From: a virus
Length of the DNA stretch: 31,669 nucleotides
Virus record (IMG/VR): IMGVR_UViG_3300042433_000232
Coordinates: 1-31,669 of that record
Direction: 5' to 3' (one strand)
Part shown: positions 1-31,669 of the stretch, one piece after another
How the letters are laid out: the number at the start of each line of letters is the position of its first letter
How positions within the stretch are numbered: the stretch's first letter is position 1
Notes under the pieces: generated by a model
Told to the model about the DNA's origin: nothing
The model's database searches: none
The model's input: only the letters and a program-made list of their open reading frames with translations
Program-made: the position numbers and the translations under genes

Positions 1-1910
1 ATACATCAAGAACCAATGCAGCTAATACTTTCCTACAAGCGAATGATGGAATCACATTAACCGCTGCTAGAAATTATACTGATCTAGCGAACAGTTTTAA
101 TACATCAAGAACCAATGCAGCTAATACTTTCCTACAAGCGAATGATGGAATCACATTAACCGCTGCTAGAAATTATACTGATCTAGCGAACAGTTTTAAT
201 ACATCAAGAACCAATGCAGCTAATACCTTCTTGCAGGCTAACGATGGGATTACATTAACTGCAGCTAGAGCATACACTGATCTAGCGAACAGTTTTAATA
301 CATCAAGATTAGCTGATGCTAATACCTTCTTGCAGGCTAACGATGGGATTACATTAACTGCAGCTAGAGCATACACTGATCTAGCGAACAGTTTTAATAC
401 ATCAAGAACCAATGCAGCTAATACTTTCCTACAAGCGAATGATGGGATTACATTAACTGCAGCTAGAGCATACACTGATCTAGCGAACAGTTTTAATACA
501 TCAAGAACCAATGCAGCTAATACTTTCTTACAAGCGAATGATGGAATCACATTAACTGCAGCTAGAAATTATACTGATTTAGCTAATACATTTGCTAGAA
601 ATTATACTGATGCAGCTAATACTGCAATGAAAAATTATGTTGATGGTAAAACTAATTTTAATAATTCAATTTCATTCGGTAACGATGTAAATGTATCAGG
701 AAATCTTTATGTTCACGGTATTACAACTACATTTGATTCTACTAAATTAGTAATAAATGATAAAATTATTGAATTGGGTAATACTGCAGCCCCGACAGAC
801 TTAACAGCTGATGGTGGTGGATTACTCGTCAAAGGAACTACCGATAAAACATTTAATTGGTCAAATACAGCTGGTATTTCTAGTTGGGTAAGTTCTGAAA
901 ATTTAAATTTGGTTTCTGGTAAAACATATAAAATCGGTGGATCCGATGTTCTTTCTGCGACAACATTGAATTCCAGTGTAGTAAATTCTTCGCTTACTTC
1001 TGTTGGTAGGGTAACAAGTGGTATTTGGGTTTCTGCTATTGGTAATGTTACCGCAGCTAATTTGACGAATATTCCTTCTGCTAATTTAGCAGGAACTATT
1101 CCTTCTGTTGTTTTGGGGAATTCTTCTCATTATATTGGAACAACTGTAATAGCATTAAATCGTAGTTCTGGTAATTTGGGATTAACTGGAATTACTTCGG
1201 TTGCTCTTCCTGGTGCATCAAGCGGAACCATTACTTTACAACCTACAGCTGTTGCTGGTACAACAACATTAACATTACCTGCTAATACTGGTACATTAAT
1301 TTCTACTGGGGATACTGGTACTGTTACTTCAGCTATGTTATTGGACGGAACTATCGTTAATGCTGATATTAGTGCTACAGCTGCAATTTCTACCTCTAAA
1401 TTAGCTGCAAATACTATTTCTGGTATTGTATTAGGTTCTACATTAAATGCATTAGCTAATGGTTCAGGTTTGATCTGGAGTACCGGAACAAATTATACTG
1501 GTGCCGCAGCTGCAACATTAGGAATAGATAGTTCCGTAGTTACATTAACTGGATCTCAAACATTAACCAATAAAATTTTAACCGCTCCAACAATCACCGG
1601 CACAAAAGAAATTAAAGCAGCAATTGCTGCCTCTGACATCGATTGTGCAACTGGTAATTATTTTAGTAAAACCATTTCTGGTGTAACTACATTCACTGTG
1701 TCTAACGTTCCTTCTATCAACACTGCAATATCATTTGTATTGGATTTGACTAATGGTGGTTCATCTACTATTACTTGGTGGTCAGGTGTGAAATGGGCAT
1801 CCGGTATAGCACCAACGTTAACTGTTTCTGGTCGTGATGTATTGGGTTTCTTTACGCATGACGGTGGTACTACTTGGAGTGGGTTGGTTCTTGGTAAAGA
1901 CTTAAAATAA
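1..1910 (+). CDS. Tail fibre / virion fibre protein, C-terminal part (5' end outside window)
   Basis: The frame is open from base 3 with no stop, so the gene begins upstream of the window; the TTG at 231 is only an internal codon. The visible N-terminal part is an array of 33-residue repeats with the core NTFLQANDGITLTAAR, rich in Asn, Thr and Ala, which suggests a trimeric fibrous shaft. After about base 650 comes a stretch typical of T4-like fibre proteins of aquatic phages (GNLYVHGITTTFDS, then IIELGNTAAPTD), followed by low-complexity Ser/Thr/Gly beta-rich sequence and a C-terminal domain ending SGLVLGKDLK. It probably forms a distal fibre or another virion appendage. The class is fairly sure; the exact fibre is unknown. 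Confidence 0.8.
   Translation, partial: TSRTNAANTFLQANDGITLTAARNYTDLANSFNTSRTNAANTFLQANDGITLTAARNYTDLANSFNTSRTNAANTFLQANDGITLTAARAYTDLANSFNTSRLADANTFLQANDGITLTAARAYTDLANSFNTSRTNAANTFLQANDGITLTAARAYTDLANSFNTSRTNAANTFLQANDGITLTAARNYTDLANTFARNYTDAANTAMKNYVDGKTNFNNSISFGNDVNVSGNLYVHGITTTFDSTKLVINDKIIELGNTAAPTDLTADGGGLLVKGTTDKTFNWSNTAGISSWVSSENLNLVSGKTYKIGGSDVLSATTLNSSVVNSSLTSVGRVTSGIWVSAIGNVTAANLTNIPSANLAGTIPSVVLGNSSHYIGTTVIALNRSSGNLGLTGITSVALPGASSGTITLQPTAVAGTTTLTLPANTGTLISTGDTGTVTSAMLLDGTIVNADISATAAISTSKLAANTISGIVLGSTLNALANGSGLIWSTGTNYTGAAAATLGIDSSVVTLTGSQTLTNKILTAPTITGTKEIKAAIAASDIDCATGNYFSKTISGVTTFTVSNVPSINTAISFVLDLTNGGSSTITWWSGVKWASGIAPTLTVSGRDVLGFFTHDGGTTWSGLVLGKDLK
3..596 (+). repeat. Six tandem 99-bp repeats inside the fibre gene
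   Basis: The motif ACATCAAGA recurs at 3, 102, 201, 300, 399 and 498, a strict 99-base (33-codon) period. The first two units are almost identical at the DNA level, while the unit at 300 carries a variant (LADAN instead of TNAAN). All units stay in frame. The pattern suggests recent expansion by unequal recombination or slippage, and the array may extend upstream of the window. Confidence 0.95.
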
Positions 1911-1956
1911 TCTCTCTTGGGGGTTGGATGAATATTTTTTATAAAAAAGGATTATT

Positions 1957-3909
1957 ATGAGTGTTAGAGATATAGTACAAGCAGCAGCTGGCGCTAGTCC
2001 AGCAACTTATATTGAAGACGTGTTCAGCACCTATCTATATAGAGGTAACGGCTCTACACAGACGATCACAAACGGGATTGACCTGACAGGTAAGGGCGGG
2101 CTTACATGGGTTAAAAATAGAACAAATGCAACGGATAATGCTTTGTTCAATCTACCCAGCGGCGGCTACGCCACAATTGCGTATCAAGCATCAAACGCAA
2201 CGAACGCGAGCATAACCACATCACCAACAACCAGCATAACTACGACAGGTTCTGGGTTCACCCTAAACGGGTCAAGCACAGTCATAAATGCGTCCAGCAC
2301 CAACTACGCCTCATGGACATTCCGCAAGCAGCCGAAGTTCTTTGATGTGGTGACGTATACGGGGAACGGATCAGCTCAAAACATTCCGCATAACCTTGGC
2401 AGTGTTCCTGGCTGCATTATTGTCAAACGCACTGATAGCGCTGGTGATTGGTCTGTTTGGCATAAAGATGCCAGCACACTTTATTTAAACAGTACCGCAG
2501 CCCAAGGCTTTAACATTTTTGGTTCTGTTACATCTACAGCGTTTGGTGTGACATCAATCAGTTATTTAAACGCCTCTGGCGGCACATTTGTCGCCTACAT
2601 CTTCGCCCACAACGCTGGAGGTTTTGGTCTAACGGGTACGGACAATGTGATTTCGTGTGGGTCGTTTACGACTGATGGAAGTGGCAACGCGACTGTAACC
2701 CTTGGCTACGAACCGCAATGGGTTATGGTGAAGTCAAGTTCGGCAATAGATGGTTGGGTTATGCTTGACGTAGCTCGCGGTTGGTCAATGGCAACGAACG
2801 ATCAATATTTGTCGGCTAACATTGCATCTGCCGAATCGGTTCTAACTGGCGGCAATCCAACGGCGACAGGATTTGTTACACCAACTCTACAGGGTGGTAC
2901 CACATACATCTACATCGCCATCCGTCGCCCCAACAAGCCACCGACAACTGGGACGCAGGTTTACAGCATGATTGACCAAACCGGTGTTGACGCTCCATCT
3001 TTTCCGGTTTCAACGATTGGCTTTCAGCCAGATTTGGTCATGCAGTTGAATAAAGGGGTCATATCACCACATTATGGCCGCAGCTTCAAAACCAGACTGA
3101 CTGGATACGGGTTCGCAGACACACCAACAAGTTCGTTTGCTACAAGCCCGCACTTGGCTACGCATGTAACTTCCGCGGAGGGTAGCTACGCATGGAATAC
3201 GAACGGAACTGTGTTTGGGATGGGCAACACTTGGAATGCAAATGGGCCGTCTTTCTATGCAATAACAGCGCACTTCTTCAAACGCGCCCCTGGTGTGTTT
3301 GATGTGGTTTGCTATACGGCAACAGGTAGCACCGTAATGACAATCACTCACAACTTAACGGTTACGCCTGAGTTGATGATTATGAAAGCCCGTAGTTCTA
3401 GTGGCTGGAATTGGGCAGTTTATGCAGCGTCTCAAGGGGCAACAAAGAAGGGGTTGTTAAATTCAACCAATGCGTTCGGTCTTTCTACGCCTATGTGGAA
3501 TAATACCGCACCGACAAGCACAAGCTTTACCGTTGGTACAGGGGATGACACCAATCCGTCTGCGGGTGTTACGATGGTCGCCTACCTTTTTGCATCATGC
3601 CCAGGCGTTTCAAAAGTAGGCAGCTACACAGGCAACGGAAGCACTCAGACAATCAATTGCGGGTTTACTAGTGGGACGAGATTTGTTCTTATCAAGCGGG
3701 CTGATTCAACGGGCGATTGGTTTGTGTGGGACACCGTCAGGGGCATTGTTGCTGCTACCGACCCTCATCTAAGTTTAAATAACACCACTGCTGAAGTTAC
3801 AACCGATGATAGCATTGACCCAGATGCATTGGGATTTATCGTTAATCAAGTGGCGGCTACAAACATCAATGTTAATGCAGCAACTTACATATTTTTAGCC
3901 ATTGCTTAA
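1957..3909 (+). CDS. Tail fibre / receptor-binding protein with repeated GNGS-type domains
   Basis: This 650-residue protein starts at ATG 1957 after AAAAAAGGATT. It contains at least three copies of a domain starting F/S-D/K-V-V/G-x-Y-T-G-N-G-S and continuing into a K-R/A-x-D/S-S-x-G-D/W-W motif, near residues 130, 450 and 550. I recognise this as a domain common in phage fibre proteins (DUF7483-like), but no enzymatic motif is visible. Base composition is clearly GC-richer than both neighbours, with many GGC, ACG and CGC codons, so the gene looks recently acquired. It lies between a fibre gene and a fibre-assembly gene, which supports a role in host attachment. Confidence 0.72.
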   Translation: MSVRDIVQAAAGASPATYIEDVFSTYLYRGNGSTQTITNGIDLTGKGGLTWVKNRTNATDNALFNLPSGGYATIAYQASNATNASITTSPTTSITTTGSGFTLNGSSTVINASSTNYASWTFRKQPKFFDVVTYTGNGSAQNIPHNLGSVPGCIIVKRTDSAGDWSVWHKDASTLYLNSTAAQGFNIFGSVTSTAFGVTSISYLNASGGTFVAYIFAHNAGGFGLTGTDNVISCGSFTTDGSGNATVTLGYEPQWVMVKSSSAIDGWVMLDVARGWSMATNDQYLSANIASAESVLTGGNPTATGFVTPTLQGGTTYIYIAIRRPNKPPTTGTQVYSMIDQTGVDAPSFPVSTIGFQPDLVMQLNKGVISPHYGRSFKTRLTGYGFADTPTSSFATSPHLATHVTSAEGSYAWNTNGTVFGMGNTWNANGPSFYAITAHFFKRAPGVFDVVCYTATGSTVMTITHNLTVTPELMIMKARSSSGWNWAVYAASQGATKKGLLNSTNAFGLSTPMWNNTAPTSTSFTVGTGDDTNPSAGVTMVAYLFASCPGVSKVGSYTGNGSTQTINCGFTSGTRFVLIKRADSTGDWFVWDTVRGIVAATDPHLSLNNTTAEVTTDDSIDPDALGFIVNQVAATNINVNAATYIFLAIA

Positions 3910-3918
3910 TAAATAATC

Positions 3919-3944
3919 ATGGGGGAGGATTTCAACTCCCCCAT
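3919..3944. terminator. Perfect 9-bp hairpin between fibre and assembly gene
   Basis: ATGGGGGAG (3919-3927) and CTCCCCCAT (3936-3944) form a GC-rich stem with an 8-base loop. No long T-run follows, so it may be a weak or factor-dependent terminator or an mRNA-stabilising hairpin. Confidence 0.5.
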
Positions 3945-3968
3945 ACTTCAATCCAATAGGAGATTCAC

Positions 3969-4514
3969 ATGGAATATATCATCATTGATACCCAAGAAGT
4001 GGTGTCACAAGGTGAGCTGAGACGTCGTAATCCAGATATTAGCTTTCCAGCAGTTTGGGGGCAAGAAGTATTAGAATTTTTGGGCGTGGCTGTTGTATTT
4101 ACAACACCTCAGCCGGAATTTGATACTGTATCGCAAATAGTGGTCCAGGGTCCCCCAATATTGACTGCTAAAGGGCATTACGAACAATCGTGGGTTGTTG
4201 TTGATTTGGATCCAGTAATCGCCCAACAAAATCAAATAGCAAAAATGGAACAGGTAAAAGCGTCAATCGTTTCGGTTGTCCAATCAAACCTTGACGCATT
4301 TGCTAAAGAAAGAGGGTATGATGGTATCTTATCAGCATGTACTTATGTCAATTCTTCTAACGACCTTTTTAAAGCTGATGGATTAAAAGCGGTTGAGTTA
4401 CGGGATGCATCTTGGGCAATTTTGTATTCAATTTTAGCTGCCGTTGAAGCAGGTACACGAGTTGTTACATCATTTTCTGATATCGAAGCTGATTTGCCTG
4501 TTTTAGAATGGTAA
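3969..4514 (+). CDS. Probable tail-fibre assembly protein (DUF4376-like)
   Basis: 181 residues, preceded by the ribosome-binding site ATAGGAG. The C-terminal half has the pattern seen in phage fibre-assembly proteins: a helical KMEQVKASIVSVVQSNLDAFA segment, then KERGYDGILSACTY, a short loop, and LRDASWAILYSIL near the end. No signal peptide or catalytic motif is visible. Position directly downstream of the receptor-binding fibre is the usual place for its chaperone. A terminator follows. The assembly role is inferred from the family resemblance and position. Confidence 0.62.
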   Translation: MEYIIIDTQEVVSQGELRRRNPDISFPAVWGQEVLEFLGVAVVFTTPQPEFDTVSQIVVQGPPILTAKGHYEQSWVVVDLDPVIAQQNQIAKMEQVKASIVSVVQSNLDAFAKERGYDGILSACTYVNSSNDLFKADGLKAVELRDASWAILYSILAAVEAGTRVVTSFSDIEADLPVLEW

Positions 4515-4535
4515 TTTGATAAATTAATTTATCAT

Positions 4536-4565
4536 AAAAAAGGGGCTTTTCAGCCCCTTTTTGAT
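4536..4565. terminator. Bidirectional Rho-independent terminator
   Basis: AAAAAAGGGGCT then TTTC then AGCCCCTTTTT lies between two convergent genes. It has a T-run on the right and an A-run on the left, so it can end transcripts from both sides. Confidence 0.85.
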
Positions 4566-4581
4566 TTCCAGAGAGATAATA

Positions 4582-5025
4582 TTAATTATCGATTTGGATA
4601 CACAATGTATTAGCTGCAAAACTAGGAGCAGCGTCCCCATTATTGATAGTTTTAGGAACAGTTAATGCTCCATAGAATAACAAGTTTCCGCCAGTGAATG
4701 CATCATACATACCAAAACCTTGAACAACGCCCCAGTTACCTGATGGAGCATTAAATGAAATTATTGACGCATTGTTAGCAAAACCACTTGTACCAGAACT
4801 TACTGCACCAGAACCACCGTGTGTACCTGTCCAACCGCTTAAACTTGCAGCAACATTAGCACGAGTATAGTTGTTAGAACTAGGAATTTCTGTGCCACCA
4901 CCTGTATCACTAGGTGTTGTTGTAAACAAAGCAATACAAACGTTTGTTGATGGTGCTGTATACGGTGTTCCTCTTAAAATATGATCAATGATTTTGTTTT
5001 CAAGATAATCGGACATTGCGCTCAT
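4582..5025 (-). CDS. Virion structural protein, family unnamed
   Basis: 147 residues, start ATG 5025 with an AAGGAA ribosome-binding site. The pattern is one I know from many tailed phages as a minor structural protein: an N-terminal MSDYLENKIIDHIL helix, then CIALFTTTPSD, a YTR motif, NWGVVQGFGMYDA, and LLFYGALTVPKTINNGD. No enzymatic motif is visible. It is the last gene of a minus-strand virion group that also holds two other structural genes at 5923-7718, and it is separated from them by a GIY-YIG insertion. Its precise location in the particle cannot be told. Confidence 0.6.
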   Translation of the reverse strand: MSAMSDYLENKIIDHILRGTPYTAPSTNVCIALFTTTPSDTGGGTEIPSSNNYTRANVAASLSGWTGTHGGSGAVSSGTSGFANNASIISFNAPSGNWGVVQGFGMYDAFTGGNLLFYGALTVPKTINNGDAAPSFAANTLCIQIDN

Positions 5026-5040
5026 GTATAATTCCTTATT

Positions 5041-5072
5041 TAAGTTATTTAGTATTTAAGTTATTTAGTATT
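5041..5072. repeat. Tandem 16-bp duplication at the end of the GIY-YIG gene
   Basis: The unit TAAGTTATTTAGTATT occurs twice in a row (5041-5056 and 5057-5072) and begins a third time at 5073. It spans the last codons and stop of the minus-strand endonuclease gene, so it marks the 3' junction of that insert. Confidence 0.85.
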
Positions 5073-5853
5073 TAAGTTTAAGTGATTCTAAATATTCATC
5101 TGATTTCATATATGTGCCTTTTGGTAATTTTAACCCATTAGCTTTGTATAATTCTTTTATTTCTTGATAAATTGGTCTGGCTGCTTTCGCTTTTTGAAAT
5201 GTGCCATGTAATCCTGGATTATTATTTACAAAAATGTTTTTTTCATTTTTAATTTGCGTATAAACTGGATTTGTATCTCCTAGGAAAAAATGCGTTCCAT
5301 CTTTTATTTTTACTTTAGATGGATGATTATCATTTAAAAAATTATGCGTACCATCTTTAATCCTTTTTTGCGCTAATTCCCGTTGAAATTCTCCGCCAAT
5401 CCAATTATGTGTACCGTCTTCAAGTCTTTTTTGTTGAATTTTTCTTTGAAATTCTCCATCTCCCAAACAATGATGCGTTCCATCATCAACTCGTTTTCTT
5501 TGTATTTTTTTCTGTTGTTCGGAAGTTGTTCCGCCATCTAATCCATTCTCTAATTTTAAATTAGCCCATTCTTCAGATTCAATTATATTATATTTTTTTG
5601 ATAGGTTAATTGCTGTAGCAACTAATACATTAATATCATTAAATAATTTGCACCATAGTGTATCAACATTCGTACCGTGTTTTTTTAAATGAGCTAACCA
5701 ATAATCTCCAGATCCATTATATTTAAATGGGTTTTTAGAATTAGTTTTACATAAATATTTTAAACCTGTTGATTTATGTTGTTTTATCATTAAATATGTT
5801 GGTTTAAAATTTTTCATTTGTTTTTCTGTTATATAAATATTTTCGCTAGACAT
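5065..5853 (-). CDS. GIY-YIG homing-type endonuclease, DGTH-repeat type
   Basis: 262 residues, start MSSENIYIT at 5853 with an AAGGAGG site. The N-terminal ~105 residues match three other genes in this window. YLMIKQH and KYLCKT stand in the places of GIY and YIG, so the usual glycine after the second tyrosine is replaced by cysteine. NGSGDYWLAHLKKHG follows. The C-terminal part is a series of about 20-residue repeats centred on DGTH (for example KRLEDGTHNWIGGEFQ) and probably contacts DNA. The gene ends with a segment LPKGTYMKSDEYLESLK that recurs in the gene at 13126. It sits between two virion genes on the same strand and carries the shared hairpin leader. Nuclease activity is inferred. 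Confidence 0.78.
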   Translation of the reverse strand: MSSENIYITEKQMKNFKPTYLMIKQHKSTGLKYLCKTNSKNPFKYNGSGDYWLAHLKKHGTNVDTLWCKLFNDINVLVATAINLSKKYNIIESEEWANLKLENGLDGGTTSEQQKKIQRKRVDDGTHHCLGDGEFQRKIQQKRLEDGTHNWIGGEFQRELAQKRIKDGTHNFLNDNHPSKVKIKDGTHFFLGDTNPVYTQIKNEKNIFVNNNPGLHGTFQKAKAARPIYQEIKELYKANGLKLPKGTYMKSDEYLESLKLKY

Positions 5854-5924
5854 TATTCCTCCTTATAATTATAATGTTTAGTGCTGGTGGGATGTGGGAG
5901 TCCGCGACCAGCTATGTATTTATT
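5854..5924 (-). promoter_or_regulatory. Hairpin leader of GIY-YIG gene, copy 1
   Basis: Read on the minus strand: AATAAATA (5924-5917, late-promoter-like), 4 bases, outer helix GCTGGT/ACCAGC (5912-5907 with 5888-5883), constant CGC, inner helix GGA/TCC, an 8-base loop, constant C, then ACTAAACAT and AAGGAGG before the ATG. Same architecture as copies 2-5 with different stem sequences. Confidence 0.8.
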
Positions 5925-6432
5925 ATATTACTTTGTTTACTGCAATTGAATTTCCAGCGCCAATATTAGTAATATTAAGTCTTCCATATGGCCAAGGAGT
6001 TGTTACTGTTGTATATGCAGTATTTGAATTAGCAACGGTAATTGGTAATGTGGCTAATGAGATCCAATGTTGTTGATCTGTTGATACTTCAATAGCAACA
6101 TTAGAACTGCCTCCAGTTGAGAATGCTTGAAGAACTGCATTAGGTGGATTAGTAAATTTAAAAGAAAATACTTCTTGTGGACCAGTTAAACCTGCTCCAT
6201 AATTTGGAGTTTTAGCAACCACACCCCACCCATCATACTGAGCATTTGAAAAATCAATAACGGCATTATTTCCAGAAACACTAGAAACTTTAGCTGCATA
6301 TCTAGCATCATTGTCTGTAAAATATAGAATTAAATCATTAGTTGCTTGAAGATATGGATTTGATTCAAAATTAATTTGTGTGTTGGCATAATCATATACA
6401 CCATATAAAGTTCTTGAAATTTCTGTTATCAT
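5923..6432 (-). CDS. Probable virion protein, hypothetical
   Basis: 169 residues, starting MITEISRTLYGVYDYANTQ with an AGGAAAT site just upstream. I do not recognise the family. The sequence is beta-rich, with many Asn, Ser, Thr and aromatic residues, has no signal peptide and no membrane segment, and shows a sandwich-like pattern (YDGWGVV, then FSFKFTNPP, VAIEVSTDQQHWISLATLP), suggesting a carbohydrate-binding-like or structural fold. It is 20 bases downstream of the fibre-like gene at 6453 and likely cotranscribed with it from the late promoter at 7757. Its stop overlaps the first bases of the downstream GIY-YIG leader. Confidence 0.55.
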   Translation of the reverse strand: MITEISRTLYGVYDYANTQINFESNPYLQATNDLILYFTDNDARYAAKVSSVSGNNAVIDFSNAQYDGWGVVAKTPNYGAGLTGPQEVFSFKFTNPPNAVLQAFSTGGSSNVAIEVSTDQQHWISLATLPITVANSNTAYTTVTTPWPYGRLNITNIGAGNSIAVNKVI

Positions 6433-6452
6433 TTAAAGATTTCCTATATTAT

Positions 6453-7718
6453 TTAAGCTGTAGCTGTTTTAATTGTTGCAAATGCGATTGTAATTGCTTC
6501 TGTTAATGATGCATCCGTTACATTTCTAATATTGATTGATGCTGATCCAGCTGCACATCGAGCATTTAAAAGATAAGATCCTGCAGTACCACCAGATAAA
6601 TGGTTAAGAACTAATACATCACCAGCTTTTAATGTTGAATTAGTCATTGTAAATGATACTGTTGTATTTCCTGCTAAAACAGCATTATTTGTTGTTATTT
6701 GTCCAGATGTTTTATTTAAAACAACTGTTGTTGCTTTGTTTGTAAGCTGAGTAATTGTTCCACCAGAACCAGGACCATACCCTATACCACCAGATCCACC
6801 AACTAAAACACTACTAATACCAGTTGTGTAAATATTTGTGTTGCTGTATATTATATTTGAACTAGAAAATGTTAAATTAGCGCCTAATAACCATGTTTGA
6901 GCACTATTTAAATAAATCCCGCCATTATTTAAATACAAAGAATAATTATTACCTGAACCACTGGCGCCAGATGCTTCACCAAATAACCCGACATTATGGC
7001 CACCTGTGTGTATGTCATTAGAATATCCACGAACACCAATTGCAGATCCTTGATCAGCAACTCCTAAAACATGTGCTTCACCAATAACTCCAGCGCATCT
7101 AGTTGCTGGGCTTGTATAACCTTTTCCATATACCCCAACCCCGTACACGTTTGCATCAGTTGCGTGCGCCACACCTTCTGCCAATAATCCTATATTATGT
7201 ATTTCAGATCGTTGATTAGCAGTAGCAGTTGATGATATGGTGACAGATGAATTAGGGAATTGTGTAGTATTTGCACTTGTTCCAACAAATATAGTGTTAG
7301 CGTTAATTTGCGTAATTGCTTCTACAACATTTACCCCATCACAATAAATTATTTTTGTAGAATTATTTAAAATAGTAACACCAGTTCCAGCCGCAGTTTT
7401 GACAACAATATTTTGTCCACCTGTTGTTTTATTTGATATAATATAAATTTTAGTAGAAGTTGGGATAATTATATTTCGGGTTGCTGTTAATGAGACAGAA
7501 GATGTAATCGTTAGAATAGCTTTTCTGGCTTCATCATCGCTTGCGTTAGCTGTAGTTAATGTATAATCTGCGTTTAACATTGAAACAGTTGCCATGCCAG
7601 CAATTGCAGCTTCGATAACAATATCCAAATTATTATTGGTTTTTGTTCCCCAAGTTCCCTTATTTTCTTTATTTGCCATTAACTCCAAGCGGAGTAAATC
7701 AGAATATGTAGATGCCAT
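6453..7718 (-). CDS. Tail-fibre-like virion protein
   Basis: 421 residues, starting MASTYSDLLRLELMA, then NKGTWGTKTNNNLD, an opening I associate with fibre or adhesin proteins of cyanophages and pelagiphages. The next region (SVSLTATRNIIIPTSTKIYI, then GVTILNNSTKIIYCDGVNV) is also typical of these proteins. The middle has Gly-rich turns and the C-terminus is beta-rich. No signal peptide is present. It leads the minus-strand virion operon and has a T4-style late promoter 32 bases upstream of its start. It probably forms an appendage; receptor specificity cannot be read from sequence. Confidence 0.65.
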   Translation of the reverse strand: MASTYSDLLRLELMANKENKGTWGTKTNNNLDIVIEAAIAGMATVSMLNADYTLTTANASDDEARKAILTITSSVSLTATRNIIIPTSTKIYIISNKTTGGQNIVVKTAAGTGVTILNNSTKIIYCDGVNVVEAITQINANTIFVGTSANTTQFPNSSVTISSTATANQRSEIHNIGLLAEGVAHATDANVYGVGVYGKGYTSPATRCAGVIGEAHVLGVADQGSAIGVRGYSNDIHTGGHNVGLFGEASGASGSGNNYSLYLNNGGIYLNSAQTWLLGANLTFSSSNIIYSNTNIYTTGISSVLVGGSGGIGYGPGSGGTITQLTNKATTVVLNKTSGQITTNNAVLAGNTTVSFTMTNSTLKAGDVLVLNHLSGGTAGSYLLNARCAAGSASINIRNVTDASLTEAITIAFATIKTATA

Positions 7719-7749
7719 TTTAAACTCTATAAATTGGTTAATTTTATAG

Positions 7750-7757
7750 TATTTATA
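7750..7757 (-). promoter_or_regulatory. T4-type late promoter
   Basis: The minus strand reads TATAAATA at 7757-7750, an exact match to the T4 late -10 box, about 32 bases before the fibre-like gene start at 7718. It fits a late structural gene. Confidence 0.65.
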
Positions 7758-7788
7758 AAAATAAATAAGATATAAATGGAGAAAATCT

Positions 7789-7971
7789 ATGAGCGATCAA
7801 ATAACAAGTTTTGAAGAACGTTGTGATTTTTTAGAGAGTATGTTTGATGTAAAAGACTATTCGCAATACGTCAAATTTGATGATTTTTGTACTGCGAATA
7901 ATCTATTTACTAGAGATAAGATGCTTGAAGCGTTACCTAGAAATGCTATATGGATGATGGAAGAATTTTAG
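7789..7971 (+). CDS. Small hypothetical protein (60 aa)
   Basis: 60 residues, ATG preceded by ATGGAGAAAATCT, a good ribosome-binding site. The protein is acidic and probably helical (SFEERCDFLESMFDVKDYSQY, ending IWMMEEF). No motif is recognised. It converges on the minus-strand gene at 7968-8393 and the two coding regions overlap by four bases at their stops. Confidence 0.5.
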   Translation: MSDQITSFEERCDFLESMFDVKDYSQYVKFDDFCTANNLFTRDKMLEALPRNAIWMMEEF

Positions 7972-8393
7972 ATTAAAGTTGTATAAACATTAACCAACAC
8001 ATTTCTTTGGACTTCAATACCGCTATCAGTTTTTTCTGCAATTGTAACTGAGGTGTTTAATGTGTTCCATTTCTTTTCAGGAACCATTACCAACATAATG
8101 TTATATTTTTTGTTATAAAGAATTGATTCACCAAAATCCAACACCTCATCGTTTAATTCCCAATTAACGTGTTTCTGTACACTTTCTTTGAAATCTGAGA
8201 AATTTCGTTTAGCCAATGCTTCTTGGTTTTCTTTAGAATCTTTTAGGAAAACATAATTCGCAAATCTGCGATATTCTAATTGTGAACCGTGTAAAAACGG
8301 TTTAATAACATGATAGTTATTTGCTTCTTTAATTTCTTTAAAAATTTTACGGCTTTCGAAATAGTGTTTGATTTTTTGCATAAAGTTTTCCAA
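7968..8393 (-). CDS. Hypothetical protein (141 aa)
   Basis: 141 residues with a basic N-terminus (MQKIKHYFESRKIFKEIKEA) and no signal peptide or membrane helix. No family is recognised. The start could be the first ATG or the second Met at residue 5. It is a single-gene unit with its own strong promoter of the shared early type, so it is probably an early gene, isolated among late genes. It ends in a four-base convergent overlap with the gene at 7789. Confidence 0.55.
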   Translation of the reverse strand: MENFMQKIKHYFESRKIFKEIKEANNYHVIKPFLHGSQLEYRRFANYVFLKDSKENQEALAKRNFSDFKESVQKHVNWELNDEVLDFGESILYNKKYNIMLVMVPEKKWNTLNTSVTIAEKTDSGIEVQRNVLVNVYTTLI

Positions 8394-8415
8394 GTTAAGT
8401 TAAGGTACAACTACA

Positions 8416-8450
8416 TTATACCGTTTTTGCGGTAAAAAAGCAAGCACTTT
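8416..8450 (-). promoter_or_regulatory. Early sigma70-type promoter, copy 1
   Basis: The minus strand reads AAGTGCTTGCTT (the -35, with TTGCTT at 8444-8439), exactly 17 bases, then a perfect TATAAT at 8421-8416. It drives the gene at 8393. It shares the AAGTGCTTG block with three other promoters in this window. Confidence 0.8.
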
Positions 8451-8519
8451 TTTACGATTCGGTTAAAAAACCTGTTAAACCTAAATATAGAAAAAGCAAT
8501 TTGTTAAAAGAGGTGCGTT

Positions 8520-9401
8520 ATGCTAGATATGTTAAAAGGGTTATTGGACGAAAAACTTGAAGAAGTTTCTAAATCATTATCTGATGTTGTAGTTCCATCA
8601 GTTACTGAACCAAAAATGTCACCAAAAGGCGATCCGAAAATTTTTGAGTTACAAAAAAAATTAATTGCTCGCGGTGCAAAAATCACTGCTGATGGTCTTG
8701 ATGGTCCAGCTACTAGAAAAGCTGTGAAAGATTTTCCAGACGGTACTGCAACGCCTCCTGTAGAAGAAAAACCTAAACAAATTTCTGCTGGTGTTGTGTC
8801 ATTAGGTACAGTTAAATCATTATTCCCTAAACATAAAGATCCTAGTGGATTAACTGATGCATTAAATGTTGTTCTCCCAAAATATGATATTACAGGAACT
8901 GAAAGAGTTGCGTGTTTCTTGGCACAATGCGGACACGAAAGTGCTGGGTTTACAGTTTTTATTGAAAACTTAAATTATTCAGCTGAAGGTTTATGTAAAG
9001 TTTGGCCAAAACGGTTTACTGCGGCAACCGCAGGTGCTTATAATCGCAATCCAGAAAAAATCGCTAATAAAGTCTATTGTGATCGTATGGGAAATGGTTC
9101 TGAAGCCAGCGGAGAGGGTTGGAAATATCGTGGTCGCGGTGCGATTCAGTTAACTGGAAAAGATAATTATACAAAATTCTCTAAATCTTGTGGGAAATCC
9201 CTAGACGAAACTGTTGCTTATTGTGAAACTTTAGAAGGTGCTATTGCTAGTGGCGCATTTTTCTGGAAAGAAAATAGATTAAATGAGAGATTTGTTGATA
9301 AAAAAGATTTTGTTGGATTAACTAAGGCGATTAATGGTGGAACAACAGGATTGACCGACCGTCAACATCATTATGATGCAGCTAAGAAATTGTTAGGATA
9401 A
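8520..9401 (+). CDS. Endolysin: peptidoglycan-binding domain plus GH19 chitinase-like lysozyme
   Basis: 293 residues, start ATG 8520 after AAGAGGTG. It cleaves peptidoglycan glycan strands at lysis. Residues 38-72 (KIFELQKKLIARG, then ADGLDGPATRKAVKDF) resemble a PG_binding_1 domain. Residues ~95-290 are a GH19-type catalytic domain: FLAQCGHESAGF holds the probable catalytic Glu at residue 140, followed by NYSAEGL, WKYRGRGAIQLTGKDNY and a C-terminal INGGTTGLTDR. There is no signal peptide, so it needs a holin; an amphipathic helix opens the protein. Holin-like genes follow directly. It leads the plus-strand operon running to 18770. Confidence 0.88.
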   Translation: MLDMLKGLLDEKLEEVSKSLSDVVVPSVTEPKMSPKGDPKIFELQKKLIARGAKITADGLDGPATRKAVKDFPDGTATPPVEEKPKQISAGVVSLGTVKSLFPKHKDPSGLTDALNVVLPKYDITGTERVACFLAQCGHESAGFTVFIENLNYSAEGLCKVWPKRFTAATAGAYNRNPEKIANKVYCDRMGNGSEASGEGWKYRGRGAIQLTGKDNYTKFSKSCGKSLDETVAYCETLEGAIASGAFFWKENRLNERFVDKKDFVGLTKAINGGTTGLTDRQHHYDAAKKLLG

Positions 9402-9404
9402 TCC

Positions 9405-9695
9405 ATGGATATCGGTATCCCTAATTTTTTTGATCTTGTAGAACAGTGTGGTGCACCAATAGCCATTGCTGTTGTTTGTGGTTGGTTTTTAATGCAGGCA
9501 ATTGAATTGGTTTTAGGTAGTGTTGTTAAAACAATTAAAAAATTAACAGGATTACTACGCTCAATGGATGGTCGCGTGCGTCAAATGAATGTTGATGTAC
9601 TAGATTTAGATAAATTAGTGTCAAAATCTTTAATGGTTGATCCGTTACCTAAAAAGGTACACCATGAAGTTGCTGCAGAAATGAACAAGGATTAA
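9405..9695 (+). CDS. Holin-like small membrane protein 1
   Basis: 96 residues, starting four bases after the endolysin stop. There is one hydrophobic segment at about residues 18-40 (PIAIAVVCGWFLMQAIELVLG), followed by an amphipathic, probably coiled-coil stretch (VVKTIKKLTGLLRSMDGRVRQMNVDVLDLDKLV). The layout matches the genes at 9697 and 10932, so these look like paralogues. Small size, a single membrane helix and adjacency to the endolysin suggest a holin or holin-like membrane protein. The function is inferred. Confidence 0.65.
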   Translation: MDIGIPNFFDLVEQCGAPIAIAVVCGWFLMQAIELVLGSVVKTIKKLTGLLRSMDGRVRQMNVDVLDLDKLVSKSLMVDPLPKKVHHEVAAEMNKD

Positions 9696-9696
9696 T

Positions 9697-9981
9697 ATGA
9701 ATCAAGCATATATTGGGTTTTTTTCTGATGTTATTATTCCTATTATTGCTAGTAGTGCACTAGGAAGTTTTATTTTCACAGCGTTAAAATTTGTTTTAGG
9801 TGATGTTATTACATCAGTTAGAACATTGGCGTCAATCGTTATGGCGCTGGAAAATAGAGTTAAAAATACTTCTAACGAATTAATTAAAATTGACGTTACT
9901 ATATCTGCTGTTTTAGGATTACGTCCAGATCTAGAACGTATTTCAAGATCAGATGGGCAACGAGACGCTCGCAGAGATTAG
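9697..9981 (+). CDS. Holin-like small membrane protein 2
   Basis: 94 residues, starting one base after the stop of the preceding gene, with AAGGAT as its ribosome-binding site inside that gene. The N-terminal hydrophobic segment (DVIIPIIASSALGSFIFTALKFVLG) is followed by SVRTLASIVMALENRVKNTSNELIKIDVTISAVLGL, which parallels the helical region of the neighbour at 9405. A charged tail rich in Arg and Asp ends the protein. It is likely a paralogue or partner in the holin set. The GIY-YIG cassette at 9987 was inserted directly after its stop. Confidence 0.65.
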   Translation: MNQAYIGFFSDVIIPIIASSALGSFIFTALKFVLGDVITSVRTLASIVMALENRVKNTSNELIKIDVTISAVLGLRPDLERISRSDGQRDARRD

Positions 9982-9986
9982 GGTTT

Positions 9987-10064
9987 TATAAATAAAGTAT
10001 AGGTCGCGAGTTCCGAGGCTCCACCTATTCTAAACATTCTTACAATCGTTCAAGGAGAACAATA
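9987..10064 (+). promoter_or_regulatory. Hairpin leader of GIY-YIG gene, copy 2
   Basis: Contains a perfect late-promoter box TATAAATA (9987-9994), outer helix ATAGGT/ACCTAT (9999-10004 with 10023-10028), constant CGC, inner helix GAG/CTC, an 8-base loop, constant C, then TCTAAACAT and AAGGAG before ATG 10065. The stem sequences differ from the other copies but pair fully. Confidence 0.82.
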
Positions 10065-10919
10065 ATGCTCAGCAAAAATATTTATATGCCATATTTTTAT
10101 ATTATCCGACATAAAGAAACGGGTAAACAATATGCTGGATCTAGATGGGCAAAAGGTTGTCACCCATCAGAATTTATGCAAAAAGGCGGATATACTACAT
10201 CATCTATAATAATTAATTCTATAATAGAACGGGAAGGCGTTGATGTATTTGAAATAATAGAAATTATAACTTTAGATGAACTTATAATTCCGTTTAGCGT
10301 ACAATCTGTATATCAATATGAAACATGGTTTTTAAACGAATATAATTGTGCAACTTCGCCTGATTGGTATAATAAACATAATAATGAGGGAATGGTATTT
10401 GGAACCTCAGAATTTTATGACAAATCTAAAACAACATGTTTAGAAAAATATGGTTACGAATATTGTTTACAAGCTCCAGAAATACAGGAAAAGTCTAAAC
10501 AAACTTTATTAGATAATTATGGAGTAGATTCTCCTGCAAAAAATGAAGAAATTTTAAATAGAATGAAAGACACCAATATAAAAAAATATGGTGTAGAATT
10601 TCCCTTACAATCTGACGTAATAAAAGAAAATACTAAATTAACTAATTTAGAAAGATATGGTTATGAATATGGGTTGCAATCGCCGATAATAAAAGAAAAA
10701 TCGAAACAGACTTGTTTGGAAGTATATGGAGTAGACCATCCATCAAAAGATCCAGAAATAAAAGAACGAATATTTAATACATTTAAAAAAACTAATTTAG
10801 AAAAATATGGCGTGGAATTTCATGTTAATATACAAGTTACTTGTCCATATTGTAATAAAATTGGCAATAAACCAATTATGATGCGATGGCATTTTAATAA
10901 TTGTAAATTAAAAACATAA
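10065..10919 (+). CDS. GIY-YIG homing-type endonuclease, KYG-repeat type with zinc-finger tail
   Basis: 284 residues. The nuclease domain differs from the other four in this window: YFYIIRHKETGKQYAGSRW supplies Tyr-x-Tyr-Ile and QYAGS in place of GIY and YIG. From residue ~120 there are five or six repeats of about 28 residues with the core LEKYGVEFPLQSDVIKE, found in many phage mobile nucleases and probably DNA-binding. The last 25 residues hold CPYC and H-x4-C spacing (CPYCNKIG, then WHFNNC), a likely zinc finger. Start at ATG 10065 behind AAGGAG. It interrupts the row of holin-like genes. Activity and target are not known. Confidence 0.78.
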   Translation: MLSKNIYMPYFYIIRHKETGKQYAGSRWAKGCHPSEFMQKGGYTTSSIIINSIIEREGVDVFEIIEIITLDELIIPFSVQSVYQYETWFLNEYNCATSPDWYNKHNNEGMVFGTSEFYDKSKTTCLEKYGYEYCLQAPEIQEKSKQTLLDNYGVDSPAKNEEILNRMKDTNIKKYGVEFPLQSDVIKENTKLTNLERYGYEYGLQSPIIKEKSKQTCLEVYGVDHPSKDPEIKERIFNTFKKTNLEKYGVEFHVNIQVTCPYCNKIGNKPIMMRWHFNNCKLKT

Positions 10920-10939
10920 TATGGACATAATATGGACAT
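10915..10939. repeat. Tandem 11-bp duplication at the end of the GIY-YIG gene
   Basis: CATAATATGGA occurs at 10915-10925 and again at 10926-10936. It covers the endonuclease stop and the start codon of the next gene, leaving an extra out-of-frame ATG at 10921. This is a second case of a short tandem duplication at the 3' edge of a GIY-YIG insert. Confidence 0.85.
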
Positions 10940-11228
10940 TACAGAAATAGGCGAGTTAATCTCAAAATACGGTTTTCCGACAGTTTCATCATTTTTTATG
11001 CTCAGAATGGTTCGTTACGTTTGGGATTTTACAATCAATGAGATTAACCCAGTTTTAGGTGAAGCTAATAAAGAGTTAATTGCTCTTATTGATAGAATAC
11101 GTCTTTGTGATAACGATCTTTTGAGATTAACTGCTAAATTAAATACAGTTCTTCAAATTCGTGAAAAGGCTTTATTACAACAAGATCAAGAAGAACCGCC
11201 AAAACCAAAACGTCCAAGATCAGGATAA
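10932..11228 (+). CDS. Holin-like small membrane protein 3
   Basis: 98 residues. The layout matches the proteins at 9405 and 9697: a moderately hydrophobic N-terminal segment (YGFPTVSSFFMLRMVRYVWDF), then a helical stretch NKELIALIDRIRLCDNDLLRLTAKLNTVLQI and a charged tail ending PKRPRSG. The hydrophobic segment is weaker than in the other two. It is probably a third member of the holin-like group, separated from them only by the GIY-YIG insertion. It is immediately followed by csgF. Confidence 0.6.
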   Translation: MDITEIGELISKYGFPTVSSFFMLRMVRYVWDFTINEINPVLGEANKELIALIDRIRLCDNDLLRLTAKLNTVLQIREKALLQQDQEEPPKPKRPRSG

Positions 11229-11232
11229 TTAT

Positions 11233-11679
11233 ATGAGAAAACACCTATTAAAGTTGTTTTTTATTATGTGTTTTTCAATTGATGTTAACGCCTCTAATCT
11301 AGTTTATGAATTCAATAATCCATCATTTTCGGGAAATGGTTGGTCAACTCAAGTAATAACTCTAGAACAAATAGAATCCGCTCGAAAGCAAAAAATAAAA
11401 GATGATGCAGCAGCTGGCATAGCCAAAGCTGCAGCTGATGCTAAAAATAGCAATTTATCTAAATTTTTAGTTAATGTTGAGTCCAGGATTTACGCTCAAT
11501 TATCCAAACAATTAGCTGATCAAATGTTTACTGATAGTGGAGCAACATCAGGTACAATGGATTTTCAGGGAACATCTATTAATTGGGTTAAAGGTGCAAC
11601 TGATGTATCGTTAACAATTACAGAATCTAATGGTAATACCACTGATATTATAGTTCCTATTGGTCAGTTTGGATTTTAA
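11233..11679 (+). CDS. csgF: CsgF-like curli assembly protein
   Basis: 148 residues from ATG 11233 (an upstream in-frame start at 11161 would overlap the previous gene and would bury the signal peptide). A Sec signal peptide (MRKHLLKLFFIMCFSIDVNA) precedes SNLVYEFNNPSFSGN. The mature N-terminus with the NPSFSG/GN pattern is characteristic of CsgF, whose N-terminal segment plugs into the CsgG pore. In curli systems CsgF lies in or on the outer membrane and couples secretion to nucleation. The gene directly precedes csgG, as in bacteria. The C-terminal half has alternating polar beta strands. Confidence 0.8.
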   Translation: MRKHLLKLFFIMCFSIDVNASNLVYEFNNPSFSGNGWSTQVITLEQIESARKQKIKDDAAAGIAKAAADAKNSNLSKFLVNVESRIYAQLSKQLADQMFTDSGATSGTMDFQGTSINWVKGATDVSLTITESNGNTTDIIVPIGQFGF

Positions 11680-11680
11680 T

Positions 11681-12457
11681 ATGAAATATATGATTTTATC
11701 CATATTATTGCTTACAGGGTGTTCTCAAATTGCTTTGGATATTATGAGAGAAGATCCCGTTCCTATAACATCAAGAATCACATTAAGTAATAAATTACCG
11801 GAATTGGAAGGACCAGCAATACCAATTTCTATTTACGATTTTACTGATAAAACTGGGCAACGTAAACCATCAGACAAATTAGCTCAATTATCAACAGCTG
11901 TTCCACAGGGAGCAGAATCGTTTGTTATCAAAGCATTACAAGATTCAAAAAATTGGTTTAAGGTTGTTGAACGAGTTGGTTTAGATAATTTAGTTAAAGA
12001 GCGACAATTAATTCGCAATCAACGAGATGTTTACGAAGGAAAAGAATCTAAACCATTACCTCCATTATTAGTTAGTGGATTAATGGTAACAGGTAGCATT
12101 AGTGGATACGATTCTGATATTCGTACGGGTGGAATAGGGTTAAGGTTATTTAAACTTGGATTCACCCAAGAATATAGAGTTGATCAAATTACTATCTCGA
12201 TGAGATTAATTTCTGTTTCATCTGGGGAAGTATTAGTATCAGTGGCAACAACTAAAACGATTTATAGTTTTGCTAGTGATGCTGGTGTTATGATGTTTAT
12301 TGGAACTGGTAATGTAACTGCTCTAGAAGCAGAAGTTGGAAATAGCGTCAACGAACCTATTACTGAAGGTGTTAGAGTTGCTATTGAAGACAGTGTTTAT
12401 TCTATGATAATTGAAGGGGAAAAACGAGGTCTTTGGAAATTTAAAAAGGAAAAATAG
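11681..12457 (+). CDS. csgG: CsgG-like curli secretion pore lipoprotein
   Basis: 258 residues from ATG 11681, one base after the csgF stop. The signal peptide ends in a lipobox LLTGC (Cys at residue 14). The body matches CsgG: IYDFTDKTGQRKPSD near residue 57, SKNWFKVVERVGLDNLVKER near 98, LLVSGLMVTGSISGYDSDI near 142 and TGGIGLRLFKLG, with a QITISMRLISVSSGEVLVS strand. CsgG forms the nonameric outer-membrane channel that exports curlin. Together with csgF and the curlin-like gene it forms a compact secretion set within the phage lysis region. It could export the curlin-like protein or serve as a lytic outer-membrane pore. Confidence 0.87.
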   Translation: MKYMILSILLLTGCSQIALDIMREDPVPITSRITLSNKLPELEGPAIPISIYDFTDKTGQRKPSDKLAQLSTAVPQGAESFVIKALQDSKNWFKVVERVGLDNLVKERQLIRNQRDVYEGKESKPLPPLLVSGLMVTGSISGYDSDIRTGGIGLRLFKLGFTQEYRVDQITISMRLISVSSGEVLVSVATTKTIYSFASDAGVMMFIGTGNVTALEAEVGNSVNEPITEGVRVAIEDSVYSMIIEGEKRGLWKFKKEK

Positions 12458-13048
12458 ATGAAAATCTTACAAACATATTTGATTATGTTTGTTATGCTCT
12501 TTGCTACTACTACATTTGCTAATGATATTTTTATTGAACAGGTTGGGAGTTTATCTGATATTACATTAACACAACAGGGTGTTGATAATCGTATTGGGAC
12601 AGCTCTTAATCCTTCATTTTTTGGTGGAAGTAGTGATGTGTCGACTATTGAACAAATTGGTTCTAGAAATGAATTAGATTTGATCGTAAATGGTGATAAT
12701 ACAACTGTTACATTAAGTACAACAGGTAATGATAATAAAGAAACAATTAATTGTGGAGTCAAAACTGCTGTGACATGTAACAATACTACAATCAATCATA
12801 CTATATCGGGTGATAATAATACTATTGACACTACAATTGGTGCTACAACTAATAGTAAAATGACTGTAACTGGTGATAGTAATGCTATTACTCATACAAG
12901 TACAAGTTCTGGTATTGTATCTGCTGATTTAACTTTAACTGGTAACAGTAATACAATTGATTTAACTCAAAGCGGAACTTTGGATAAGAGTATAAAAATT
13001 GAAAGTACTGGTTCTAACAATAATATTACTGTTAATCAATCCAATTAA
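12458..13048 (+). CDS. Curlin-like secreted amyloid-type protein
   Basis: 196 residues, starting directly after the csgG stop. The Sec signal peptide ends near TTTFA. The mature protein is a series of imperfect curlin-like repeats: IEQVGSLSDITLTQQGVDN, IEQIGSRNELDLIVNGDN, TVTGDSNAITH, LTLTGNSNTIDLTQSG and a final GSNNNITVNQSN. The spaced Gln/Gly/Asn pattern is that of CsgA/CsgB, which fold as stacked beta strands. It is the likely substrate of the CsgG pore encoded next door. It has a central Cys pair (residues ~88 and ~95) that is unusual for curlin. No CsgE or second curlin is seen here. Confidence 0.72.
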   Translation: MKILQTYLIMFVMLFATTTFANDIFIEQVGSLSDITLTQQGVDNRIGTALNPSFFGGSSDVSTIEQIGSRNELDLIVNGDNTTVTLSTTGNDNKETINCGVKTAVTCNNTTINHTISGDNNTIDTTIGATTNSKMTVTGDSNAITHTSTSSGIVSADLTLTGNSNTIDLTQSGTLDKSIKIESTGSNNNITVNQSN

Positions 13049-13125
13049 TATAAATAGACGGTAGTCGCGGATCCCCCGATCCCACTACCTCTAAACATTT
13101 TTACACTTAATCAAGAGGATTAACA
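13049..13125 (+). promoter_or_regulatory. Hairpin leader of GIY-YIG gene, copy 3
   Basis: Perfect TATAAATA (13049-13056) immediately after the stop of the curlin-like gene, outer helix GGTAGT/ACTACC (13060-13065 with 13084-13089), constant CGC, inner helix GGAT/ATCC, a 6-base loop, constant C, then CTCTAAACAT and GAGGA before ATG 13126. Confidence 0.82.
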
Positions 13126-13974
13126 ATGTCCAGCGCAAATATTTATATTATCACAGAACAACAGCGTTTAAATTTTAAACCAACATATCTTTATATCAAA
13201 CAACATTCAGTTACTGGATTAAAATATTTCGGAAAAACGATTAAATCTGATCCAATAAAATATAAAGGATCTGGTATTAGGTGGTCAAAACATATAAAAA
13301 AACACGGAACTAAATTTGTTACCACTTTATGGTATAAATTATATACAGATATAGATGAATTATTATCCGTTGCTATAACTCTATCTGAAATTTATGATAT
13401 CGTGGATTCTGATTTTTGGGCGAATATTGTGCCAGAAAATGGGTTAACTGGCGGAGATTCTGAAACTGTTAGAAGGCAACAAAAAGAGAAAGTTGCAGAA
13501 GGAACCCATAATTTTTTAGGTGGGGAGATTGGGGGGAGTTTTTCAAGAGAACGAGTTTTAAATGGAACCCATAATTTTTTAGGTCCAGAATCAAATAGAA
13601 AGCGAATAGCTGATGGAACACATCCATTTTTAAATTCCGATTTTCAAAGAAATGTTCAATTAAAATTATTATCTGAAGGGACTCATATATTCCTTAATCC
13701 AGAATTTCGAGAAAATCAATCTAATAGAGTTAAAGAAATGAATGCAACAAACGTCTCTAATGGTACGCACCCTTTTTTAGGACCGGAGTTGAATAAAAAA
13801 CGAATAGCTGATGGGACACATCCTTTACTCACTTTATCCAAACAAAGATCTAATAGAAAAATATATCTTGACATAAAAGAATTAGCTAAAACATTAAAGA
13901 TTAAATTACCACCTGGGCTAAATATGAAATCTGATGAATTTTTATTGAAATTTAAAGACAAATATTTGACTTAA
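13126..13974 (+). CDS. GIY-YIG homing-type endonuclease, GTH-repeat type
   Basis: 282 residues. The N-terminal domain is closely related to those of the genes at 5853, 17600 and 25015: INFKPTYL-like lead, YLYIKQHSVTGLKYFGKT with an intact YFG motif, and KGSGIRWSKHIKKHG. The C-terminal part contains repeats with the core GTHNFLG or GTHPFLG, each about 20 residues, and ends with LPPGLNMKSDEFLLKFKDKY, almost the same end as the gene at 5065-5853. The stop is one base before the start of the FecR gene, so the insert sits cleanly between curlin-like and FecR genes. Nuclease activity and target are inferred. Confidence 0.8.
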   Translation: MSSANIYIITEQQRLNFKPTYLYIKQHSVTGLKYFGKTIKSDPIKYKGSGIRWSKHIKKHGTKFVTTLWYKLYTDIDELLSVAITLSEIYDIVDSDFWANIVPENGLTGGDSETVRRQQKEKVAEGTHNFLGGEIGGSFSRERVLNGTHNFLGPESNRKRIADGTHPFLNSDFQRNVQLKLLSEGTHIFLNPEFRENQSNRVKEMNATNVSNGTHPFLGPELNKKRIADGTHPLLTLSKQRSNRKIYLDIKELAKTLKIKLPPGLNMKSDEFLLKFKDKYLT

Positions 13975-13975
13975 T

Positions 13976-15034
13976 ATGCAATTTTGTGTATTTGTATTTT
14001 TAACATTTATATCAGTGAATGTTTTATCTGATATAGGGAAAATCGAATACCAAACAGGATTAGCTGAAATTAATAGGAATAATAGATCCTATGCAACTAA
14101 AGAGCAATTTCCAGTAGAATCTAAAGATTCTATTATTACAGCTAATTCTAAACTTAATATTAAATTTGAAGATAATACACGAGTTGCTGTGTCTGAACAA
14201 AGTAAACTTATTATTGATGATTTTATATACGACCCTAAAAAAACAGCAGGGAAATTAGCTTTAAAGTTTGCTTTAGGAACTGTTAGATATACTTCAGGAC
14301 AAATTGCTAAACATAATCCTCAAACAGTATCTATTAATACGCCGACTTCCGTAATTTCAATTCGGGGCACTGATTTTAGCGCCACTGTTGATGAATTAGG
14401 TAAAAGTACAATTATTTTATTACCCAGTTGTGATATTACTGGTTGTGTTACAGGTGCTATTGAAGTTTCTACTGATGCAGGGTTTGTTTTAATGAACCAA
14501 GCATTCCAGACAACAGTTGTATCAGATAAAAATTCTGCTCCAACAAAACCTGTTATCATATCAATCGATGCAGCTAATATAGATAATACATTAATTGTAT
14601 CTCCTCCTGTAAAATCTACAGATAATTCAACAAAAGTAGAACAAATAAAAACTGATTTAGATATTAATTTTCTTGATCAAGATTTTTTATCATACAAACA
14701 ATTAGATTTAAATGTTTTAGATTTAAGCAGCGAATTAGATAAAAATTATCTTGAGGTTGCTTTAATGGAAGATATGTTGAACGCTACTAATCAAGTCGGC
14801 AGCGATTTATTAGCTGTTGGGGTAATGTTGCCTGGATATAATGAGGCTAGTAATTTAAAATATTATATTAATTCTATTGAACAATTAGTATTAAACAAAT
14901 CATCAAAACACCAATTTGAATTAAAAATTGATAAAAATTCAGATGCAACATTAAATTTAAATCAAGAAGGTGTTCCATTATCTCAAAGAATTAATATGGG
15001 TGTTGCAACAAAAATTACTATTATTCAAAAATAA
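13976..15034 (+). CDS. Secreted FecR-domain protein
   Basis: 352 residues. A signal peptide (QFCVFVFLTFISVNVLS) is followed by a FecR domain at about residues 20-150: GKIEYQTGLAEI, then SIITANSKLNIKFEDNTRVAVSEQSKLIID, FALGTVRYTSG and the hallmark TPTSVISIRGTDFSATVDE. FecR domains in this architecture are periplasmic, often encoded beside CHASE2 cyclases in bacteria, and are thought to sense or scaffold envelope signals. The C-terminal ~200 residues have no family I recognise. It is followed by the nuclease and cyclase genes. No cytoplasmic anti-sigma segment is present, so classical FecR sigma-factor control is unlikely. Confidence 0.8.
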   Translation: MQFCVFVFLTFISVNVLSDIGKIEYQTGLAEINRNNRSYATKEQFPVESKDSIITANSKLNIKFEDNTRVAVSEQSKLIIDDFIYDPKKTAGKLALKFALGTVRYTSGQIAKHNPQTVSINTPTSVISIRGTDFSATVDELGKSTIILLPSCDITGCVTGAIEVSTDAGFVLMNQAFQTTVVSDKNSAPTKPVIISIDAANIDNTLIVSPPVKSTDNSTKVEQIKTDLDINFLDQDFLSYKQLDLNVLDLSSELDKNYLEVALMEDMLNATNQVGSDLLAVGVMLPGYNEASNLKYYINSIEQLVLNKSSKHQFELKIDKNSDATLNLNQEGVPLSQRINMGVATKITIIQK

Positions 15035-15065
15035 ATAGTTTTTTTAAATATAACGTGAGGTAATC

Positions 15066-15779
15066 ATGAAAAAACTTGTTTTAGCACTATGTTTAGCGTT
15101 TTCTACTGCTGTATTTGCAGGAACTATTAACGAACAATGTCCGCAATTAACTGTAAACGGAACTCCACAATATGAATCTCAGCAAGGCGATCAAGAAATT
15201 TGTCATGCAAATTATGCAGTAATTCATAGATGCGGAGTAAAGGCTCCAGTTGCAGTATTTGAACATTTAACCAAAGAAGATATTACTGGTCCAGCTAAAC
15301 GAAAAGATAATTTTCACCCTGATTCTGATGTTTCCCCGCAATGTTCAGCTACTTTAGCCGATTATGCTACTGTTGGTAAAACTCATGATAGAGGACATTT
15401 ATCTCCAGCTGGAAACAATACTCAAAGTGCTGATATTATGAGCGAAAGTTTTGATTTGAGTAACATGGTAGCTCAGGTAGCAAACAATAATCGTGGGATC
15501 TGGAAACAATTAGAAACTAAAGAACGCGAAATGATTTCAACTGCAGGAACAGATTATTATATTATTTCTGGTGGCATTTTTGATCCTGGATACTCTGTAA
15601 CTGGTAATGGTTTGGGTATTCCAACTAGATTGTATAAAATAATTGTCGAGAAAAATAATAAATCCGTGCAAGCATATTTAATGCCAAATGCTGCGTTACC
15701 TGTGACAGATTTACCGAAATATCAAGTGTCGCTAGAAGAAGTTGAGCAAGCAACGCAAATGAAATTTAATTTAAAATGA
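15066..15779 (+). CDS. Secreted DNA/RNA non-specific endonuclease (NUC1/Serratia type)
   Basis: 237 residues after an ACGTGAGGT site. The signal peptide is MKKLVLALCLAFSTAVFA. The active-site motif DRGHLSPAGN lies at about residues 107-116; the His is the general base and the downstream Asn-rich segment (MVAQVANNNRGIWKQLE) carries the metal-binding Asn. The family degrades DNA and RNA with Mg2+. The four Cys residues in the N-terminal half (Cys25, 46, 56, 96) suggest disulfides in the periplasm. Its stop overlaps the start of the cyclase gene by four bases (ATGA), so the two are translationally coupled. It may degrade released nucleic acid or competing phage DNA; the role is inferred. Confidence 0.85.
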   Translation: MKKLVLALCLAFSTAVFAGTINEQCPQLTVNGTPQYESQQGDQEICHANYAVIHRCGVKAPVAVFEHLTKEDITGPAKRKDNFHPDSDVSPQCSATLADYATVGKTHDRGHLSPAGNNTQSADIMSESFDLSNMVAQVANNNRGIWKQLETKEREMISTAGTDYYIISGGIFDPGYSVTGNGLGIPTRLYKIIVEKNNKSVQAYLMPNAALPVTDLPKYQVSLEEVEQATQMKFNLK

Positions 15780-17524
15780 GAAAAGTTTTATTATCTCCAT
15801 GGTTTTCGTTGGTAACTCTAGCATTAGTAATAGTGCTACGGGTTGCTGACCCTAGTTTCATAGAATCGATTCGACTTCGATATTTCGACACAATTATAAC
15901 AAGTCAGCAAGTTAAACCTTCTGAACAAATTCGTGTTGTTAATATTGATGATGAAACGATCAAACGCTATGGTCAATTCCCATTTCCGCGTGACAAATAT
16001 GCTGAGATAATCCAGACATTATTTGACCATCAAGCTGGATTAGTTGTTTTTAACGTATTCATGCCAGAATCTGATAGGTTTGGAAAGGACAATGAACTCA
16101 AAAAAATTATTGACACCTATCCAGTTATCTTACCTGAAGTTGGGGTTAATGATTCTACTGCTAGTGTTGCCCCTAAAATTGGCGTATCCGAAATCGGTGA
16201 ATCTGCCAGACCTTGGGCGCCACAGTACAAGGGAATACAATCTAACATCCCAGAATATCAGGGTGCAGCAGGCATTGGAGTCGTTAATACCCTCCCAGAA
16301 ATTGATGGAGTCACCAGAAGAATACCCATGGTTGTATCAGCCACAGATACTCTCTACCCGTCCATCTCGATGGAAACGCTTAGAGTTGCAGCTGGAGACC
16401 CTAGCTTTCAAATTAAGTCTAATGAATCGGGGATCGAAGCAGTTAGAATCCCTCAGTTTGGAAAAATTGATACTGATGAATTTGGAAGAATCTGGATCGA
16501 TTGGTCGAACATACCGATGGAATATTCCTTCAATAGATTACCCGATAGTTTTGATGGTGGAATTGTTATTGTCGGGCTTACTGGACGAGGACTCAATAAT
16601 CCTGTCGCAACAGCTAGAGGGAACGTCTATCCGCATCAACTTCAATCTACGGTATTAGATACAATTTTAAAAGGTACTAATATTTCTAGACCAGATTGGG
16701 CAACAGTTGTTGAATTATTATCAACATTATTATTGAGTATTGTTTCTATATTATTAGTGCGGTGGAAATATGGATTTATTCCTGTTATTACAGCTATTAC
16801 CTCTATACATTTTGGTGTTAGTTATATTTTTAACAATTATCATTACCTTTTGGACGCTACGATTCCTGTTCTGGGCATTTTTCTGGTGTATGCTCATAGT
16901 TTCACTGTTAAATTTATTACTGAACTAAACGCTAAATTGCAAATTAAACGACAATTTGGAACTTATTTAAGTCCTGCATTGGTAGAAAAGTTGCAAAAAA
17001 ATCCTGAGTTGTTAACTCTTGGTGGAGAATCTAGAGAATTGACAATTTATTTTTCTGATATTAGGTCATTTACAACGCTGTCTGAGCATTATAAAACTGA
17101 TCCCATGGGGTTAACCAATTTAATAACCCGATATATGGATAAAATGTTACCTATTATAATGAAAAATGAAGGTACTGTTGGAAAACTTATTGGTGATGCT
17201 ATTATGGCATGGTGGGGTGCTCCATTAGATGTAGAAAATCACGCATCAATGGCTATTAAAACTGCAAAAGAAATGGAAATAGCATTAGCAGAATTAAATG
17301 AAGAATTAATATCTGAAGGTAAACCTCCATTACATGTTGGTGCTGGTATTAGTACTGGAACTGTATTTGTTGGTAATATGGGATCTTCTGAAAGATTTAG
17401 TTATGATATATTAGGGGATGAGGTTAATCTTGCAGCAAGATTAGAAGGACAAACTAAAGGATACGGAGTATCTTTAATATTGAGTGAAAACGCATTAAAT
17501 AGATTAAAGTTTGAAAATGTATAA
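15776..17524 (+). CDS. CHASE2-domain class III adenylate/guanylate cyclase, N-terminal and catalytic part (gene split)
   Basis: 582 residues. One membrane helix near residues 8-25 and a cluster of three at ~305-380 flank a periplasmic CHASE2 sensor (VRVVNIDDETIKRYGQFP-like start, then REKYAEIIQ-like FPRDKYAEIIQTLFDHQ). The catalytic domain has IYFSDIRSFTTLSEH (metal Asp, ~residue 425), KLIGDAIMAWWGAP (second metal Asp, ~472) and DEVNLAARLEG (catalytic Asn/Arg, ~549). It stops at LKFENV, just before the last conserved strand F-x-E-L-D-x-V-x-VKGK. That missing end is encoded after the GIY-YIG insert, at 18504, so the gene has been cut by the cassette. The mature product is probably two-chain. 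The CHASE2 region is GC-richer than the rest. Confidence 0.88.
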   Translation: MRKVLLSPWFSLVTLALVIVLRVADPSFIESIRLRYFDTIITSQQVKPSEQIRVVNIDDETIKRYGQFPFPRDKYAEIIQTLFDHQAGLVVFNVFMPESDRFGKDNELKKIIDTYPVILPEVGVNDSTASVAPKIGVSEIGESARPWAPQYKGIQSNIPEYQGAAGIGVVNTLPEIDGVTRRIPMVVSATDTLYPSISMETLRVAAGDPSFQIKSNESGIEAVRIPQFGKIDTDEFGRIWIDWSNIPMEYSFNRLPDSFDGGIVIVGLTGRGLNNPVATARGNVYPHQLQSTVLDTILKGTNISRPDWATVVELLSTLLLSIVSILLVRWKYGFIPVITAITSIHFGVSYIFNNYHYLLDATIPVLGIFLVYAHSFTVKFITELNAKLQIKRQFGTYLSPALVEKLQKNPELLTLGGESRELTIYFSDIRSFTTLSEHYKTDPMGLTNLITRYMDKMLPIIMKNEGTVGKLIGDAIMAWWGAPLDVENHASMAIKTAKEMEIALAELNEELISEGKPPLHVGAGISTGTVFVGNMGSSERFSYDILGDEVNLAARLEGQTKGYGVSLILSENALNRLKFENV

Positions 17525-17599
17525 ATAATGTGTAGATCGCGATACTACTAATATCCATCTACTCTAAACATATTCTTAACACTATTACGAGGAACAGTT
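17520..17599 (+). promoter_or_regulatory. Hairpin leader of GIY-YIG gene, copy 4
   Basis: Perfect TATAAATA (17520-17527) overlapping the premature stop of the cyclase gene, outer helix GTAGAT/ATCTAC (17532-17537 with 17557-17562), constant CGC, inner helix GATA/TATC, a 7-base loop, constant C, then TCTAAACAT and GAGGA before ATG 17600. Confidence 0.82.
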
Positions 17600-18511
17600 A
17601 TGTCCAGCGAAAATATTTATACACATACAATATCAGAATCACAACGATTAGAATTTAAACCTACTTGGTTATACATTAAATATCACCCAGTAACAGGCTT
17701 ATCTTATTTTGGTAAGACGATTAAAAATCCATACAAATATAAAGGATCTGGTCCATATTGGAAAAACCATATAAAAAAGTATAATAGTAAATTTGTAGAA
17801 ACTTTATGGTGTCATTTATTTGTGAATATTGATGAATTGGTTGAATATGCTTTATGGTTTTCTAGTGTGAACGATATTGTAGAATCCACATTATGGGCTA
17901 ATATGGTATTTGAAGATGGATTAGGTGGAAGAGGAGTAAGTGGTGCCGGTAATGGTATGTACAATAAACAGCACACAGAAGAAACGAAAAAATTAATTTC
18001 TGAAATAAAAACAGCTAATCCGGTAAAACTGTTTGCAGAAGATAATCCACGATTTGGGAAACCTGGAACATTTAAAAATAAAACCCACACTAAAGAATCT
18101 AAATTGAAAATTTCAAATTCTAAAAAGAATAAAACTTATGAAGAAATTTATGGCTCGGTTGAAAAAGCTCAAATAATGAGAGAAAAACGATCAACCGAAT
18201 CTAAAAATAGATCTGTATCTGAAATTACTAGAAAAAAATTAAGTTTAGCCAATATAGGAAAGACTAGAACTGAACAACAAAGATTAAATAATTCAAAAGC
18301 TCAAAAAGGATTACAAGCAGGATCCAATAACCCAAGAGCTTTAAAAATTAAAGCGATATCTCCAGAAGGCGAAATATTCCATATTCATGGAGAATTTAGA
18401 ATATTTTGCGAATCTAAATCATTATCTCAATCAATAGCAGGAAAAATATTGAAACATAACCATAAACCAAAATCCGGTAATTGTATTGGGTGGAGTTTTT
18501 CTTATGAATGA
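17600..18511 (+). CDS. GIY-YIG homing-type endonuclease splitting the cyclase gene (NUMOD3/NUMOD1-type tail)
   Basis: 303 residues. The N-terminal domain (LYIKYHPVTGLSYFGKT, then KGSGPYWKNHIKKY) is close to those at 13126 and 5853. The tail is different: several NUMOD3-like segments (GNGMYNKQHTEETKKLIS, then RKKLSLANIGKTRTEQQR) and a final IENR/NUMOD1-like module IKAISPEGEIFHIHGE with a helix-turn-helix-like ending GNCIGWSF. So the nuclease has been recombined with another DNA-binding tail. Its stop overlaps the start of the second cyclase fragment (ATGAATGA) and its own end supplies that fragment's ribosome-binding site GGTGGAG. The insertion point in the cyclase is the likely homing site. 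Confidence 0.8.
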   Translation: MSSENIYTHTISESQRLEFKPTWLYIKYHPVTGLSYFGKTIKNPYKYKGSGPYWKNHIKKYNSKFVETLWCHLFVNIDELVEYALWFSSVNDIVESTLWANMVFEDGLGGRGVSGAGNGMYNKQHTEETKKLISEIKTANPVKLFAEDNPRFGKPGTFKNKTHTKESKLKISNSKKNKTYEEIYGSVEKAQIMREKRSTESKNRSVSEITRKKLSLANIGKTRTEQQRLNNSKAQKGLQAGSNNPRALKIKAISPEGEIFHIHGEFRIFCESKSLSQSIAGKILKHNHKPKSGNCIGWSFSYE

Positions 18512-18770
18512 TTTTGTTGAACTCGATACAGTAGCAGTCAAGGGAAAAAAAGAAGGGATTAAGATTTTCACGGTAGCAAATCCACCACCAGAACATCAAT
18601 TATATCTAGAAGCATATTATGCTGGGGATTGGAAATCTGCTGCGATTATTTGTAAACATTTATCCGAACAACCAGGAGATCTTCAACATTATTATGAATT
18701 AATGTTAGAACGTATTTCTGGAGAATGTCCAGATAACTGGACTGGTACATATCACGCAACTTCCAAATGA
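18504..18770 (+). CDS. C-terminal fragment of the CHASE2 cyclase
   Basis: 88 residues from ATG 18504; a TTG at 18486 is in frame but the ATG has GGTGGAG 9 bases upstream. FVELDTVAVKGKKEGIKIFTV continues the cyclase catalytic domain exactly where the gene at 15776 stops (joined: NRLKFENV + NDFVELD). The rest (YLEAYYAGDWKSAAIICKHL, then CPDNWTGTYHATSK) is the TPR-like C-terminus seen in full-length CHASE2 cyclases, which often end with a p-dWdGv pattern. It is intact and has its own start, so the two pieces may associate without splicing. A terminator follows directly. Confidence 0.8.
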   Translation: MNDFVELDTVAVKGKKEGIKIFTVANPPPEHQLYLEAYYAGDWKSAAIICKHLSEQPGDLQHYYELMLERISGECPDNWTGTYHATSK

Positions 18771-18773
18771 AAA

Positions 18774-18799
18774 AAGGGAGCCGAAGCTCCCTTTATCTT

Positions 18800-18800
<1 letters not shown>
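18774..18800. terminator. Bidirectional terminator between cyclase fragment and groEL
   Basis: GGGAGC, CGAA, GCTCCC followed by TTTATCTTTT, with an A-rich run on the other side. It ends the plus-strand operon and the convergent groEL gene. Confidence 0.85.
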
Positions 18801-20431
<1,631 letters not shown>

Positions 20432-20463
20432 TTATTGTGTAAATATAATTATTTAAATCTATA

Positions 20464-20799
20464 TTAACATCCATTGTTGTTATCTGAATCCATATCTCGT
20501 TCGACGATAGGACTGATTACTTGTTGATAAGTTTCCTCAAAGATGTCTGGCTTACATGCATAGAATTCTCCTTGGACACCACGAATAATATAATCACCTT
20601 CAGATGCAATATGATACGAATCACTTCTGTCTTCTAGAGTTTTGATTTCTAACCAAGCTTCATTCTCATCAGTATCGTACATTCCAGCATCACGATAAGC
20701 ATCACCAAGCCAGTTTTTCAAAAATAATAAACATTCTGATGTATATTCAAATACAACAGCTTCAATTACAACTGGTCGTTTTTTGTATTTTTTAATCAT
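20464..20799 (-). CDS. Conserved small phage protein of unknown function
   Basis: 111 residues from ATG 20799 (MIKKYKKRPVVIEAVVFEY); this start sits within the end of the GroES-like gene and overlaps it by eight bases, better than the upstream in-frame ATG. The C-terminal motif GDYIIRGVQGEFYACKPDIFEETY is one I associate with a common small phage protein whose function is unknown. No catalytic residues are recognisable. It is cotranscribed with the GroES-like gene above and groEL below. Confidence 0.7.
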   Translation of the reverse strand: MIKKYKKRPVVIEAVVFEYTSECLLFLKNWLGDAYRDAGMYDTDENEAWLEIKTLEDRSDSYHIASEGDYIIRGVQGEFYACKPDIFEETYQQVISPIVERDMDSDNNNGC

Positions 20800-21034
20800 C
20801 TTCGCCGTAGATTGCAATAATATGCTCTGATTTAATTACATACAAATCATTTTTAATTTTCTTAGCTTCATTCCAATCAATCATGATTGTATCTTCCAAT
20901 TTTAAATCTTCAACCCACCCGCCAAATCCTAAGACTTTGGCTTTAATTGCATCATCACTCTCAACTCCTTGAATAAGACCTTGATACTCATCTTTTTGTT
21001 TCTTAACGATAACATAATCATTTAATACTTGCAT
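20792..21034 (-). CDS. GroES/gp31-like co-chaperonin
   Basis: 80 residues. The outline follows GroES: LNDYVIVKKQKDE (like LHDRVIVKR), a short mobile-loop-like segment (YQGLIQGVESDDAIK), KAKVLGFG, LKLEDTIMIDW, and YVIKSEHIIAIYGEDD (like ESDILAIVE). It is shorter than the usual ~95 residues. It would cap the GroEL ring. RBS AAGAGGAAACTT. T4 gp31 plays this role for T4, so a divergent form next to groEL is plausible; the call rests on the fold pattern and the neighbourhood. Confidence 0.7.
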   Translation of the reverse strand: MQVLNDYVIVKKQKDEYQGLIQGVESDDAIKAKVLGFGGWVEDLKLEDTIMIDWNEAKKIKNDLYVIKSEHIIAIYGEDD

Positions 21035-21062
21035 AAGTTTCCTCTTTTAGTTAAAACAATAC

Positions 21063-21263
21063 TTATATTGCTGTTGATGGGATTAATTTTGGAATAGTTA
21101 ATTCCGGTTTTTGTTCTGGTTGAACAAATTCTGGTTGTGGTTTTGGATGCGCTGCTTTAAATGCCGCAACTAATTGCTCATTAATCTGAGCGGCAAATAT
21201 GAATAATAGAACAAATACGATAGGAAAAAATACGATTTTTAATAATGTTTCTATATGTTTCAT
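21063..21263 (-). CDS. Small membrane protein, unknown
   Basis: 66 residues from ATG 21263; the preceding GTG (21269) is in frame, but the sequence between them reads like the ribosome-binding region. One membrane helix (IVFFPIVFVLLFIFAAQ) follows a short basic start, then a Pro/Gln/Lys-rich tail (HPKPQPEFVQPEQKPELTIPK) that would be extended and periplasmic. The layout resembles a small spanin- or secretion-type anchor, but nothing assigns a role. It lies directly downstream of the tmRNA terminator. Confidence 0.5.
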   Translation of the reverse strand: MKHIETLLKIVFFPIVFVLLFIFAAQINEQLVAAFKAAHPKPQPEFVQPEQKPELTIPKLIPSTAI

Positions 21264-21288
21264 GATCACCTAATGAATTATAAATGTA

Positions 21289-21321
21289 AGAAAACGGTTT
21301 ATTCTGTTTCGAGGAAAACCG
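21289..21321 (-). terminator. Terminator after the tmRNA coding piece
   Basis: On the minus strand CGGTTT (21321-21316) and AAACCG (21300-21295) form a 6-bp stem, followed by TTTTCTT. It fits the end of the tmRNA transcript. Confidence 0.6.
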
Positions 21322-21324
21322 CAA

Positions 21325-21475
21325 AAACCCAACTATAATTTTAAGCTGCTAGAGCAGTAGAATTATAGAAAGCGTCGTTTTTAGCTTCGCCATTTACTTA
21401 TTTTATGCTGATTACGTCAGTCATCTCTCGATTCTCCAGTGTTCTTTGATCTCAACGTCGAATCTGTTCACCCCC
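21325..21475 (-). ncRNA. ssrA: Two-piece (permuted) tmRNA, coding piece
   Basis: The minus strand begins GGGGGTGAACAGATTCGACG at 21475, matching the conserved 5' end of tmRNA (GGGG, then GAUUCGACG). The tag frame reads down to a TAA stop at 21343-21341: VNGEAKNDAFYNSTALAA, with the ALAA end recognised by ClpXP-type proteases. The exact resume codon is uncertain (GTA, AAT, GGC or a later codon). The stop lies in a helix CTATAATT/AATTATAG with an inner TGCT/AGCA hairpin, as in tmRNA helix P5. The 3' limit of the mature piece is estimated. Confidence 0.85.
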
Positions 21476-21571
21476 ATCAGAAACACACTTAAACTGGTCC
21501 GGCAGAATTTTTTCATTCCAGTTCGTTTATGTGACCGTCGTCACTACTTAGCTGCGGCAAAAGTATGTTTC

Positions 21572-21637
21572 TGGTGGAGGTGGGGGAATAATGCTATCCC
21601 CGTCCGCCAAAACTATTATAACACCTTCAACGAATAC
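21572..21637 (-). ncRNA. ssrA: Two-piece (permuted) tmRNA, acceptor piece
   Basis: This piece is transcribed before the coding piece, the permuted order. It ends CACCTCC-ACCA at 21582-21572, with CCA encoded. CACCTCC pairs along all seven positions with GGGGGTG of the coding piece, and the third pair is G-U, the G3-U70 identity element of alanyl-tRNA synthetase. The inserted segment 21571-21476 extends the pairing (CAGAAACA with TGTTTCTG), forming a precursor hairpin to be processed. The T-arm stem is GGGGA/TCCCC but its loop is 9 bases and lacks the usual TTCRA. The 5' limit is not clear. Confidence 0.8.
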
Positions 21638-21733
21638 TTTAAAATCACACTGCATAAGGACATAACGGACTCAAACCGAGTTCTTTGATACTATCTTACC
21701 TTATCGAACCTGAACACCTAGTGTGATTTTAAA
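21638..21733. repeat. 14-bp inverted repeat enclosing a structured segment
   Basis: TTTAAAATCACACT (21638-21651) and AGTGTGATTTTAAA (21720-21733) are perfectly complementary, separated by 68 bases. The interior holds further pairings (ATAAGG/CCTTAT and ACTC/GAGT around 21671-21691). It directly precedes the acceptor piece of the tmRNA on the minus strand and may be a processing stem or extra tmRNA domain. It has tRNA-like length but no canonical tRNA arms. Confidence 0.7.
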
Positions 21734-21739
21734 AAGAGC

Positions 21740-21895
21740 AATACATTTAACAGAAAGAGTGAGTCGTACCAATCTGCCACCCAACAGAAACGTCAATATA
21801 ACGGCATTGTCACTTTATCTAATAGACAGGGATATTTCCGGTTATATCATACGTCCCGTTCTCGCGATGCCCGAGGGTAAATGTATTAAATTTAT
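21740..21895. other. Non-coding structured region, unidentified
   Basis: I see no credible gene here. The segment is GC-richer than its surroundings and contains hairpins: CTCG/CGAG around 21862-21876 and GATAT/ATATC near 21830-21848. It may be the 5' part of the tmRNA precursor or an independent small RNA. No tRNA was recognised. Confidence 0.45.
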
Positions 21896-22477
21896 TTATT
21901 CTGGATATAAAAGTTGCAGTGCATCTAGTACAATGTCATCCAGAGGATTGTGTTTTATCACAACATTTCTATCCCATGTTCCTGGATATTTACTTGCATC
22001 AATATCACAATATCCGCGTTTTGGATTTGTAGCAACTAAATCTACATAAGTTCGCATATCACGATAATTGCTGTATCGCACTAATAAATCAACACCAACA
22101 GCTTTACACAAACTATCAATAGATATTTGATCAAGACCACCTCTAGTCCAGATTAATGTATTCTCTGGATCACAATGTTGATTGATATAATTTCGCAGGA
22201 TTTCAATTCCGTGTTTAGCTGGAAGATCGTCTTTCTTAGGAAAGAAACTCTGTTGTTTTACAAGATCACATTGTTTATTCCACCAAGCAATTGTATCTTT
22301 ATCAACAGTTCTACCATAATTTTCAATTTGATCTTTTACTGAAAATTTTACAAACAGCGCATCAGAATATAATGATTCCCAGGTATTTGGTTTTGTGATA
22401 TCGATATAAACAATAGCTGCAGATAAAATAACAGTTGTAGATTCAACACCCATGGTTTCTACGTCAAAAATTAACAC
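21896..22477 (-). CDS. dexA: DexA-like 3'-5' exonuclease (DEDD fold)
   Basis: 193 residues. The first motif FDVETMGVES gives the catalytic Asp and Glu at residues 4-6; a middle motif LIWTRGGLDQISIDSLCKAVG and the C-terminal HNPLDDIVLDALQLL give the remaining metal-binding Asp and the His of the DEDDh class. The layout and length fit T4 DexA and the Rv2179c-like family of 3'-5' exonucleases. It probably degrades host or phage nucleic acid early in infection. A strong early promoter lies 25 bases upstream of its start. It is the first gene of the transcription unit reading towards the tmRNA. Confidence 0.75.
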   Translation of the reverse strand: MLIFDVETMGVESTTVILSAAIVYIDITKPNTWESLYSDALFVKFSVKDQIENYGRTVDKDTIAWWNKQCDLVKQQSFFPKKDDLPAKHGIEILRNYINQHCDPENTLIWTRGGLDQISIDSLCKAVGVDLLVRYSNYRDMRTYVDLVATNPKRGYCDIDASKYPGTWDRNVVIKHNPLDDIVLDALQLLYPE

Positions 22478-22502
22478 ATATCACCTCACTAATTAAAATA
22501 CT

Positions 22503-22537
22503 ATTGTACTATAAATTTTCCTGGGAGTCAAGCACTT
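22503..22537 (-). promoter_or_regulatory. Early sigma70-type promoter, copy 2
   Basis: The minus strand reads AAGTGCTTGACT, with TTGACT at 22531-22526, 17 bases, then TACAAT at 22508-22503. It drives the DexA-like gene at 22477 and lies over the end of the small gene at 22509. Confidence 0.8.
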
Positions 22538-22637
22538 TTTTCTGTTTTAACAGTGCAACGTACTCTTTTCGTTGCGCATCCGTTAATTTATCTTGATCAG
22601 CCAATTTTTTTAAGTATTCAAAACGATATTCATTCAT
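22509..22637 (-). CDS. Small hypothetical protein (42 aa)
   Basis: 42 residues from ATG 22637: MNEYRFEYLKKLADQDKL followed by TDAQRKEYVALLKQKK and DSQENL. It is entirely helical in character. The start overlaps the stop of the upstream gene (ATGAATGA), which suggests translational coupling. The DAQRKEY-ALLK stretch resembles ADQQEELIML of the upstream protein, so the two may be related by duplication. No function is recognised. Confidence 0.6.
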   Translation of the reverse strand: MNEYRFEYLKKLADQDKLTDAQRKEYVALLKQKKVLDSQENL

Positions 22638-22848
22638 TGGATCTGTTTAAATTAGCAGCAGTATCCATTAGATTTTGTTTTTTCATTTTAACATTATCTT
22701 GAATTAAATTGTCTATTAAAGCTTTACTGAGCATAATCAATTCTTCTTGTTGGTCAGCAGTAATCTTACCTGTTTGTTTTAATGTTTGTAGAGTTTTATA
22801 TCTAGCATAAACTCGTTTTAATTTTGGATTAATATAATTTGATTTCAT
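22630..22848 (-). CDS. Small helical hypothetical protein (72 aa)
   Basis: 72 residues from ATG 22848 (MKSNYINPKLKRVYARY); an earlier in-frame ATG at 22863 would lie inside the preceding gene. The chain is basic and then helical: KTLQTLKQTGKITADQQEELIMLSKALIDN. No motif is recognised. It overlaps the neighbouring coding ends on both sides, typical of a packed phage early operon. Confidence 0.6.
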   Translation of the reverse strand: MKSNYINPKLKRVYARYKTLQTLKQTGKITADQQEELIMLSKALIDNLIQDNVKMKKQNLMDTAANLNRSNE

Positions 22849-22849
22849 G

Positions 22850-23095
22850 TTATTGCCTGACAACTAATCTAATATAATATTTAGACGGATATTTTTGGAT
22901 ATCAATCGGCAATCCGTATCTATCCCAGTGTACGGGCATTAATGTAAATTTATCTTTTAAGTTAATTCTAATTAACCCAGTAATAGTTTCTCCTCGTAAA
23001 CCCATGAAAATAAATTTATGGTTGCCGCCACATGCGATTGCAAGATCGTTAGAAAATTTAACATCAGATTGTAGCTCTTTTATTAAGTCTAGCAT
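22850..23095 (-). CDS. Hypothetical protein (81 aa)
   Basis: 81 residues from ATG 23095 (MLDLIKELQSDVKFSND), with GGAGAGC just upstream; the longer form starting 23146 would overlap the upstream gene almost entirely. The chain contains GNHKFIFMGLRGETITGLIRI and ends PSKYYIRLVVRQ. It appears to be a small globular alpha/beta protein. No family is recognised. Confidence 0.6.
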   Translation of the reverse strand: MLDLIKELQSDVKFSNDLAIACGGNHKFIFMGLRGETITGLIRINLKDKFTLMPVHWDRYGLPIDIQKYPSKYYIRLVVRQ

Positions 23096-23486
23096 TTTTA
23101 ATGCTCTCCGGTTGTTTGATGTCAACAATAATAGAATCATCATCAACTAATTGCTGGAACAAATATTTTCTATCTTCTTTATAGATTAAATTTAATTTGG
23201 TAGCAATTTCTGTGGCTAATTTCCATTTACGGAAATATCCAGGTTCATCTGTTAATAAGATATTATAGACACCATATCTAAATGATACCATATCATCATC
23301 TGGATAACTATCGCCGCATTTATTATCTAATTGGTGCTGTTGTTCAAATTGCTCAATGTCATCTACTAATAACATAATATCAATATCATTGTGTTCTTGA
23401 GATGGACAAATATATTTTGAACCTGTTAATAATACAGCATTAGATGCTGCCATTAATTTACATACATATTCAGGAAAATCGCTCAT
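23064..23486 (-). CDS. Putative nucleotidyltransferase-like protein
   Basis: 140 residues from ATG 23486, where ATGA overlaps the macro-domain stop. LLTGSKYICPSQEHNDIDIMLLVDD has the Gly-Ser and Asp-x-Asp pattern of the nucleotidyltransferase (pol beta) superfamily, with the D-I-D pair near residues 34-36. The rest is helical. No C-terminal tRNA- or antibiotic-binding domain is visible, and the substrate is not known. It lies directly after the ADP-ribose-binding macro protein and ligase. Confidence 0.5.
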   Translation of the reverse strand: MSDFPEYVCKLMAASNAVLLTGSKYICPSQEHNDIDIMLLVDDIEQFEQQHQLDNKCGDSYPDDDMVSFRYGVYNILLTDEPGYFRKWKLATEIATKLNLIYKEDRKYLFQQLVDDDSIIVDIKQPESIKNARLNKRATI

Positions 23487-23935
23487 CGTTGCCACTCCAC
23501 AATTGTATAATCAACCATACCTTCTAAATTATTTTTAATAATATCTCGAATAATGTTCCAGTCACCACCTGCTAAACCAGCACCAATTAATGGTAACCCA
23601 ATTTTTTTACCTTTAAAATCCGTAGCAATTAATCGCATAGAATCATTGATTGCTTGATAATTTTGCTTTAGGTCATTATATCCAGGCATGTATTGAGTGT
23701 ACGCATTTACAATTGTTAAACCCTTATCCATATAGGTATGTGCGCTATATGAACCCAATTTTGTTATATCACCCTGTTCTGTTGATTTGTCTGACAAATA
23801 CGCTTCTGGATATCTATTCCTAATTTGTAGAGCAATCCCTGCGCCCATAGCGCAAAAACAATTACAACCATGAACGATAACATCGAACTCGCCAGCATCA
23901 AATAAATCTAATAAATCACCTTTAATAATTTTCAT
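23483..23935 (-). CDS. Macro domain protein, likely ADP-ribose-1''-phosphate phosphatase type
   Basis: 150 residues; start ATG 23935 overlaps the ligase stop (ATGA). The whole chain is a macro domain: IVHGCNCFCAMGAGIALQI (ligand loop), YPEAY, GDITKLGSY and GLPLIGAGLAGGDWNII (second loop) resemble the Poa1p/ALC1-like family acting on ADP-ribose-1''-phosphate or ADP-ribosylated targets. Being coupled to a DNA ligase, near a NAMPT gene, it could recycle ADP-ribose derivatives or counter ADP-ribosylating defences. The specific substrate is inferred. Confidence 0.87.
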   Translation of the reverse strand: MKIIKGDLLDLFDAGEFDVIVHGCNCFCAMGAGIALQIRNRYPEAYLSDKSTEQGDITKLGSYSAHTYMDKGLTIVNAYTQYMPGYNDLKQNYQAINDSMRLIATDFKGKKIGLPLIGAGLAGGDWNIIRDIIKNNLEGMVDYTIVEWQR

Positions 23936-24882
23936 TCTATATCCTCTAAAGTATTAGCAACAGTTTTATCATCCCTAACGCGAGAAAAAATTGGTAGGAA
24001 TAAAGATTTAATATCTGAATCTCGGTTTGAAATAATACAATTATATTTTACCTCGATAATTTTACCAACATAAGATTCTGGGTTATCTCGCTCACCTCGT
24101 TTATGTTTAAATCCAGAACCAACATTTACTCGCAATCGACCACAAGCAGTTTCACAAATTAATGATCCCAACATACCTTCAAATTGAGTTCCTGGAGTAC
24201 CATATTCAAAACCAACAACCAATAGATCCATAGGGTCTTCTGCTTTTAATTTTAATTGGTATTTAGATCGTTTGGCTTCCCATACACCATCCATTGCTTT
24301 AAGAATTCCGCCTTCTTCGCCTCGTTCTAGATTACGCTGATATTTTTGCATAACTTCTTCGCGAGAATTTACAATCTCGGATTCAACAATTTGTAATTTA
24401 GTTTGATTTTCTGGAACTGCTAGCCCAACAAATTTAAATCTTGTAGCATAACCAACTGAACAATATTCGTTTAAAAAATCATCATAAGGAATATAATCCC
24501 AGAGAACAACATACAACCCCTTAGCTTCTTCTGAGGTAATTGTTCCACGAACAGCTTTTGTTACATAACCATTAGATACTTTGCGTTCTGCTACTCGACC
24601 ATCAGGATAGCGCCACATTAATTCGCCATCTAGAATACATCTTTCATGTGTTGCAATTTCAATATCATCAAAACATGAGATATCTAGAATATTACCATTT
24701 CTGGTTGTAGCCGATACGAATTTTCCACCATCAAACTCTAGATTAATTCTAGAACTATCCATTTTACAATTATGGACCAGAATATTGTCAGCAAAAAAAT
24801 TATTAGTATTTTCGACCGTTATATCGTATAACAAATTATCACACTCTATCTCAACTACATTTTCTATTTTCATAGTTCTCAT
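23932..24882 (-). CDS. lig: ATP-dependent DNA ligase, C-terminal part with C-intein
   Basis: 316 residues. Residues 1-38 are a C-intein: YDITVENTNNFFADNILVHN followed by +1 Cys39, the block F/G pattern with terminal His-Asn. The extein begins Cys-Lys-Met-Asp-Ser-Ser-Arg, the adenylation motif I (K-x-D-x-x-R), with Lys40 as the AMP-accepting lysine. The rest matches T4 gp30: CILDGELMW, GTITSEEAKGLYVVLWDYIP, RGEEGGILKAMDGVWEAKRSKYQLKLKAEDPMD pattern, KVNVGSGF-like RVNVGSGF. This half has its own ATG and a weak ribosome-binding site. It must be joined in trans with the product at 26819 to regenerate an active ligase. Confidence 0.9.
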   Translation of the reverse strand: MRTMKIENVVEIECDNLLYDITVENTNNFFADNILVHNCKMDSSRINLEFDGGKFVSATTRNGNILDISCFDDIEIATHERCILDGELMWRYPDGRVAERKVSNGYVTKAVRGTITSEEAKGLYVVLWDYIPYDDFLNEYCSVGYATRFKFVGLAVPENQTKLQIVESEIVNSREEVMQKYQRNLERGEEGGILKAMDGVWEAKRSKYQLKLKAEDPMDLLVVGFEYGTPGTQFEGMLGSLICETACGRLRVNVGSGFKHKRGERDNPESYVGKIIEVKYNCIISNRDSDIKSLFLPIFSRVRDDKTVANTLEDIE

Positions 24883-24914
24883 AATAAATTTCCAATTTAA
24901 AGCTGTATATTGAT

Positions 24915-25014
24915 AATAAATAGTTGACCGTTTAAATGAATATTAAACGATGCTTATCGCGGAATAGCAGTTCCCATAAGCACTAATCATCAACTATCAA
25001 ATATAGGAATCGAT
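24915..25014 (+). promoter_or_regulatory. Hairpin leader of GIY-YIG gene, copy 5, with extra helices
   Basis: AATAAATA (24915-24922), then an outer helix AGTTGA/TCAACT (24922-24927 with 24990-24995), an added hairpin CGTTTAA/TTAAACG (24929-24949), and the common element: helix TGCTTAT/ATAAGCA (24951-24957 with 24976-24982), constant CGC, inner helix GGAA/TTCC, 6-base loop, constant C, and CTAATCAT. It is thus a three-way-junction version of copies 1-4. Confidence 0.8.
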
Positions 25015-26103
25015 ATGACCAGCAATAATATTTATACTATTACCGAACAACAACGATTAAATTTTAAACCGACTTATTTAATGATTAAACAACATTCAAT
25101 AACAGGTAAAAAATATTTTTGTAAAACTGTAACATCCAACCCTTTAAAATATTCTGGGTCAGGGGATTATTGGTTAAAACATATAAAAAAGCACGGAGTT
25201 CAATTTGTCGAGACAATATGGTATAAATTGTATACTGATATAGACGAATTAGTAAACTATGCTTTACAATTTTCTATCGAAAATGATATTATTAAATCTA
25301 AACTCTGGGCGAATAAAATGTTAGAAAACGGGTTATCTGGCGGGTTATCTAAAGATTTGTTATCAGAACAGACCATATTAAATATGGTTAATGCTCAATT
25401 AAATAGATCCCCAGAAGCTAAATTTATCTCTAAAACAAAATATAAAAATACTATACAGAATAGATCAGAGTTTAAAAAATTAGAACTATCTAATAAAATT
25501 AGAAAAACAAAATTAGCTATGACTTCTGAACAAAAAGCAGAACAAAAACGTAAAGAATACGAAACAAAAGCAAATAGATCCCCTGAACAAAAAGCAGAAC
25601 AAAAACGTAAACAAAGCGAGTCTTATTTAAAGACATTTAATTCTAAATCTGATGACAGTAAACGCGAACAATATACAAAAAGAGCAAAAACAATGTCACT
25701 AAAATCTGAAGAAGAATTAGCTTCTATCTACGCAAAAATAAGTCGCCCAGGTAAATTAAATCCTATGTACGGTAAACCTCGCCCAGATTTAATTGAAAAT
25801 AATAAAAATCCTATAAAACGACAAAAACAAATACAAACGCGCAAAAAATTAGATCTTGAGAGAAAATTACGTAGATTTAAAATTGAAACTGAGATTAAAT
25901 TTTACGAGAAAATATTAGAATTATCTTCAATCCACTCAACGTACACTAAATCCGGAAAAATAAATTTTAATACATTAGCTAAATATTTTCCTGAGTATAA
26001 TGGTTCAACTCAAGCAACAACAGCAGCTCTGCGTAGATTTTATGAATATTACACATCAACTAAAATAATATCGGATGACGATAATTCATCTACTCTAATA
26101 TAG
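25015..26103 (+). CDS. GIY-YIG homing-type endonuclease lying antisense in the split ligase intein
   Basis: 362 residues. The N-terminal domain (MTSNNIYTITEQQRLNFKPTYLMIKQH, shown in parts, with KKYFCKT in place of YIG) is a relative of the genes at 5853, 13126 and 17600 and shares the YxCKT variant with the gene at 5853. The middle is highly charged (two nearly identical SPEQKAEQKRK repeats) followed by NUMOD3-like GKLNPMYGKPRP. The C-terminal end has its own helical domain (NFNTLAKYFPEYNGSTQ). It is transcribed opposite to the ligase and its last 55 bases overlap the end of the N-intein gene, so its C-terminus is encoded by antisense of the intein. It is likely the intein's mobility nuclease. 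Confidence 0.78.
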   Translation: MTSNNIYTITEQQRLNFKPTYLMIKQHSITGKKYFCKTVTSNPLKYSGSGDYWLKHIKKHGVQFVETIWYKLYTDIDELVNYALQFSIENDIIKSKLWANKMLENGLSGGLSKDLLSEQTILNMVNAQLNRSPEAKFISKTKYKNTIQNRSEFKKLELSNKIRKTKLAMTSEQKAEQKRKEYETKANRSPEQKAEQKRKQSESYLKTFNSKSDDSKREQYTKRAKTMSLKSEEELASIYAKISRPGKLNPMYGKPRPDLIENNKNPIKRQKQIQTRKKLDLERKLRRFKIETEIKFYEKILELSSIHSTYTKSGKINFNTLAKYFPEYNGSTQATTAALRRFYEYYTSTKIISDDDNSSTLI

Positions 26104-26819
26104 GCGTCTTTATTGATACACCAAATTAAATGATTTCCAGTTAAAGGTTTGGTGTATTCTCCGTTTTCCATTTTAAGTTTATACCATTTATGGTGTATAG
26201 TTTGTTTATTAACAAATTTATCTAATACCGTATTATATTCAACTTTATTTGTATGGTGATTAAATGATTTAACTTTAATATCTTTAATATCAGATTCAAT
26301 TAATTGTTTTATCGTCATATTACCCTCTGTTGTATTAAGAACCCAATCTTCCGATAAACACTGAAAAATAGCTGGATATTTAATATTCTTTTCGGTTTTC
26401 TCATTGAATTTGCCGCACAATAAAACTGGATATTCTGGAATTAAATCTTTCCAAATTTTATTTACAGTTTTTGCGCTAACGCCACATTTTAAATCGCGTT
26501 CGATAATACGATATAAAACTTCTTGATCATCTACTGGCAATTTACCTAGTATCATAGATACATATTCGATAGCTTCATTACCAGTAAGCTCTCTATTACA
26601 AATATTAACTTTAATGCTGGATAAAGCGCCAATCAAATCTACGGTAATACCGTTATTTGGAGAAACTGGAGGACGTTTTTTAATCCAATATTTAATTCTT
26701 GGGTTATAAGCAAATAAAAATACAGCTCGCACAACCGGATTATCAACATATGATTTTAATAGAGCGATTTTGTCGTTAGTGCCTGATGTTGCTGCTAGTT
26801 GATTCAATAAATTTAACAT
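26049..26819 (-). CDS. lig: ATP-dependent DNA ligase, N-terminal part with N-intein
   Basis: 256 residues. Residues 1-153 correspond to the T4 gp30 N-terminus (RIKYWIKKRPP, then ELTGNEAIEYVSMILG, VLYRIIERDLKCGVSAKTVNKIW, and EKNIKYPAIFQ just ahead of motif I). Cys154 begins the intein: CLSEDWVLNTTEGNMTIKQL (block A), and GNHLIWC (block B, with the His) near residue 233. The gene stops after SSSDIILVDV, where a full intein would continue into its endonuclease or linker. With the C-intein at 24882 it forms a split intein of about 103 + 38 residues. A strong early promoter lies just upstream. Confidence 0.9.
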   Translation of the reverse strand: MLNLLNQLAATSGTNDKIALLKSYVDNPVVRAVFLFAYNPRIKYWIKKRPPVSPNNGITVDLIGALSSIKVNICNRELTGNEAIEYVSMILGKLPVDDQEVLYRIIERDLKCGVSAKTVNKIWKDLIPEYPVLLCGKFNEKTEKNIKYPAIFQCLSEDWVLNTTEGNMTIKQLIESDIKDIKVKSFNHHTNKVEYNTVLDKFVNKQTIHHKWYKLKMENGEYTKPLTGNHLIWCINKDAYIRVDELSSSDIILVDV

Positions 26820-26842
26820 AATTTTTTCCGTAGTATACAGTT

Positions 26843-26877
26843 ATTGTACTCTATTGTGCGCTAGAAGTCAAGCACTT
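26843..26877 (-). promoter_or_regulatory. Early sigma70-type promoter, copy 3
   Basis: The minus strand reads AAGTGCTTGACT (TTGACT at 26871-26866), 17 bases, then TACAAT at 26848-26843. It drives the N-terminal ligase gene and overlaps the end of the UV-endonuclease gene. Confidence 0.82.
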
Positions 26878-27876
26878 TTTTGATAATTGCTGTACAGCTA
26901 AATTCTTGGCTTTACTTTCGCACATCATGTCTGCCCAGCTAAGGTGCGATAATGCCCAATCGTTGACGGCAGTGTTCCAGTAGAAATCTGAATGCGCACG
27001 CAATTTACTTTTAGTATGACCTGCGGCTATAAGAGCTGCGAGATCTGGTAGAGTATGGGGACAATGATTGGCGAGAGTATCTTCTCGGCTAATAGAATAA
27101 TGAATAACAGGGCGAACGCCTCGCCAACTTTGAATAACCTGAGCAATCCTCGGGTCATCTGGCGAGATGTATTCTCCAGTTTTAATAAAATGATGGTGAA
27201 TATCCAGAACGACAGGAATCCTGTCAGAAATACTAAGACAAGCATCAAGTCCATGAGCGAACTCCTCATTTTCAATAGTTATACAATTTTTAGCGACATC
27301 GCTGAGTCGGTCGTAGGCAAGTAAAAAACCTGCTGGACCAAGTTTACCCGAGATATGTACATTGATTTTCATATCTTGAAACACACGACCATAACCCATC
27401 CAACGAGCCATATCTGCATGGTATTCGAACTCGGCTATGCTATTTTCTACTACATCTGGACGATCACTGGCTAACACGCAAAATTGACCAGGATGAAAAG
27501 ACAAGCGCACACCACGAGCACGAGCAACGGATCCGATAGAGTCAAAGCCTGTTTGTAATAATTCTTTAACATGTGGTTGCTGATAAAAATAACTATAATC
27601 AGCATGAGTGTATACTGGAAGAATATCGCTGGATAAACGTACCATCCTTAATTTGTCATCAAGTGTTCCTACTTTTTCGACTAATCTGCGAGCGGCTGTA
27701 ATATTTTGTTTGACCAAAGATAATAATTTAGCTTCAGCAGTTGATTTGATTTGACGGTTAAGCCAAGCAACGGTGGTGGTTCCGGTATTATATTTCTTGC
27801 AATCGTCAGTTGATTTAATACCATCAACTTGATCAGGGCGATCGATCCATTTACAAGCAAAACCTAGACGAGACAT
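26851..27876 (-). CDS. uvdE: UV damage endonuclease UvdE/UvsE
   Basis: 341 residues from ATG 27876 (MSRLGFACKWID), with GGAG at 27885-27882; the ATG at 27888 contains that site and is less likely. The TIM-barrel family is recognised by RLGFACKW, TTVAWLNRQ, MVRLSSDILPVYTH, RLSFHPGQFCVLASDRP, then NVHISGKLG, ITIENEEFAHGLD, PVVLDIHHHFIK and PVIHYSISRED; these carry the metal-binding His, Glu and Asp residues. The enzyme nicks DNA 5' of UV photoproducts and other lesions, a repair route useful to a sunlight-exposed aquatic phage. It adjoins the ligase gene that could seal its nicks. Confidence 0.93.
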   Translation of the reverse strand: MSRLGFACKWIDRPDQVDGIKSTDDCKKYNTGTTTVAWLNRQIKSTAEAKLLSLVKQNITAARRLVEKVGTLDDKLRMVRLSSDILPVYTHADYSYFYQQPHVKELLQTGFDSIGSVARARGVRLSFHPGQFCVLASDRPDVVENSIAEFEYHADMARWMGYGRVFQDMKINVHISGKLGPAGFLLAYDRLSDVAKNCITIENEEFAHGLDACLSISDRIPVVLDIHHHFIKTGEYISPDDPRIAQVIQSWRGVRPVIHYSISREDTLANHCPHTLPDLAALIAAGHTKSKLRAHSDFYWNTAVNDWALSHLSWADMMCESKAKNLAVQQLSKKCLTSSAQ

Positions 27877-27894
27877 AACAAACTCCATAAAAAA

Positions 27895-27922
27895 GGGTAT
27901 AGAGTTATTTTACTCTATACCC
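27895..27922 (-). terminator. Terminator-like hairpin overlapping the uvdE promoter
   Basis: GGGTATAGAGT and ACTCTATACCC form a perfect 11-bp stem followed on the minus strand by TTTTTT. It would end the thioredoxin transcript. The -10 box TAAAAT lies in its loop, so one sequence serves as a terminator and as the core of the next promoter. Confidence 0.75.
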
Positions 27923-27941
27923 CTGTAGAAGTCAAGCACTT
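27907..27941 (-). promoter_or_regulatory. Early sigma70-type promoter, copy 4
   Basis: The minus strand reads AAGTGCTTGACT (TTGACT at 27935-27930), 17 bases, then TAAAAT at 27912-27907. It drives uvdE. Confidence 0.8.
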
Positions 27942-27947
27942 GTTAAA

Positions 27948-28214
27948 CTATTTTACAAATTCTTCTAACTTTTCTTTATTTAACATACCAACGGTGCGTT
28001 TTTCTTCTTTACCGTTGTTGAAAATAATCAACGTAGGCACTCCACGGACGTTATAGGAATGTGCCAACTCTGCATGCTCATCAATATCTACCTCAACAAC
28101 ATTAATTGCTGGTGGGTGTTCCTCGATGATTTTCGATAACATAGCACAAGGTGCACACCACGAAGCTCCAAGTTTAACCAACACTCTACCCTTAGACGGG
28201 ATAATATCACTCAT
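27948..28214 (-). CDS. Thioredoxin
   Basis: 88 residues. The active site is WCAPC in VKLGASWCAPCAMLSKI, and VRGVPTLIIFNNGKE carries the cis-proline of the thioredoxin fold. The protein is shorter than bacterial TrxA (~108) but complete. It could reduce phage ribonucleotide reductase or act as a redox helper. Its start overlaps the end of the gene at 28207-28551 by eight bases, so it is translationally coupled. Confidence 0.92.
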   Translation of the reverse strand: MSDIIPSKGRVLVKLGASWCAPCAMLSKIIEEHPPAINVVEVDIDEHAELAHSYNVRGVPTLIIFNNGKEEKRTVGMLNKEKLEEFVK

Positions 28215-28551
28215 TTTCTTTTTCCTTTAATAATTTCTTTAAATGTTTAATTTCACGTTTTAAATTACCCATTTCATACACACTCCAACCAAGTTCTTCT
28301 GCTTGTTTACGAATATTAGCAAGGTAATCGTGATCGGATCTGCTTAGATCTTCTGTGGGATACAACATCAATTTGTTATTATCCCAATCAAAACCTAGAT
28401 GCACAGATTCAACGTCAATACACGGAGTTCCGCCAATTGCTGATGGAGTTTTAATTGGAATACAAACTCGAATATCTTCAGGGTTTCTGTTTCTTGATTG
28501 TTGCGATTCTACAATATAATTTATGCGTTGTTGAAATTCAAATAGATTCAT
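28207..28551 (-). CDS. Hypothetical protein (114 aa)
   Basis: 114 residues starting MNLFEFQQRINYIVESQQ. It has a mixed alpha/beta pattern (IRVCIPIKTPSAIGGTPCIDV, then LGFDWDNNKLMLYP) and a C-terminal, strongly charged helix (LKREIKHLKKLLKEKENE) that is probably a coiled coil. I recognise similar small proteins in T4-like phages but no function. It overlaps the thioredoxin start and the end of the gene at 28538. Confidence 0.6.
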   Translation of the reverse strand: MNLFEFQQRINYIVESQQSRNRNPEDIRVCIPIKTPSAIGGTPCIDVESVHLGFDWDNNKLMLYPTEDLSRSDHDYLANIRKQAEELGWSVYEMGNLKREIKHLKKLLKEKENE

Positions 28552-28798
28552 GTTCTAGGTGTGTGATAAATGCATCAATTTCTGAACGTAATAATTTTAA
28601 TTTATCTATGAAAGCTGGCATATCTAAATTAGCATCATAGTGAATTCGAGATTTTCCATGACAATCTGCTAACTCTAAAAATGTATATCGTTCAGCTGGT
28701 TTACCTCTATTAGAGACAACTCCATCATGGCAACATACACTTCCTGTATAATGAGAATCCTCAGAATTTAACCACGTTCTTTTGTTATAAGTTTCCAT
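28538..28798 (-). CDS. Hypothetical protein (86 aa)
   Basis: 86 residues from ATG 28798 (METYNKRTWLNSEDSHYTGS); the longer frame to 28873 runs into the upstream small gene and starts in low-complexity sequence. The chain contains SVCCHDGVVSNRG, FLELADCHGKSRIHYD and DKLKLLRSEIDAFITHLEHE, with several Cys and His residues that could bind metal. No clear ribosome-binding site precedes it. No family is recognised. Confidence 0.55.
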   Translation of the reverse strand: METYNKRTWLNSEDSHYTGSVCCHDGVVSNRGKPAERYTFLELADCHGKSRIHYDANLDMPAFIDKLKLLRSEIDAFITHLEHESI

Positions 28799-28832
28799 AA
28801 ACAATAATTTAATGTTAAAACTACTATTTATT

Positions 28833-28937
28833 TTATTGTAATACAAAATGATATGCGATTGAAACAATAACAATTAATGCTGCGGCTAAAATAGAGCCAA
28901 TAAACAGTCCATCGATAAATCGTTTTATTTTATCCAT
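28833..28937 (-). CDS. Tiny membrane protein (34 aa)
   Basis: 34 residues, MDKIKRFIDGLF then a single hydrophobic helix (IGSILAAALIVIVSIAYHFVL). Its ATG overlaps the end of the gene at 28930 (ATGGATAA), which supports translation by coupling. No function is known. Confidence 0.5.
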   Translation of the reverse strand: MDKIKRFIDGLFIGSILAAALIVIVSIAYHFVLQ

Positions 28938-29106
28938 TTACAGGTTTTGAACCAAAAAGTTGATGTAACTTATATTTAGCATCAAGCCCTTCTTGTTGAG
29001 ATTTAACGGGGATATAAATCTCACAACCATTACCGATTTGCACATATTGTACACGTTCTGCTTGTGAAAATAAACAAGGATTAATACCAATATCTTCTAA
29101 TTTCAT
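28930..29106 (-). CDS. Small hypothetical protein (58 aa)
   Basis: 58 residues, starting MKLEDIGINPCLFSQAERV after a good GGAG site. The chain continues QYVQIGNGCEIYIPVKSQQ and ends LHQLFGSKPVNG. No motif is recognised, but start, ribosome-binding site, length and tight overlap with the next gene support it as real. Confidence 0.6.
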   Translation of the reverse strand: MKLEDIGINPCLFSQAERVQYVQIGNGCEIYIPVKSQQEGLDAKYKLHQLFGSKPVNG

Positions 29107-29167
29107 AGAGTCTCCAGGATTTGTTGTAATTAGTTACCAAAAGTGTTTACATATTCACCCGTTTTAG

Positions 29168-29350
29168 TTACAACTTTCCAACCTCCAAATGTAGATATTC
29201 AATAAGTGATTCTCGACTTTCTTTGTATTGTTTATACAATTCTTGAAATTTTGGATCAGGAATCTTTGAATAATCAGCATAATAATTCAAAGCATTATCA
29301 AATCCTTCGCACTCAATATCTTCAATTAATTCATCAATCGTTGTTCTCAT
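29168..29350 (-). CDS. Small acidic hypothetical protein (60 aa)
   Basis: 60 residues: MRTTIDELIEDIECEGFDNA, then a helical stretch with many Tyr and Glu ending YLHLEVGKL. A GAGGATT site precedes the ATG, formed by the end of the upstream gene. No family is recognised. It is probably cotranscribed with the genes upstream to 30294. Confidence 0.55.
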   Translation of the reverse strand: MRTTIDELIEDIECEGFDNALNYYADYSKIPDPKFQELYKQYKESRESLIEYLHLEVGKL

Positions 29351-29352
29351 AT

Positions 29353-29811
29353 TTAATCCTCAAATTCAATTCTAAAACAAGTTTTATCTTTAAACGTACG
29401 CCAAGCAGTAATAACGAAACTTGGTTTTTTCTCGACTTTTTTGTAGTTATTTTTTACAAATTCATCGTAAAATTTTTGACGTTTAAGTTCTCTGCGGTCA
29501 GCAAGCCAATCAGAAACTAAAAACCAAACATAAATCAAAAGTAACCCAACATCAAGAACTAAACCAACTGCAACTTCTTTTGGTGGCTCAAAAAATTGAT
29601 ATTGTAGCCCTACAGCTAAATATAGCAACGGTGCTACTACAAGAATAAATAGACACATAGTGATCATTGCTAACATTAGCAGCAAAATACTACCGCTAAT
29701 AATAACATCCCAGAAATAACCACAGAAATTATCCGATATATGCCATTCATCTTTTACGGCTCGAACTAATTGATAATGCCAACTATTTTTGTTAAATTTT
29801 AGAGTATTCAT
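29353..29811 (-). CDS. Conserved phage membrane protein
   Basis: 152 residues. The N-terminus NSWHYQLVRAVKDEWHISDNFCGYFWDVI precedes two membrane segments (IISGSILLLMLAMITMCLFILVVAP, in parts, and VGLVLDVGLLLIYVWFLVSDW), followed by a basic cytoplasmic tail (RRELKRQKFYDEFVKNNYKK). I associate the NSWHYxLV start with small membrane proteins of T4-like phages. The function is unknown. Confidence 0.65.
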   Translation of the reverse strand: MNTLKFNKNSWHYQLVRAVKDEWHISDNFCGYFWDVIISGSILLLMLAMITMCLFILVVAPLLYLAVGLQYQFFEPPKEVAVGLVLDVGLLLIYVWFLVSDWLADRRELKRQKFYDEFVKNNYKKVEKKPSFVITAWRTFKDKTCFRIEFED

Positions 29812-29812
29812 G

Positions 29813-30049
29813 TTAATTAATGCAAATTGCGTTAGCGATTAACTCTTCACCGTAGTCTTCTTGATGCTCTTCAAAATACGAATCAGCAGTAAACTCTCCA
29901 CGATCAAAAAATCCTAGAGTTGGAGTATAATGAACTTTTCGATATCCATTACCCTCATCATCTGCAGCATACACAACATCTAAGTTACCAAGACCTGGAC
30001 GTTCGTATAACATTGTATTTAATGTGTCAACGTATTCTTTAAATGTCAT
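29813..30049 (-). CDS. Conserved small phage protein (78 aa)
   Basis: 78 residues, MTFKEYVDTLNTMLYERPGL then DVVYAADDEGNGYRKVHYTPT. The VVYAxDDEGN motif is typical of a small protein widespread in tailed phages, with unknown function. Start overlaps closely with the preceding gene (3 bases apart). Confidence 0.75.
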   Translation of the reverse strand: MTFKEYVDTLNTMLYERPGLGNLDVVYAADDEGNGYRKVHYTPTLGFFDRGEFTADSYFEEHQEDYGEELIANAICIN

Positions 30050-30051
30050 AA

Positions 30052-30291
30052 TTAACCTCGTGCTCTAGGAGCTGATTTTTCTGTGATAGTAATATAAGAT
30101 TTTTGTTTAATCTCATCAATTGCTAAGGGTAAAGATTCGCGCATTTCTGCCACCTGAGCAGCAGAAATTTCGTCTAACAGATTTAATTCAACATGAAATC
30201 CATGATTAAATAAAAAATCATGCAATAAAATAGCAACTCGAGATTTTCCAGTTCCAGAAGTTCCTTCAATTGTAATATTTAAATTATTCAT
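30052..30291 (-). CDS. Small P-loop protein (79 aa)
   Basis: 79 residues. NITIEGTSGTGKSRVAILLHDFL contains a Walker A motif (GTSGTGKS), but no clear Walker B or lid follows; the C-terminus is KQKSYITITEKS and APRARG. The chain is too short for a complete kinase. Similar stand-alone P-loop proteins occur in T4-like phages. It sits two bases from the NAMPT stop. Confidence 0.72.
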   Translation of the reverse strand: MNNLNITIEGTSGTGKSRVAILLHDFLFNHGFHVELNLLDEISAAQVAEMRESLPLAIDEIKQKSYITITEKSAPRARG

Positions 30292-30293
30292 AA

Positions 30294-31669
30294 TTAAACC
30301 TTGTCAGTAATAGCTCTAATTTCCGCCAATGTTGTTGTTTTAACTAATTGACTATCTTTAAATACAGTTTCTAAACAACCGTGGCGTTCTTGATCAACAG
30401 ATACTTGATCAACTAATTTATAAACACCATCTGTTTGGGTAACCATTAATAACCCTTTAGCCGATTTCTTAATACCATTATCAGTTTTTGGATCTTTAAA
30501 GATTTCTACACCTGCACCATTAATCTCAGCATAGGTAGATTTCATGGCCATACCGTGAGTATCTCTGGTAACATATTGGAAACTGAATGAACCAATACCC
30601 AGCACAACATTACTTGATGCAAAACCTTTTTGTTCTAATCTACGGAAAATTTCCTCAGCACGTTTGTATGTGATAGAATCACCGTAAATAGCACCAATAT
30701 GAGTATCTAATACTTTGTAACCGTTTTCAGTTAAAGTGCCACCGAAAATATCCCATAAACATTCAATTAAACCTTTTTGTTCAGGCGAAATCTCAACTTC
30801 TTCAAATTCAAGCACCCTACTGTTATCAACATAATAGTATTGTTTATCATAACGATTCCACTCAATTTCTACTTTAGCTTTATAATATTTGTCGCCAGCT
30901 TTATAAATTCTGGTTACAATATCTTCACCGCATTCGCCATGAGGAGTATCATTACGAATTTCGGATTCTATATCGTTTAACATATAGTTTTTAATCGAAT
31001 CCAAACAGTCAATAGCAACATATTTTGCCGGCACAACTGGAATATCAATACCACACAGAATTTCAACTGGATCACCAGAATCTGGACGAATAATAACACG
31101 ACCATCTCTAGCCATAATATCAGATTTTAATCGCACCAAATAATCGGTAATAACTTGCCAGAAATCCCATGTATCACTAACAATAGATACCATACCGCTT
31201 GGATAAATTTCGGTAATTAATCGTTTATAAGTATCAAATTCATCTTCTTTAGTACCGCTGCACATAACACTGTGTTCTGTAGCAGGAACCGAAACGCCAA
31301 CAATTTCTGTATCGCTATCAGCAAAATAATAATCCTCAGCCAAATCAATTGCTGGGATATTATCTGTACCATAAGCGCCAGCTGCTAATACAGCAAAACC
31401 AGACGATGCAGCTGCGTGGCGACCTGCCATACCGCGAAAACCAAAATCATGGAACTGATACCGAACAAACTCTTTATCGGCTCCAGTAAGCTCTGCATAA
31501 CGCAAACCCAATTTCTTGTAAGCCATATAAGTTGTGGCTGATGTAATTGGTTGCCATAATTCAGCTGATAATACCGATTCTAACATATTAGTTACCCAGA
31601 AAAATTCTGGTTTAGTATTAACCACAGTTAACATTGGAACGCCATATGGAACCATAGAACCTTCTGGTA
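30294..31669 (-). CDS. nadV: Nicotinamide phosphoribosyltransferase (NAMPT/NadV), N-terminus outside window
   Basis: At least 457 residues; the frame is open beyond the Met at 31655 (upstream residues read P-E-G-S), so the gene continues past the window edge. It turns nicotinamide and PRPP into NMN. Hallmarks: PYGVPMLTVVNTKPEFFWVTN, FHDFGFRGMAGRHAAASSG, VPATEHSVM, VSIVSDTWDFW, GRVIIRPDSGDPVEILCG, KVLDTHIGAIYGDSI, and VLGIGSFSFQYVTRDTHGMAMKST. Catalytic-site residues of family NAMPT are in these motifs. Phage NAMPT genes have been linked to restoring NAD+ against NAD-depleting defences, usually with an NMN adenylyltransferase, which is not seen in this window. Confidence 0.95.
   Translation of the reverse strand, partial: PEGSMVPYGVPMLTVVNTKPEFFWVTNMLESVLSAELWQPITSATTYMAYKKLGLRYAELTGADKEFVRYQFHDFGFRGMAGRHAAASSGFAVLAAGAYGTDNIPAIDLAEDYYFADSDTEIVGVSVPATEHSVMCSGTKEDEFDTYKRLITEIYPSGMVSIVSDTWDFWQVITDYLVRLKSDIMARDGRVIIRPDSGDPVEILCGIDIPVVPAKYVAIDCLDSIKNYMLNDIESEIRNDTPHGECGEDIVTRIYKAGDKYYKAKVEIEWNRYDKQYYYVDNSRVLEFEEVEISPEQKGLIECLWDIFGGTLTENGYKVLDTHIGAIYGDSITYKRAEEIFRRLEQKGFASSNVVLGIGSFSFQYVTRDTHGMAMKSTYAEINGAGVEIFKDPKTDNGIKKSAKGLLMVTQTDGVYKLVDQVSVDQERHGCLETVFKDSQLVKTTTLAEIRAITDKV

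Follow-up and report, generated by a model that had tools for sequence, protein, structure and literature searches.

Curli genes are carried by abundant aquatic phages; several guesses as to their purpose have been published, and no functional test was found in the literature. The locus described here, in a window that comprises an entire 31,669-base IMG/VR fragment, raises the question of what a virus would do with an amyloid export apparatus encoded together with a FecR protein and a CHASE2 cyclase. The initial annotation had placed CsgF, CsgG, a curlin, FecR, a NUC1-type nuclease and the cyclase in one direction between positions 11233 and 18770, and Pfam matches confirm these genes and their coordinates (Table 1). 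It had overlooked that the cluster also contains homing-endonuclease-type genes (HEGs) and that the cyclase gene is split by one of them. The tight spacing and single transcript that it suggested suit best the arrangement free of HEGs, whereas here HEG-type genes and their leaders break the run. The directon ends at a terminator-like hairpin, and a sigma-70 promoter scan gave no more matches than were obtained in shuffles.

Table 1. Coordinates of the module, its neighbours and its insertions in the window
Feature	Position	Strand	Evidence and remarks
Endolysin (peptidoglycan-binding + GH19-like)	8520..9401	+	PHROG_181 1.2e-68
TM1, 96-aa membrane protein	9405..9695	+	PHROG_18771 4e-13; paralogue of TM2/TM3
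TM2, 94-aa membrane protein	9697..9981	+	PHROG_18771 9e-23; in 90/103 module loci
HEG1 (DUF7487-bearing)	10065..10919	+	Mobile insert between TM2 and TM3, just upstream of the run
TM3, 98-aa membrane protein	10932..11228	+	PHROG_18771 5e-18; in 93/103 module loci
CsgF homologue	11233..11679	+	PF10614 1.6e-18; Sec-type signal
CsgG homologue, outer-membrane export pore lipoprotein	11681..12457	+	PF03783 2.3e-47; lipobox LLTGC
Curlin 1, amyloid-type subunit with curlin repeats	12458..13048	+	Curlin_rpt PF07012 2.6e-7
HEG2 leader	13049..13125	+	TATAAATA + covarying hairpin
HEG2 (GIY-YIG-like by eye)	13126..13974	+	Mobile, lying between curlin and FecR; no Pfam match
FecR protein	13976..15034	+	PF04773 4e-10; signal peptide, FecR domain, linker, C-terminal curlin-like strands
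FecR domain	~14135-14410	+	
FecR C-terminal curlin-like strands	~14855-15031	+	
Secreted NUC1-type nuclease	15066..15779	+	Endonuclease_NS PF01223 4e-36; DRGH motif; accessory
CHASE2 adenylate cyclase, first piece	15776..17524	+	PF05226 1e-38; Guanylate_cyc PF00211 2.7e-19
HEG3 (NUMOD3 motif)	17600..18511	+	PF07460 3e-7; interrupts the cyclase gene
Cyclase, second piece (last strands + conserved C-terminal tail)	18504..18770	+	ATG at 18504 or TTG at 18486
Terminator-like hairpin	18773..18794	.	Both strands; between module and groEL

Viral contigs were scanned with single-protein queries as well as with cyclase, CsgG and FecR alignments, keeping the best 80 matches per scan, which gave about 280 loci; as the queries were members of the family, rarer arrangements outside it could escape. 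Among the matches listed, family HMMs found FecR and cyclase in all 103 non-redundant IMG/VR CsgG loci whose downstream flank was at least 9 kb long, a curlin in 101 of these loci and CsgF in 100, while FecR and CsgG accompanied the cyclase in 93 of 93 cyclase loci with 9 kb upstream. The commonest order among those matches was CsgF-CsgG-curlin-FecR-curlin-cyclase (57 loci), the form devoid of the second curlin accounting for 34. The cultured phages HTVC008M and Melnitz carry the same gene set. Co-occurrence in related phages, on which the initial annotation had made its proposal depend, was found throughout the sampled loci, and with linkage of 103/103 and 93/93 the clustering is not due to chance. 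The broader idea of one conserved envelope gene set, combining an export pore, a curlin substrate, FecR/CHASE2 sensing and a cAMP-type cyclase, agrees with an order common to many phages.

The gene set itself is already known, the window representing a variant that belongs to another clade. Among marine pelagiphages, both podo- and myo-, the order HK-CsgF-CsgG-CsgA/B-FecR-CsgA/B-cyclase was described in 2022 (PMC9599517), in a paper that suggests superinfection defence, sibling capture or import; partial sets were described in PMC7029224 and PMC9004378. The window shares with this type VIII secretion cluster csgF, csgG and a curlin in order, FecR and adenylate cyclase downstream with a CsgA/B gene optional between them, and usually one or two genes upstream. 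In the clade of the window, by comparison, a NUC1-type nuclease replaces the second curlin, an endolysin lies next door and HEGs have been inserted. The histidine kinase reported upstream in the same source may or may not correspond to the genes found at that position here, which encode small one-helix proteins of about 95 aa (medians 93 and 104 aa) with no kinase domain recognised by Pfam. The FecR tail and the adhesin heads dealt with below do not figure in the passages of PMC9599517 that were consulted.

The CsgG family, with its lipobox, and a substrate with curlin repeats, as expected of a curli (type VIII) exporter, are both present according to Pfam and modelling. A profile of the phage CsgG family aligns with E. 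coli CsgG along its length (2e-73) and the lipobox is found in 173 of 185 phage CsgGs. Curlin 1 is modelled as 14 short strands (pLDDT 89, pTM 0.81); compared with the PDB, the model gave no significant match, the nearest being FapC (E 0.07) and CsgA (1.2), and CsgF had no match at 0.01 among PDB sequences. The CsgG constriction loop was considered as a distinguishing trait and rejected: none of the listed phage loops has Tyr at the position of E. coli Tyr51, but bacterial CsgGs vary there too. By homology, CsgG and CsgF would form an outer-membrane pore, which the curlins would cross and then assemble on the infected cell. An open outer-membrane pore for nutrient or siderophore uptake during infection has also been suggested (PMC7029224 and PMC9599517). 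It would suit the reported absence of CsgE from the pelagiphage cluster, which leaves CsgG with no recognised CsgE gate (PMC9599517), and the name FecR recalls iron signalling. Nevertheless, a pore kept for uptake is very improbable given that a curlin accompanies it in 101 of the 103 loci (among the matches listed), and that the FecR domain, which is used in other surface-signalling settings, has here no adjoining TonB receptor or sigma factor.

The initial annotation had considered the neighbours upstream as the endolysin and holin-like genes of a lysis operon, and a role in lysis was proposed in PMC9004378 because curlins seemed absent. CsgG would then be a pinholin-like or secretin-like pore timing lysis with the small membrane proteins, as would befit the endolysin and holin-sized proteins directly upstream in the window and the endolysin of the same family beside the cyclase in loci L005 and L006. 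However, this endolysin family lies near the module in only about 12 loci, mostly of the window's clade; at other loci the recurrent neighbours are Hsp20, a ClpS-type protein, a ssDNA-binding protein, ribonucleotide reductase and tail genes. The constant linkage to endolysin and holin that marks a phage lysis cassette was not found, and as both the nuclease and the endolysin neighbour are lineage-specific, a lysis operon is unsupported as the general setting. TM1 to TM3 belong to one uncharacterised phage family with a single weak holin match (0.007), and neither PHROG nor Pfam recognises them as holins; for TM2 and TM3 no convincing match to holins or kinases was obtained, a YvrJ-like similarity appearing at 0.004 in 4 of 52. 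Furthermore, a lysis device has no part for curlin, FecR or cyclase, and CsgG, rather than an inner-membrane holin, is a lipoprotein that resembles the outer-membrane exporter of E. coli along its full length. The case made from Melnitz depended on missing curlins, yet the Melnitz record itself lists two curlin-repeat proteins and a FecR. Hence, we consider lysis timing an unlikely function of the module.

The nuclease, which the initial annotation had counted among the members, is present here but occurs in only 8 of the 103 CsgG loci (family HMMs, among the matches listed), and is therefore accessory. It occupies the slot between FecR and cyclase in the window's clade, and lies between TM3 and TM2 on the opposite strand in another group of loci; it must therefore have joined the module more than once. 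The slot has other occupants: 100 of 185 genes between FecR and cyclase form one curlin-type cluster, of 82-1,164 aa. In 62 such proteins, two of which come from between CsgF and CsgG and the other 60 from the slot or equivalent positions, the domains recognised were Curlin_rpt (29), PA14 (9), F5/8C (7), GLEYA (4) and an autotransporter domain (2), and in some slot proteins curlin repeats are combined with a PA14 or F5/8C domain. A complete export set with one or two curlins, some of them bearing adhesin-like heads, is what would be expected if the curli served aggregation (sibling capture) or phage exclusion, with FecR and cyclase regulating expression only and unwired to the fibre, an explanation close to the proposal in PMC9599517. 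We regard it as rather unlikely, since it leaves unexplained both the curlin-like tail of phage FecR, which bacterial FecR partners lack, and the constant retention of FecR and cyclase across the sampled loci.

The main new observation is that the phage FecR protein ends in what appears, from profile comparison, to be a curlin-like repeat. In its AF2 model (pLDDT 82, with a low-confidence linker) six short C-terminal strands span residues 294-351. When profiles were compared with hhalign, the last 45 FecR columns aligned with the C-terminal repeats of curlin at an E value of 3.3e-5, though at a probability of only 72%, whereas 45-column stretches that did not overlap the tail all gave E values of at least 0.06. 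A terminal strand-Q motif is present in 160 of 176 complete phage FecRs as against 2 of 25 bacterial ones. This likeness fits a FecR anchored in the fibre, and it could also be convergent because curlin repeats are simple. The core of the modelled protein folds like cell-surface-signalling anti-sigma regulators. Its PDB matches include PupR and BDI_1681, an E value of 2e-4 being obtained for the cell-surface-signalling domain of PupR and for an anti-sigma factor. While the phage domain shares its fold with FecR/PupR signalling, the output of the phage module differs, being a cyclase with no sigma factor, and there is no TonB receptor in the module. The model also matched 5ix9 (E 6e-3; 62 columns at rmsd 0.9), a short cell-surface anchoring domain and presumably the retention module of a large adhesin, the corresponding part of FecR being left unassigned by the search; two bacterial FecR partners weakly match the LapA retention model (0.001).

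The bacterial counterparts of the module were found as two separate units. Bacterial curli operons share with it CsgF, CsgG and curlin repeats, in the order CsgF-CsgG-curlins in loci L158-L160, but neither FecR nor a CHASE2 cyclase was found within about 9 kb of ten bacterial csgG loci. Conversely, FecR lies directly beside the cyclase in 13 of the best 80 bacterial CHASE2 cyclase loci; csgF was found near none of these 80, and the one CsgG-like neighbour was weak (33 bits). A CsgF match occurred in only 12 of 754 alpha- and gammaproteobacterial-type genomes. In Burkholderia a LysM-FecR and CHASE2-kinase operon (BiofilmReg) has been linked to biofilm (PMC5192318). As in these cyclase and kinase pairs, the phage FecR gene neighbours that of a CHASE2 membrane sensor, the two being separated in the window only by the slot gene; the bacterial FecR partners, however, bear LysM, TPR or TbpB-like parts where any are recognised, and no curlin repeat. 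The phage module thus joins two bacterial units that were not found together in the sampled cells.

The cyclase of the window has the full class III adenylate cyclase set, that is, two metal-binding Asp residues, the adenine Lys with its Asp/Thr/Ser partner, and the transition-state Asn and Arg, and its first piece holds all of them (D428, K470, D474, D544, D548, N551, R555). Across 169 phage cyclases both metal Asp residues and the adenine Lys never vary, and every readable row has Asp548 and Arg555; position 544 holds Thr, Asp or Ser, and position 551 is Asn in 111 and Ser in 57. Some of the cyclases with Ser in place of the transition-state Asn may be weak. The initial annotation had left the messenger as cAMP or cGMP; the catalytic residues point to cAMP, and cGMP is disfavoured because the adenine-type Lys is invariant and the second specificity position holds Asp, Thr or Ser. 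A phage-encoded cNMP-binding protein was found in only one of 31 large module contigs (L010), where its gene is divergent and adjoins csgF, so that a phage-encoded cAMP receptor was rejected as a rule.

We tentatively propose, at somewhat below even confidence, that the genes constitute a phage-borne envelope signalling module linked to a fibre, in which FecR would be attached to the fibre within the CsgG pore and would signal to the cyclase. FecR would be exported to the periplasm by its signal peptide; judging from its architecture, the C-terminal curlin-like repeat would join or nucleate the fibre while the FecR domain stays in the periplasm. There, the CHASE2 domain of the inner-membrane cyclase would read the state of FecR through a putative contact and set the cAMP output; the pairing of FecR with CHASE2 is itself seen in the gene order of phages and of some bacteria. 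With a second curlin that sometimes bears a PA14 or F5/8C head, the input might be either fibre completion or ligand binding. The cAMP would act on a host receptor, invoked here because most module phages encode no receptor that could be found. The gain for the phage would probably be remodelling of the infected cell surface, by which neighbours are bound or other phages are shut out, although no clumping was observed with Melnitz (PMC9004378). With more reserve, we suggest that this may be a device unknown in bacteria, an amyloid fibre with a FecR base subunit, the state of the fibre outside the cell (its assembly, or attachment through the adhesin heads) being converted by a CHASE2 cyclase into cAMP inside. 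The FecR-curlin link and the adhesin-headed curlins predict a fibre-dependent change in cAMP that needs the last 45 residues of FecR; if true, a phage would be running second-messenger signalling from outside the cell inwards.

The HEG-type genes, which come with TATAAATA-type leaders, are passengers, since HEG1 is missing from L015 and HEG2 from L003 and L004. HEG3 interrupts the cyclase gene at about 17522: the first ORF ends after ...LKFENV, and the remaining domain and tail resume downstream, the last codons of HEG3 overlapping the second piece in a different frame. Comparison with the uninterrupted cyclase protein of L005 (...SENVLGGFLHMNEFF...) puts the insertion site immediately behind ...GAAAATGT and ahead of TTGGGTGG.... 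A group I intron was considered and rejected; a gene in pieces is preferred because no Rfam match was found in the window and the ORF fills nearly the whole insert. The HEG-split Aeh1 nrdA enzyme still works. The interruption might nonetheless mean that the module is decaying in this phage, its cyclase having been inactivated by the split. We think this most unlikely, as all catalytic residues lie in the first piece and the second keeps an open frame and a start codon. Moreover, L008 shares the arrangement of the window, L007 bears another HEG at that very site and its two pieces are likewise open, and phage genes split by HEGs are known, as in Aeh1 nrdA (PMC2988022). When the cyclase of the window is aligned with the intact genes of L002-L004, identity is 98% in the first 1,184 nt and 97.5-99% in the last 201 nt, but the intervening block, with the catalytic domain and the HEG, belongs to a different allele. 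Most simply, the HEG in homing carried its flanking catalytic domain along.

All five homing endonuclease (HEG)-type genes in the window carry on their 5′ side a leader box, TATAAATA or AATAAATA, followed by a two-part hairpin with a CGC/C internal loop and by a CTAA(A/T)CAT tail. Among 11 sequences the hairpin is paired in 98% of the cells, compared with 28-44% in the slid alignments that served as control, and both sides have changed in 8 of the 10 pairs. For one of the leaders (13030-13140) Rfam gave no match. Late promoters and leader hairpins are known for T4-type HEGs (PMC2988022); no description of the present covarying family was found in the literature.

HEG3, which interrupts the adenylate cyclase gene, lies inside a foreign block of that gene (16960-18569), where the catalytic domain is unlike that of the close relatives L002-L004; on either side of the block, identity to them is about 98%. 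Because the block holds HEG3, the sequence suggests that the foreign catalytic domain would have been acquired by co-conversion during HEG3 homing. An apparent split intein divides the ATP-dependent DNA ligase at its active-site motif (Pfam ligase and Intein_splicing matches), and the halves are separated by a HEG-type gene on the opposite strand.

In other viral loci with the CsgF-to-cyclase module, two kinds of gene turn up repeatedly in the slot that separates FecR from the cyclase, or close to it: one encodes a calcineurin-like phosphoesterase (15 loci), the other is glycosyltransferase-like (10 loci). Three loci encode, close to the module, small free-standing proteins that are similar to the cyclase C-terminal tail. 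Locus L010 has, divergent from csgF, a gene for a cNMP-binding domain protein that is a candidate phage-encoded cAMP receptor. In the window, the phage GroEL gene is convergent to the module.

Coordinates of features in the window and in other module loci
Feature	Position	Strand	Remark
HEG leader	5853-5930	-	box, two-part hairpin
HEG leader	9985-10064		box, two-part hairpin
HEG leader	13049-13125		box, two-part hairpin
HEG leader	17520-17599		box, two-part hairpin
HEG leader	24910-25014		box, two-part hairpin
Split ligase, one half	23932-24882	-	Pfam
HEG-type gene amid ligase halves	25015-26103	+	
Split ligase, other half	26049-26819	-	Pfam
Tail-fibre-like ORF	3-1910		tandem repeats, ~30-35 aa (SRTNAANTFLQANDGITLTAARNYTDLANSFN)
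GroEL, phage-encoded	18800-20419	-	Cpn60, 2e-76
tmRNA, permuted	21293-21683	-	alphaproteobacterial-type
Cyclase-tail-like small protein	L181 2699-3073		
Cyclase-tail-like small protein	L176 7883-8239		
Cyclase-tail-like small protein	L185 20081-20449		
Phosphoesterase/glycosyltransferase-like slot region	L018 12455-15378		example, among others
Phosphoesterase/glycosyltransferase-like slot region	L044 15275-17185		example, among others
cNMP-binding domain protein	L010 6389-7039	-	hydrophobic C-terminal part

Follow-up and report, generated by a model that had tools for sequence, protein, structure and literature searches.

How did a homing-endonuclease-like gene come to lie between two parts of a phage adenylate cyclase gene, and what became of the enzyme? 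We addressed this question in IMG/VR record IMGVR_UViG_3300042433_000232, from a virus of aquatic bacteria, whose positions 1 to 31,669 form the whole stretch analysed (hereafter the window). We consider it probable (roughly 0.8) that a CHASE2 adenylate cyclase gene has become a gene in pieces through a free-standing homing endonuclease gene (HEG) cassette that sits within it and comprises a late promoter, a structured RNA leader and a nuclease gene, presumably by homing with co-conversion and with two chains in which activity may survive.

The divided cyclase gene

The three reading frames described by the first-pass annotation of this locus are all present, and the cassette interrupting the cyclase gene spans 17522-18503. 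The features are as follows.

15776-17524, plus strand: cyclase chain 1, an ORF of 582 aa that covers the CHASE2 sensor, a transmembrane region and the greater part of the class III catalytic domain
17600-18511, plus strand: homing-endonuclease-like gene, 303 aa, with a GIY-YIG-like N terminus and NUMOD3
18492-18495, plus strand: Shine-Dalgarno sequence (SD) of chain 2, GGAG, 8 nt 5′ of ATG 18504, encoded within the nuclease C terminus (IGWSF)
18504-18770, plus strand: cyclase chain 2, from ATG 18504, with the last catalytic strands (ELDTVAVKGK...IFTV) and the C-terminal tail; continuous with chain 1 in intact relatives

Chain 1 matches the Pfam profiles CHASE2 (PF05226, 1e-38) and Guanylate_cyc (PF00211, 2.7e-19), the latter only as far as profile position 156 of 183, and it ends with ...RLKFENV before a TAA at 17522-17524 that is lent by the cassette. 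Class III adenylate cyclases use a metal-binding Asp, a Lys/Asp base pair and a transition-state Asn/Arg. This residue set appears to be present and to lie entirely on chain 1, as do the catalytic motifs FSDIRSF, GKLIGDAIM and YDILGDEVNLAAR when read from the sequence. The complete C-terminal strand pair is absent from chain 1; its strands sit on chain 2, and in an intact relative the corresponding strands align with the end of the CyaB domain (3r5g). A profile search returned no Pfam match for the C-terminal tail, leaving its earlier "TPR-like" label without Pfam support. The signals proposed for chain 2 were borne out as regards the ribosome site, but the nuclease and chain 2 overlap by 8 nt (ATGAATGA, 18504-18511) rather than by 4.

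The nuclease matches Pfam NUMOD3 (3.1e-7) and a PHROG homing endonuclease family (5.8e-9). Its earlier description as a GIY-YIG cassette would fit the visible motif YIKYHPVTGLSYFGKT, but NUMOD3 is its only significant Pfam match, and the GIY-YIG label is therefore owed to its motifs and its relatives.

Intact, split and re-fused relatives

The cyclase gene is a single uninterrupted ORF in about 100 environmental relatives (106 fetched loci with one open frame, a count that includes re-fetched copies of some contigs), which argues that the unsplit gene is the natural state. This comparison, proposed in the first-pass annotation, revealed no natural stop at the split and defined the insertion site. 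For example, in L004, L005 and L006 the tail follows directly in one ORF (...ELVK-DDFPLTELDCIAVKGK...), as expected if the joined halves form one gene, and these near-identical empty alleles, which define the ends of the insert, bear out that a nuclease cassette interrupts the gene. The flanks of the window cyclase are 97-100% identical to these intact genes, and around the insert the similarity falls away over one region:

16930-18572, plus strand: replaced (co-conversion) tract around the insert, with exon sequence of the L009/L007 type, from sliding identity and mismatch positions

Against L004, identity is 97-100% up to about residue 370, about 50-65% across residues 400-600, and 93-99% again from about residue 605, whereas residues 400-600 match L009 and L007 at about 70-84%. 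Dense mismatches are confined to 16930-17521 and 18504-18572; exon sequence of the L009/L007 type thus covers 592 nt before the insert and 69 nt after it, some 660 nt together. This mosaic looks like the footprint expected of recent homing with co-conversion. Indeed, occupied and empty alleles are both found, with flanks that appear co-converted, which points to a mobile cassette.

Three further contigs carry a split gene, making four with the window, and no frameshift was seen in the cyclase halves of any of them. L009, which comes from another metagenome, is split at the same site by a different HEG, yet it keeps the same leader as the window cassette, what is left of a HEG C terminus of the window type (GKVLKYNRKSISVNYIGWSLYYV, 13 of 23 residues identical, from translations) and a chain 2 SD placed, as in the window, inside the nuclease C terminus. 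L038 and L394 are split at a second, transmembrane site by HEGs that are 57% identical to each other. In L007 the gene is again one ORF, with an in-frame scar of the HEG 3′ end (TTGGGTGGGTTTTTACATATGAATGA, score 18 against that end, where the best of 500 shuffles reached 13). A 74,280-base record, IMGVR_UViG_3300044641_007991, agrees with the window at the same coordinates wherever compared and was not counted as independent. As read from the sequence, then, the insert and its ends, the empty alleles, the exchanged tract, the second HEG at the same site, the scar and the second site form a natural and reversible gene-splitting series in one family, from intact to split, to split by another HEG, to re-fused with a scar. 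The second, independent split site adds to this series, which makes it testable how a signalling enzyme survives being cut in two. The apparent recent gene conversion, the second insertion site and the re-fused relative all go beyond what had been noted before, as does the conserved promoter and RNA module described below.

Promoter and RNA leader at the cassette 5′ end

The start of the insert had been said to create the premature stop of chain 1, and a promoter element indeed lends it the TAA. The 5′ end comprises this late promoter, a strongly covarying hairpin and a hairpin with the SD in its loop, both hairpins (P1 and P2) lying downstream of TATAAATA.

17520-17527, plus strand: T4-type late promoter element TATAAATA, whose TAA is the chain 1 stop codon; found before 189 distinct leaders
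17532-17562, plus strand: leader hairpin with covariation; P1 17532-17536/17558-17562, internal loop TCGC/CA, inner stem 17541-17544/17552-17555; 59.2 bits with the leader model R1
17590-17593, plus strand: nuclease ribosome site AGGA, in the loop of the second small hairpin P2 in most leader copies; P2 is weak in the window copy
17605-17619, plus strand: CAGC-N5-TATTTA block, conserved as nucleic acid whatever the reading frame

The window holds five copies of this leader, each 5′ of a HEG-like gene. The other four are:

13047-13127, plus strand: second copy, 39.8 bits with R1, before the HEG 13126-13974 in the curli operon (PHROG intron-like DNA endonuclease)
9987-10076, plus strand: third copy, 47.6 bits, before the HEG 10065-10919 (PHROG homing endonuclease)
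24939-25026, plus strand: fourth copy, 41.4 bits, before ORF 25015-26103 (GIY-YIG-like by sequence)
5855-5924, minus strand: fifth copy, 32.0 bits, before the minus-strand HEG 5065-5853 (PHROG intron-like DNA endonuclease)

Translation shows ORF 25015-26103 to be flanked by the halves of a DNA ligase of the split-intein type. Across IMG/VR we found 189 distinct leader copies, nearly all of them preceding nucleases of the GIY-YIG or HNH kind or, in one case, TnpB. Of 51 genes that follow the leader, Pfam matched SegE_GIY-YIG in 3 and GIY-YIG in 1. Folding of single leaders gave z-scores mostly between -1 and -2, with one above 0, and for the window copy the fold of lowest energy differs from the family hairpin. 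The case for an RNA structure rests on covariation.

An exact TATTTA is present in 136 of 163 leader copies, against a background of 0.9%, and could pair with the TAAATA of the promoter. The positions on either side of this long-range pairing show no covariation (P = 0.42 and 0.08), and it is broken by 11 TACTTA variants; we keep it as a candidate only. Such a pairing would also give an I-TevI-type logic, in which the ribosome site is hidden on read-through RNA only, an arrangement for which covariation gave no support.

The leader family has no Rfam match, its consensus no blastn match in 50,697 phage records, and our literature search found no published description of it. Model R1 found nothing in HTVC008M, Melnitz, 44RR, phage 25, Aeh1 or T4, an absence from isolates that is not proof because the first-look search overlooked a weaker copy already known (24939 in G001). 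Ten pattern matches in cellular genomes look like chance, having neither the P1 stem nor the SD pattern. We lean towards the view that the cassette begins with a portable expression module, hitherto undescribed, that serves mobile nucleases in T4-like environmental phages. It would consist of the late promoter, the covarying hairpin with a TCRC/YA internal loop, the SD-in-loop hairpin and the CAGC-N5-TATTTA block, and is common to unrelated nuclease families (GIY-YIG, HNH and one TnpB). Often lending a stop codon to the gene that it follows or enters, it would let a nuclease gene take up residence within or after many phage genes and be expressed late while sparing them. The common leader suggests that a single RNA module for late expression serves unrelated selfish nucleases. 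If so, mobile nucleases of environmental phages would be easier to annotate, and their low-cost insertion could be explained.

Fate of the split enzyme and its precedents

Between the window and L009, both split, pN was 0.099 and pS 0.70 in the catalytic block, and 0.157 and 0.54 in the tail, rough estimates given the nearly saturated dS and the shortness of the tail. Both halves thus look conserved by selection while split, though part of this purifying selection could predate the split. With start, stop and ribosome site kept as well, the claim that both halves can be translated stands. We propose that the HEG or a relative of it cut an intact allele and that the break was repaired from a split donor, that is, by homing with co-conversion. 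Translation of chain 1 would end at the promoter-derived TAA, the nuclease would be made from late transcripts beginning just after TATAAATA, and chain 2 would be begun at ATG 18504 by means of the SD lent by the nuclease C terminus. Chain 2 would then dock on chain 1, contributing the final two strands of the catalytic fold, and cyclase activity would survive. For the production and assembly of two chains we thus reason from sequence.

If the cyclase were instead inactivated, what is left would be a truncated, dead chain 1 and a chain 2 in decay. Most HEG insertions in a conserved coding region are expected to harm the gene, and the re-fusion in L007 suggests that a one-chain form is advantageous; even so, we regard inactivation as unlikely, given that two split genomes differ little at non-synonymous sites in either part, that both keep the chain 2 start and SD, and that no frameshift was seen in the halves of the four split contigs. 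An intron of group I, group II or an undescribed kind, spliced out to leave one normal cyclase, is a far more doubtful proposition. HEGs are often carried in introns, and L007 has the possible look of an excised message, but no intron or other Rfam family, and hence no group I or II catalytic core, was matched in 17480-18620 even at E<=5, in agreement with the first-pass annotation. Moreover, the non-coding DNA before the nuclease gene amounts to just about 75 nt and there is none between that gene and chain 2, which has its own SD and ATG, while the same promoter and leader also stand before many free-standing HEGs. By these searches the insert is a nuclease gene without an intron or intein.

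Misassembly of two co-occurring phages is similarly improbable as the source of mosaic and split. In its favour, we have one metagenomic contig, the 74,280-base record is probably the same assembly, and a chimera of two related phages could also yield a mosaic. Against it, the assembly would have had to switch cleanly twice within 1.7 kb, and in L009, from its separate metagenome, precisely this site is occupied by another HEG, together with a leader and a C-terminal remnant homologous to those of the window cassette. Finally, a single chain made by ribosome bypass or read-through has next to nothing in its favour: in T4 gene 60, 50 nt are bypassed (T4 record), but here about 980 nt would have to be skipped, and chain 2 is in the +1 frame relative to chain 1 (offset 2728 nt), so stop read-through cannot fuse the two.

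A gene split by a free-standing HEG, as we read the cyclase, has precedents. In Aeromonas phage Aeh1, insertion of mobE into the nrdA coding region gave two ORFs whose products form a working enzyme, and there too a late promoter and an RNA hairpin precede the HEG (PMC2988022). The likeness drawn earlier to T4 gene 39/60 is fair, but Aeh1 is closer. The Aeh1 pair is an HNH nuclease and a ribonucleotide reductase, where the window has a GIY-YIG-like nuclease and a signalling cyclase, and the hairpin in Aeh1 belongs to the type that masks a ribosome site on early RNA, whereas that of the window lies downstream of the late promoter. T4 gene 39/60 with mobA, and gene 43 of Aeromonas phages 25 and 44RR, are likewise split, and the split replication genes of T4 and phage 25 adjoin a HEG; the hairpin of seg43 (phage 25) lies upstream of its ribosome site without sequestering it. 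In T4, phage 25 and 44RR, however, other genes are split, and R1 has no match. The split cyclase is a new case of a known kind of genes in pieces, and its newer part is the cassette 5′ end.

Fractured genes with split inteins and a free-standing HEG, as cited in PMC10448857 (Dassa et al. 2009), also place a HEG between gene halves, and the window DNA ligase has this split-intein form. The cyclase halves, unlike these, contain no intein sequence (no match in a Pfam search of chain 1), so no peptide bond joins them. Pelagiphages carry a curli (T8SS) module with FecR and an adenylate cyclase (PMC9599517), and the window shares this neighbourhood (CsgF, CsgG, a curlin repeat, FecR and the cyclase). 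In HTVC008M and Melnitz the cyclase is intact, whereas in the window it is split and HEG cassettes lie in and beside the curli operon.

The split cyclase gene and its intact relatives

The cyclase gene of this phage lies in pieces around a homing-endonuclease gene (HEG) cassette, as the first-pass annotation had proposed from the sequence alone. We compared it with uninterrupted homologues: the cyclase is a single open frame in 106 fetched loci (a count that includes re-fetched copies of the same contig), and therefore the state of the window is established as an insertion. This is a new case of genes in pieces, a known kind, and the type of enzyme affected is new; its parts are as follows.

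15776-17524, cyclase chain 1, an ORF with CHASE2 and most of the Guanylate_cyc domain (Pfam)
18504-18770, cyclase chain 2, the final strands and tail, from ATG 18504 after an insert of 982 nt

All catalytic motifs are in chain 1, and the counterpart of the chain 2 strands in L004, an intact relative, aligns to the end of the catalytic domain in CyaB (3r5g). The TAA stop of chain 1 is supplied by TATAAATA (17520-17527), the HEG has its own AGGA upstream of ATG 17600, and a GGAG (18492-18495) within the HEG C-terminal codons IGWSF stands 8 nt upstream of the chain 2 ATG, a spacing shared by L009, a relative split at the same site. Chain 2 is read in a different frame from chain 1, and no Rfam family matched in 17480-18620, even at E<=5. 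We infer that two cyclase chains are produced and join. Neither half looks to be in free decay by Nei-Gojobori estimates: between the window and L009, both split, pN and pS were 0.099 and 0.70 for the chain 1 catalytic block and 0.157 and 0.54 for the tail, and between L009 and intact L004 they were 0.183 and 0.56 for the tail, ratios that are rough, with synonymous change near saturation and a tail of only 87 codons.

Arrival and probable exchange and loss of the cassette

Split cyclase genes were found in the window and in three further loci, L009, L038 and L394. L009 is interrupted at the window's site by a different HEG, and L038 and L394 share another site, which lies in the transmembrane part of the cyclase (between residues 331 and 335 for L038). 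Since this second site is occupied by HEGs 57% identical to one another, and that of L394 is only 33% identical to the window's, two HEG lineages have invaded the one cyclase gene, at two different sites. The L394 cassette carries the window's leader (a late promoter and RNA hairpins 5′ of the HEG), ends chain 1 with its own TAA, and joins HEG to chain 2 by an ATGA overlap. L038 lacks the leader, and the start of its HEG overlaps chain 1 by GTGA.

The window gene is a mosaic. It is 97-100% identical to L004-L006 over residues 1-370 (except for 93% with L006 right at the N terminus) and 93-100% identical from residue ~605 on, but only about 50-65% identical in between, where L009 and L007 match it at about 70-84%; dense mismatches to L004 begin at 16930 and end at 18572. 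Such a trace around the insert is what a donor of L009/L007 type would leave through homing with co-conversion, and the insert would then be a recent arrival. Ordinary recombination would produce a similar-looking mosaic, as would an assembly chimera.

The event behind this mosaic also swapped the catalytic domain, from a Ser type (GDTVSLTAR, L004) to an Asn type (GDEVNLAAR, window). Asn at the GDxVN position is the usual transition-state residue, and Ser-type phage CHASE2 cyclases may be weak or altered cyclases. The two types are equally common (49 loci each among 98 scored phage CHASE2 cyclases), Ser-type members including L004, L005, L006, L008, L019 and others.

At the window's site, L009 has kept the leader and, behind its different HEG ORF, 23 residues remaining from a window-type HEG C terminus; therefore one HEG seems to have replaced another in this line while the split persisted. 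L007 is one ORF into which LGGFLHMNE has been inserted in frame; the DNA encoding these residues matches the 3′ end of the HEG, former chain 2 start codon included (alignment score 18, against <=13 in 500 shuffles). The simplest reading is that the cassette was lost and the halves were then re-fused. These states make the evolutionary series of the split cyclase unusually complete. An intact cyclase in L012 (6700-6760) has ~14 extra residues (ECLGDAHMKMQILP) at the window's insertion point; these may reflect natural variation or a further scar of greater age.

An RNA leader common to unrelated nucleases

3′ of TATAAATA, the window and L009 share a sequence that is much better conserved than their nucleases, and its hairpin carries compensatory changes between the two loci. 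A pattern scan of IMG/VR returned many copies, with TAAATA upstream and a Shine-Dalgarno sequence (SD) and start codon downstream. The 52 distinct leaders aligned, among the matches listed, share P1 (5 bp), a TCRC/YA internal loop, an inner stem, and a second hairpin, P2, whose loop contains the SD. The pattern behind most of them prescribes the inner stem and leaves P1 and P2 free. This structure gives 94.5% paired cells (75.6 +/- 0.9 in shuffles) and 128 double-change cells (36.5 +/- 4.4 in shuffles); 10 of the 12 pairs show double changes, and the pairing signal collapses when the structure is slid by 1-3 columns. A second, different pattern gave at least 112 distinct cores; among the 112 listed, P1 is fully paired in 100 and 4/5 paired in 12 (mean 4.89 pairs, 3.52 shuffled).

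Both scans together yielded at least 189 distinct leaders, and P1 starts 3-5 nt 3′ of TAAATA in 180 of the 189 listed. This is the expected start region of a T4-type late transcript, and thus P1 would form the 5′-terminal hairpin of that RNA. Most leaders also contain a CAGC-N5-TATTTA block (exact TATTTA in 136 of 163 listed, against a background of 0.9%), which is conserved as nucleic acid, because it is present irrespective of start codon position and reading frame. TATTTA could pair with the promoter TAAATA on read-through RNA and would thereby hide the start codon there, a logic known for I-TevI (PMC2988022); covariation in support of this pairing was absent from the leaders collected.

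Among 51 downstream proteins, Pfam identified NUMOD3 in 16, HNH-type domains in several, SegE_GIY-YIG in 3, GIY-YIG in 1 and TnpB in 1, and PHROG homing-endonuclease family 314 gave 29 matches among proteins downstream of the leader; a few leaders have no long ORF downstream. The module's own TAA ends the upstream ORF in 25 of 75 listed leaders with a long upstream ORF. The leader model, R1, finds five good copies in the window, each preceding an HEG-like gene. One copy lies between the two parts of a DNA ligase that has intein sequence at its split ends (intein_Cterm 27.3 bits, cut-off 15.6). A two-part terminase in L357 is arranged similarly.

L154:1530-2817, leader before a TnpB (RNA-guided nuclease) gene; guided_TnpB 281.8 bits, leader model score 45 bits
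L330:133-1900, leader directly before a T4-like terminase large subunit gene, without an HEG
Window 23932-26819 (-), split-intein ATP-dependent DNA ligase; N part with CLSEDWVLNTTEG... at its end, C part starting ...FFADNILVHN then C
Window 25015-26103 (+), leader-bearing GIY-YIG-like ORF between the ligase halves, on the opposite strand
L357:3694-6385, two-part T4-like terminase (Terminase_6N, Terminase_6C) with leader-HEG between; part 1 has an intein-like end, CFNGETQ

The L330 leader was possibly left behind after HEG loss. Because the leader had no match in Rfam and no blastn match in cultured phages, and no published description was found in the literature, an RNA leader common to unrelated mobile nucleases appears not to have been described before; this sharing would be the most surprising part to a specialist.

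The phage and its operon

The window, a viral contig from IMG/VR, is a relative of the T4-like phages HTVC008M and Melnitz and shares their curli-FecR-cyclase operon, a module already known (PMC9599517). It also encodes a permuted tmRNA of alphaproteobacterial type (21293-21683, minus strand; RF01849 and RF04321 matches), a type consistent with a Pelagibacter-like host, a phage GroEL (18800-20419, minus strand), assigned from sequence including its C-terminal end, and a nicotinamide phosphoribosyltransferase (30294-31655, minus strand).
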